Positions 1 through 43,613 of a stretch of DNA of 43,613 nt are shown in pieces. The first letter of the stretch is position 1. Each line of letters starts with the position of its first letter. Under the pieces are notes generated by a model. The model saw only the letters and a program-made list of their open reading frames with translations, ran no database searches and was not told where the DNA came from. Location: NCBI RefSeq assembly GCF_917627385.1, contig NZ_CAKJTL010000120.1:1-43613 (forward strand), written 5' to 3'. The position numbers were made by a program, and so were the translations under genes. Origin of the DNA: Protofrankia sp. CiT1 (GTDB lineage: Bacteria; Actinomycetota; Actinomycetes; Frankiales; Frankiaceae).

Positions 1-852
1 GCCCACGACTGCGGGCACAACTCCTTCTCCCGATCCCGCTGGTTCAACATTGCCGTCGGGCATGTGTCGCTGCTGCCGCTGATCTATCCTTTCCACGCCT
101 GGCGGCACGCGCACAACATGCACCACACCCACACCAACAACCTGGAGCTGGACACCGACTGGCGGCCCATTCCGGCCGCGCTGTATGATCGGATGCCGCG
201 CTGGGAGAAAATGATCTATCATGGCACCCGCACCTGGGCGTTCTGGGGCGGCACCATCAACTACTGGCGGGTGTCCGGGTTCCGGCCGAGCTTCTTTCCG
301 AAGAAGGAGATGCGCCGCGACGCCCGGCGCTCGATCCTGTTCGTCGCGGCGGTCTGTGCCGGGTACTTCCCGGTGCTCGTCTACTACACCGGGGCGACCG
401 GGTTCCTGCTGTACTTCGTCGGCCCGTGGCTCGCCACGCATGCCTGGTTCAGCGCCACCACGCTGATGCATCACAGCTCCCGTGATGTGCCCTACCTGAC
501 ATCCGAGCACTGGACCCGCAATGCCAGCCGGCTGCTGCTCACGACGGACTACGCCTACCCGCGATGGCTGCTTTTCCTGACCCACAACATTTCGATCCAC
601 ACCGCACACCATGTGGCCCCGGTTGTCCCGTTCTATAACCTCACCAAGGCACAGGCCGCTTTGAAGCGCGCCTACCCGGGCATGATCCGGGAACGTGAGG
701 TGAAGATACGGCACCTGTGGCACATCCTCCGTCGCTGCCATTTCTATGACACGGCGTCCGGCTTTTACATGGACTTCTCCCGAGCGCATGTCCCGCCCCA
801 GGAGCGGCGGACGGTCAAGGAGCTTCCGCAGACCGTCGGGGCGGGCTCGTGA
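1..852 (+). CDS. Membrane fatty-acid desaturase (5' end outside window)
   Basis: The frame is open from base 1, so this is the C-terminal 283 residues of a di-iron membrane desaturase of the DesA/FADS type, which inserts a double (or triple) bond into an acyl chain at the membrane. All three histidine boxes are visible: HDCGH at window residues 3-7, HNMHH just after base 110, and HTAHH near bases 598-612. Hydrophobic stretches lie between boxes two and three. The tail NLTKAQAALKRAYPG and CHFYDTASGFYMDF matches bacterial omega-6-type desaturases. The stop overlaps the GTG of the next gene (GTGA), so the two are translationally coupled. The rubredoxin two genes on is a plausible electron donor. 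The family call is secure; the substrate and whether the enzyme acts as an acetylenase are not known. Confidence 0.93.
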   Translation, partial: AHDCGHNSFSRSRWFNIAVGHVSLLPLIYPFHAWRHAHNMHHTHTNNLELDTDWRPIPAALYDRMPRWEKMIYHGTRTWAFWGGTINYWRVSGFRPSFFPKKEMRRDARRSILFVAAVCAGYFPVLVYYTGATGFLLYFVGPWLATHAWFSATTLMHHSSRDVPYLTSEHWTRNASRLLLTTDYAYPRWLLFLTHNISIHTAHHVAPVVPFYNLTKAQAALKRAYPGMIREREVKIRHLWHILRRCHFYDTASGFYMDFSRAHVPPQERRTVKELPQTVGAGS

Positions 853-1739
853 CACCGGTCGCGATCCGCCGCCTGGGCTACAGCGTGTTGCGGTCGGTAG
901 CACCCGTTCGAGCCGGGCGGCTGGCCGCCGACACCTTCAGCGACACCCGCCCGCTCGGGGTGTACCCCGACGATGTATCGCCGCTGGGTGCTCGCGGCTT
1001 TCGGGTGGACGGTGAGCCCCGGGTGCGCGGCGGCTACCTGTGGGGAGAGCAGGGCCCGACTGTCCTGCTCGTGCATGGCTGGGGGGCTGACAGCAGCAGC
1101 ATGCACGGGCTGATCAGCCCGCTGCGGCAGCGGGGTTTCCGGGTGGCGGCGTTTGACGCCCCGGGGCACGGCGTCTCCGCCGGCTCACAGGCGACGATGA
1201 CCGAGTTCACCCGGGCAACCGGGACGGTGCTGGACACCCTCGGCGGGGTGCGGGCGGTCATCGCCCACTCGCTGGGCTCGATCGCCGCGGTCGGCGCGCT
1301 GGCGCCACGTCCGGCGATGCCCGTCGGCTGCCTCGCCTTCGTCGCCCCGGCCGCCTCGCTGGCGGGTGTCCTTGAACGGTGGTCGGCTGGTCGGCCGGAA
1401 ATGTCCCGGCCGGTCGTCGACCGTATCTACGCTGAGTTGCACCGGCGTAACGGGGTGCCGGTCAGTCACTGGGACGTGGTGGGGCTGGGGCGGACGTTGG
1501 ACTGCCCGAAGCTGGCGATCCACGACCCCGGCGACCCGGTGGTCCCGTTCTCCGACGCCGAAGCCATCGCCGCGGGCCTGCGTACCGTACGTCTGGCGGT
1601 GGCTCCGGGCCACGGCCACCTCGGCATTCTCATGGCGGCCCGGGTGACGGCCGCCGTCTCGGCCTTTGTGGCCGAGCACGTCCTGCCCAAGCACGTCGTG
1701 TCAGCGCACGTTCCGGAGAGTGAGGCATCGGTCGGATGA
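849..1739 (+). CDS. Alpha/beta hydrolase, thioesterase-like
   Basis: A 296-aa alpha/beta-hydrolase-fold protein. The oxyanion segment is HGWG (residues 76-79). The nucleophile elbow is AHSLG with Ser141, preceded by FDAPGHG. The acid is probably Asp229 in GDPVVPF and the base His257 in PGHGHLGIL. Length and motif order fit a serine hydrolase or thioesterase with no signal peptide. It starts at a GTG that overlaps the desaturase stop, and its own stop overlaps the rubredoxin ATG (ATGA), so it is the middle gene of a coupled trio. In that setting the likely job is release or trimming of an acyl chain made by the desaturase. That role is inferred from context; the sequence alone supports only a hydrolase. 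Confidence 0.88.
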   Translation: MTPVAIRRLGYSVLRSVAPVRAGRLAADTFSDTRPLGVYPDDVSPLGARGFRVDGEPRVRGGYLWGEQGPTVLLVHGWGADSSSMHGLISPLRQRGFRVAAFDAPGHGVSAGSQATMTEFTRATGTVLDTLGGVRAVIAHSLGSIAAVGALAPRPAMPVGCLAFVAPAASLAGVLERWSAGRPEMSRPVVDRIYAELHRRNGVPVSHWDVVGLGRTLDCPKLAIHDPGDPVVPFSDAEAIAAGLRTVRLAVAPGHGHLGILMAARVTAAVSAFVAEHVLPKHVVSAHVPESEASVG

Positions 1740-1924
1740 AGCCGGAAACCATGGTCAGGGGCAAGGCGTGGATGTGCCTGGTCTGCGGCTGGACCTACTA
1801 CGAGGACCTGGGGCTGCCCGACGAGGGCATCGCGCCGGGCACGGCCTGGGGAGACATCCCCGACTCCTGGACCTGCCCCAACTGCGGGGTCGGCAAGAAC
1901 GACTTTGTCATGGCCCCACTGTGA
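1736..1924 (+). CDS. Rubredoxin
   Basis: A 62-aa one-iron electron carrier. The two metal-binding knuckles are C14-x2-C17-G and C47-P-N-C50-G, with the family's YYED and PGTAW..IPDSWTCP core. The length is typical. Translation is coupled to the hydrolase through an ATGA overlap. Rubredoxins reduce membrane di-iron hydroxylases and some desaturases, so this is the natural partner of the desaturase at the start of the window. It is the last gene of the operon; an HxlR gene converges from the other strand after a gap of about 40 bases. Confidence 0.95.
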   Translation: MKPETMVRGKAWMCLVCGWTYYEDLGLPDEGIAPGTAWGDIPDSWTCPNCGVGKNDFVMAPL

Positions 1925-1962
1925 CTCTGCTGTATGCGGAACCTGCCGTTGTCAGGGCCGGG

Positions 1963-2433
1963 TCAGGACGTCGCCACCGGCTCGGTGTGGGAGACGAGCG
2001 CGCCGCGACCGGTTGGCGAATGCAGACCTGACCCGGCGGGCTCCCCGCAGTGCCGGCACACCAGCACCGGATCCAGGACCTCACCGCAGGTGTGCCGCCA
2101 GCGCACCGGCGGGTCACCGGCGTTCAGGTGCTGGTCGCCCCACTTCATCAGGCTGAGCAGCACGTCGGTGAGGTTTTTCCCGGCGGGCGTCAGATGGTAT
2201 TCATAACGTGGCGGATGATCGCTGTATTGTTCCCGCCGGACAATGCCGACGGCCTCCAGCTTCCGCAGCCGTACGGTCAGGATGTCGCGCGGCGCCCCGG
2301 TACTGCGCACAATACCGTCAAACCTGCGCACACCGAGCATGAGCTCTCGGATGGCCAGCAATGTCCAACGTTCGCCAACCAGGTGCAGAGTGTCGGCGAT
2401 GGAACATGCACGCGGATCCGGCCCTTTCGGCAT
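1963..2433 (-). CDS. HxlR-family winged-helix regulator
   Basis: A 156-aa transcriptional regulator. Residues 8-105 form the HxlR winged helix (C..ADTLHLVGERWTLLAIRELMLG, FDGIVRSTG.PRDILTVRLRKLE, then YEYHLTPAGKNL). The N-terminal Cys9 is placed where redox- or aldehyde-responsive HxlR proteins have theirs. The C-terminal 50 residues carry a short zinc-ribbon-like piece (HTCGE...CRHCGEP). The gene lies downstream of the MFS exporter on the same strand, 148 bases after its stop, with an AT-rich stretch between that could hold its own promoter. It probably controls the neighbouring exporters or the desaturase cassette; the target is inferred. Confidence 0.9.
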   Translation of the reverse strand: MPKGPDPRACSIADTLHLVGERWTLLAIRELMLGVRRFDGIVRSTGAPRDILTVRLRKLEAVGIVRREQYSDHPPRYEYHLTPAGKNLTDVLLSLMKWGDQHLNAGDPPVRWRHTCGEVLDPVLVCRHCGEPAGSGLHSPTGRGALVSHTEPVATS

Positions 2434-2581
2434 GGATCTATTGTACGGGCCATCGACAGGGCTGTTCCCGTCATGCCCGCGACGAGACCGGGTGAGCGCC
2501 CTGCCAGCCGACGGGCCACCGCCATCCGGATGTCGGATTTTCCTGTTATATACGGTTATGAACCATTATCATTCATTGTGA
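2434..2581 (-). promoter_or_regulatory. AT-rich spacer, likely HxlR promoter region
   Basis: A 148-base gap between the MFS stop and the HxlR start. Bases 2540-2585 are clearly AT-rich against a GC-rich background (tatatacggttatgaacc and cattatcattcattg). This makes it the best candidate for a promoter or operator of the HxlR gene. I could not assign convincing -35 and -10 boxes. Confidence 0.3.
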
Positions 2582-4072
2582 TCAGGTCGGGGAGTGCCCG
2601 CGGGGGAGAAGTAGGCACGCGGCCGCACCGGCGGCGATCGCGGCCAAGGTGAACAGCCAGCCGCTGTCGTAGGCGTGTACGGCGACCGCGACACCCTCGC
2701 CCCGGGCCGGGGCCAGGGCCGCGACGAGCATCGCGACACCGAGCACGGTGCCGAGTTGGCGGGCCATGGTGACCACCGCCGAACCGGTGGAGAAGCTCTG
2801 TGGCGGCAGCGCGGTGACGGCCGCGCTGATCAGGGTGGGCAGGGTCAGGCCCACCCCGACACCGGTGAGCAGCATGCCCGGCAGCATCCCCCGCAGATAG
2901 GTGGGGTCAGGCTCGAGCAGCAGCGCCCACCAGGCAATCCCGCAGCCGAAGAGAACACAACCGGCTGCGGCGACAAAGCCCGCACCGATCCGCCGGGCCA
3001 GCGGTCCTGCGCCGACGGCCAGTGCCGGCACCATGAGCGGTCCCGGCGCGATCGCGAGGCCGGTACGCAGTGCCGACCAGGTCCAGACCTGCTGGCACCA
3101 CAGGATGATGGACAACAGCATCGCCGCGAACGCGACGGAGAACAGGAGCGCGGCCAGGGCCGCGCCCCTGAACACGGGCACCCGCAGCAGCGGCAGCGGC
3201 AGGATCGGCGCCGGGTGACGTGCCGAGCGGTACACGAACACGACGAGGAGAACCACCCCGGTCACCAGCGAGACGAGCGTCCTTCCCGAGGCCCAGCCCC
3301 AGTCCTGGCCGCGGACCAGGCAAAGGGTCAGCACGGCGATCGCCACGATGAAAACACCCGCACCGGGCAGGTCGGGGCGGGCGGCGTTCAGCCGCGCGGG
3401 AGTACGCGGCAGGATCCCCGGACCGAGGAGAAGGACGGCGAGGCCGAAGGGAAGGTTGACCAGGAAGACCCATCGCCAGTCCAGTTCGGTCAGCAGGCCA
3501 CCGACGACCGGGCCGACCGCGGCGGCCAGGCCGCTGATGGCCGTCCAGGCCCGGACCGCGGAGCCCCGCCGCTGCGGCGGGGCGGCCGCGAGCAGGAGCC
3601 CCAGCGAAGCGGGGATGAGCATGGCCGCGCCCGCGGCCTGGACGGCCCGAGCGGCGACCAGCGCCCAGACGCTCGGCGCCAGCGCGCACAGCGCCGAGGC
3701 CACGGTGAAGACGCCGATACCCCACAGGTAGGCCCGCCGCGGGCTGGTGCGGTCCGCCAGGCTGCCTGCCGGTACCAGCAGCGCGGCAAAGAGCACCGCG
3801 TAGGCGTTGAGCACCCAGGACAACGAAGCCAGGGACGATCCGCCGAAGTGTGTGCCGATCCGCGGCAGCGCCACGTTGACGATGAACAGGTCGAGGTTGG
3901 ACATGGCCACGCCCGCGGCGACGACGGCGAAGACCGGGCCGAGGCGCACGTGAGCCACCGAGCGGCCCGCGGCGGCGGTACCCGTGTCGGTGGGAGACGC
4001 GTCGGTGGTGGCGGTGAGCGCTACGGAGACCGGTGGGGATGCGTTGGCGGCCTCGTTGTCCTGAACGCTCAC
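2582..4072 (-). CDS. MFS exporter, DHA2 (EmrB/QacA) type
   Basis: A 496-aa drug:proton antiporter-type transporter with about 14 hydrophobic segments. After a 40-residue soluble N-terminus it runs NLDLFIVNVALPRIG (the DHA2 hallmark in TM1), LSWVLNAYAVLFAALLVPAGSLAD (motif A region), RAVQAAGAAMLIPASLGLL, and AAAVGPVVGGLL (antiporter motif C). The GTG start follows an AGGGATCC-type ribosome site. It lies between the ABC half-transporter and the HxlR gene, all on the minus strand. Such pairs often export or give self-resistance to a hydrophobic product; the substrate cannot be read from the sequence. Confidence 0.93.
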   Translation of the reverse strand: MSVQDNEAANASPPVSVALTATTDASPTDTGTAAAGRSVAHVRLGPVFAVVAAGVAMSNLDLFIVNVALPRIGTHFGGSSLASLSWVLNAYAVLFAALLVPAGSLADRTSPRRAYLWGIGVFTVASALCALAPSVWALVAARAVQAAGAAMLIPASLGLLLAAAPPQRRGSAVRAWTAISGLAAAVGPVVGGLLTELDWRWVFLVNLPFGLAVLLLGPGILPRTPARLNAARPDLPGAGVFIVAIAVLTLCLVRGQDWGWASGRTLVSLVTGVVLLVVFVYRSARHPAPILPLPLLRVPVFRGAALAALLFSVAFAAMLLSIILWCQQVWTWSALRTGLAIAPGPLMVPALAVGAGPLARRIGAGFVAAAGCVLFGCGIAWWALLLEPDPTYLRGMLPGMLLTGVGVGLTLPTLISAAVTALPPQSFSTGSAVVTMARQLGTVLGVAMLVAALAPARGEGVAVAVHAYDSGWLFTLAAIAAGAAACLLLPRGHSPT

Positions 4073-4213
4073 GGATCCCTCACAGGTGAGTTGGCAAACA
4101 CAACTGATGTGTTGGAGGGTACGGTACCGGCGGTCGGCGTGAGAAGCGACCCCAGGAAGGCTCGGCCCGACGTACGGAGCCAGGAAAACAAAAACAGCCG
4201 CTCACTGTCATGG

Positions 4214-6022
4214 TCATCTGGTCCTGGACGCCTCCGCGTCGAGGAACTGGTTGGCCTGGAGAGTGAACAGCTCGCGGTAAATGCCGGACCGAGTCATCAG
4301 CCCGGCGTGCGTACCCTCGTCGACCACCAGGCCGTCGTCGAGGACGTAGATGCGATCGGCGGTGCGGACGCTGGCGAGCCGGTGGGTGATCAGTAGAACC
4401 GTCCGCTCCCGTGCCAGCTCGCGAATCAGGTTGAACAAAGCCTGCTCGGCACGGGCGTCGAGGGCCGCGGAGGGCTCGTCCGCAATGAGGAATGGCGCAT
4501 CCCGATAGACCGCCCGCGCGCAGGCGATCCGCTGCCACTGGCCGCCGGACAGGTCGTGCCCGGCGTTGTACTGGCGCGCCAGGGACGTATCGTAACCATA
4601 TGGTAACTTTCCGATCACTTCGGCTGCGCCGGTCGCCTCCGCGGGGGGGATGACGCTGTCCGGCCCGTCCGTGGCCAGGCGCCCGATCCGGCCGACGGCT
4701 ATGTTGAGCCGGGCCGACATCGGCCACTGTGTGTAGCTTTGCGGGATCAAACCGATATTCGACCGGACGCTGTCCGGGTCGACCTCGGCGAGAACGGTGT
4801 CATCCCAGCTCACTGTGCCGGAGTCCGGCTCGTACAGGCCTGCGAGGATCTTCGCGAGCGTGGATTTGCCGCTGCCGTTGGCGCCTACGAATGCGACGAC
4901 CTCGCCCTTGCGCAGCTCCACCGTGACCCCGCGCAGCGCCGGGGTGTCGGTACGGGGGTATGCGTAGGTGACGTTGTCGGCTCTGATCACTGTTGGGTTG
5001 GCCGGCGCCAGGCGTGCCCGGGGCCGGGGCACCCGGCGGGTCGCCTCCGCGATCCAGCTCCGGTACTCGCCGAAGTAGAGGAAGTTCTCATAGGCGCTGT
5101 TGAGGCTGTTCAAAGCCGAGGACAGGGCGCCCCGGCCGTTACGGATCGCCAACACCGCCGTGCCCGCGGCGGCGAGCGGCATGATGCCCGTGTTGAGCAG
5201 CACGATCAGCGTCCCGTAGACAGCGCCCAGCGCGAGCCCTGACACGGCCTCGCCGGTCAGCCGGTACACCGCCTGCCCGCGGCCGACGCGCACCTGCTCG
5301 GCCTCGTGCTCGCGGGCCAGGGCGGTGTACTCGTCGAGCAGGAACCGGCCGAGACCGAACGATCGGATCTCCGCGGCGCAGCCGCGTTCCGTCATGTGGT
5401 GCCGCAACATGTACTGGCGCCTGACCGGGCGGATGTGACCCAGCCAGGACGCGTGCGCGAGCCTGGCGGAACGTACCGACGCCCAGCCGTCCGGCACGAT
5501 CGAGATCACCAGCAGCGGTAACAGGACGGGGTGCAGCACGCCGAGGACGCTGCCGGCGGCAGCGATCTGTACCCCCGAGGTAAGCACGTCGACCGTGTTG
5601 TCGACAAGTTGACGCCCGCTCGCGGCACCCCGCTCCGCGGCATCGAGATCGTCGACGAACCCGGGGTCGTCAAAGGCCATCACGGAGGTACGGGTGGCCA
5701 GCTCGAGCAGCCGGATGAGCGAGACACGGTCGACCCGGGGACCGAAGCGGGTCCGCAGGAAATTGTTGACCATCGACAGTCCGGTCCGGACAATCCCAGC
5801 GCCGACGACGAGCGCGAGCGCGGGCAATGCCGCCATCAGCCGCCGCGGGGTCGGCCCCTCCCTGAGCAACGCGCCGAGCGCGCCGGCCACCGCAAGCAGC
5901 CCACCAGCCTCCACAATCCCGGACAGCACCCGCAGGGTGACCATGGTGATCAACCCAGCCCGGTCGGACTCCCAGGCCAGCGACCAGGCGAGTCGGAACA
6001 GCCCCGGCAGCCGCTTGGCCAT
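4214..6022 (-). CDS. ABC half-transporter (TM domain fused to ATPase)
   Basis: The reading frame is open from 6382. The start at Met in MAKRLPGLF (6022) gives 602 aa, the usual size of a fused exporter half-molecule; the extra 120 residues upstream are Pro/Arg/Ser-rich and look non-coding. Residues 1-310 are a six-helix TM domain. The ATPase follows: Walker A GANGSGKST, Q-loop LIPQSY, signature LSGGQ, Walker B FLIADEPSAALD and H-loop ITHR. It probably works as a homodimer or with an unseen partner, exporting lipid, peptide or drug. The MFS gene follows after about 140 bases. If the upstream start is real, a 34-bp perfect palindrome would cover its first codons, which argues against it. Confidence 0.9.
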   Translation of the reverse strand: MAKRLPGLFRLAWSLAWESDRAGLITMVTLRVLSGIVEAGGLLAVAGALGALLREGPTPRRLMAALPALALVVGAGIVRTGLSMVNNFLRTRFGPRVDRVSLIRLLELATRTSVMAFDDPGFVDDLDAAERGAASGRQLVDNTVDVLTSGVQIAAAGSVLGVLHPVLLPLLVISIVPDGWASVRSARLAHASWLGHIRPVRRQYMLRHHMTERGCAAEIRSFGLGRFLLDEYTALAREHEAEQVRVGRGQAVYRLTGEAVSGLALGAVYGTLIVLLNTGIMPLAAAGTAVLAIRNGRGALSSALNSLNSAYENFLYFGEYRSWIAEATRRVPRPRARLAPANPTVIRADNVTYAYPRTDTPALRGVTVELRKGEVVAFVGANGSGKSTLAKILAGLYEPDSGTVSWDDTVLAEVDPDSVRSNIGLIPQSYTQWPMSARLNIAVGRIGRLATDGPDSVIPPAEATGAAEVIGKLPYGYDTSLARQYNAGHDLSGGQWQRIACARAVYRDAPFLIADEPSAALDARAEQALFNLIRELARERTVLLITHRLASVRTADRIYVLDDGLVVDEGTHAGLMTRSGIYRELFTLQANQFLDAEASRTR

Positions 6023-6362
6023 TATGAGAAAACCGGTCTGTGCCAGCGTCCGGTCGTGCTTCGACCACGGCCGGGAGGTGGCTTCGTCCTCCCGGCCATA
6101 GGTCAGGACGGGGTCGCGTGCCAGCGGCGGGCTGCCGGCAGGTTCCGGGGCTGGTGCGTTCGGCGAGGTGGGCGTACGTGCGGACACGGGCTCTTCCAGG
6201 GACGGTGGCGTGTCTCGCTGGGGCAGAACAGGACTGCTGTCGGCAAGGTCTCGATCCACAGTTCCAGCCTCGATGACAGCGAGGGCACGCGTCCCGCCTT
6301 CAAAAGATCGATCTTTGTCATCCGTGGTCTCGCGCCGTGGTCTTGTGCCCGAACAAGCCGCA

Positions 6363-6396
6363 CCGCCACGGCGGTCGTGCACGACCGCCGTGGCGG
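6363..6396. repeat. 34-bp perfect palindrome
   Basis: The sequence reads identically on both strands: arm ccgccacggcggtcgtg followed directly by its reverse complement. It lies about 340 bases upstream of the preferred ABC transporter start and covers the alternative start at 6382. No T-run follows. Candidates are an operator for a dimeric regulator, a cruciform, or the 5' end of a long leader RNA. Confidence 0.85.
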
Positions 6397-7040
6397 CTCC
6401 ATGGCCTGTGCCCTACGGATCTCGCCAAAAGAGTCAAGAAGCTCCGGCAATAGGACTGTCCGGTTCGCGCCGCCCGGTCGGCGGCTCGCGTGCCTCAGCC
6501 CCGCGACGCCGCGACGGCGTTGGTTACCTCGCGGTGGATGGGTGTGCCGGACGGCGGCAGCCCAGCCATCGTCATACAGGCTCGGCCCAGGATACGCGAA
6601 TATCGCTGTCGTTCGCATGCGGTTATCCAGCCCCAGCTGGTATCTCGATTACTTCGAGAATTACTTCGAGATTCGCTGGACCGCGGCGGAGCCGTCCGAT
6701 GCGGGGCTCTTCGCGGGGACTGGCCTGTCAGCCACTCCGTCGTGCGCCGACTGGTTGTGCGCTGACTGGTTGTGTGACGACCTGGCGGGCCTCGGCCCGG
6801 CCCGGGCACCGCTGCTCCCTACCGCCTCCCAGCAGGTGAAGCTTCTTCCGGCACGGAACAGAAGGAGCCGAACGGCCTGCGGTCGGCTGCCATCTGGCTC
6901 TGCCGCGCGGACATTTTCCTCTTTTAAAGAAATTGTGTCCGCGGTTCAGTGAACCTGTTGGCTGTGTACCAGCGCAACCTCGGGCAACAAACATGGTCGA
7001 TGGCCTCCGGTTGGCCCCTCCTGCGAAAGCGAGACCTCTG
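6397..7040. other. Intergenic region upstream of globin gene, with short tandem repeats
   Basis: About 640 bases with no convincing gene; the open frames here lack a ribosome site and have compositional shadows. It holds a 12-bp tandem repeat (attacttcgaga twice, 6648-6671) and an 11-bp motif gactggttgtg at 6749 and again at 6764. The promoters of the divergent ABC transporter and globin genes should lie here. Confidence 0.5.
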
Positions 7041-7400
7041 GTGAGTATCTACGACGCTATCGGCGGCGCAACGGCCGTGCAGGCCACGGTCGACGAGTTC
7101 TACGTCCGGGTGATGGCCGATCCCAGTCTTGCCCCCTTCTTTGCCAATCGGGACCTGACTCGCGTCAAGGCGCATCAGCGGGCGTTCATCGCCGCGGCGA
7201 TCGGTGGTCCCGAGATCTACCAGGGGCGGGACATGGCTGCGGTACACGCCGTGTTCGGCGCCACCAACGCACACTTCGACGCGGTGGTGGATCATCTGGT
7301 TGCGGCATTGAAAAGCCTCGGCGTCCCGGCGGAAACCACCAGCCAGATCGGAGCCGCCCTTGCCCCGCTGCGTTCCGAGATTGTCTCGGTATCATCGTAG
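7041..7400 (+). CDS. glbN: Truncated haemoglobin, group I (HbN-like)
   Basis: A 119-aa 2-over-2 globin. SIYDAIGG is the classic N-terminus. FYVRVMADPSLAPFF, H-Q-R-A-F (distal segment), the VHAVFGATNAHFDAVVDHL helix with the proximal histidine region, and LGVPAETTSQIGAALAPL all match mycobacterial and Frankia HbN proteins. These bind O2 and NO and can act as NO dioxygenases. The frame is open upstream to 6933; the GTG at 7041 gives the usual length, while an ATG at 6993 would add 16 residues of unlikely composition. It has its own promoter region and no operon partner. The family call is firm and the physiological role is inferred from relatives. Confidence 0.9.
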   Translation: MSIYDAIGGATAVQATVDEFYVRVMADPSLAPFFANRDLTRVKAHQRAFIAAAIGGPEIYQGRDMAAVHAVFGATNAHFDAVVDHLVAALKSLGVPAETTSQIGAALAPLRSEIVSVSS

Positions 7401-7892
7401 CAACTCATGTCATAAATGACACCGCCGGAGTGATATGGCGGGCGTTGTCAGCGCAGCCTGCGCCGTGCGGCTCATTGCGAAATAAGAGCGCCTGACAATA
7501 GGAGTATGGATCAAGGAGCGGGGCTGGGGTGCGTGCATCGCGAGACCGACGAGCCGGGGTACCCGTGCATCGCGCGGCGATGGATGGGGAGTGATGACGT
7601 GAGGTGCGCGCCCCAACCCCGCGCTGCCCCAACCCCGCGCTGCCGCGTCCCCTGTTGTTGATCGCTACAGGGTAGCGGTTCTGGGTGCCGGCGGTGATCG
7701 CGGTAGACAAGCCAGCGGGGATGCCAGTCGCACCCCCATCCGCCGGGGAGGGCTCAAGGTCAGGCGCCGACCGGCGCGGCTCCGAGGAGATTCAAGATCA
7801 TTTATTGCCCGCCGGCCTGACGGGACCCTTGCGTCAGCAACGGTGCGAGCCGTGTAGAGTCTGTTTCGTTGCAGGTCCGACAGGGCATGCAC
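7401..7892. other. Intergenic region between globin gene and tRNA-Leu
   Basis: No convincing gene. Just after the globin stop are two small inverted repeats: tgtcat-aa-atgaca (7408-7421) and ccgcc/ggcgg arms (7422-7441), a weak terminator candidate. A perfect 16-bp tandem duplication (gccccaaccccgcgct) fills 7610-7641. A possible -10 box tagagt (7855-7860) about 33 bases before the tRNA, with ttgcgt upstream, may be the tRNA promoter, although the spacer is long. Confidence 0.4.
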
Positions 7893-7976
7893 GTCCGGGT
7901 GGCGGAATGGCAGACGCGCTAGCTTGAGGTGCTAGTGCCCTCTAAGGGCGTGGGGGTTCAAGTCCCCCCTCGGACA
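7893..7976 (+). tRNA. tRNA-Leu (anticodon GAG)
   Basis: The acceptor stem gtccggg (7893-7899) pairs with ctcggac (7969-7975, one G-T). The anticodon stem ctagc/gctag encloses the loop ttgaggt, giving anticodon GAG. A long variable arm (tgccctctaagggcg) marks a class II leucine tRNA. The T loop is ttcaagt with stems ggggg/ccccc. CCA is not encoded. The 3' end serves as the attachment site of the downstream element: the recombinase reading frame ends inside it on the opposite strand. Confidence 0.95.
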
Positions 7977-9615
7977 CGTACACTAGGTCCACGGATGACC
8001 TTGGCGTCGCTTCGGCCAAGACGGTCTCCGTCTCATGGTCGTAGGTCAGCCGCAGGCCGAGCTGCCGGTAGACCTCGGCCTTGTCGATCGGGTCCGCGTC
8101 GTGCAGGGCCGCGAGCAGCCCACCGAGACCGTTGACCAGCTCTGTGATTTTCTGCCGGGTGAGCCGTCGTCGGGGTGTTACTTGGCTTGGCGCTACCCGT
8201 TGCAGTGCGGCGAGAGCGTTCGCCTGTTCGGCTTGGACGTCGGCGATCCAGACCGTGACGAGAGTGGGGTCCGCGCCCGCTTCGAGCGCGGCACGGTGGC
8301 GGGCGAGCTTGCGGTCGCAGTCGGCGATGATCGCACGGTTAACGTCGATCTCCGGGCTTATGTGCGGCTGCGTGACGTCCAGCGCGGCCAAGTTCTCCTC
8401 GACGCGGGCTGGGGCGAACGCGGTCGCGAGCCAGCCGTCGAGCGCGGGGAGTACGGCGTCCTCGCGGATGTAGACGGCAAGTGGATGGTCGATGCTGTTC
8501 GCGACGGCGTACTCCTGTGGGTAGCGGCAGCGGTAGTGGGCACGTCCGTGGTTCCAGTTGCCCTGCATCCGACGTCCACACTGCTGGTGAACCATCAGGC
8601 TGCGCAGCACGTACGGGTGGTGGTTACGTGGGCCGAGGCGTTCGGATGTCGGTCCACGGCGGGCGAGTCGTTGTCCAGCGGCGGTGAAAGTGGCTGCGTC
8701 GATGATGGCGGGATGGGTCGGACGGTCGGACCAGATCCACTGCTCACGGTTGTTCCAGGTCAGTTTCGTCTCGTAGCCGAGCGCGACGTCATTGACGTCG
8801 AGCAGCGTCTCGGCCCGGCGTTGCTTGTTCCATACTTGATGGCCGGTGTAGCGCGGGTTCGTCAGGATCGCCTGCACGGCGCTTTTGGACCACGCCTTCC
8901 CGCTACGATGCCGGTTACGGGCCGGGTCGTACGCCGATGGCGACAGAATGCCTTCCCCTGTCAGCGTCTGCGCGATGAGGAAGATACCCATACCGTTCAG
9001 GTACAGGGTGAAGATCCGCTCGACTACCGGTGCCGTGACTGGGTCGCGGGCCAGGATATGTAGCCGCTTGCCGTCCGCGGCTTTGGCGGGATTGGGGTGG
9101 GGTCCGGCGTCGGCGAGCTGGTAGCCGTAGGGGGGTCGTCCGCCGAGGTAGCGGCCTTCGACTTTGGCTTGGGCGGCCATCGCTGACCGCACCCGGATTT
9201 TGATGCGGTTGCGTTCTCCTTTCGACATTCCGCCGAACACGGACATGATGAGGTCGTGGGCTTCTGATGTCGGGTCGACTGGTCCGCCGACTTCGGGTAC
9301 CCACAGGCCGACGCCGTAATGTTCGAAGACGGGGAAGGTGAGGGAGAACTGGTTGCCGTAGAAGGCCCGGTGTGGCTCCCCGATCACGACCGCGTTGAAA
9401 CCCCGTGTCGGGTTCCGTAGGTCTTCGAGGAGCTGGCTGGCTTGGTGTCGGCGTTTCCAGGGGATCGAGCGGGATTGGCCGATGTCGAAGTACTCGGCGG
9501 TGATTTCGCCGTGGGTGTCGGTCAGGGCCTGGGCGCGGGTGAGCTGCCATGCTCGGGAGGACTCGGGGTCCTGCTGGTCTTCGGTCGATACCCGGCCGTA
9601 GAACGCGAATCTCAT
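7942..9615 (-). CDS. Large serine recombinase (integrase)
   Basis: A 557-aa site-specific recombinase. The resolvase N-domain starts FYGRVSTEDQ with the catalytic Ser10 and the later RIKIRVRSAM helix. The recombinase domain follows (GGRPPYGYQL, then NPRYTGHQVWNKQ). Then comes a zinc-ribbon region (C-G-R-R-M-Q-G-N-W...YRCRYPQEYA) and a coiled C-terminal domain. The length is normal for phage or element integrases of this class. Its last 11 or so residues (GGLEPPRP) are encoded by the antisense of tRNA-Leu, which places attL at the 3' end of the gene. Integration would therefore rewrite the protein's tail. The start lies 2 bases after a 57-codon gene, so the two are probably co-translated. A related fragment occurs at 41060-41749. 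Confidence 0.93.
   Translation of the reverse strand: MRFAFYGRVSTEDQQDPESSRAWQLTRAQALTDTHGEITAEYFDIGQSRSIPWKRRHQASQLLEDLRNPTRGFNAVVIGEPHRAFYGNQFSLTFPVFEHYGVGLWVPEVGGPVDPTSEAHDLIMSVFGGMSKGERNRIKIRVRSAMAAQAKVEGRYLGGRPPYGYQLADAGPHPNPAKAADGKRLHILARDPVTAPVVERIFTLYLNGMGIFLIAQTLTGEGILSPSAYDPARNRHRSGKAWSKSAVQAILTNPRYTGHQVWNKQRRAETLLDVNDVALGYETKLTWNNREQWIWSDRPTHPAIIDAATFTAAGQRLARRGPTSERLGPRNHHPYVLRSLMVHQQCGRRMQGNWNHGRAHYRCRYPQEYAVANSIDHPLAVYIREDAVLPALDGWLATAFAPARVEENLAALDVTQPHISPEIDVNRAIIADCDRKLARHRAALEAGADPTLVTVWIADVQAEQANALAALQRVAPSQVTPRRRLTRQKITELVNGLGGLLAALHDADPIDKAEVYRQLGLRLTYDHETETVLAEATPRSSVDLVYVSEGGLEPPRP
7961..7977. repeat. Candidate attL in tRNA-Leu 3' end
   Basis: agtcccccctcggacac is the T-stem and acceptor end of tRNA-Leu. 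A 16-of-17 match occurs at 41130-41146. The recombinase gene lies directly inside, as expected for the integrase-proximal att site. Confidence 0.75.
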
Positions 9616-9617
9616 CG

Positions 9618-9791
9618 TCAGGCTACTTTCGTGTCAGCGTCGGGCGGCTTGTCGGTTGGCGCGTGTCGTGTTGTGCGGGCGGCTTCCATGTTGTGGAGCA
9701 GCCGTAGGAGTGCGGCGGCGAGGGTGGGTGTTATGGCCGGTGGCTGGTCGGGCAGGATCACCGTGATGGCGCGGCGCGTGTGGGGTGTCAT
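9618..9791 (-). CDS. 57-aa protein coupled to the recombinase
   Basis: ATG at 9791, stop TGA at 9618-9620, two bases before the recombinase ATG. The protein begins MTPHTRRAITVILPDQPP, continues with an Ala/Leu-rich helix (TLAAALLRLLHNMEAARTTR) and ends in a charged tail. The DUF2637 gene stops six bases upstream, so all three look like one transcript. It has no recognised domain. The position suggests a recombination accessory protein or a translational coupler for the integrase. The spacing on both sides is the main support. Confidence 0.6.
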   Translation of the reverse strand: MTPHTRRAITVILPDQPPAITPTLAAALLRLLHNMEAARTTRHAPTDKPPDADTKVA

Positions 9792-9797
9792 GGTCTT

Positions 9798-10709
9798 TCA
9801 CCGTTGACCATCGGGGTGATCGGTAGTCTTACGGTAGGTGGAGACGGTTTCTTGATCGAGGCCGGGCCTGCTGGATTCCGCAGCCTCGGCTGAGGTGACG
9901 TCGCCCGGGTTCCCGGCGCGTAGGGCCGCGAGCAGGAGCGTGGCCCGGTCGGTGGAGCAGCGGTGCCCGTGCTGGCGGACCCCGCGGGCGAGCGCCGCGC
10001 GTGTCAGTGGGCGGCGCTCGCGGGCCAGTTCCGCCGCCACCTCCCGTCCGACCGAAAGGAGATCGGCCGGCAAGCCGGTGGGCATCGAGCTGTCCTCGGT
10101 CAGGGGGCCTGGCCGGTCGGACCGGTCGGACCGGTCGTCGGTGGTCTCTGAGCGGGGGATGGTGCCTACCGGCGGTGCTGATGTCGGGCGGGTTGCCTTG
10201 AGACCGGCGACGAGACCGAACGCGACAACCGGCCATAGGGCCATTACCGGCACCCAGAAGCCGGGCGGGCCGGTCAGGGTGTGTGAGCCGGCAGCGGTGA
10301 GGTTCCCTGCGCCGGACATCGCGACGCCAGCAAGCAGTGTGGTCACCGGCCATCGGACCGGGGAGCCGGTGCGGTGGCGGTGGCGGATCTCGATGACCGA
10401 GGCGAGGGCCATCAGTTCGACGGACGCGGCGATCAGCCACGATGCCCAGTCGGGTTGTCCCGCCCAGCGGGCAACGTCGTGGATGTGTACGAACGCGACG
10501 AGGAACACCCCGGCGGCCATCACCACCGGCAGTGTGGCTCCGAGGACCGTCTCGGCGGAGACGCCGCGTCGGCGGCCAGCCGGATGTCGCCCGGCGGCCG
10601 TCGGTGGTCCGGCACGCGTTTCGTCGTGATCGGGTGATGCCGGGGTGGTCGCCGTGCGGATGTCCAGACCATCGGCGTGATCGGTGTGAGGAGACACAGG
10701 TGAGGTCAT
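9798..10709 (-). CDS. DUF2637 membrane protein
   Basis: The preferred start is the ATG at 10709 (MTSPVSPHTDHADG), giving 303 aa; the frame is open to 10976 but that part lies over the methyltransferase gene. Residues 60-180 contain four hydrophobic helices (TVLGATLPVVMAAGVFLVAF, SWLIAASVELMALASVIEI, TTLLAGVAMSGAGNLTAAG and VPVMALWPVVAFGLVAGL), the DUF2637 pattern common in actinomycete plasmids and integrative elements. The C-terminal 100 residues are soluble and include a small helical, possibly DNA-binding, part (ELARERRPLTRAALARGVRQ). It sits between the methyltransferase and the recombinase module. DUF2637 proteins are linked to intramycelial spread by position only; the function is not established. 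Confidence 0.8.
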   Translation of the reverse strand: MTSPVSPHTDHADGLDIRTATTPASPDHDETRAGPPTAAGRHPAGRRRGVSAETVLGATLPVVMAAGVFLVAFVHIHDVARWAGQPDWASWLIAASVELMALASVIEIRHRHRTGSPVRWPVTTLLAGVAMSGAGNLTAAGSHTLTGPPGFWVPVMALWPVVAFGLVAGLKATRPTSAPPVGTIPRSETTDDRSDRSDRPGPLTEDSSMPTGLPADLLSVGREVAAELARERRPLTRAALARGVRQHGHRCSTDRATLLLAALRAGNPGDVTSAEAAESSRPGLDQETVSTYRKTTDHPDGQR

Positions 10710-10732
10710 TGCCGGCTCTTTTCCGGTAAGAA

Positions 10733-11605
10733 TTATGCGGCGAGGTGTCGGGTCTGGGGTGCGGCGATGGCCGAGAGTGCCACGCTCGCGAGATCGGGTG
10801 GTATGGCGTTCCCGATCTGGGCGAGCTTGGATGACAGGGGACCCTGCCAGGGATAGTCCTCGGGGAAGGATTGAAGGGTGCCGAACTCGGCGACGGTGAG
10901 GTTTCCGGTGTCGCCTTTCCATCGGCCAGTCTTCTGAGCGTCCGCGATGGTGAGACGGGAGGAGGTGCCGCCCCATGCATTACCTCGAGTCGTCACTGTG
11001 AACGACGGCCGATCGACGAATCCGCGGCTGATTCCGTCGGCCATGGAGCGCCATGGCCGCACCCCGGGTTGGTCACGTGAGTATCGAGTCCGGTAGCGGC
11101 TGTGGGTAGCGGCGGGTGGGTGGACGGGATGGTTGCCGTGGACAGCGAGGAGGAACGCGCGGCGGCGGGTCTGCGGTACCCCGTATTCTTCGGCGGCCAG
11201 TATCCCTGTCCATGTCGTGTAGCCGGCACGGCGTAGCTCGAACGCGAATCCCTTCCAGATAGGTAACACGCCGGGAACTTCCTCGCAGGCGATCCATCTC
11301 GGCTGTATGCGGCGAGCGAACCGCATTGGCTGGTAGACGAGCTGCCCTCGGGGGTCGTCGATCCCGCCGCCTTTCCCCGCGGTACTGAACGGCTGGCAGG
11401 GCGGGGAAGCGATCAGCCCATCGACGCCGGCGTAATCATCCGGACGAACTCCGGCGACGTCGTCTTCGACCGTCACGAAGCCCGCGGCGCGGCGGGTTTC
11501 GCAGGTACGGGGGTCCCACTCGATACCGATTTCTTCGAGGCCGAGGCGGGAACAGGCCAGCGACCAGCCACCCGCGCCAGAGAACAGGTCAAGAACTGTC
11601 GACAT
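10733..11605 (-). CDS. DNA (cytosine-5) methyltransferase
   Basis: The start at ATG 11605 is supported by a strong aaggaga ribosome site eight bases upstream, giving 290 aa. Motif I is LDLFSGAGGWS. Motif IV is SPPCQPF, with the catalytic Cys. ACEEVPGVLPIW follows (motif VI has E-E-V where most have E-N-V), then QTRRRAFLLAV (motif VIII). FGTLQSFPEDYPW and IGNAIPP are motifs IX and X. The target-recognition region is short, which is usual in mobile-element enzymes. No cognate restriction nuclease is beside it, so it probably protects the element against host restriction or marks its own DNA during transfer. Confidence 0.93.
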   Translation of the reverse strand: MSTVLDLFSGAGGWSLACSRLGLEEIGIEWDPRTCETRRAAGFVTVEDDVAGVRPDDYAGVDGLIASPPCQPFSTAGKGGGIDDPRGQLVYQPMRFARRIQPRWIACEEVPGVLPIWKGFAFELRRAGYTTWTGILAAEEYGVPQTRRRAFLLAVHGNHPVHPPAATHSRYRTRYSRDQPGVRPWRSMADGISRGFVDRPSFTVTTRGNAWGGTSSRLTIADAQKTGRWKGDTGNLTVAEFGTLQSFPEDYPWQGPLSSKLAQIGNAIPPDLASVALSAIAAPQTRHLAA

Positions 11606-11984
11606 CTCGTTTTCTCCTTGCCGGTTTCTCACATCGGGACGCATAATTTCCAGGAGGACGAACAACAAAGCCCAGCTAAGGACCTCCATGCGGACGGCGG
11701 GAGCCGGGGATCGTGGGAGGTGAGGCGGATGTCTCCGGGTGTTGATTCCGTCGCGGCTGGCCCGTTGCAGGGCGTGGAGATGCTACGAAGAGTCACTGTC
11801 TGGGTGGTCTTCGCCGGGTCGCGCCGTGAGGGGCAGGACCCGGCGCACGGCGTGGTTTTCCGCCCCGTTCCGCTTCCCGCCGACGAGGTGCTTACGTGCT
11901 ACGCTGCAGCTCAGCGGCGGTGTTGGCCGCTAGCAGGGGTGCTTTACATAAGCACGAGCGCCGCTTCCGCAAGCACCGTCCCGG
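11606..11984. other. Gap between translocase and methyltransferase genes
   Basis: A gap of 379 bases. A hairpin (gtgctt-tacat-aagcac, 11939-11955) lies just after the translocase stop and may be a weak terminator. A rightward frame from ATG 11729 has a good ribosome site (gggaggtgagg) and runs 100 codons to 12031, crossing the translocase 3' end. Its composition is unlike a normal protein, so I do not call it a gene. Confidence 0.4.
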
Positions 11985-14285
11985 CTATGCCGGACGCCGT
12001 CCGCGGTCACGTTCTGCCACCGCGGCGGTGATCTGGGTGCGGTCGATGCCGCGCCGGTTGACGACCTTTCCCTCGATCCGACGGTTGATCTGTATCGTTT
12101 CGATTCCCAGCGGCTTGAGCGCGACCGCGAGCTGTTCGGCGTTCCACCCGTTGTAGACTTCCGGCCGCAGCGCTGCCAGCCGGGCTGTGATTGTCTCCGA
12201 CCAGACCTTTCCCTCGGGCATCGGGGTCACGGCAACGATGTCATCCAGTAGTGACACGGACGGCGTGATTTCCTTGTCTGTGTCTCCGGTGGCATAGCCG
12301 TCAAGGGTGCCGGCGGCGGTTCGGGCCGCGCGCGCACGGTCGGCGATGTGTTCGGCCGCGACGGCATCGACATAGGCGGTACGGACAATGACCGGGGTGT
12401 CGGTTGCGCCGACAAGGTAGCCGATGCCTTTGTCTGTCGGCCGCAGCGTTGTGGCGCGGACACCGTTCTTGTACATCGAGGTGCCCAGCACCATGTCATT
12501 TTCTGTCTGGCCCATCACACGCAGGCAGAATCGGATCGAGGCATTCGATGAGACACCCGTGGGCAACGACGCGGCATCCGGTCGCTGGGTGGCCAGCAGC
12601 AGGATGACACCGAGTGCGCGGCCGAGCTTGATGACATCGGTCGCCAGCTCTCCCGCCTCCTTGCCGAATGCCGCATGACTGAACAGGTTCTGACATTCAT
12701 CGATGATCGCTACCAGTGGGTGCAGACCCAAGGCGCGGTGGTTCGCAAGTTGCCGCGTTACTTTCCCGTCTGGGCAGAGGTCCTTGGGTAGGCTTTTCAG
12801 CGCGGCGGCTCGGCGAACGATCTCGGCACGCAGGTCCCGTAAGGTCACGAGTGCCGCCTCGATCGCCTGGTCGTCGATCCCGGATGTATACCGGTGCGCG
12901 ACCTTCCCTGCGGCGTCCAGGTCCGCCGTGCCTTTCAGATTGAACACCCACAGCTCACAGGTCGGGTCCAACGCGGCGGCGAGCATCAACACGCGGACCG
13001 CCGACGTCTTTCCCGCCCCGGGTAGCGAGCCGATCAGTATATTGTTTTCCGGTAGGAGAATCGTCACGGGTCGGCCGCGCGGGTCCGAGCCGAACGGCAC
13101 CGGGGCGAACACATCCACCGCGCCCCGGCGAGCCAGTGGCCATGCGGCCGCGGGAGCCCTCGCCATGTCCTGATCGCCCACCCACAACACGAGCCGCCCC
13201 GCGTGGGCGTCCTCGGCGGCTTCGGGCCATACGCAGCCCAGCGGACGACGCAGCCCGGACGCGAGCCGCTCCCGACGGTCCAGGATGTCGGAGACGGTGA
13301 CGCCGTACGGTAGGTCGACGTCAGCCCGCCAGCCGGGACCGTCGCGAGTGATCGGCGCCGGGAAACTGATCCCGCCACCCTCTCGACGCACCTTGTTGAT
13401 CTCGGCGATGCCGAGGGACTCGAGGGCGCGGGTCACGATGTCGGCGGTCAACCGGCCTACCCGGGTTGGCACGACCGCCGGGCTGACAAGCGGCCGGTCC
13501 GCTGGTGCCCCCATGATGCCCAGGACTCCCAGCGCACCGGCGACGCCGAGCAGGCGTCCCATGACAGGGGCAGCCGACCAGGCACCATCCAGCAGGAAGA
13601 CGGCGGGCAGCAGGAGGAGGAGCGTTCCGAGTAGGCGGCGTCGCACGCGGCTGTCGTGGATCTGGGACAGCCGCAGGTACAGCGCTCCGTCGGCTTGGAG
13701 GACCGCGGCAGCCCGTATCGGCCGCCCCTCGGAGTCACTCAGCCAGCCCACGCCGCGGGCCAGGATGCGGCCCAGGCCGCGGGGAGCGCGCCCAGCGAGC
13801 CGGCCCACGTACGCCGGTAGCCGCACCCCGTGGAACGCGACCGTGTGCGTGTAATGGCCGGTCAGCCAGAGCGCCGCCGCGTGAAACGTGGTCCAGGAAC
13901 GCGCCCACACGGGCAGAATCGGCCGCCGGCTTGCCGTGCGCGCGCGGTCGATGATCGGCGGCCGTGGCGGTTTCGGCGGGTCAACCGGCACCAGCCCGGT
14001 GCCGTCCGGCGGATGATGGCCGGGACCGAGTTGGTCGGGATCGAGTTGGTCGGGCGGGGCCGGCACCGTCGGGAGGTTCGACGCGGGGACTGCCGGGCTG
14101 CGGTCGGCTGGCAGGTAGCGGGAGATCTCCCTGCTGACTGCTCTCATGTCGGGCACCCATCCGCCAGGTACGGACGTCGGGCTGGACCGGTCGGGGGGCG
14201 GACCGACCGCTCCCGACGTCGGGCTGTGTGGTCCGTCCGGCGGGCCGGAAGCTTCGGGCTGTTGATGGGACGCGGGCTCGGTCAT
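11985..14285 (-). CDS. TraB/FtsK-type DNA translocase
   Basis: A 766-aa membrane ATPase of the FtsK/SpoIIIE fold. Residues 1-115 are Pro/Ser-rich and soluble. Two TM helices lie at about 218-262 (LLGTLLLLLPAVFLL and LLGVAGALGVLGIMG). The motor carries Walker A GSLPGAGKTS at about 419-428 and Walker B LVAIIDECQNLF about 100 residues later, then the LLATQRPDAASLPTGV and SNASIRFCLRV segments typical of FtsK motors. The C-terminus holds a small winged-helix-like part (WNAEQLAVALKPLGIETIQINRRIEGK..NRRGI), the position where TraB proteins bind their recognition repeats. In actinomycetes such a protein alone moves double-stranded DNA between hyphae. The start has a ggagaggaaat ribosome site. Confidence 0.92.
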   Translation of the reverse strand: MTEPASHQQPEASGPPDGPHSPTSGAVGPPPDRSSPTSVPGGWVPDMRAVSREISRYLPADRSPAVPASNLPTVPAPPDQLDPDQLGPGHHPPDGTGLVPVDPPKPPRPPIIDRARTASRRPILPVWARSWTTFHAAALWLTGHYTHTVAFHGVRLPAYVGRLAGRAPRGLGRILARGVGWLSDSEGRPIRAAAVLQADGALYLRLSQIHDSRVRRRLLGTLLLLLPAVFLLDGAWSAAPVMGRLLGVAGALGVLGIMGAPADRPLVSPAVVPTRVGRLTADIVTRALESLGIAEINKVRREGGGISFPAPITRDGPGWRADVDLPYGVTVSDILDRRERLASGLRRPLGCVWPEAAEDAHAGRLVLWVGDQDMARAPAAAWPLARRGAVDVFAPVPFGSDPRGRPVTILLPENNILIGSLPGAGKTSAVRVLMLAAALDPTCELWVFNLKGTADLDAAGKVAHRYTSGIDDQAIEAALVTLRDLRAEIVRRAAALKSLPKDLCPDGKVTRQLANHRALGLHPLVAIIDECQNLFSHAAFGKEAGELATDVIKLGRALGVILLLATQRPDAASLPTGVSSNASIRFCLRVMGQTENDMVLGTSMYKNGVRATTLRPTDKGIGYLVGATDTPVIVRTAYVDAVAAEHIADRARAARTAAGTLDGYATGDTDKEITPSVSLLDDIVAVTPMPEGKVWSETITARLAALRPEVYNGWNAEQLAVALKPLGIETIQINRRIEGKVVNRRGIDRTQITAAVAERDRGRRPA

Positions 14286-14383
14286 GATGGGATTTCCTCT
14301 CCAACGTCGACACGATCGGGGTCGGGCAGGGGCCCCGGGGCGCGGTGTCTGTCTGGGCGGTCAGGACCGCGCCCCGGGCCGAG

Positions 14384-14560
14384 CTACCGGACCAGATGCG
14401 GCCCGCTATACATGGACTGCTGGCGCTGGATGTCGGCTGTGCGCCGCGCGTCCTCGAGGTCGCGGCGTTCCTCGGCCAGCCGCAGCAGCGCGAGCACGAG
14501 AATGCTGCCGTTTCCCAGCACTACCGCCGCGGATAGCAACACAAGCAACGCGATGTTCAT
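14384..14560 (-). CDS. Small single-TM protein
   Basis: A 58-aa protein. The ATG at 14560 (MNIALLVLLSAAVVLG) follows an aaggggtga ribosome site; an ATG three codons upstream is less well placed. One N-terminal membrane helix (residues 3-27) is followed by a charged, amphipathic tail (RLAEERRDLEDARRTADIQRQ). No family is recognised. It precedes the translocase gene in the same leftward transcript, so a role as a transfer accessory or spread-type protein is likely by position. Confidence 0.65.
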   Translation of the reverse strand: MNIALLVLLSAAVVLGNGSILVLALLRLAEERRDLEDARRTADIQRQQSMYSGPHLVR

Positions 14561-14582
14561 GGAAATCACCCCTTGTGTGGGA

Positions 14583-14840
14583 TCAGAAATGCACGTGGAT
14601 CGCCGATATGATTTCGCTGATGCGATCGGTAACGTCGTGAGCCGAAGGCAACAGCCCCAACGACGCCAGACAGAAGCCGAGAAGAAGGCACACCACCGGG
14701 ATCAGGCGACTCACCCGCAGCCGGGGGGCGAGAAACGCTATTCCCAGCAGCACGAGCAACCACATCACCGCTGCGACCGACACGCGGCACATCCTTCCTT
14801 GGTCTCGAGGAGAAAACGGGCACATAAGTGCGTCATGCAT
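14583..14840 (-). CDS. Small two-TM protein
   Basis: 85 aa from the ATG at 14840, whose ribosome site (agaaggga) lies inside the end of the preceding gene; the two overlap by 8 bases. Two hydrophobic helices are evident (AAVMWLLVLLGIAFLAP and LIPVVCLLLGFCLASLGLLP), then a short soluble tail. A shorter form from GTG 14783, with aggaagg upstream, is possible. No known family. It belongs to the row of tiny membrane proteins ahead of the translocase. Confidence 0.65.
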   Translation of the reverse strand: MHDALMCPFSPRDQGRMCRVSVAAVMWLLVLLGIAFLAPRLRVSRLIPVVCLLLGFCLASLGLLPSAHDVTDRISEIISAIHVHF

Positions 14841-15201
14841 TTATCCCTTCTGTGTTTTCGGGGTCGACGTCTTCGGATACCTCACCCGTGGAGGTCTCCT
14901 CGGGTGAGTCGGTATCGTCGGGTGTGACGGGCACTCCCGCGGCCCGCGCCCAGGTCCGGTGCGCGGCTCTCCAGGCAGCACGGGTGTCGTCCCGGTACGC
15001 GCACAGCCGGGCGAGGACCAGGTCGAGCGCCTCGCGTAGCTCGGTGTCATCGAGCGTTTCGGCCCCGTAGAGGCGGTAGAGCACCGAGCTGGCGGTGTAG
15101 CTTGCCTGAAGGTCGGTATATGCCTTGTCTGACCGATTCGACAGGTCTTCCAATGTCAGCTGGCCGAAAAAACGCTCGGTAGATGAAGAAAACTCGGGCA
15201 T
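14833..15201 (-). CDS. Hypothetical transfer-module protein
   Basis: 122 aa with an ideal aaggaga ribosome site before ATG 15201. The first 90 residues look alpha-helical (FFGQLTLEDLSNRSDKAY, then ALDLVLARLCAYRDDTRAAW) and the last 30 are acidic and disordered (TPDDTDSPEETSTGEVSED). There are no membrane segments and no recognised domain. It is the first clear soluble gene of the leftward transfer operon and is coupled to the two-TM protein downstream by an 8-base overlap. Confidence 0.7.
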   Translation of the reverse strand: MPEFSSSTERFFGQLTLEDLSNRSDKAYTDLQASYTASSVLYRLYGAETLDDTELREALDLVLARLCAYRDDTRAAWRAAHRTWARAAGVPVTPDDTDSPEETSTGEVSEDVDPENTEGINA

Positions 15202-15309
15202 GCGACATCTCCTTATCGTGTGGATGACAAGCAGCAGGGCAGGGTTGAAAGACCCGACCAGGAAGGTTCCGGGTTCGGATCGGTCACCGCGCGGTGATCG
15301 CGCTGATCG

Positions 15310-15459
15310 TCAGCGACGCCTCCCGGCAAGGCGCCATACACCCCAGGCCGTGCCGGCGATCAGGAGGAAAGGCAGGAGGTGACTAACCATCCAGCCAACG
15401 GCGCTCGCCACGAGAAACAGACCTATGAAGAACAGCAGCCAACGGAAGAAGACGCCCAT
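15310..15459 (-). CDS. 49-aa membrane protein
   Basis: ATG at 15459 with cggag seven bases upstream. The product begins MGVFFRWLLFFIGLFLVAS, continues with a second helix (LLPFLLIAGTAWGVW) and ends RLAGRRR. The two hydrophobic helices plus a basic end give a clear inside-positive topology. It has no known family. It lies about 110 bases upstream of the 15201 gene and is probably the first gene of the transfer operon. Confidence 0.55.
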   Translation of the reverse strand: MGVFFRWLLFFIGLFLVASAVGWMVSHLLPFLLIAGTAWGVWRLAGRRR

Positions 15460-16284
15460 GGCGCTCCGTTGGTAATATATCCGTGGCACGGCAAATCCTC
15501 TCTCGGGTCAACGGTAAGTGCGCCGTCTCCGGTCACAGGCTGGCCCGGACGGGGCGCTCGAAGCGGTAATCCCAGCGCCTTCCCGCTGGGGCCTTTTCCA
15601 TTGTGCCGAGAAAATGGGGGCCGACACCATGACGCATTCCGCGTCAATTTCCCGGACGTCAGACGCACCGGAAAGACGGCAACGAAAGGGCCGCCAAGCT
15701 GGCGACGAAGGGGACACAGGCGCGACGCCTACAGGCTCGCGCCTGTGGCTCCGAGGCTCTCACCTGCGCAAACAATCGAGCGGCGAGCCGACCTATCCAG
15801 CGCCCGAAACGGGCGCACCAGCGGAACCGCAAGCCACCCGGCGGATCGACGCATCTGCCGCGGCGGCTTCATACACACCCCGCCTCGGGCCCGGCTCGGA
15901 CCTCAGACGCGGGCGTCCACACCCCGAGCCGTCCCGCCGGGACACGGGCGCTCATTCAAGCCCGGCGCAAGCTCCGCGTCGCGAGCGGTCGGTCTCCCTG
16001 AGAGATACAGGCACCGCGAGCTGCCGCCCGTTCGCCGACCGGCCGGGGCGGGGCCGGCCGGGGCTGCGGTGGTCCTCAACCGGGTCGCTCGCGTTCTCGG
16101 AACTAGGCACGTAGCCCCACGCACAACAGACGCCAAATTTCGACAAACGAAGGTTAGCGTGGTCAAGAGGCGGGCAAGACGACTCTCCTGCTCCAAAGTC
16201 GGCCCCGCAGACTTGGAGCCACGGCGAAAGGAAGGTGAACAAGACGGGGTCAGCGGGGGCAATGGCGCCCCCCGTCGCAGAACG
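15460..16284. other. Long non-coding stretch, candidate control or origin region
   Basis: About 820 bases between the leftward transfer operon and the rightward gene at 16285. Long open frames cross it but have no ribosome sites and read as Arg/Pro/Ser-rich translation. It holds the hairpin at 15716-15746 and must contain the divergent promoters. It is the most likely place for a transfer or replication origin, but I saw no iterated repeats. Confidence 0.45.
15716..15746. repeat. Extended inverted repeat (hairpin)
   Basis: acaggcgcga (15716-15725) is the exact reverse complement of tcgcgcctgt (15737-15746). Inside it gcct/aggc also pair, with one bulged C, so 14 base pairs can form around a 2-base loop. 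No T-run follows, so an origin or regulator site is as likely as a terminator. Confidence 0.7.
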
Positions 16285-16692
16285 ATGGACACACAGGAAC
16301 CTCTGCACGTCCCCGAGCTGGTCAGCAGCCTTCGCCGGTCGTTCCGGCATGGCGCTCGGGCCCCGGAGCTGCTGTCGTTCACCCCGGCTCTGATCCACCT
16401 GCTCCAGCCAGCCCGTGACGGCGAACCCGCGTCGATCTACGAGCGGGCGGTCAAGACGGAACGGGAGATCAGCGAGGTTGTCGGCACCATGGATGCACCC
16501 GGTAAGACCGCGATGGAGATCATGTTGTGTCTTCGTCCGGGGACCACCGGCGCACGGGTGGAGGTGAGGAGGGAGCAGGCGGCTCGGTTGTACGAGGTCA
16601 CCGCCGACACCTTCCGACGCCGGGAAAGGCATGAGCCAACCCTCGTGCTCACTCTCGCGCTCAAGCTGCTCGAACGAAGGATGGACGGTTGA
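16285..16692 (+). CDS. Hypothetical 135-aa protein with TFRRR-type C-terminal motif
   Basis: The frame is open from 15379, but coding-like sequence begins at ATG 16285 (MDTQEPLHVPELV). The protein is helical. Its C-terminal part reads CLRPGTTGARVEVRREQAARLYEVTADTFRRRERHEPTLVLTLALKLL. I recognise this LRPGT..RR..AA..Y.V...TFRRR.E pattern as a module recurrent in actinobacterial proteins of unknown function, possibly a small helix-turn-helix-like fold. A strong terminator follows at once, so it is a single-gene unit just ahead of the STAND operon. It may be a regulator; nothing in the sequence proves this. Confidence 0.65.
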   Translation: MDTQEPLHVPELVSSLRRSFRHGARAPELLSFTPALIHLLQPARDGEPASIYERAVKTEREISEVVGTMDAPGKTAMEIMLCLRPGTTGARVEVRREQAARLYEVTADTFRRRERHEPTLVLTLALKLLERRMDG

Positions 16693-16700
16693 TCAAGATC

Positions 16701-16733
16701 GCGAGTGCCACCCCGCTACGGGGTGGCACTCGC
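16701..16733 (+). terminator. Strong intrinsic-type terminator hairpin
   Basis: gcgagtgccaccccg, loop cta, then its perfect reverse complement: a 15-bp stem with a 3-base loop, 9 bases after the stop of the 135-aa gene. Only a weak tccttcgtt follows, as is common in high-GC actinomycetes. It separates the transfer module from the STAND operon. Confidence 0.85.
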
Positions 16734-16877
16734 TCCTTCGTTGCCGATGCCCTTGTGAGCCGCCGGCATATGTCTTGCACTGACCCGGCTCGGAGTGACC
16801 GAGTTGTCCGTGTTCACATTCGTTGGGAAACCGATCCGTTATGATCCGCCTGTACCGGTGGGCGGGAGGTGACCAGC

Positions 16878-17666
16878 TTGGCGGGGCCGGAGACGGCGGC
16901 GCACTACGAGCGCCTTGCCGGCAGCTACGACCACAACTGGTCGCACAATGGAGCGTTCCTGGGCTGGATGGCCCACGCGATTGCCAGCTCGCTCGCTTTG
17001 AGCGCGGCTGACCGGATCGCCGATGTCGGCTGCGGGACAGGGCTGTTCACCCGCCGTATCCGTGACCTGGTCCGTCCCTCGTCACCCGTCTTGTGCGTCG
17101 ACCCCTCGGCCGCGATGCTCGCGCAGCTTCCCGCTGATCCCGGTTTACAGCCCCTGCGTGCCTCCGCCGAGGAACTGGCCCGCGGGCGGCCGGCATCGGC
17201 CGGACCGACCACTGCGCACGGAAGTCTCGACGCGATCATCGTCAAGGAAGCGATCCACCACGTGGCGGACGTCGACCGCCGATGGGTCATTGCCGGCCTC
17301 GCCGACCTACTCGGTGTCCGTGGCAGGCTGCTCGTCGTGATGCTGCCAACTCGGATCGAGTATCCGCTGTTCGACGCGGCGCTCGAGAGGTTCGAGTCCC
17401 TCCAGCCCGCCCCCGACGTCATCGCCGATCACATACGACGGGCGGGTCTGTCGGCCAGCGTCACCTACCACGACTTCCCGCTCGAGATTCCCAAGGGCCG
17501 CTATCTGGCGATGGTGCGAGACCGTTACATGTCCTTGCTTGCGACGTTCGATGACGTCGAGATCGAGGCCGGACTCGCCGAGATCGACCGCCGACATACC
17601 GAGAAGATACTGTCATTCCCGGACCGGTTCGCGTTCGTCCTCGGCGCACGGGAAGGTAACCGTTGA
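16878..17666 (+). CDS. Class I SAM-dependent methyltransferase
   Basis: 262 aa from TTG 16878, which has gggagg nine bases upstream; the GTG at 16869 would sit directly on that site. Motif I is IADVGCGTGLFTRRI. VLCVDPSAAMLAQL is the acidic loop after strand 2. DAIIVKEAIHHVADVDR is motif II/post-II. The N-terminus (AAHYERLAGSYDHNW) is typical of small-molecule methyltransferases of the UbiE/methyltransferase-11 type. Its stop overlaps the TTG start of the STAND gene (TTGA), so it is the first gene of that operon. Whether it modifies a metabolite, a nucleotide signal or a component of the system cannot be told. Confidence 0.85.
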   Translation: MAGPETAAHYERLAGSYDHNWSHNGAFLGWMAHAIASSLALSAADRIADVGCGTGLFTRRIRDLVRPSSPVLCVDPSAAMLAQLPADPGLQPLRASAEELARGRPASAGPTTAHGSLDAIIVKEAIHHVADVDRRWVIAGLADLLGVRGRLLVVMLPTRIEYPLFDAALERFESLQPAPDVIADHIRRAGLSASVTYHDFPLEIPKGRYLAMVRDRYMSLLATFDDVEIEAGLAEIDRRHTEKILSFPDRFAFVLGAREGNR

Positions 17667-20359
17667 CAGAAGCCATTGACGATCGGCTCCGCCGGTTGCA
17701 GAGCGAGCTGGAAAGTCACTCCAGGATCGCGCGGCATCTCGGCCTGGATTTCGATCGACCGGTCCGCTCCCTGGGCGACGGCTATCCCGAAAACACCATC
17801 GCACTGATCGGAAAGATTTCCGAGCGTCTGCTGAAGCAGGTATGGAGCCATTACGAGGTACCCGGCGACCCTTCCGGCAAGGCCCTGAACGATCTGATCA
17901 AAGGTTGTCGGCCGCATATTCGCAGCACCAACGTCATCAACGCTCTCACGGACATCCAGAGGCTCCGGAACAGGTCCACGCACGACGGCTACGACATTGC
18001 CGACGAAGACGGTCTTCTCGCGGTACGACGCCTGCTCGACGTCCTCGACTGGTTCACGAACACTGGACTTACCGCGGTCACCGGGGACTCGCCGCAGCTC
18101 AGCCCCCTCGTCGAGAAAAAGGCCGAGTTTCTCGCCGGCCTCTACGCAACGCTGGGCTTCCGTGCAGTCAAGCGCTTCGAGCTGTCCGAGAGCACGGTTT
18201 ACCAATTGTTCGGTCGGCAAGCCGGGCTGCGAGTCGAGTACGTCGAGATCATGCTCAGTCGGAGTCTGGATGAGCTGAGCCAGCTCTTGAGCGCCACGAG
18301 TGGCGATCTTCTCCAGACGCAGCTTCCCAAGCGGACACGGTTCCTACTGGTTGAGGATGAGCCCTCCACGGGGGTAACGCCGTTTGCCGACGGCGAGATC
18401 CGCATCATCGCCTACGAGCGATTCGTAGAGACAATAGTCGACGTACCCGGCCATCTGGCGGCCCTGCAGCGCGTGTACCCGCCGGTTGTTCCAAGTGCCG
18501 AAGTCGCCGAGCCGATGACGATCACAGCCGAACTCATGGAAGCCGACCAGCACACCGGTGAGTTGGATATCAGCGAAACCAGCGATGCCGCGGAGATGCT
18601 GCGGAGCCTCGCCAGCACGTCGGCGAACATCCTCGTCATCGGCGGGCCAGGCAGTGGAAAGACGACTCTGCTCAAGCGCCTTGTTGTGGCCCCGGAGGGT
18701 TCCCCGACCCATCGCTATCGTTTCTACCTCGATATGAGCCTTAAGCAGCCCGACGAGGAGTTCGGCGATTTCGTAACCCGCATCCTCGCACCATACATGC
18801 CGATCTCCCGCCAGCGGGTATTCGACGTGTTCCTTTACCTGATACGCGCAGGATCTGTGCTCTGTGTGCTTGACGCCATCGACGAGGCGGTCCAGAGCAC
18901 CAGCCTCACAGCGTTCCTTTCCCTGTTTGCGGACGTCGCGCAGGCCCTCTCCGCCGAGTCGACGGTAGTCATGTCGTCCCGATATTCGTTCCTCGCTGAC
19001 TCTCCGCAGGTCCGGCGGCTGTTGAATAATTCGTCCCTTATCTCGGAGCAGCTCGTACAGCAGCTTCACGCGAACGGCGTCGACCCGCTCGAGCTGCCGC
19101 GGTTCGCCGTAGTACATCTGCACGATCTACAGTTGCAGCGGCATCAGCAGACGCTCACCGTCTCGCCTCTCGAGGTGCGACTCGCAGACCAGACCGGGCG
19201 CGGCGACACGGTCCTCACCGCTGACTCGGCGGGGCGCCTCGCCGATCTCGTCGCCGCCCGCGTCGGGCAGATCCTCACGTCGAGGAACCTCTCGCATCTT
19301 CAGTGGGGCCTCGAACGACTGCTCGGACTCGGTTTCCTGGCAGACAAGACCATCTTCTCGCTGGCCGAAGTCTGCACGGAACTCGGCATCGAGTGCTTCG
19401 CCGTCGGGCGGGTGAGCCAGGAGACCTTCCTCCTCGCCCCATTGTTCCGGCCGGCGGGAGCTGACGCCGTGACCCCCGTCCACTCCGTGTTCCAGGAGTA
19501 CTTCGCTGCCCGACTTCTGCGGACCGCCGAGGGGCGGGCGGCCGCCGCGGCCGCCGGCACGGAACCTTTGCTGACGGAGCAGGTCCGAAGGTTTCTCCAC
19601 TACCTCGGAACCGAGACACCCCCGGCCGCACCGCTCGTCGTCCCGGCCGGCTTTTACGTGCTCGGCCCCAGTCACCGACTACTTCTCCGCGAGGTGGAGA
19701 AGCCGGTGGCCTTCGACGAGTTCCCGGTGACTGTCGGGCGGTACAAGGGATTCCTTGGCGCAGTCGAACGCCAGGGCAGCGGAGCGTGGGACCACCCCGA
19801 GACGCCAGTAGGGCACAGCCATGAGCCGTGGTGGGAACGTCTGCGCGCTGCCGACTACTTCACCGACCCTCAGTTCGACGAGTATCCGGCTATCTGCATT
19901 AGCTGGTGGAGCGCCTACGCGTTCGCCCGTTTCGAGGGCAAGCGGCTTCCGACCTCCCTCGAGTGGGAAGCCGCAGCCCGGGGAGCCGACGGCCGTCTGT
20001 TCCCGTGGGGCGATATGCTCGACCTCGACGCGGTAAACTGCGCCGACGCATGGAGCGGTCGCCCACTGGTGACCTACGAAGTGTGGAAGCAGGAGATCGA
20101 CGACGGCCGACTCAAGGAGTGCGCGCCGACCAAAGTCACCGACCATCCTCGTAATCAGTCCCCCTGCGACGTCAAGGGGATGTCCGGGAACGTCTGGGAG
20201 TGGACCGAGACTGTGTTCGACAACCTCAACTCGGCCGTGATATGCGGCGGCTCGTACGACAATCCGTACCGTGCCGTCCAGGTATCCTCGAAGGCACTCT
20301 ACGTCCGCCGCGGATGCAGCAACGCCGTCGGATTTCGCTGCGTGCGGGAGGCAGAATGA
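17663..20359 (+). CDS. STAND NTPase: HEPN-like + NACHT + FGE/SUMF1-fold protein
   Basis: 898 aa. Residues 40-135 look like a DUF4145/HEPN domain with an R-N-x3-H motif (Arg102, Asn103, His107), the signature of many HEPN ribonucleases. Residues 145-260 form an alpha/beta region I cannot name. The NACHT ATPase has Walker A GGPGSGKTT (327-335) and Walker B VLDAIDE (Asp404-Glu408). A helical or winged tail follows to about 655. Residues 660-898 are a formylglycine-generating-enzyme/C-type-lectin-like fold (FDEFPVTVGRY, ISWWSAYAFARFEGKRLPTSLEWEAAARG, MSGNVWEWT, GFRCV) without the C-x4-C catalytic pair, so it is probably a binding module. The layout resembles bacterial immune STANDs: effector, switch, sensor. 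Start TTG and end ATGA both overlap neighbours. Confidence 0.88.
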   Translation: MTEAIDDRLRRLQSELESHSRIARHLGLDFDRPVRSLGDGYPENTIALIGKISERLLKQVWSHYEVPGDPSGKALNDLIKGCRPHIRSTNVINALTDIQRLRNRSTHDGYDIADEDGLLAVRRLLDVLDWFTNTGLTAVTGDSPQLSPLVEKKAEFLAGLYATLGFRAVKRFELSESTVYQLFGRQAGLRVEYVEIMLSRSLDELSQLLSATSGDLLQTQLPKRTRFLLVEDEPSTGVTPFADGEIRIIAYERFVETIVDVPGHLAALQRVYPPVVPSAEVAEPMTITAELMEADQHTGELDISETSDAAEMLRSLASTSANILVIGGPGSGKTTLLKRLVVAPEGSPTHRYRFYLDMSLKQPDEEFGDFVTRILAPYMPISRQRVFDVFLYLIRAGSVLCVLDAIDEAVQSTSLTAFLSLFADVAQALSAESTVVMSSRYSFLADSPQVRRLLNNSSLISEQLVQQLHANGVDPLELPRFAVVHLHDLQLQRHQQTLTVSPLEVRLADQTGRGDTVLTADSAGRLADLVAARVGQILTSRNLSHLQWGLERLLGLGFLADKTIFSLAEVCTELGIECFAVGRVSQETFLLAPLFRPAGADAVTPVHSVFQEYFAARLLRTAEGRAAAAAAGTEPLLTEQVRRFLHYLGTETPPAAPLVVPAGFYVLGPSHRLLLREVEKPVAFDEFPVTVGRYKGFLGAVERQGSGAWDHPETPVGHSHEPWWERLRAADYFTDPQFDEYPAICISWWSAYAFARFEGKRLPTSLEWEAAARGADGRLFPWGDMLDLDAVNCADAWSGRPLVTYEVWKQEIDDGRLKECAPTKVTDHPRNQSPCDVKGMSGNVWEWTETVFDNLNSAVICGGSYDNPYRAVQVSSKALYVRRGCSNAVGFRCVREAE

Positions 20360-20637
20360 CCGCGCCCACTCGCCGTCCCGAGGCTGCCCAGCGATTCGGC
20401 CGTATCGTCGACCGGCAGCCGCTGGGCGGCGGTCCCCACCGTGTCACAGCGACCTACTTCGTTCGCGACGACGAAGACGGTGAGACATACGGTTTCGACT
20501 ACAGCGACATCGTCACGGAAGGCTTTCGGACGACCGTCGTCGGTGAGCGGGTTCGCTTCGAGATAGACCCCGCCACCCGACGTGCCTGTTTCGTGATCAG
20601 GCTGGATCTGCCGGAGGTCGACGAATTCTATCGGTAA
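20356..20637 (+). CDS. Cold-shock-like OB-fold small protein
   Basis: 93 aa, ATG overlapping the STAND stop (ATGA). RFGRIVD...YGFDYSDIVTEGFRTTVVGERVRFEID...ACFVIRL follows the cold-shock domain order: GxV strand, YGF with SDI after it, VGERVRFE and a last strand. The aromatic RNP1 surface is partly changed (YGFDYS), so nucleic-acid binding is plausible but not certain. Because it is translated in step with a protein carrying a HEPN-like domain, it may present or protect RNA for that system. The fold assignment is by pattern only. Confidence 0.65.
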   Translation: MTAPTRRPEAAQRFGRIVDRQPLGGGPHRVTATYFVRDDEDGETYGFDYSDIVTEGFRTTVVGERVRFEIDPATRRACFVIRLDLPEVDEFYR

Positions 20638-20681
20638 GCGCTGACGGACGACACTCCGTCGTCGCCGTCTGCCTGGCACGC

Positions 20682-21848
20682 GTGACAAAGGCCCCGGATT
20701 GGGCAGAAGGCCCGGTGCCGCTTGGGCACCGTGACATTGAGGCGACGGACGCCGCCCGGCGCACTTACTTCAGCCCACCTTGCACTCGTGTCCTCTACGG
20801 TGACGGGACACGGCCCAGCCGCTGGCATCGCCTTGCGTCCGTTCAAATCGCCGGCGGCGAAATTTTCGCTGTTGAACTTGTCATCCCCGATCTCGCCGGG
20901 CGGTCCGATACAGCATTTGCGATCTTCCATATCAACAGCCACCAAGGCCAGCTACGAGATCTTCTACGAAGTCTCGCCGGACGACGCGGCACCAGCTCGC
21001 TCGTGCCCGACCTTGAGGCGGCGCTCCAGCCGTGGGCACTCCTGTTCGCTGGCCGTCCCTACACCGTCGCGTTCCTCAGCTCGACGGAGCGGCAGCTACC
21101 GCGACCGCTGGGTGCCAGGCATGTGCGGTCCTGGTCCCGGGCCGAGCAGTGGCTGTGGCTGCTCGCGTCTCGCACGTCTCCCGATGACTACCCGCCTGAC
21201 CCCGACCGTGCTGACCAATTGCTCGGTGGGACCGTGGTCCTGTCGGGTGACTGGCGCGGCCTGGTCACCAGGGACGGCGCCGCCTTCGTCGGCCTACGTC
21301 GCGACCGCGGCGACCGTGATCCCTTCCTGGGCTACGCACAACTCTATGCACATACCACCTACCTCGACGCCATTCTCCTCGGCATGATCCAGCGTTCGCA
21401 TATCGAGGCGATGGTCGACGAGGCAGCGCGGGCGTTTGACGCGGACGACATGCCCCGCCATCTGCCAAAGCTGGAAGAGCAGGCGGCACGGTTTCGCAGT
21501 ATCTATTGGCTGCGCGACGCCAGCGCTCACGGATCGGCTAATGATATTCTCACTGCCTATCAATCGCAACACCGGCTACCGGAGCGGTTCGACGCGGTAC
21601 TAGCCGAGATTGCCGACCTCAACAGGATTGTTCAAACGCAGGAAGGGCAGCGGGTAGCTGCGGCCCTCGGTCTACTCACCGTGGTCGGCCTACCGTTCGG
21701 AACGGCTTTCGGCGTTCTGCAGATCATCGGAACGAACTCATTATTCTATCTTATGATGGGCCTACTCGCCGCGAGCGTGACAACTGTGCTGCTTCTCCTC
21801 ACCCGCCTCGGCAGGCTCCTTATTCGAGAGCTGCGGCGATTGGAATAG
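20682..21848 (+). CDS. CorA-like two-TM membrane protein
   Basis: 388 aa starting at GTG 20682, 44 bases after the cold-shock-like gene. A soluble alpha/beta part (1-200) is followed by a long helical region (FDADDMPRHLPKLEEQAARFRSIYWL; FDAVLAEIADLNRIVQTQEGQRVAAAL). Two C-terminal TM helices end the protein (LLTVVGLPFGTAFGVLQIIG and LFYLMMGLLAASVTTVLLLLTRLG). This long-helix plus two-TM end resembles CorA-type channels, but the GMN selectivity loop is absent (GTN at the loop). Last gene of the operon. A membrane-perturbing effector or a scaffold is a reasonable reading; neither is shown. Confidence 0.7.
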   Translation: MTKAPDWAEGPVPLGHRDIEATDAARRTYFSPPCTRVLYGDGTRPSRWHRLASVQIAGGEIFAVELVIPDLAGRSDTAFAIFHINSHQGQLRDLLRSLAGRRGTSSLVPDLEAALQPWALLFAGRPYTVAFLSSTERQLPRPLGARHVRSWSRAEQWLWLLASRTSPDDYPPDPDRADQLLGGTVVLSGDWRGLVTRDGAAFVGLRRDRGDRDPFLGYAQLYAHTTYLDAILLGMIQRSHIEAMVDEAARAFDADDMPRHLPKLEEQAARFRSIYWLRDASAHGSANDILTAYQSQHRLPERFDAVLAEIADLNRIVQTQEGQRVAAALGLLTVVGLPFGTAFGVLQIIGTNSLFYLMMGLLAASVTTVLLLLTRLGRLLIRELRRLE

Positions 21849-21948
21849 AATCTGAATCGGCCCTTGGCGCGGCCTGCTCCCGCCGTCCATCGCTAGCGCA
21901 GTTGCGTAACGCGTCAAAGGACGACACGACTAAGATTCGCCGCACTTG

Positions 21949-22278
21949 TCACCCCGAGTCAGGCGGAAAGGTTAACATGACCACCTGATAGTTGGCGAGA
22001 TGGGTGTCGACGGTATACCGGCGCGCCGCCGTGGCCGTCGGGAACACTACGAGGACTTCGCCGATCTCCCGGGAATGACCCACGTAGACGGCTACCCCGT
22101 AGATCCTCGCCGGACCGGCGGCCTCAATCCCTGACGTCAGTGTGGATGTTAACCGGGCCGTTGCGACATACGCCGACGACGGCCAGTCCGCTTCCGCAGC
22201 GACTTCCTTCGATGAGGGATGCGGAGCCGAACCTCGTGTCCCAACAGTCACGGGCAGCCGCGTCTCACGGCCCGGCAC
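21949..22278 (-). CDS. Small hypothetical protein (paralogue B)
   Basis: About 109 aa from GTG 22278, which overlaps the end of the preceding gene by 14 bases; a later GTG is possible and no clear ribosome site is seen. The C-terminal half (YGVAVYVGHSREIGEVLVVFPTATAARRYTVDTHLANYQVVMLTFPP) reads as a compact alpha/beta unit. It lines up with the end of the upstream neighbour: hydrophobic strand, charged loop, FPT.xAA helix, then a strand ending in PP. The two look like an old tandem duplication. The function is unknown. It converges on the STAND operon across a 100-base gap. Confidence 0.55.
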   Translation of the reverse strand: MPGRETRLPVTVGTRGSAPHPSSKEVAAEADWPSSAYVATARLTSTLTSGIEAAGPARIYGVAVYVGHSREIGEVLVVFPTATAARRYTVDTHLANYQVVMLTFPPDSG

Positions 22279-22723
22279 GGCGCGCTGGCGGGACGTAGGC
22301 GAAGCGAATCGGCACGATCGCCGAGTCCGCGATTCCGGACTCTTCGGCAAAATGGTCTGCGGCGTTCGGTGTCGGAAAGGGCATCGTCACCTCTAACGGC
22401 CGATCTGTAGCCCCGTCCAGGCACACGAGAGCCCACAATGTCGCGTGTCGCTTCAACGCGGCATCTTCCGTCTGCGGCGCCACGGGCGGGCTCGGCGGGG
22501 GCACAGCAAGCTGCGGCATCTGCCGCAGCAACTCCCGCCCAACCTCACGCCTCGGTACTCCTCCGGACTGCTCGCCCACCACATCCTCTCCGCAACCGCC
22601 GGTCCTGATCCTGCTCGACGCGCTATCGTCCCGATACGCACGTGATTCCAATGTCTCCTCGCCTTTCTTTCGCTTCGGACAGTGCCCTTGCATGAATGGG
22701 GGTGCAAGAGCATCGCTGGTCAT
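22265..22723 (-). CDS. Small hypothetical protein (paralogue A)
   Basis: 152 aa from ATG 22723, which overlaps the TPR-protein stop (ATGA); other starts are possible because residues 15-90 are low-complexity and polar. The C-terminal 60 residues (LWALVCLDGATDRPLEVTMPFPTPNAADHFAEE, then IVPIRFAYVPP) form the conserved part shared with the next gene. No family recognised. The coupling suggests it works with the TPR protein. Confidence 0.55.
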   Translation of the reverse strand: MTSDALAPPFMQGHCPKRKKGEETLESRAYRDDSASSRIRTGGCGEDVVGEQSGGVPRREVGRELLRQMPQLAVPPPSPPVAPQTEDAALKRHATLWALVCLDGATDRPLEVTMPFPTPNAADHFAEESGIADSAIVPIRFAYVPPARRAGP

Positions 22724-23781
22724 ACCTGTGTGAGTCGCGTCGCGCGCCAAAGGCGCACGTGTTCCTTCAGATTCTCGATGAGTGGGCCGGGAGCGCGGTT
22801 GCGGGCGCTCACGACGAAGGCGCAGGCGCGGCGCTCAATGTCGGCGAGTTTGCGGGCGCTGGAGACCTCGAGCGCCTCGTTCATGTAGTCGACCGCCGAT
22901 TCGATCTCGTCGCGGGCTAGCATCGCCCTCGCCGCATTGGTCCGAACGTAGGCTCGATGGCTGACGGCCGGTGCACGGTCGAGGGCGGCAATTCCGCGCT
23001 CGGTGTGCAAGAGCGCGGCATGCGGGTTTCCGGCGTCGATGTAGGCCGCCGCCGTGATGGAGTCGAGTTCGGCTGGGTGCAGGCGGTTGGGGTGCCACCC
23101 GGGATGCCCCCGCTGTTCGGGCGCGAAGTCACCGACAATCGTCCAGGCATCGTCCAAAGCCTGAGACGTGCCACGCTGGTCGCCGAGCTTCGCCAACGAG
23201 GCGGCGATGCATTCGGCCGCGAGTCGGGCGGCGACGGGAGAGCCGGGCGGGGCGACGGCCCATCCGTCCCGCGCGTACACCAGCGCCTGCCGGGGCTGAT
23301 CCTCGGCAAGTTCAACCGACGACTGCAGGAGCCGGCACCACGCCTGACCAGTCGCGTCCTTGCCGAGCACCGCGTGGTCGTAGGCGGCGATGAGCGTACG
23401 TGATGCCTGCCCCGTCCAGCCTGTGTCGAGCTGGGCATTCCCGAGCATCGCGGCGAGGCGACCGGCCGCGGCGTGCATCCGGCGCAGCCCTTCCTCGTCG
23501 AGACCGCCTTCGGCAAGGATCGCGTGCGCAATCGGCAAGTCCCGGCGGACGGCCTGTGCAGTGGCCGGCACCGGCGCGTAAGGATACGAGTCGGTGAGCT
23601 TCGTAGCGATCTTTTCGAAGTGCTCGAGAACCTCAGGCGGGGCCTTCACACGACCGCCACCAACGAGCAACAGACCCGGAAGAACGAAGCCGCCGAGCAC
23701 GGCGCGACGTCTCGTGATCTGGGCGCCTGCGGCGCCTGTCTGGGCTCGTCGTTGACAGAGATCGACACACACAAGGGGCAA
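22720..23781 (-). CDS. TPR-type protein lacking its usual HTH head
   Basis: 353 aa from TTG 23781 (a ggaggt lies two bases upstream; GTG 23772 is an alternative). The N-terminus has TRRRAVLGGFVLPGLLLVGG, then helical repeats to the end (AMLGNAQLDTGWTGQASR, AYDHAVLGKDATGQAWCRLLQSSV, AYIDAGNPHAALLHTERGIAAL, MLARDEIESAVDYMNEALEV). This is the C-terminal half of the common actinomycete XRE-TPR regulators, including the RRR..L.GG linker, but here without the DNA-binding head. A matching head lies divergently at 24096 fused to something else. It could act as a signal-sensing partner or be the product of a gene rearrangement. Confidence 0.7.
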   Translation of the reverse strand: MPLVCVDLCQRRAQTGAAGAQITRRRAVLGGFVLPGLLLVGGGRVKAPPEVLEHFEKIATKLTDSYPYAPVPATAQAVRRDLPIAHAILAEGGLDEEGLRRMHAAAGRLAAMLGNAQLDTGWTGQASRTLIAAYDHAVLGKDATGQAWCRLLQSSVELAEDQPRQALVYARDGWAVAPPGSPVAARLAAECIAASLAKLGDQRGTSQALDDAWTIVGDFAPEQRGHPGWHPNRLHPAELDSITAAAYIDAGNPHAALLHTERGIAALDRAPAVSHRAYVRTNAARAMLARDEIESAVDYMNEALEVSSARKLADIERRACAFVVSARNRAPGPLIENLKEHVRLWRATRLTQV

Positions 23782-24095
23782 CTACCTCCAATCGAGAAGT
23801 CATGCCGTATAGATGGGCGAGCGATCAGCGAGTCCTCGCCAGCGCATCCCCGATCCGTTAAGCCCTCGTCCGTGTTCGGACATACGGGTGAGGGGTGCGA
23901 CCTTGCCGACGGCGAGGCGTATCAGCCCGTCGACCGCCTGCGAGCACAGCGTCCTACCTGCGTGACGAGTCCGCCAAATCGTTCGAGTACTGATCTTTAT
24001 GTCAAAAACGAGTACCGGTCGCGTCGCAGGGTCCGCTGCGGGCGGCTATATCGTTAACTCATGCGCGTCGGAGCTGAATGATCGGAGTTGCCCCA
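23782..24095. promoter_or_regulatory. Divergent intergenic region
   Basis: About 315 bases between the leftward TPR operon and the rightward XRE-FGE gene; both promoters must lie here. No gene seen. The last 100 bases are less GC-rich (gatctttatgtcaaaaacg, then tatatcgttaactcatg), the best place for the rightward promoter. No clear operator palindrome was found. Confidence 0.45.
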
Positions 24096-25679
24096 ATGGC
24101 CGTGCCCATGCGCCGCTGCTGCGGCGGTTGCGGGAACCATCTTGCACCCAACAGCTACGATGGGCTTTGTGCGCTTTGCCAACGACGCCAGGCTAGCTTT
24201 GCCGCATTGACCGAGCCGCCCGAGCTGCCTCTTGAGTTCTGGACGGCCGATCCGATGTTCGAGGCGCTCGCCACACGACACATGGGAAAAGTCATTCGTA
24301 CCTACCGTAGTTGTCTCGGGGGCGGCACGAGTGGATCGGGCGCTATTGCGCAGGAGACGGTAGCGCACTGGCTGGGGGTGACTCAGGCCCTTCTTAGTCG
24401 AGCTGAAAACGGCGACGCACCAACGGATCTACGAAAGCTTGCCGAGTGGGCGCAAACCCTAAAGATCCCCGACTTTCTGTTGTGGTTCAAACTGCCGGGA
24501 AGACACCTCCTACCGGGCACGTGGCCGAACGATGGCGATGTCGCACCGCGAGAACGAGGTTGGGGGCCCGCTGCGAGCGGCCAGGACGAGATGCCGCACC
24601 GACAGTTTGAAGGACTGGCGCCGCGTCTCGAGACGTTGCTTGGCCTCGGCTTCATCGCCGATCAGACGGTCTTCTCGCTCTCCGAGGTCTGGACCCAGCT
24701 CGGGATTGACACCCTCATCGGCCGACAGGTCGAGCCGGAGGGATTTCTTTTGGCACCGTTCTTGCGACGCAGTGGAAACGGCACGGTAACGGCGACGCAC
24801 CCGGCATTTCAGGAGTATTTTGCGTCCCGGCTCCTGCGGACTGCTCATGGCCGTGCAGCCGCGTTTGATGTCCACGAAAGCGAGCCCGTCCTGACAGAAC
24901 AGATCCGGCGACTTCTACAGTACTTCGGTGCCCAGACGCCGGCAGCGCCGCCGCTTGTCCTTCCCGCCGGGATCTATGTCGTCGGCCCGAGTCATCGGCT
25001 GCTGCTACGGAAGGTCGAAAACTCGGTCATTTTCGACGAGTTTCCCGTGACGGTCAGCCGGTACAGGCGCTTCCTTGCCGCGGTCGAGCGGCGGGGCTGC
25101 GCCGCGTGGGATCACCCGGACACGCCTGCCGGCCACAGCCATGAGCCGTGGCACGAGCGGCTACGGAACCGGGAGTACTTCACCGACCCGCAGTACGATG
25201 ATCATCCCGTCACGTGCATCAGCTGGTGGAGCGCCTACGCCTTCGCCTGGTTCGAGGGCAAGCGGCTCCCGACGTCGCTCGAGTGGGAGGCTGCCGCTCG
25301 GGGCGCCGACGGCCGGCTCTTCCCCTGGGGTGACACGCTCGATCTCACTGCCGTGAACTGCGCCGACGCGTGGAGCTCCCGGCCGCTGGTCACCTACCGA
25401 GCCTGGAAAGAGGAGATCGACGGCGGCGGACTGCGCGACAGCGGTCCGACGGCGGTCACGGACCATCCGGCAAACGTCTCGCCGTTCGGCGTGCGCGAGA
25501 TGTCCGGCAACGTGTGGGAGTGGACAGGCAGCGTGTTCGACGCTGTCAACTCCGCGGTCGTTTGCGGTGGCTCCTACGACAGCCCGTACCGTGCCGTCCA
25601 GACCTCCTCGAAGGCGCTCTACGTGCGCCGAGGCTGTAGCAACGCCGTTGGCTTCCGGTGCGTTCGGGATGCTGCGTGA
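24096..25679 (+). CDS. XRE-type regulator fused to STAND-tail and FGE/SUMF1 fold
   Basis: 527 aa from ATG 24096 (cggag eight bases upstream; ATG 24078 is an alternative). Numbering from 24078, residues 14-34 hold a zinc ribbon (C-C-G-G-C...C-A-L-C) and 65-140 an XRE helix-turn-helix ending EWAQTLKIPDFLLWFKLPG, exactly like actinomycete XRE-TPR heads. From about residue 180 (LETLLGLGFIADQTVFS) to the end it is instead a paralogue of the STAND protein's last 350 residues: the post-NACHT tail and the FGE fold. The FGE parts are roughly three-quarters identical by eye, and the last 40 residues nearly so. The NTPase is absent, as are FGE catalytic cysteines. It looks like a DNA-binding protein that shares the STAND sensor, probably a regulator or decoy. 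Confidence 0.88.
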   Translation: MAVPMRRCCGGCGNHLAPNSYDGLCALCQRRQASFAALTEPPELPLEFWTADPMFEALATRHMGKVIRTYRSCLGGGTSGSGAIAQETVAHWLGVTQALLSRAENGDAPTDLRKLAEWAQTLKIPDFLLWFKLPGRHLLPGTWPNDGDVAPRERGWGPAASGQDEMPHRQFEGLAPRLETLLGLGFIADQTVFSLSEVWTQLGIDTLIGRQVEPEGFLLAPFLRRSGNGTVTATHPAFQEYFASRLLRTAHGRAAAFDVHESEPVLTEQIRRLLQYFGAQTPAAPPLVLPAGIYVVGPSHRLLLRKVENSVIFDEFPVTVSRYRRFLAAVERRGCAAWDHPDTPAGHSHEPWHERLRNREYFTDPQYDDHPVTCISWWSAYAFAWFEGKRLPTSLEWEAAARGADGRLFPWGDTLDLTAVNCADAWSSRPLVTYRAWKEEIDGGGLRDSGPTAVTDHPANVSPFGVREMSGNVWEWTGSVFDAVNSAVVCGGSYDSPYRAVQTSSKALYVRRGCSNAVGFRCVRDAA

Positions 25680-25782
25680 GGTGATCGGCTTCGTCCTTCG
25701 AAAACCGCCAGGCGCCAGCGGGGCCACAGTCGACACAAGCGTCCGATCGGTGGGGGAGTCGATCGACAGGAGCTGACCGGCG

Positions 25783-26895
25783 CTACCCGGTCGCGGCGGC
25801 TCGGGCGGCCCGACGTCGAGGAACGGGGGCCTGCCGGGCGGGCTGCCCGGCGCTCGACGGCCGCGGGCTGATCCCGGTCTCTTCGGCGGTGGTATCGCCG
25901 GCATGGCGGCGTCCATTCACTGCGAGGGTCTGCTCGTGCGCTCGAGCGGCGGTGCCGCTGAGTCGGGCGATCTGGCCGGTCAGGGATGCCTGTTCGGCGA
26001 GCAGGCGGTCACGGTCGGCGGCCAGGCGGATCTGCTCGGCGGTGAACGCGTCGGCGTAGGCCTCGGCACGGGTTGCGCGGTCGCGGGCCGCAGACACGGC
26101 GTCCGCCGCTACGTGACGTTCCGAGGCAAGATGTGCGGCATGATCGGCGCGAGCGTCGGCCAGGATCCTGGCATAGTCCCGATGCAGGGCGGTGAGCTGA
26201 GCGGTGTGGTCCGCGCGCACCGCTGCGAGCGCCTTTGCGTGGTCGCGTTCGAGCTGGCTGCGCTGCCCGTCGGTCGCAAGCCGCGCGCGCTCCGCCTGCT
26301 CACGGATCTGCGCGGCGTCGGTCCGGGCCTCCTCGGCGTCCCGTTCCGCTGCCTGCGCGCGGTCGCGGGCTTCGGCTGCGGCGGTGTCGGCTTGGGCTGC
26401 GGCCTCGGCGACAACGGAGGCGTCAGCATCGGCCTGCTCACGGTCCCGGCAGGCCTGGTGGAGTTCGGCTTGAAGGTCGCGGAGTGTGGCGCGCAGCCGG
26501 CGGGCCTCATCTTCGGCGGCTTCGGCCCGACCGACCGCGTCGGCAGTCGCGTCGGTGATCTGCCGGGCGATCGCGGCTTCATCGACCGCGCCTGCCCTGC
26601 GCGCGACGGTGGAAGCGAGCCCGCCGAGGTCGCCGGCGAACACAGCCAGCCGTTCGGCGACCGCGGCCAGCGGCACATCCGTCAGCCCCAGCCGCGCCAA
26701 CACGTTGTCCTCGGCAGGCGCGTCGTGTTGATGATGTCCGTTCGGCTGGCCGGCGCGGCGCCGAGCGTACTGCAGACGGGCTCGGTGCCGCATCCGCTCC
26801 CGCTCGTCCCCACCGGCATACCGACTGCTCTCTCCCGCTGGTTCTCCGCACCCACACGCGCAGTCGACCACCGGCGCTAGCCACTTCTCGTCCAC
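25783..26895 (-). CDS. Long coiled-coil protein, KfrA-like in style
   Basis: 370 aa from GTG 26895 (gaaagga site); the frame allows an ATG five codons earlier. Residues 10-60 hold a small Cys cluster (DCACGCGEPAGES) and a basic segment (RHRARLQYARRR). From about 110 to 300 there is an almost unbroken Ala/Glu/Arg/Asp-rich coiled coil, then a basic disordered tail (PRRRAARAA). Plasmid KfrA and related replication-region proteins share this head-plus-coil layout, and actinomycete elements often carry one. No walker or nuclease motif. Repeats just upstream suggest self-regulation. Confidence 0.75.
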   Translation of the reverse strand: MDEKWLAPVVDCACGCGEPAGESSRYAGGDERERMRHRARLQYARRRAGQPNGHHQHDAPAEDNVLARLGLTDVPLAAVAERLAVFAGDLGGLASTVARRAGAVDEAAIARQITDATADAVGRAEAAEDEARRLRATLRDLQAELHQACRDREQADADASVVAEAAAQADTAAAEARDRAQAAERDAEEARTDAAQIREQAERARLATDGQRSQLERDHAKALAAVRADHTAQLTALHRDYARILADARADHAAHLASERHVAADAVSAARDRATRAEAYADAFTAEQIRLAADRDRLLAEQASLTGQIARLSGTAARAHEQTLAVNGRRHAGDTTAEETGISPRPSSAGQPARQAPVPRRRAARAAATG

Positions 26896-26910
26896 AGGTG
26901 ATCCTTTCAT

Positions 26911-27244
26911 CTATGTCGCTGTCTATGGCGGTCGTCTACGTCTACGTAGACCGGGCGGACGCCTGCTTTGGCCTGATTCGCGCCCGCCGACCGGGCACTC
27001 GTGCCCGCGATCGGCAGGAAGCGGCCCGCGAGCTGGGGCCCGGCCGCCTGCCGCCCACGTGGTGAACCGACACGCCGGCTCCTGAGCGGCTGATCGGTCC
27101 TTGCGCTGCACGCAGGCCGAGCGCCCTGGTTGATAAGGCCCGCCCGGCGGTGATGCCGTTGCGTCCAACGAGGACGGGTCGCCGGGCCGGCGACGGCCGA
27201 TGCCCCTCGGCTGTGGACGCATCGGCCGTTGCGCGGCTCGGGGG
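26911..27244. other. Intergenic region with TAGAC repeats
   Basis: About 330 bases with no convincing gene. Read on the minus strand just before the coiled-coil gene it has gtctac-gtagac-gtagac (26934-26951, including the 12-bp palindrome gtctacgtagac at 26940-26951), then atagac and atagat at short intervals. This looks like an iterated operator. The rest is GC-rich and featureless. Confidence 0.45.
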
Positions 27245-27706
27245 CTACCTGCGTTGTGTCCAGGCGGCGTAGATCGCGTCGGCCGCCGCGATGACTGCCG
27301 CAGGGTCGGCGTGGGCAAGTCCGTAGACGAGGAGCTGGCCGTGACGCTGGTACGGGCCGACGGTGAGGATCTTGTGAAGGGCCTGTTCGTAGGCGCTCGA
27401 GGGCAGGGGGGTTGGGTCGATCGTTGGCACCCAACCCGACGAGTCACCACCACGGGCCGTCGGGCGGACGGGAACGCCGTCGGCACCGGCGGGGGCCGCC
27501 CGGTAGGTGAGGATGACGGTCGCGTCTGCGGGGACTGCCGGCCGATGGTCGAGGTAGACGACGGCCGGGAGGGCGGCAACAACCTCCGTCAGGTCCTCGA
27601 CGTCCGCACCGGGCCGGATCGCCAACTCGTACAAGTCAGCAGCCGGTCTGAGCAGCGAGACCAGGGGAGGGCGCGCGTTCCACTGCCCCGGCCGCTGGTC
27701 GTTCAC
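27245..27706 (-). CDS. Hypothetical 153-aa protein
   Basis: GTG start at 27706, overlapping the stop of a 26-codon ORF (GTGA). The sequence is a plausible globular alpha/beta protein (LVSLLRPAADLYELAIRPGADVEDL, AVVYLDHRPAVPADATVILTYRA, QRHGQLLVYGLAHADPAAVIAAADAIYAAW). No membrane segment or known motif. It lies between the coiled-coil protein and the excisionase-like gene in a plasmid-like maintenance region; the function is unknown. Confidence 0.65.
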   Translation of the reverse strand: MNDQRPGQWNARPPLVSLLRPAADLYELAIRPGADVEDLTEVVAALPAVVYLDHRPAVPADATVILTYRAAPAGADGVPVRPTARGGDSSGWVPTIDPTPLPSSAYEQALHKILTVGPYQRHGQLLVYGLAHADPAAVIAAADAIYAAWTQRR

Positions 27707-27783
27707 GGGGTCACCACTCGGCCGATGCGACGCATGAGGCGTCCCTTGTCGGCGGTCTTCGGGATGATGTCGGGCACGGTCAT
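27703..27783 (-). CDS. 26-codon ORF upstream of the 153-aa gene
   Basis: ATG 27783 with agaaggg just upstream, encoding MTVPDIIPKTADKGRLMRR and a short end, with its TGA overlapping the next GTG. The good ribosome site and exact overlap suggest a translated leader or coupler rather than a functional protein. It is the first ORF of a leftward transcript divergent from the excisionase-like gene. Confidence 0.45.
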   Translation of the reverse strand: MTVPDIIPKTADKGRLMRRIGRVVTP

Positions 27784-27927
27784 GTCCCTTCTCTGGAGGG
27801 ATGAGGCCGAGGCTCCGGCGGGTGTGCCATCACCTGCCGGAGCCGCCTACAGACAAAACTCTACAGCGCATCGCTGGAGGGTTGTGGCCCTTTCGGTGGA
27901 TACCGCGTGGCGCTGTAGGGTCATCCC

Positions 27928-28164
27928 GTGCCGGACGACGACCCGCTGATCGGCTACCGAGAAATGGCCGAACGCGCAGGCGTCAAGCCATCCACCCTCC
28001 GCGGCTACCGCTCCCAAGGCCGCCTCCCGGACCCCGACGACGACACCATCCCCGACCGCCCCCGCTGGCGCCTCTCCACCTTCGAGGCGTGGATGAGATC
28101 CCGCCCCGGGCCAGGAACACGAACCGACCTGCACCGCGAGGACGATGCAGGGAGCGGCTCATGA
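27928..28164 (+). CDS. Excisionase-like helix-turn-helix protein
   Basis: 78 aa from GTG 27928. LIGYREMAERAGVKPSTLRGYRSQGRLPDPDDD...RWRLSTFEAWMRSRPG is the MerR/AlpA-type winged helix of small excisionases and element regulators: a helix-turn-helix, then a wing, then the xxTFEAWM helix. It is divergent from the 26-codon ORF, and its stop overlaps the start of the next, interrupted gene (ATGA). It probably directs excision or regulates the element. Confidence 0.8.
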   Translation: MPDDDPLIGYREMAERAGVKPSTLRGYRSQGRLPDPDDDTIPDRPRWRLSTFEAWMRSRPGPGTRTDLHREDDAGSGS

Positions 28165-28261
28165 CACTCTCGCGGCTGCCAGTAAGGAGGGTCTGGTCGA
28201 CCGGCGGAACCTCCACCATCGTGTCACTCACGGCGCATCTTTACTCTCGGAGAGTTACACC

Positions 28262-28269
28262 GTTATTTC
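28262..28269. repeat. Target-site duplication, left copy
   Basis: gttatttc directly before the left inverted repeat of the ISL3 element; identical to 29908-29915. Eight bases is the usual ISL3 duplication length. Confidence 0.9.
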
Positions 28270-29907
28270 GGCTCTTACAAGATTTTCGTAGCGGGTGGTC
28301 GCGCTGGTCCGTTGAGCAGGATGCGCTGGCGGAGCAGGGCGAAGCCGGCGCGGCCGTAGGTCTGGCGCTTCAGAAGCTTGATCTTGTTGTTGACGCCTTC
28401 GGTGGCGCCGTTACTGTAGGGCAGGTGCAGGCTGGCTGCGACCGCTTGGCGGTCCTTGTTCAGGCCGTGGATGAAGGAGTGCAGGGCGGGCAGGTCGTCG
28501 GCCTGGACCGCATCGTTCCAGCTCTGCAGGTCACCGCCGGGTTCGGTGATCAGGCGGGCGAAGGCGGCGACGTGCCCAGCCAGGGCGGTCATCTCGGGGC
28601 AGACGGCGGTGAGCTTGTCGCGCAGGGCGCGGTGCTCGTCGCTCAGACGGCCGGACTCGGTCATGATCCAGTAGGTGAGGCGGCGCACCGAGGGGTCCGC
28701 CAGCGGCTGCTCGGCGCGGCCCTGGTTCAGGTAGCGGACCAGCAGGTTCGCACTGCCGGTGTAGCCCATCGCGCGGATCTCGGCGAGCAGGGTGGTGGTG
28801 GCCACCGGCCCGGCCGCCCTGCGCTGGCGGAGGTGGTCGCGGAATGGGTCCACCAGGCAGCGCCGGTACTGGGGTGGGCGGATCAGCTGGTCCGGGTCGG
28901 CGACGCGGGCGTAGCGCGTGACGGTGTTCAGCCCGAGGCCGAGACGTCGGGCGGTCTCACACAGCCCCACGCCGCCGTCCAGCAGTTCGTGGACCGCGGC
29001 ATGCCGCGCCAGGGTGCGCTCGTTGCGGGAGCCCACCGCGGTCTCCATCGCAGCTGTGCGCCAGCACCTGGCGTGCGCGGCCACCGTCTTCTCCGCTGCG
29101 GTGCCCAATCCCCGCCACAGGTGCCAACGATCAGTAACCTGCACCGCGCCCGGCAGGGCGTCGGTGACCGCCTGGGCGTAGGAGGCCGATCCATCCCGGC
29201 AGACGATCTCGACCCCGGGATGGGCCCGCAGCCACGCGGCCAGCGTTGCGGCGGTGCGGTCCGGCAACACGTCCACCCGGGCGTGGCTGACCGCGTCGAT
29301 CAGGATCGTGGCGTAGCGGTACCCGCGCCGCAGCGCGAAGTCATCCACACCGAGCACCTTGGGCACCGGCGGCCGCGGCCGGGGCACGGCCATCAGGCCG
29401 TGCAGCAGCGTGGCCCAACTGACCACCTGGTGCAGCGCGAGCAACAGCCGAGCCCCCGCCTTGCCCGCCAGCGCCACCGCCACCGCGTTCACCACCCGCT
29501 GCAGAGCCGGGGTCCGGCGCTGGTAGCGCACCGTGAGCCCGGCTACCTGCTCAGCGAAGGTGCTCTTCGAACAGGCCGGGTTCTGGCAGTACAGGCGCCG
29601 CACCGACAGGTCGATCACCACCGGCCGGCCACCGACCGCCTCATCGGCGACGTGCCGCACATACCGACTGTGCTCCCAGCCAGAAATCCGACCGCGGCCT
29701 GGGCAGGCGACCGCGAGACCCTCGCGGGTCCGCGCCGTGATCCGGATCAGCTCTCCGCCGGCCTCTACTCCCTGGACCTGCACCGCGGCCAGCTGCGGCA
29801 GCAGGACCTCCAACTCGATGTCACACAGCACCAGCCTGACCCCACGCCGACGACTCGTCATCTCGTCGGGGCACTCGATCACCAGCTACGAAAATCTTGT
29901 AAGAGCC
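28270..29907. mobile_element. Intact ISL3-family insertion sequence (1638 bp)
   Basis: Perfect 23-bp terminal inverted repeats: ggctcttacaagattttcg plus tagc at the left (28270-28292) and its exact complement at the right (29885-29907). The 8-bp duplication gttatttc flanks both sides. One intact transposase gene fills it on the minus strand. Intact ends, duplication and gene indicate a recent insertion. It splits the gene at 28161. Confidence 0.95.
28275..29882 (-). CDS. ISL3-family transposase
   Basis: 535 aa. The N-terminal zinc-finger region (a degenerate C-P-G-R at the usual CPxC site, then YCQNPACSKSTFAEQ) precedes a helix-turn-helix (LGLGLNTVTRYARV, in the middle) and the DDE catalytic domain: LGVDDFALRRGYRYATIL (first Asp), VCRDGSASYAQAV (second Asp), DRWHLWRGL, and IHGLNKDRQAV...SNGATEGVNNKIKLLKRQTYGRAGFALLRQRIL with the final Glu in ATEGVN. 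Length and order are those of full ISL3 transposases. The last codons run into the inverted repeat. Confidence 0.95.
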   Translation of the reverse strand: MIECPDEMTSRRRGVRLVLCDIELEVLLPQLAAVQVQGVEAGGELIRITARTREGLAVACPGRGRISGWEHSRYVRHVADEAVGGRPVVIDLSVRRLYCQNPACSKSTFAEQVAGLTVRYQRRTPALQRVVNAVAVALAGKAGARLLLALHQVVSWATLLHGLMAVPRPRPPVPKVLGVDDFALRRGYRYATILIDAVSHARVDVLPDRTAATLAAWLRAHPGVEIVCRDGSASYAQAVTDALPGAVQVTDRWHLWRGLGTAAEKTVAAHARCWRTAAMETAVGSRNERTLARHAAVHELLDGGVGLCETARRLGLGLNTVTRYARVADPDQLIRPPQYRRCLVDPFRDHLRQRRAAGPVATTTLLAEIRAMGYTGSANLLVRYLNQGRAEQPLADPSVRRLTYWIMTESGRLSDEHRALRDKLTAVCPEMTALAGHVAAFARLITEPGGDLQSWNDAVQADDLPALHSFIHGLNKDRQAVAASLHLPYSNGATEGVNNKIKLLKRQTYGRAGFALLRQRILLNGPARPPATKIL

Positions 29908-29915
29908 GTTATTTC
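29908..29915. repeat. Target-site duplication, right copy
   Basis: gttatttc directly after the right inverted repeat, identical to 28262-28269. Confidence 0.9.
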
Positions 29916-30571
29916 TACAGGCCCACGCTCAGGGCAAGCCCTACGAGGGTGCCCCGACCAGTTCGTTCCCAAAGGAGGGCGACATCAACAGCCGTAGCGT
30001 TGATACGGCCCAGGCTGCGCTTATCTGCGTCGATCTGCCTCTGGCGGTGATCTTCGACCCTGACCTCGCGGCACGGCGCGCCGCCGCGCAGCAGTCGCTC
30101 GACGAGGTCCTACGGCTCCGGCCGAGTTCGGGCCGGGCGCGTGCCCTCGACCTTGTGTGCCGACGGGATCATCGGCTCGGGGAAGTGTTTCGCTCACCCG
30201 CTGGGCTCATCTTCCGCAGCCACGGGACCTGGGCGGTCCATGAGGCTCACTACCGCCCGGAAGGAGGCATCGAGCAAGAACGGCTGGTACATCGGTCGAT
30301 GGTGTACGTCGATCTTCTCACCCGGCCCTCCTCGCTCCTCCACTATCGAGACGAGGTACCAGCCAGCTGCCGCTGCGTGAACCTGGTCCATCTGCGGGTC
30401 GAGGAGTTGCTTACGGTCGTCCGCATGGGAAGGCGGCGGATCACCTGTGGCGCACCGGCGTGGCCGACGGATGCGGCGAGATAGACTATAGGGCGTCACT
30501 CACGCTCGCAGGCTCGCTGCCTGTCTGCCGGACCTGGAGCACCGGCCGTCTCCGAGGAGGAGCGGCCCCTC

Positions 30572-30808
30572 ATGCCCGAAGGTCAATCGACTCGTCGCAA
30601 CCGTCCAGTACCCGAACCCTCTCCGGCACCCGACTCGTCGGGCGGGCCGTTGCCGCCGTGGCTCAGCAGTGTCATCGCAGTTCTGCTGACGCTGGCGTGC
30701 CTTTGGGTATTGTTGTCAAAGCAGTACGACAGCTCTACCCAGAACTGGGCTGCCGGGGTCCTCGGTACAATCCTCGGACAAGTGCTGAGATATGGGACAC
30801 GCGGATAA
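30572..30808 (+). CDS. Small single-TM protein
   Basis: 78 aa with gaggaggag upstream of ATG 30572. Residues 1-30 are polar and Pro-rich; one membrane helix (WLSSVIAVLLTLACLWVLLS) follows; the end (NWAAGVLGTILGQVLRYGTRG) may form a second, weaker helix. The gene follows the interrupted gene by about 90 bases and converges on the Shedu-type gene. No family recognised. Confidence 0.6.
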   Translation: MPEGQSTRRNRPVPEPSPAPDSSGGPLPPWLSSVIAVLLTLACLWVLLSKQYDSSTQNWAAGVLGTILGQVLRYGTRG

Positions 30809-30889
30809 GCCGCCGCCACGTTCGACACCAAGTTTTCCAGACCCGGCCATTCTCTCCAAAGCATGGATTCGATCATTATTAGGAGTTCC

Positions 30890-32104
30890 TTAGTCGCCGC
30901 TGGCCTCCTTCACGATGTATTGTGCCCGTTGGTACAGTTCATCGAAGGTAAGAATCTCTATCTCGTGCATCGACCGGCGATAAAGCTCAAAGGTCATCGA
31001 CATCTCCGGGTTGATTTGGCCGCCCACCATCAATTGCCGAAGGCTTCCGATGACGAGGACCTGACGTGGGCGCACCACTGAGTACTCGATGTCGGTCGGC
31101 GTGCCGTCTGGCTTCTGATGCCTACGAATGTTCTCAATGGCGCCACGTACCGCCTTGTAGGCAGTCTTTTGCACCTGCACGACGCCGCCGCTCAGATCCT
31201 TCGATACCTGATAGACGTCCGGGTCGCGATACAGACCGTGCAACAGATCTGTCTTATGGTGCTTGATCTCGCAGAAGAGCAGGCTGCTGATATATCCGCG
31301 GGTCAGCAGCAGGCCGTCGACCCGCTTACCCGCGCCAGCGAAGAAGCTGGCGCCGGAAGAGATCCGCTCCAATTTCTCGCTGTCCGCTGGGTCGCAGGAG
31401 ACAAGATGCAGACCGTATCCAAAGATCCACTGGTTGCGTTCGAAGAAAACCTGCCAGACCTTCTCGGGACCGACGTCACCGAGGGACTGCCGCACCAAGG
31501 CGAAGTGGTCGTCATCCTCCAATAGCTTGCCGAACTCCTTGAGCTGTCCCTTCCTATCTGCCAAAACCTGAATGTCCTGCTCGGTCAAGCTCCCACCCAG
31601 AGCCGTCCGCACCGCTTCTACGACCGTGCCTTTGTTCGCCCCGCGCAGAACCTCGACCAGTTCGGCCTCGCTTCCGGACACCACACGGAAGGTGCCATCG
31701 GGTAGCGCTATACCGGTAAAGCTCTGGAGGAAGCCGATCAGCTTCCAAAATCCTTTCCAGCCTTCCGCAGTATCGACCGTAGCCTTCACTGGTCTTGTGG
31801 CCGCGGTATCCACAATTTCCTGTTCCACCTTCTTCTTGCCCGGCTTACTCTTGTCCCGCTTCCAGAACATCAGCCGCGGGCTGAAACCATCGTCACGCTT
31901 GATGAGCGTAACCCGACACAAGGTCTCCACGCGAGGAAGGTCATCCAGAACGAAGTCGGTGACCAACCGCTCCCGCCCAGTGTCGTAAAAGTAGTAGAAC
32001 CCCGAGTTGCTGCCGCCCGGCCGGATTTCGAGCTTCGAAACATCCTCGGTGAGAACCTTAAAGGACGTGTTACCGATGTCCAGTTTTGACCAATCTATTG
32101 GCAT
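30890..32104 (-). CDS. sduA: Shedu-type defence nuclease (DUF4263)
   Basis: 404 aa. The C-terminal 190 residues match the Shedu/DUF4263 nuclease: FERNQWIFGYGL (about 221-232), then KRVDGLLLTRG with Asp263 and LLFCEIKHHKTDLL with Glu279-x-Lys281, the PD-(D/E)XK metal site, then the QVQKTAYKAVRGAI helix. The N-terminal 200 residues are the variable Shedu sensor part. Known Shedu proteins assemble as oligomers and block phage by DNA cleavage; that role here is by homology. Codon use is less GC-biased than its neighbours, pointing to recent transfer. It stands alone, about 210 bases from the next gene. Confidence 0.85.
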   Translation of the reverse strand: MPIDWSKLDIGNTSFKVLTEDVSKLEIRPGGSNSGFYYFYDTGRERLVTDFVLDDLPRVETLCRVTLIKRDDGFSPRLMFWKRDKSKPGKKKVEQEIVDTAATRPVKATVDTAEGWKGFWKLIGFLQSFTGIALPDGTFRVVSGSEAELVEVLRGANKGTVVEAVRTALGGSLTEQDIQVLADRKGQLKEFGKLLEDDDHFALVRQSLGDVGPEKVWQVFFERNQWIFGYGLHLVSCDPADSEKLERISSGASFFAGAGKRVDGLLLTRGYISSLLFCEIKHHKTDLLHGLYRDPDVYQVSKDLSGGVVQVQKTAYKAVRGAIENIRRHQKPDGTPTDIEYSVVRPRQVLVIGSLRQLMVGGQINPEMSMTFELYRRSMHEIEILTFDELYQRAQYIVKEASGD

Positions 32105-32314
32105 GCTGTCCCCGTATTGCTCCTTAGCAGAGGCAGAATTCCGACGCCGCCCGCTGCTCCCAATTCCACCCTGACCAGTTATGACCTAGTGGTAAATATG
32201 GTAACAGATAACCACAATAGCGCCAGAGTAGCCGAGCAGCGTCTATGCTCGGACGCGCCCCAGCGGTAGGGTCTGGCACGGAGTTGGGGAAGGCGTAGCC
32301 TGCGGCCAGGCCTC

Positions 32315-33640
32315 TCACTCCACCGACATCTGGTCCAGCCTTTCAGTGGCATAGTCAATCGCCGTTCGCCAGGAGCTGTGCTGCTGTTCGCCACTCCCGA
32401 GCACGAGCATCAGATGTCCCTCGGGCGGGTCGTCGTCCCGCCGGGGGAATTCAATCACCTGGAACGACGTCACAGTGTGTTCGTGCAACGATCGTAACCG
32501 TTGAAGTGCCTCCTGCCGTCTTGGCGAAGTCGGTCCCATCGTCGGCGCCGGCCACTGAAGCCACGGCTCAGCTGGAGGCTGCATCACGCGGTGCACAATC
32601 GGCAGGACTCTGAGCATGATGTTGTCGAGGTCCTTACCGGCGGCAGATGGCGTCACGAGCAGCGTCACCCTGAGCTGGCACACCAGGGGGAACAGCCAGT
32701 GCGCCTTGGTCTTAAACCCTCGAACCTCAGCTTCGACGCGCCGGGCGAACTGCCGGGTCGGCTCACTGTGGGTGGGCAGCCCCGCCAGCGGCAGCGAGAT
32801 GATGTCGCTCGCGAGGATGCCGCTCTCAAGCAGGTGCTCCCGCACCTGCCGGTACTCCAAAGTTCGGGAGGCCCCCTCCGGGAGCGCCAGCCCGCCCGAC
32901 CCGAAGGGTCGGAGTGCCGCCGCACCAGCGCAGAGAGCAGACAGCAGATGGGCGTCAGCCACGCCCAACAGCGACTCCTGCGTCTTCGCTCGTCGCAGGT
33001 AGCGGGCATGTTCCACCAGCCACGCCTGGATACTGCCGTCCTCGACGGCCACCAGCTCCTGTTGGTCGTCGTCCTCATCGTCGGTGAACCGCGGCCCCTC
33101 GAACGGGTCGTCATCATCGCGATCGCCGGAGCGCAGATTCAGGTCGCCGGCCAGCTCCAGATCGACCACCACGTCGCGCAGCGGCATGGCCCGGACCCAG
33201 ACCCACGGCTGGTGGTCGACACCGAGGTCACGGAGTCCGAAATCGTCACGGCCCCAGCCATGGTGGGTCGAGACGTACAGCAGCTTGACTTGGCGGTCAT
33301 CGTCGTACAGCGCCGGCCGTCGTCCGTGTGGCTCGCCTGTCTTAGCGGCGCCCAACAGATCCAGGTAGCGCTTCGCCAGCGTCTCGATGCTGGGCGGATT
33401 TTTCGTCGAGGTCGAGAAATGCAGCTCCAACGCCACCGGACCGCGGAAAAACCGGCGGCGGCGTGCCGTCATCTCCGTGGCTACCGCCTCGCGGAAGCTG
33501 GCGTCGGATCGTCCCCGGCGGCCCTTGGCCCGAGGCTCCTGCTTCACGTCGACATGGATCTCTCTGCGACGCCGCCGCCCGTGCTGGGCCGCCAACCCCC
33601 GCCGGGAGGTGAGGAAGTGGCCCGGGTCGTAGGACCTCAC
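32315..33640 (-). CDS. RusA-like double-module protein
   Basis: 441 aa from GTG 33640, which overlaps the upstream stop (GTGA). Residues about 25-140 resemble RusA Holliday-junction resolvases (PRAKGRRGRSDASFREAV, GPVALELHFSTS, PSIETLAKRYLDLL, LYDDDRQVKLLYVS), but the usual D-x-D-N is S-I-E-T here. A second similar piece near residues 350-385 (LRVTLLVTPSAAGKDLDNIML) has that D-L-D-N. An acidic linker (DEDDDQQEL) and a helical middle separate them. So catalytic residues of one fold appear spread over two modules. The match is by pattern only. It is co-translated with the preceding unknown gene and sits next to the Shedu-type gene. Confidence 0.6.
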   Translation of the reverse strand: MRSYDPGHFLTSRRGLAAQHGRRRRREIHVDVKQEPRAKGRRGRSDASFREAVATEMTARRRRFFRGPVALELHFSTSTKNPPSIETLAKRYLDLLGAAKTGEPHGRRPALYDDDRQVKLLYVSTHHGWGRDDFGLRDLGVDHQPWVWVRAMPLRDVVVDLELAGDLNLRSGDRDDDDPFEGPRFTDDEDDDQQELVAVEDGSIQAWLVEHARYLRRAKTQESLLGVADAHLLSALCAGAAALRPFGSGGLALPEGASRTLEYRQVREHLLESGILASDIISLPLAGLPTHSEPTRQFARRVEAEVRGFKTKAHWLFPLVCQLRVTLLVTPSAAGKDLDNIMLRVLPIVHRVMQPPAEPWLQWPAPTMGPTSPRRQEALQRLRSLHEHTVTSFQVIEFPRRDDDPPEGHLMLVLGSGEQQHSSWRTAIDYATERLDQMSVE

Positions 33641-35142
33641 GGCTGCTCGGCACGCCCTTCGAGCCCCAGTTGCCAAGCGACCGCCAGGCGGTTGGCGGCG
33701 CTCCAGACCGAGTCGGCGCCGTCGTTCGGCGGCTTGCTCTGGTCCGGCGCCAGCGTCACGTGCGCCAGGCTCTCGACCGGCGTCTCCTCCATCAGGAGGT
33801 TCAGCGCTTCGATGACTTCGTGCAGGAGGCGCTCCAGCAGCACGTCCATCTCGGCTCGAATGCCCTGCGGCTGGGCCGTGATCCCCCAGCTCGCGTCACC
33901 ACCGGACGCTCCGGTGGCTGCCAGGAGCGTTGCCTGATCCACACCGGGCATGCTCATGTGGGTCTCCGCTCGGCTCATGCCGGTGCCCCTGGTCCCAATG
34001 GCGGTCATGGCCTCGCCGTGGATCGTATTGCGCATCTGCCGCAGGACCGTCAGCGCGGCTTCCGCCGCCGTGCCGGGCGCGACGACCGCCGCCAACGACG
34101 GACGCAGGTTCTGGACTTCCTTGATCCAGTCAGGAGCGTGCCACCCTGCCCGCTTCGGCGGCTTCGGGATCTTCAGCGCGGCATGTGCCACGCTGGCCGA
34201 AGCGTCGACCGCACCCATGAGCAACAGCGCCGCCTCGTCGAAGGCGGCCAGCGCCTCGTCCGCGGTGTCGTTGTTCTGGGGCTGGTTCAGCGCGATGTGA
34301 ACCACGTCCCGTGCCCGAAGCGCCCGCTCAATCCGCTGGAGCACCGAGCCGCCGAGATAGAGCACGCGCTCGTCCCCGCCGCCATCCGCATGCTGCACGC
34401 ACGCGGAGAACCATCGCCATCCGGCCGGAAGCGCCTGCCGGGCGCCCACCCAATACAGAAGGCCCCGGTTCCACCTCACCAAGGCCGGACCGAGCGGCCC
34501 GGTGCCATAGACGGCGTATGCCCCCTGCGCCCGGAGGTAGAGGCCGAGCAGGGGAAGGGCCGCCTCTGGAGTGAGGCAGGTGACGCCGTTGGTTCTCCCG
34601 CCGAGCGCCTCGAAGACGTACGGCCGATCCGTCACAAACACATCGGCATGGATCGCTTCGGTCGCGCCCACGGCCCGAGCATCCGCCCGCCGGCTGGCGA
34701 TGGCCTGTTCCCAGCCTCCGTCGCGGTACGACGAGGTTGTCACGTCGCGCGCGGCGAAGGAGACCCCGTTGCCCATGATCCCCGTGTACCTCACACCCTC
34801 CCCGTGCTCGTACACCAAAGACGGGTTGTCGCCATCTTCTCCGAGCGTCACCCAGCCGGGAGCTACCTGGGAACCTTCGCTGGCCCGGAAGGCCCCCACC
34901 GGCGGACCGGCATCCGCGTGCCGGTAGAACTCAACCAGCGGGTGAGCCAGGAGGCCGGCGAGCTGAGCCCGCCTCGACCGCTCAAGATGCGGCGGGTCCA
35001 CCAGCAGGTGGTTGTCGATGAGCACCACGAGCTTCCGGTACGGCTGTCGCCCCCGGAAGAGCGACGGGTAGCCCTTCGCTGTCTCGGGCCAGGTGGCTGA
35101 GCCGGATGGGGTCAAGCTGCGGAGACGGAGCCGGGGGATCAC
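33637..35142 (-). CDS. Hypothetical 501-aa protein with HEPN-like motif
   Basis: GTG 35142 is a working start; the frame is open to 35298 and no clear ribosome site decides it. The N-terminal half is alpha/beta (YRKLVVLIDNHLLVDPPH; HADVFVTDRPYVFEALGG). The C-terminal half is helical and includes VLRQMRNTIHGEAM, which has the RN..H form of HEPN ribonucleases. No ATPase or membrane segment. Its stop overlaps the RusA-like gene's GTG, so the two form a unit. Neighbouring a Shedu-type gene, it may be part of another defence system; this is guilt by association. Confidence 0.6.
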   Translation of the reverse strand: MIPRLRLRSLTPSGSATWPETAKGYPSLFRGRQPYRKLVVLIDNHLLVDPPHLERSRRAQLAGLLAHPLVEFYRHADAGPPVGAFRASEGSQVAPGWVTLGEDGDNPSLVYEHGEGVRYTGIMGNGVSFAARDVTTSSYRDGGWEQAIASRRADARAVGATEAIHADVFVTDRPYVFEALGGRTNGVTCLTPEAALPLLGLYLRAQGAYAVYGTGPLGPALVRWNRGLLYWVGARQALPAGWRWFSACVQHADGGGDERVLYLGGSVLQRIERALRARDVVHIALNQPQNNDTADEALAAFDEAALLLMGAVDASASVAHAALKIPKPPKRAGWHAPDWIKEVQNLRPSLAAVVAPGTAAEAALTVLRQMRNTIHGEAMTAIGTRGTGMSRAETHMSMPGVDQATLLAATGASGGDASWGITAQPQGIRAEMDVLLERLLHEVIEALNLLMEETPVESLAHVTLAPDQSKPPNDGADSVWSAANRLAVAWQLGLEGRAEQP

Positions 35143-35365
35143 ACGCCGAAGGCTACCGAAGGTGCCAGGGCCACCTCTGCGGGGTCTGCCGACAAAGCCA
35201 AGCAGTTTTCGGTGCCGCGTAGCGGCCGCCGCACATTCCACGCGGCGCCCCTCGCCTACGACGGGGACCGTCTGAGCTGCGACCCCGCCACGATGCACGC
35301 GAAAAGGCCTTACGGAACTCAGGTCCTTGATCCCACAGGCGATAGGATTTAAGATTAGGTTCTAA

Positions 35366-35731
35366 GTGGAGACCTCAGTCATGAGTCATGGTTTCACAGA
35401 AGATGAATCCGAGGCGCCCTATTTCGCTAAGGGGCTTAGTCCTAAGGCGCTCTCAGACCAGGAGGGTTCCCTGAGGGAGCTAAGTAACGCAGTGCTTAAC
35501 TCGCTCCTTCGTCTCCGGAAACGCGAGGGAGCTACGGCTTCGGCGCTCATCCAACTCTCACGCTTGAGACCTACTGCCGGCCTGTGGATTCCGCAACTCC
35601 GGGACGAGCACGAAGCGACGGAGCTTCGGTCCAAGCTCGAAGACATCGCGGCAAGCCTTGGTGGCGAGGGAGGAGGGATCGCCTATTCAGAAATTGTCCC
35701 CTGCGCTCTCGCGCTACTAAAGGGAATCTAA
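35366..35731 (+). CDS. Small hypothetical protein
   Basis: 121 aa from GTG 35366, or 116 from ATG 35381 (MSHGFTEDESEAPYF). Helical and charged (SLRELSNAVLNSLLRLRKREG, TELRSKLEDIAASLGGEGGG). Codon use is markedly less GC-rich than surrounding genes (cgctaaggggcttagtccta). No known family. It begins an AT-richer island that ends at the IS630 element. Confidence 0.5.
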   Translation: METSVMSHGFTEDESEAPYFAKGLSPKALSDQEGSLRELSNAVLNSLLRLRKREGATASALIQLSRLRPTAGLWIPQLRDEHEATELRSKLEDIAASLGGEGGGIAYSEIVPCALALLKGI

Positions 35732-35797
35732 GTAGCTGGACTCCGGCAGGCACGTGACCTGCGCAGATGCATTTTCTCGGGTCCAGTAACCAGGATT

Positions 35798-36030
35798 CCC
35801 ATCAGTAGGTGCGTGGGAAAGCGTAACTGTGCTTAATGAACGGAGAAAGAGCCTGATCAGCCGAGAGGGGAAAAGATATACCCCGGCCTATTTCTATGGA
35901 TGGGAGGACCTCGCCCTGCGCGCCCTAGCGGACGCCGTCGCAAAAGAGATCGCGAAGGGATAGTCTAGCTAGACAATCTGGATTCTCTTACGGGCATCGC
36001 GATTTTATTGTCGTTTCACCCATCAGTAGG
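35798..36030. repeat. 12-bp direct repeat pair
   Basis: cccatcagtagg at 35798-35809 and again at 36019-36030, bracketing the 44-codon ORF. Possibly insertion footprints or regulator sites. Confidence 0.5.
35829..35963 (+). CDS. Possible 44-aa protein
   Basis: GTG 35829 to TAG 35963, encoding a basic head (VLNERRKSLISREGKRYTPA) and an Ala-rich helical tail (WEDLALRALADAVAKEIAKG). There is no clear ribosome site. The sequence looks protein-like but is too short to be sure. The 12-bp repeat cccatcagtagg flanks it on both sides. Confidence 0.3.
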   Translation: MLNERRKSLISREGKRYTPAYFYGWEDLALRALADAVAKEIAKG

Positions 36031-36158
36031 GTTCTAACTTCATTAACTACTGAGGATGAACCGAGGAAGTTATTGAATGTGATAGCATTCTGGTTTCGCA
36101 TTCTTTTTACGTTCCGTAAGTGTGTGCGAGCTGCCGGACGCCCGGGTAGGCCAGCGGT

Positions 36159-37239
36159 ATGAGGTATGCCCAGGGCGGCGGGTTGACCGCCGCGGAGCAG
36201 GCGAAGCGGGAGCAGCTACGCCTGGAGGCGGCCGAGATGTTCGAGCTGGGAGCCACCCAGGCCGAGGTAGCCGAAGAACTCCGGGTCAGCCGCATGTCGG
36301 CCAGCCGCTGGTATCGGGACTGGAAGGCCCGCGGCACGGCCGGGCTGCTGTCGAGGGGGCCGGGCGGGCTGCCGTGCCGGCTCGACGACCGGCAGCTGGC
36401 CCGGCTGGAGGCCGCGCTGCGCTGCGGCCCGGCCGCGGACGGCTTCGACGACCAGGTCTGGACCGGCGCCCGCGTCGCCGAGCTGATCGAACGGATGTTT
36501 GGGGTGCGCTACACGGCGAGGGGCGCGTCGCTGCTGCTGCACCGGCTGGGCTGGTCGGTGCAGCAGCCCGTCCACCGGGCGGCCGAGCGCGACGAACAGG
36601 CCGTCCGGCGCTGGCGGGAGGAGGAATGGCCGACGATCGTCGAGAAGGCGGAGGGCGCCTGGATCTGCTTTGAGGACGAGGCCGCCGCCTGCCTGCGCCC
36701 GCCGAAGGGCCGGACCTGGGCGCGGCGCGGGTGCACACCGGTCCTCCCGGTCTGCGGCCGGGGTTCGGGCCGGATGTCGATCGCCGGCATGGTGTGTGCC
36801 AAGCCGGGCGAGGCGACCCGGCTGGCCCGCCGGACCCGGGTGCACACCCACCGCACGGGTGAGCGGCGCAGCATGTCCGAGGCCGACTACGCCACACTGA
36901 TCAGCTCGTTTCACGACGAGGTCGACGCCCCCCTCGTCCTGGTCTGGGACAACCTGAATACCCATACAAGCACGGACATGCAGGTGTTCCTCGACGCCAA
37001 CGCCGCCTGTGGGTGTGACAGCCTGGCTGACCGTCTACCGGCTGCCCGCCTACGCCCCCGATCTCAACCCGGCGGAAGGGGTCTGGGCCACCCTCCGGCG
37101 CGGGATGGCGAACCTGGTGGCCGCCGGGAAGACACACGCGTTCCGGGCGGTCGAAGCCGGGCTCGTCCGGATCGGAGCGAGCCCGACCCTGCTCGACGGC
37201 TGCATCGCCGAGACCGGGCTCGTCCCGGCACCGGGGTAG
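36159..37239 (+). pseudogene. IS630-family transposase with frameshift
   Basis: The first frame (from 36159) encodes a helix-turn-helix head (FELGATQAEVAEELRVSRMSASRW), the WICFEDEAAACLRP segment with the first catalytic Asp, GMVCAKPG, and VLVWDNLNTHTS with the second Asp. After about residue 285 it loses homology. The +1 frame (from about 37009) supplies the ending WLTVYRLPAYAPDLNPAEGVWATLRR with the final Glu. So one base change between about 36990 and 37025 breaks the gene, unless a programmed shift restores it. GC content jumps at about 36120, marking the left edge of the element. I could not pair terminal inverted repeats. Confidence 0.8.
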
Positions 37240-37559
37240 CCACCCGGCCGCGGGTGCCGACGGCGGAGCGTGGCGGCGGGAGGAAGGCCGGCCCCGGTCG
37301 CGCCCCGTCCGACGGCCCGAACCCGTCGGATCCCGGCCGAAGGCCGCATCGCACCCGGGACCGGCGACGCTCCGCGGCCCCGGCACCCACACACCCGCCG
37401 CCGGGCCTCCACGATCTACCAACACTCCAGCCGAGCTCGAGCGGTCGAGGTCGCAGACGCCATGTCGGCGCGGCCCGCTCAGATCAGACCCCACTCCCCG
37501 GAGCACACGAGCGGAGCCTCCACCCGAGCCGGGGCGGTTCAGTCGCCACCTTTGTGATC

Positions 37560-37676
37560 ATTCGGTGGTGACCTCGGTGACCTCGGTGACGGCGGCGCGG
37601 GCCTCTTCGCGACCAGGTCGGCTGCGAGCTGCTGATGATCGAGTCGTGTTGGCATGGGCTCGATCGTCTCGTCCAT
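37560..37676 (-). pseudogene. IS256-type transposase N-terminal scrap
   Basis: From ATG 37676 the product starts MDETIEPMPTRLDHQQLAADLVA, the typical opening of actinomycete IS256-family transposases. It then breaks into a different frame and stops near 37560, where the IS630 tail begins. A short remnant of an older insertion. Confidence 0.5.
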
Positions 37677-37832
37677 GATCCGTCCTTCCCGCCAAGCCAC
37701 GCTTGGCGCGATCAGGCAGACCACTTACACCCCAGGTCGGACAGCCCCTGACCAGACAAGGGGTCAAAGGCCTGCCCATCTGGGGTGGCCGCTTGGCGCA
37801 GGCCTACCACCTGGGACAGCGGATCCCGCCCG

Positions 37833-38765
37833 TTATGGATGATCGATTCGAACGACGAGTCGGGTGAGGACGTTGTTGGACAGGTGGTGGCCTGGATGGG
37901 GTGCCCAGGAGAATTTCCTGCCGCTCAGATAAAAAGGAGGCGGACCGGCGTTAAGGTCGACACCAAGCAGTTCGCGCAGAATCAGGTATTCCAACATCGA
38001 TAGGGCGACCGATGCTGTCAATCCGAGCACCGCAAGAAGATCGGACATGCCGGTTGGAGTGGCCGCATATCCGGTACCGCCATATGGGCTCACTTTATCC
38101 ACGAGAATGGACCCGACAACGAACCATGGTGCAGCAAGAGCGGGAAGGAGAGGGTGGGCGGCGTCCGCTTGGAGCTGGTTGAAGACCGCCATATTAAAAA
38201 TCAGCATGATCAGGATCAGGCTCGGAATGAACAAGACGAGTACATAGAGGAGCGCATCTGACCGTTCAGGAGAGTCAAGCGGGGTCTGATACACCGATGT
38301 CCGCTCCAGGCTACTGAAACCGCGGTTCAGTAAGATCTTGAGGAATGCAAGCAGCGCAATCAGACCCAGGATGCAACCTCCGGGCCCTACGCTCCGCCGC
38401 GGCTGGGTGCCTCCGCTGGGCACGGCAGACCTCGAAATCCGCGGGCCGAACCAGAACAGTTGCCAGGCCCATGCCCGGTTGCGGACAGGAGTGCCCCTAA
38501 CAATGAGCAGTAGGTTGATGACAATCAGAAATCCTGCACTGGCGGCCCCGCCCCATACACCACGCCACGCGGATGCGGTGAGCAGATCTCCGAAGTCACG
38601 CATTCCGTAGAGCAGGGTCAGGCCGAAAAAAGTCGCGGCGGCGGCGGCCGTCCGTAACCGGCGGATCAATCGGATGGTTCGGCTCGACGACTCCACGACA
38701 GACCGCACCAGAAAGAATGCCGGAATCAAGGAGATCCAGGCGACGGCGAGATTGTCTAACGACAT
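37833..38765 (-). CDS. Multi-TM membrane protein of unknown function
   Basis: 310 aa with aaggcgg upstream of ATG 38765. About seven hydrophobic segments (LAVAWISLIPAFFLVRSVV, AAAAATFFGLTLLYG, GGAASAGFLIVINLLLIV, GCILGLIALLAFLKILL, ALLYVLVLFIPSLILIMLIFN, ALAAPWFVVGSILV, LLAVLGLTASVALSMLEYLIL). No transporter signature or conserved charged TM residues seen. It is moderately GC-poor, like the neighbouring lipoprotein. Not recognised. Confidence 0.75.
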   Translation of the reverse strand: MSLDNLAVAWISLIPAFFLVRSVVESSSRTIRLIRRLRTAAAAATFFGLTLLYGMRDFGDLLTASAWRGVWGGAASAGFLIVINLLLIVRGTPVRNRAWAWQLFWFGPRISRSAVPSGGTQPRRSVGPGGCILGLIALLAFLKILLNRGFSSLERTSVYQTPLDSPERSDALLYVLVLFIPSLILIMLIFNMAVFNQLQADAAHPLLPALAAPWFVVGSILVDKVSPYGGTGYAATPTGMSDLLAVLGLTASVALSMLEYLILRELLGVDLNAGPPPFYLSGRKFSWAPHPGHHLSNNVLTRLVVRIDHP

Positions 38766-38991
38766 TGGACCGCCTTTTTGATGCGACCGCTACAGGGTAC
38801 TTATCGGATAATCTGTCGGCGAGAAAAAGAAGGCAGACTGGACCGCTCGCCACCCTCGAGATGTATTCATAATACCACAGGTAGCGGCTATTTTTGGCGC
38901 GTCCGTAAATGTGTAAATTGGACAAGAAGGTCGATCGTGCAATTCGACTATTCACGAAGATTGGCATGCTTCCAACCAGCCGCTGATATTA

Positions 38992-39411
38992 TCACTGTCG
39001 ATCGTAGCGCTGGCCATCAAGAATCAGCACGTCACCCTCAAGCGACCAGGTTACTGTGGCTGACTTGCAGTTCGTACCGGCCGCGAATGTCATGGTAATC
39101 TGGTTGCCCGAGACCTTGAATGGGCCGGAGCACTGGTTCACGCTGCCGTCGGGCCAGGGGTGCGTCCAGATCCAGGTCCCGTCCGATTCGAACGAATGCG
39201 CATTCAACCCGGAGGTACCCTCCAACCCCCAGTCCCCGACCAGGCCAGCGGGAACACTCCAGTCATCCGACGTCGCCGCGTCCGTGGCCTGCTCCGTACC
39301 CGGGGTGGGCGGTGTCAGTCTCTCCGTCCATTCGCTGCCGCCGCATCCAGTGAGAAGGACGCCCACGAGGAGGGCTACCGCCGTCCCGATCAGTCCTGAC
39401 CTCTTCATCAT
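38992..39411 (-). CDS. Small secreted lipoprotein
   Basis: 139 aa. The signal peptide MMKRSGLIGTAVALLVGVLLTG ends at a lipobox LLTGC, so the mature protein is lipid-anchored at Cys23. After a Thr/Pro/Asp-rich linker the domain (LVGDWGLEGTSGLNAHSFESDGTWIWTHPW, then ITMTFAAGTNC, TVTWSLEGDVLILDG) has the strand pattern of small lipocalin-like or META-like beta barrels. The function is unknown. Confidence 0.8.
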   Translation of the reverse strand: MMKRSGLIGTAVALLVGVLLTGCGGSEWTERLTPPTPGTEQATDAATSDDWSVPAGLVGDWGLEGTSGLNAHSFESDGTWIWTHPWPDGSVNQCSGPFKVSGNQITMTFAAGTNCKSATVTWSLEGDVLILDGQRYDRQ

Positions 39412-39510
39412 TACCCCCGGCTACGCCTCGCTGGCACCCATGCCGCCGAATTCATGCTGTCGCAGCGTACGGCTCGGCCGCGAGCGCAGCCAATGGGTAG
39501 TACCTATAGG

Positions 39511-39531
39511 GTTATCGGCGCCGCCGATAAC
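39511..39531. repeat. Perfect inverted repeat between lysR and lipoprotein genes
   Basis: gttatcggc-gcc-gccgataac, 9-bp arms. It lies just past the LysR gene's stop and 100 bases before the lipoprotein start, so it can be a terminator for the first or an operator for the second. Confidence 0.65.
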
Positions 39532-39549
39532 GGAACTATCGAAGAGTCG

Positions 39550-40488
39550 TCAGGCCCCCGACTCGCCATGAAGTCCCTCGGACAGGGTCGCCAAGGCCTT
39601 GCACACCTGAACTGCACCCAGGCAGAAGGCGCCGACTTCCGGGCGCCGGTCGTTCCTGCGGTGCACGGCCACCGCCATGCTGGGTTCAACGCAGAGCAGG
39701 AGCACTGACGGCATTTCTGACCGACTTATTCCAACCGAGCGACGAGTTGAGGGGGTACCAACAGCGGCTCCGTTCCCCGCCATTATTTGATAGCCGAATT
39801 CTGCGACACTCACGGCGCTGTTGCCCGCGATGCGGGGCAATTCTCCATTGCGATAGCGCGTCAGCAGCCAGTAGTCCATCATCTGGGGTTTTGCGTCGGG
39901 TGTACCGTGCACGATTGGGAAGTCGAGGACGTCTTCGACCGGCAGTTGGGTGGACTCGGCAAGCGGATGGTTCGGGCCAATGAAAAGTTCGAGAGGCTCC
40001 CGCTCCAGATCATACGAGAGGAAGTGTTCATCTTCTATCGGAAGGCGCGTCAAGATGACATCGAAACGGTCTTGCAACAAATCTTCGGGAGCCTGGAAGT
40101 AGGTGGCCTCACGAATCGTCAAAGCGCACTCAGAGAATGCCGCTCGGTAGGCGGCAGCGAAGGCCGAGATGAGATGGCTACACGATCCGGGAACCACGCC
40201 CACACGCAACTGGCTCAACCGGCTCGCTCCGATATCGCGGGCCGTCTGCACGGCGGCGCGGGTGGCACGGAGAGCATCCTCGGCGAGAGGCATCATAGCG
40301 GTCCCCGCAGGGGTCAGATAAGCTCCTCTGGGATGGCGCTTGAACAGCGGCCCGGTTTCGCGTTCCAGCAGTCGAATCTGTTCACTGAGGGTGGGCTGGG
40401 TGACCTTCAGCACCTCCGCGGCACGGGAGAAGCTTCCCCATTCCGCGACAGCGAGAAAATATCTCAGATGCCGCAGTTCCACGTCCAT
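39550..40488 (-). CDS. LysR-family transcriptional regulator
   Basis: 312 aa. The N-terminal winged helix is canonical (MDVELRHLRYFLAVAEWGSFSRAAEVLKVTQPTLSEQIRLLE). The effector domain follows with LRVGVVPG, FDVILTRLPIE and PLELFIGPNHPLA. The C-terminal stretch (VAVHRRNDRRPEVGAFCLGAV) is complete. Full family length. No divergent target gene sits at its 5' side, so the regulated gene is unclear; the adjacent lipoprotein downstream is one candidate. Confidence 0.93.
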   Translation of the reverse strand: MDVELRHLRYFLAVAEWGSFSRAAEVLKVTQPTLSEQIRLLERETGPLFKRHPRGAYLTPAGTAMMPLAEDALRATRAAVQTARDIGASRLSQLRVGVVPGSCSHLISAFAAAYRAAFSECALTIREATYFQAPEDLLQDRFDVILTRLPIEDEHFLSYDLEREPLELFIGPNHPLAESTQLPVEDVLDFPIVHGTPDAKPQMMDYWLLTRYRNGELPRIAGNSAVSVAEFGYQIMAGNGAAVGTPSTRRSVGISRSEMPSVLLLCVEPSMAVAVHRRNDRRPEVGAFCLGAVQVCKALATLSEGLHGESGA

Positions 40489-41059
40489 AAGTCCTCCGCG
40501 CCACGCTCTTGGTCCGCAACCCGCAGTCAGCCTGGCACGACCTGGTGGTTTATGCCGCTCGTTTCAGCGGTAGGTTGGCTCGCGGACCGTACAGTGGCGG
40601 TGATCGGTCCGTGGTGGTGGACGGGGTGGGCATTGACCTCCACGCCGGTGAGGCTACCCGAGGTTCCTCGTCTGACAGCGGGGGGAGCTACTACGTGGTG
40701 CACGCACCGGGGCAGACGTGAAAGGGTGGTCTCAACCGGTCAGTGCACCACCCGCATCGTGCTGGGATCCATGGGGTTCCGGCATGAGGCGGACGCCCGG
40801 ATGATGCACTGACCGCTGGAGACCGCCCGGACTATCGCCGCAGCAGGTATTGACCTGGCTGTGACATCAAGATCTCGCTACTCTAGCGCTTCCGAGTCTG
40901 GTCAGGGATGAGATTCGCTCGCGGCTGGCTGCGCAGTCGCCCCAGGGGGATGTGGACGACCCGCCCTGAGAATCTGACGCGCAAGCTCCGCGACCCATGG
41001 ATGTTCAGAGAACCTGTTCAGCGCTCGTGGAGAACCGTACCGACGAGCCCGACCGGTCG
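40489..41059. other. Intergenic region before att copy
   Basis: About 570 bases with no convincing gene; the open frames are shadows without ribosome sites. It contains the imperfect 31-bp inverted repeat at 40724-40828. Confidence 0.5.
40724..40828. repeat. 31-bp imperfect inverted repeats 43 bp apart
   Basis: The left arm (40724-40754, starting gggtggtctcaaccggtcag) and the reverse complement of the right arm (40798-40828) match at 26 of 31 positions. The 105-bp unit has no coding capacity. This looks like a miniature transposable element reduced to its ends, or a structured RNA. No flanking duplication was evident. Confidence 0.65.
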
Positions 41060-41749
41060 TCACGGCCAAGATCCCGGCCGGACCACCGGGAGACGTTCCC
41101 GCTGGCCGAGTAGGTGGGCGTAGTGGCCGAGTCGCCCCTCGGACACAGACACTACACACACCGATGATCTCGGTGCTGCTTCGGCCAGGACGGTCTGTGT
41201 TTCGTGGTCGTAGGTCAGGCGCAGGCCAAGTTGTTGGTAGACCTTGGCCTTGTCTTCCGGGTCGGCCTTGCCGAGGACGGTGAGGAGTCCTCCGAGGGCA
41301 TCGATCAGATCTTTGATCTCCTGGCGAGTCATGCGGCGTCGGGGTGAGCTGGGCTGTCGTGCGCGGTCGAGGGCGGCGACGGCCACGGCGCGCTCGGTTT
41401 GGGTCTCAGCGATCCATTGGGTGACGATCGCGGGGTCGGCGCCGGCTTCGAGCGCGGCCCGGTGGCGGGCGAGTTTGTGGTCGCAGTCGACGATCGCTTG
41501 TCGCAGTAGGTCGCTCTCGTGGGCGTGGGCGTGGGTGTCGGGTTGGGTGGGGTCGAGGGCGTTGAGGCTGTCGTGGATGCGGTCGGGGGCGAAGGCGCCC
41601 GCGAGCCAGGCGTCGAGCACGGGCAGGACGGTGTCCTCGCGCAGGTAGACGGCGAGGGGATGGTTGATGGTGTTGGCCAGTGCGTATTCCTGGGGGCAGC
41701 GGTAGTGGGCGTGGCCGTGGCCGTGGCCGTGGTTCCAGTTGCCTTGCAT
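41060..41749 (-). pseudogene. 3' fragment of a second serine recombinase
   Basis: The 230 residues match the C-terminal third of the 7942-9615 recombinase (shared: MQGNWNHG, HPLAVY.RED.VLP.LD, KLARHRAALEAGADP, LGLRLTYDHET.TVLAEA.PRSSV). The catalytic and DNA-binding parts are missing; the fragment begins at about 41749, where an IS3-type fragment follows. An in-frame gtggcc-type repeat has expanded one spot to HGHGHGHAH. Past the att copy it reads into unrelated sequence and stops at 41060. Confidence 0.85.
41130..41146. repeat. Candidate attR / tandem att copy
   Basis: agtcgcccctcggacac, 16 of 17 bases the same as the tRNA-Leu 3' end at 7961-7977. It lies at the 3' end of the second recombinase fragment, just as attL lies at the 3' end of the first. 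Confidence 0.7.
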
Positions 41750-41808
41750 GCGCCGTGTAGCGTGCCAAAACTCGATGCGGGGGCTTGACCTGGGATTTCG
41801 CTGTTCGG

Positions 41809-42130
41809 TCAGGCGGCGTAGTGGTACTCGTTGATGACGCCTCCGAGGAGCTTGCGGCGGCGGATCGGACCGTCGAGGGCTGCGACCGTGGCCAGAGGGT
41901 GGTTCGGTGGGCGCTGATCTCGTCCTTGGTGGGGTCGGTGGTCATTGAAATGACGGATGTACTCGTCGAGCACGGCGGCGGCGTGGCGCTCACCGTAGAG
42001 GAGGATCCGGTCGGTGCACTCCTGACGGACGGAGCGGATGAACCGTTCCGCGTAGCAGTTCGCCTGCGGCGTGCGCGGTGGGGTTTGCACGACCTGGATT
42101 CCTTCGGAGGCGAACACGTCGTCTATGTTC
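41809..42130 (-). pseudogene. IS3-type transposase C-terminal fragment
   Basis: Reading leftward: [34 protein letters not shown], then [19 protein letters not shown]. This is the end of an rve/DDE integrase core, with the final catalytic Glu in YAERFIRSV. The first two thirds of the protein are absent; the fragment joins another gene at about 42130. An old, inactive remnant. Confidence 0.8.
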
Positions 42131-42502
42131 GGAGACGCCGATAACGTCGCCGACAGAGATAAGGTGCGTAAGGTCGGAGACCACCGGAATGTAGCCATAC
42201 CTGGCGAGGTCTGCAGCTACCTCCAAAACGAAATCGAAGTCATTTCCTTGATGGCTGATGTTCGCGGGCCTCAAGCGGTCCCGTGCGAACTCCCGTATAG
42301 AATCGCGGTCCAGAAACTGCCAGGCCAGGGCGTCTCCGAAAAGATGTAGGAGATGGTTGTGATGCTTTGCCTCTTCACTCTGGACTCCTTCGGCCGCTCG
42401 GATCTCGTCCGCGAGTCTTTTCTGAAATTCGACGACATCGGCAACGTTGTTGATGTTGTCGAGCATCGTGGCAAAATCCTTGCGAACTGCCTCATAGTTC
42501 AT
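42130..42502 (-). pseudogene. Truncated gene of unknown function
   Basis: ATG 42502 with ggagaga upstream encodes MNYEAVRKDFATMLDNINNV, then FQKRLADEIRAAEGVQSEEAK and [22 protein letters not shown]. It looks like a real, moderately AT-rich gene whose 3' part was removed where the IS3-type fragment begins at about 42130. The surviving 120 or so residues show no recognisable motif. Confidence 0.6.
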
Positions 42503-43038
42503 ATGCTGTCTCTCCGATTTCAGATTCTTACTTCGGTGAACGTTCTTCACCTGGGCCTGTTTGCCTCGGCCGCTCGGGCCAAAGGCGAGGCCAGGCCGCT
42601 GATCAAGGTCGGGCGAGAGGGGACGGCCAACTGGTCAGGTATAGACCCTATTGCGAAGTGTGATCCTCGTGGTCGGGCTACAGCGCTGGGGATTGTCGAT
42701 GGGGGCGTCATCGGTGGCTGCGGCCACATCACGGGGCCAGGCTGGTGGCCAGAACCTCGAGCATGAAGGCGGACCATGTTGCGGGCCGAGGCGGCCGACG
42801 CGTGGACATGCGCTCGCGCATTCGCAGACGATGGTGCGCCACGAACGCTAACCCAGATCTTTCGTGCGGCGGCCGGGTGTGATCGCGGGCTGGCCTTCCA
42901 CCCCTGTTGATGTTGAGTTTTGTCGGTCGGGCTGGGTGCGGCCGTGGCCGGGTGCCCCGTTGTCGCGCGGGGTGGGCGTCCGGTCCACGTCCGGAACGGT
43001 GTTCTCCTGGTCGGCGGGTGGGAGGTCGGTGGCCTCGG
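42503..43038. other. Non-coding flank of IS1380 remnant
   Basis: About 535 bases without a supportable gene. The first 50 are AT-rich and probably hold the promoter of the truncated leftward gene. The rest is GC-rich, with Pro/Arg-rich shadow frames, and probably includes the 3' end of the IS1380 remnant. Confidence 0.4.
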
Positions 43039-43410
43039 CTATCCAGGCGCGGGCAGGGCATGCAGCGTCATGGTCGCCTGGACGGCGAGTGGCGCCCAGG
43101 GGTGGTGGGCGGCCAGGTGCAGCATGGTCTGGCGGGCGTGTCGGGCCAGTCGTCCTGCCAGCCAGAACAGGCGGTGGCGTAGGCGTTTCGGTTCCCACCG
43201 GCGCGCCGGGTGATCGGCGAGGGCGAGCAGCTGGGCCCTAGGCGGTCAGGTCGAGGGCGAGCGCGACGAGGGCGCACCAGATCTGGTTCTGGGCGAAGTC
43301 GTGCAGGGGCAGGTTCGTCAGGCCGGTGTTTTTCGCGCCGCGGATGCGGTCCTCGCAGCGGGCGCGGCGGCGGTGGCGTAGTTCCAGGTCAGAACTGATG
43401 ATCAAGGCTG
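43039..43410 (-). pseudogene. IS1380-type transposase C-terminal fragment, frameshifted
   Basis: Leftward from about 43410: DLELRHRRRARCEDRIRGAK, then NTGLTNLPLHDFAQNQIWCAL and ALALDLTA, the hallmark end of IS1380 transposases. At about 43243 an extra base makes a TAG in frame; the shifted frame continues the family sequence (RRWEPKRLRHRLFWLAGRLA to MTLHALPAPG) and stops at 43039. The N-terminal part is missing. Confidence 0.75.
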
Positions 43411-43613
43411 GTCGTGAAGGCCTCGAACGCCTCACTCCATCCGGCCGGGTCTACGCTGGGGCATGAAGCCATTGGTTGATCTTTGCTTGTCGACACAACT
43501 CGCGATCATCGCCGGTGGCTTCTTCATGCCCCGCACCGCCTCAGAGCGCATCAGCCCGGCCGCCCATCGTCGGCCCACGGGTCACAACTGATCACAAAAC
43601 TCGGGTAGGCGTA
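43411..43613. other. Window end, no gene recognised
   Basis: About 200 bases after the IS1380 fragment. No ribosome site or conserved frame. It may hold an IS edge. Confidence 0.3.

What the first reader, a model, noticed from the sequence alone, without database searches (positions are those of the whole stretch)
24096..25679. NTPase-less XRE protein that shares the STAND protein's sensor module
The XRE head has lost its normal TPR part and instead carries the post-NACHT tail and FGE fold of the neighbouring STAND protein. The two FGE folds are roughly three-quarters identical by eye and almost identical at the end, so the duplication is fairly recent or kept similar by selection. Two proteins with the same ligand module but different heads (death effector against DNA binder) suggest a circuit in which one signal both triggers the effector and changes expression, or a decoy that sets the threshold.
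Basis: partly seen in the sequence, partly recalled or inferred. Interest (0 to 1): 0.88.

Follow-up and report, generated by a model that had tools for sequence, protein, structure and literature searches.

The report
DNA-binding twin of an immune sensor
Beside a bacterial immune-type gene (predicted HEPN toxin, NTPase switch and lectin-like sensor) lies a second gene that carries the same sensor joined to a DNA-binding head instead of the toxin and switch; selection has held the sensor tightly, so the cell may read one signal both as a weapon trigger and as a gene switch, although the fusion is so far known from one genome only.

Summary
The fusion is real. ORF 24078-25679 (533 aa) has an XRE/Zn-ribbon head of the actinomycete XRE-TPR type and a tail 72% identical (aa and nt) to the tail of the STAND protein at 17663-20359. 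That protein is HEPN-NACHT-FGE (HEPN predicted) and belongs to a conserved four-gene operon (methyltransferase, STAND, CSD-like, CorA-like) found sporadically in Frankiaceae, Streptomyces and a third family. The duplication is not recent: synonymous sites are saturated, and the near-identical C-terminus is shared by all orthologues. The two tails are sisters (support 99/96; AU p=0.004 against the alternative). The fusion is not decaying: omega is 0.074 in the tail and 0.084 in the head, neutrality rejected. Constraint is uneven: the FGE fold evolves as slowly as in the STAND copy (66 of 67 invariant sites kept; the one change, N502S, sits where true FGEs have a copper cysteine), while the post-NACHT module evolves about five times faster. 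This fits a protein that kept the sensor, lost the NTPase partner and kept a DNA-binding head: most likely a transcription regulator reading the same signal. No other XRE-FGE was found in the sampled collections. DNA binding, ligand and targets are untested; a shared operator was not significant.

The parts
24078..25679 (+). XRE-FGE fusion gene, 533 aa (alternative start 24096)
24078..24530 (+). XRE head: CxxC...CxxC ribbon-like N-terminus and HTH, residues 1-~151
   Evidence: 40-50% identical to heads of XRE-TPR regulators; omega 0.084, omega=1 rejected 2dlnL 10.9
24606..24962 (+). post-NACHT module, residues 177-295, evolving about 5 times faster than in the STAND copy
24963..25676 (+). FGE (FGS, C-type lectin-like) fold, residues 296-533, without the FGE copper cysteines; S502 replaces an otherwise invariant Asn
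   Evidence: PF03781 E 1.8e-33
17663..20359 (+). STAND protein, 898 aa: HEPN (predicted)-NACHT-post-NACHT-FGE; source or sister of the shared tail
17663..18088 (+). predicted HEPN domain of the STAND protein, residues 1-142, RN-x3-H at R102-H107
   Evidence: pLDDT 70-90; HEPN toxins are the best fold matches; motif in the nine orthologues checked
19292..20356 (+). STAND tail homologous to the fusion tail (post-NACHT and FGE)
16869..17666 (+). class I SAM methyltransferase, first gene of the conserved operon
   Evidence: Methyltransf_12 E 5e-11; conserved order
20356..20637 (+). small CSD-like protein, third gene of the operon
   Evidence: weak CSD match E 0.002; conserved order
20682..21848 (+). 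CorA-like protein with hydrophobic C-terminal segments, fourth gene of the operon
   Evidence: PADLOC CorA E 1e-8, residues 202-379; conserved order
22720..23781 (-). NsdA-family TPR-like regulator without an HTH head, divergent from XRE-FGE; an independent gene, not the amputated half of the fusion
   Evidence: NF053720 profile 107-400 of 432; TPR-only relatives elsewhere
23782..24077 (.). divergent intergenic region TPR / XRE-FGE, candidate operator region (not shown)

Best explanation
XRE-FGE is a sensor-sharing transcription regulator. After an old duplication of the STAND tail, the copy was joined to the DNA-binding head of an XRE-TPR-type regulator. The FGE fold, which lacks the FGE copper site, acts as a binding module for the same or a closely related signal as the HEPN-NACHT-FGE protein. 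In the STAND protein, binding is expected to release the NACHT switch and its HEPN RNase; in XRE-FGE it would change DNA binding, most likely lifting repression at the immune operon and/or at the divergent promoter 23782-24077. Shown: the fusion, the relatedness of the tails, purifying selection, its unevenness, and absence of the FGE Cys pair. Inferred: shared ligand, DNA binding, targets and sign of regulation, HEPN RNase activity.
For: Tail under purifying selection equal to background: omega 0.074 against 0.071, omega=1 rejected, 2dlnL 26.6. Head constrained too: omega 0.084, omega=1 rejected, 2dlnL 10.9, which a mere ligand sink would not need. FGE evolves no faster than in the STAND copy (13 against 15 lineage-specific changes) whereas the post-NACHT module, whose expected partner NACHT is missing, is accelerated (17 against 3; heterogeneity p 0.008; branch 0.74 against 0.14). 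66 of 67 sites invariant in 40 STAND tails are kept in FGE. Gene sits 2.2 kb downstream of the immune operon. FGS folds are proposed invader sensors in STAND systems (PMC8195603). Precedent for an XRE-family repressor of a toxic NLR-like operon: CdxB and lypABC (PMC13236601).
Against: Found in one genome only. No significant shared operator. No experimental evidence of DNA binding. N502S lies at the place of the former copper cysteine, so the ligand may differ. A constrained HTH could serve dimerisation or autoregulation of a decoy. The head's omega covers pre-fusion time as well.
Confidence: 0.45

Rival explanations
1. Decoy or threshold setter: XRE-FGE binds the same ligand, or pairs with the STAND protein through its tail, and so buffers or inhibits activation; the XRE head matters mainly for dimerisation or autoregulation.
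For: FGE surface kept almost unchanged; lacks both the toxin and the NTPase; lies beside the STAND operon.
Against: Head under purifying selection with intact CxxC pairs and HTH. If pairing with the STAND protein ran through the post-NACHT module, that module should not be the accelerated part.
Confidence: 0.25
2. A regulator that now senses a different ligand and controls other genes (for example the divergent TPR gene or mobile-element functions), with no functional tie to the STAND protein.
For: Old duplication (synonymous saturation); N502S at the former active-site position; divergent TPR gene next door; mobile-element-like neighbourhood.
Against: Close linkage to the STAND operon and FGE constraint equal to that of the STAND copy, with no excess of changes at invariant sites.
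Confidence: 0.2
3. One-off accident: a truncated STAND remnant that happened to fuse in frame to an XRE head and has no function.
For: Truncated copies of the operon that keep only the 3' part exist (L038, L153, L290). No other XRE-FGE found.
Against: Open over 533 codons at saturated synonymous divergence; omega 0.074, neutrality rejected with 2dlnL 26.6; FGE not accelerated.
Confidence: 0.07

Closest known systems
STAND NTPase-FGS conflict systems (Burroughs/Aravind, PMC8195603; Kaur et al., PMC7159879)
   Same: The neighbour has the NACHT plus C-terminal FGE/FGS combination described there as an invader-sensing architecture; N-terminal parts vary between systems.
   Different: The passages read list EADs, TIR, caspase, trypsin, kinase and others fused to STAND-FGS, not an XRE-FGS protein sharing the sensor of an adjacent STAND protein; the fusion has no NTPase. 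Other HTHs are noted as effectors in related systems.
Actinomycete XRE-TPR regulators (NsdA-like)
   Same: Same ribbon plus HTH head, 40-50% identical.
   Different: TPR half replaced by post-NACHT plus FGE.
Formylglycine-generating enzyme / SUMF1 / EgtB-type FGE-fold enzymes
   Same: Same fold (PF03781; Foldseek to 6muj, 2q17; profile match to CalU17 and SUMF1).
   Different: Both copper-site cysteines are absent from the fusion and from the STAND copy.
CdxB-lypABC (Caulobacter, PMC13236601)
   Same: XRE-family repressor of a toxic NLR-like operon.
   Different: CdxB is a 132-aa HTH protein; as described there it has no sensor in common with the NLR-like protein.
HEPN-STAND proteins (Anantharaman et al., PMC3710099)
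   Same: N-terminal HEPN with a STAND NTPase, sometimes with cold-shock-like domains; here a CSD-like protein is a separate gene.
   Different: The FGE tail, the methyltransferase and the CorA-like gene are not mentioned in the passages read.

Membership tests
XRE-TPR (NsdA-like) regulator | XRE-type HTH head with CxxC ribbon | tested here: met
   40-50% identity, E to 1e-30, intact CxxC pairs; Pfam HTH_3 itself only 17.2 bits, below its cut-off
XRE-TPR (NsdA-like) regulator | C-terminal TPR half | tested here: not met
   residues 177-533 are post-NACHT plus FGE
STAND NTPase | P-loop NTPase (NACHT) domain | tested here: not met
   XRE-FGE has none; the neighbour has one, NACHT E 2e-7
Copper-dependent formylglycine-generating enzyme | FGE fold | tested here: met
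   PF03781 E 1.8e-33; Foldseek E 5e-5 on a low-confidence model
Copper-dependent formylglycine-generating enzyme | active-site cysteine pair | tested here: not met
   GGSYDSPYRAV (fusion) and GGSYDNPYRAV (STAND) against GGSYLCHASYC of a Streptomyces FGE in L177
HEPN domain (STAND N-terminus) | HEPN fold | tested here: inconclusive
   top Foldseek hits are HEPN toxins, prob 0.94-1.00, but E 0.05-0.2; no Pfam match
HEPN domain (STAND N-terminus) | Rx4-6H motif | tested here: met
   R102-x4-H107 (RNRSTH), present in the nine orthologues checked
DGR-diversified FGE protein | variable repeat, template repeat and reverse transcriptase | not tested
   the conserved C-terminus across 40 tails argues against diversification; no RT search was run
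Sequence-specific DNA-binding regulator | binds an operator | not testable with these tools
   a motif shared by the two promoters was not significant

The most novel reading that the evidence does not exclude
A bacterial NLR-like immune locus with its own transcription factor built from the immune receptor's sensor: one ligand-recognition fold, duplicated and kept under equal constraint, feeds both a toxin switch and a gene switch.
Probability: 0.35. Interest if true: 0.75.

Novelty: new variant of a known kind. Interest (0 to 1): 0.55.

Why it matters
What FGE/FGS folds sense in bacterial STAND proteins is open (PMC10907252, says that such domains associated with STAND proteins have not been characterised experimentally). 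A natural protein that carries the same sensor without NTPase and toxin is a ready handle for ligand capture, and its DNA-binding head offers a reporter readout. If the two share a ligand, it would show that bacteria can wire an immune receptor's sensor into transcription.

Tried and rejected
Recent duplication or gene conversion: rejected, fourfold sites are saturated overall and no window is close to identity; ancient conversion is not excluded. Split gene (the TPR neighbour as the amputated half of the XRE protein): rejected, the nearest TPR relatives include TPR-only proteins of about 340 aa in other Frankiaceae, with no XRE head in the loci inspected. Decaying remnant: disfavoured. Shared operator between 16693-16868 and 23782-24077: GTCCGTGTTC(GG)ACATWCG found, p about 0.07, inconclusive. 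AlphaFold of XRE-FGE: mean pLDDT 44.9 with 11 sequences, used only for fold matching. The first alignment for it put the XRE heads in the wrong place and was discarded. The genome-contig scan with the tail alignment fell on generic FGE motifs and gave one close locus, Pseudofrankia BMG5.36. Short Streptomyces FGE proteins looked like possible XRE-FGE but have other heads (HEAT-like or kinase). Second copy in G872 with a 586-aa frame: a truncated operon, not a fusion.

Full report
OBSERVATION. The ORF at 24078-25679 (+) encodes 533 aa. Residues ~8-150 match XRE regulators of the same bacterial family (40-50% identity, E to 1e-30), the intact ones of which continue into a TPR-like half. Residues 184-532 match STAND residues 550-897 at 72% identity, and the DNA is 748/1038 identical. 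The tail comprises a post-NACHT module and an FGE fold (PF03781, E 1.8e-33). Nothing of HEPN or NACHT is left. The longest exact DNA matches seen in that alignment are only about 20 bases, so a misassembly joining two genes is unlikely (inference).

THE NEIGHBOUR. The STAND protein has a NACHT domain (E 2e-7) and an N-terminal domain predicted mostly at pLDDT 70-90 whose best fold matches are HEPN toxins (7bxo, 2hsb, 7ae8; prob 0.94-1.00 but weak E-values). An RN-x3-H motif at R102-H107 is present in the nine orthologues checked and fits the HEPN Rx4-6H motif (PMC3710099, which also notes bacterial HEPN-STAND proteins, some with cold-shock-like domains). The gene is second in a tightly packed, partly overlapping four-gene operon: methyltransferase, STAND, 93-aa CSD-like protein, 388-aa CorA-like protein with hydrophobic C-terminal segments. 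The same four genes in the same order are found beside the STAND gene in other Frankiaceae, on a Streptomyces mirabilis plasmid, in another Streptomyces and in a third family (f90); some further copies are truncated. By tail match the STAND gene or a remnant occurs in 8 of 35 Frankiales, 21 of 393 Streptomyces and 12 of 299 f90 genomes.

AGE AND ORIGIN. In trees of 12 and of 41 tails, XRE-FGE and the window STAND are sisters (99/98 and 99/96), and holding the window STAND together with the other Frankiaceae STANDs without XRE-FGE is rejected (p-AU 0.004). Fourfold-degenerate identity of the two is 0.35 against 0.36 expected at saturation. The duplication is therefore old, and the near-identical C-terminus reflects constraint seen in every orthologue. 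Whether it happened in this genus or came in from an unsampled relative cannot be told: the four other sampled genomes of the genus have neither gene.

SELECTION. A branch-specific codon model (own implementation, F3x4, fixed topology) gives omega 0.074 on the XRE-FGE tail branch against 0.071 background; omega=1 costs 13.3 log units (2dlnL 26.6). By region, omega=1 is rejected for FGE (2dlnL 16) and, weakly, for post-NACHT (2dlnL 6). Some branch lengths run to their bounds because of saturation, so the values are rough. The head gives omega 0.084, omega=1 rejected (2dlnL 10.9); its branch includes time before the fusion.

UNEVEN CONSTRAINT. Amino-acid branch lengths on a fixed tree: FGE 0.14 (XRE) against 0.205 (STAND); post-NACHT 0.74 against 0.142. 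Relative-rate counts against a Frankiaceae consensus: FGE 13 against 15 (p 0.85), post-NACHT 17 against 3 (p 0.003), heterogeneity p 0.008. Of sites invariant in 40 STAND tails, XRE-FGE keeps 66 of 67 in FGE and 8 of 11 in post-NACHT. These tests are related to one another and the counts are small. The one FGE departure, N502S, aligns with the first cysteine of the FGE copper site; the cysteine pair is absent from both proteins, so the fold is best read as a binding module (inference, in line with PMC8195603).

SEARCH FOR OTHER XRE-FGE. None in 35 Frankiales (all candidates scored), 396 Actinomycetota, 394 Actinomycetes, 393 Streptomyces or 299 f90 genomes; the draws overlap, and in the wide ones only the best few candidates per genome were scored. 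No plasmid record covers 80% of the protein, phage records hold two distant FGE matches, and viral contigs gave distant FGE matches only. Every other close tail lies on a frame of about 880 aa or more, or on a truncated remnant.

MECHANISM. A kept sensor, a lost switch, a drifting switch-coupling module and a constrained DNA-binding head point to a regulator that reads the STAND ligand (0.45). A decoy (0.25) and a regulator for a changed ligand (0.2) remain. Precedent for XRE control of an NLR-like toxic operon: CdxB and lypABC (PMC13236601). No operator could be shown.

VERDICT. Real, constrained, and a new domain architecture built from known parts, so far in one genome. New variant of a known kind.

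Noticed in passing
window 16869-21848: Four-gene operon methyltransferase / HEPN(predicted)-NACHT-FGE / CSD-like / CorA-like protein, conserved in order and sporadic in Frankiaceae, Streptomyces and a third family; PADLOC has no system model for it, only CorA hits to the last gene. A candidate defence operon, and a SAM-methyltransferase next to a CorA-like protein recalls SAM-AMP/CorA signalling in type III CRISPR (speculation; PMC10600005 seen).
   Followed up: partly
window 7942-14285: Large serine recombinase (7942-9615, -) and FtsK/SpoIIIE-like translocase (11985-14285, -), as in actinomycete integrative conjugative elements; the operon may be cargo of such an element.
   Followed up: no
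window 22720-23781: NsdA-family TPR-like protein without HTH, divergent from XRE-FGE; TPR-only relatives of about 340 aa occur in other Frankiaceae.
   Followed up: partly
L038, L153, L290: Decayed copies of the operon that have lost the 5' part (G003, G561, second copy of G872) but keep the tail, CSD-like and CorA-like genes in whole or in part.
   Followed up: partly
L175, L176, L178: Streptomyces FGE proteins with other heads: neighbouring pairs with HEAT-like N-termini (L175, L176) and a kinase-FGE (L178).
   Followed up: no
window 16701-16733: Perfect 14-bp-arm hairpin GCGAGTGCCACCCC-GCTAC-GGGGTGGCACTCGC upstream of the methyltransferase, probably the terminator of the preceding unit.
   Followed up: no
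window 28275-29882: ISL3-type transposase gene (-) 2.6 kb downstream of XRE-FGE.
   Followed up: no
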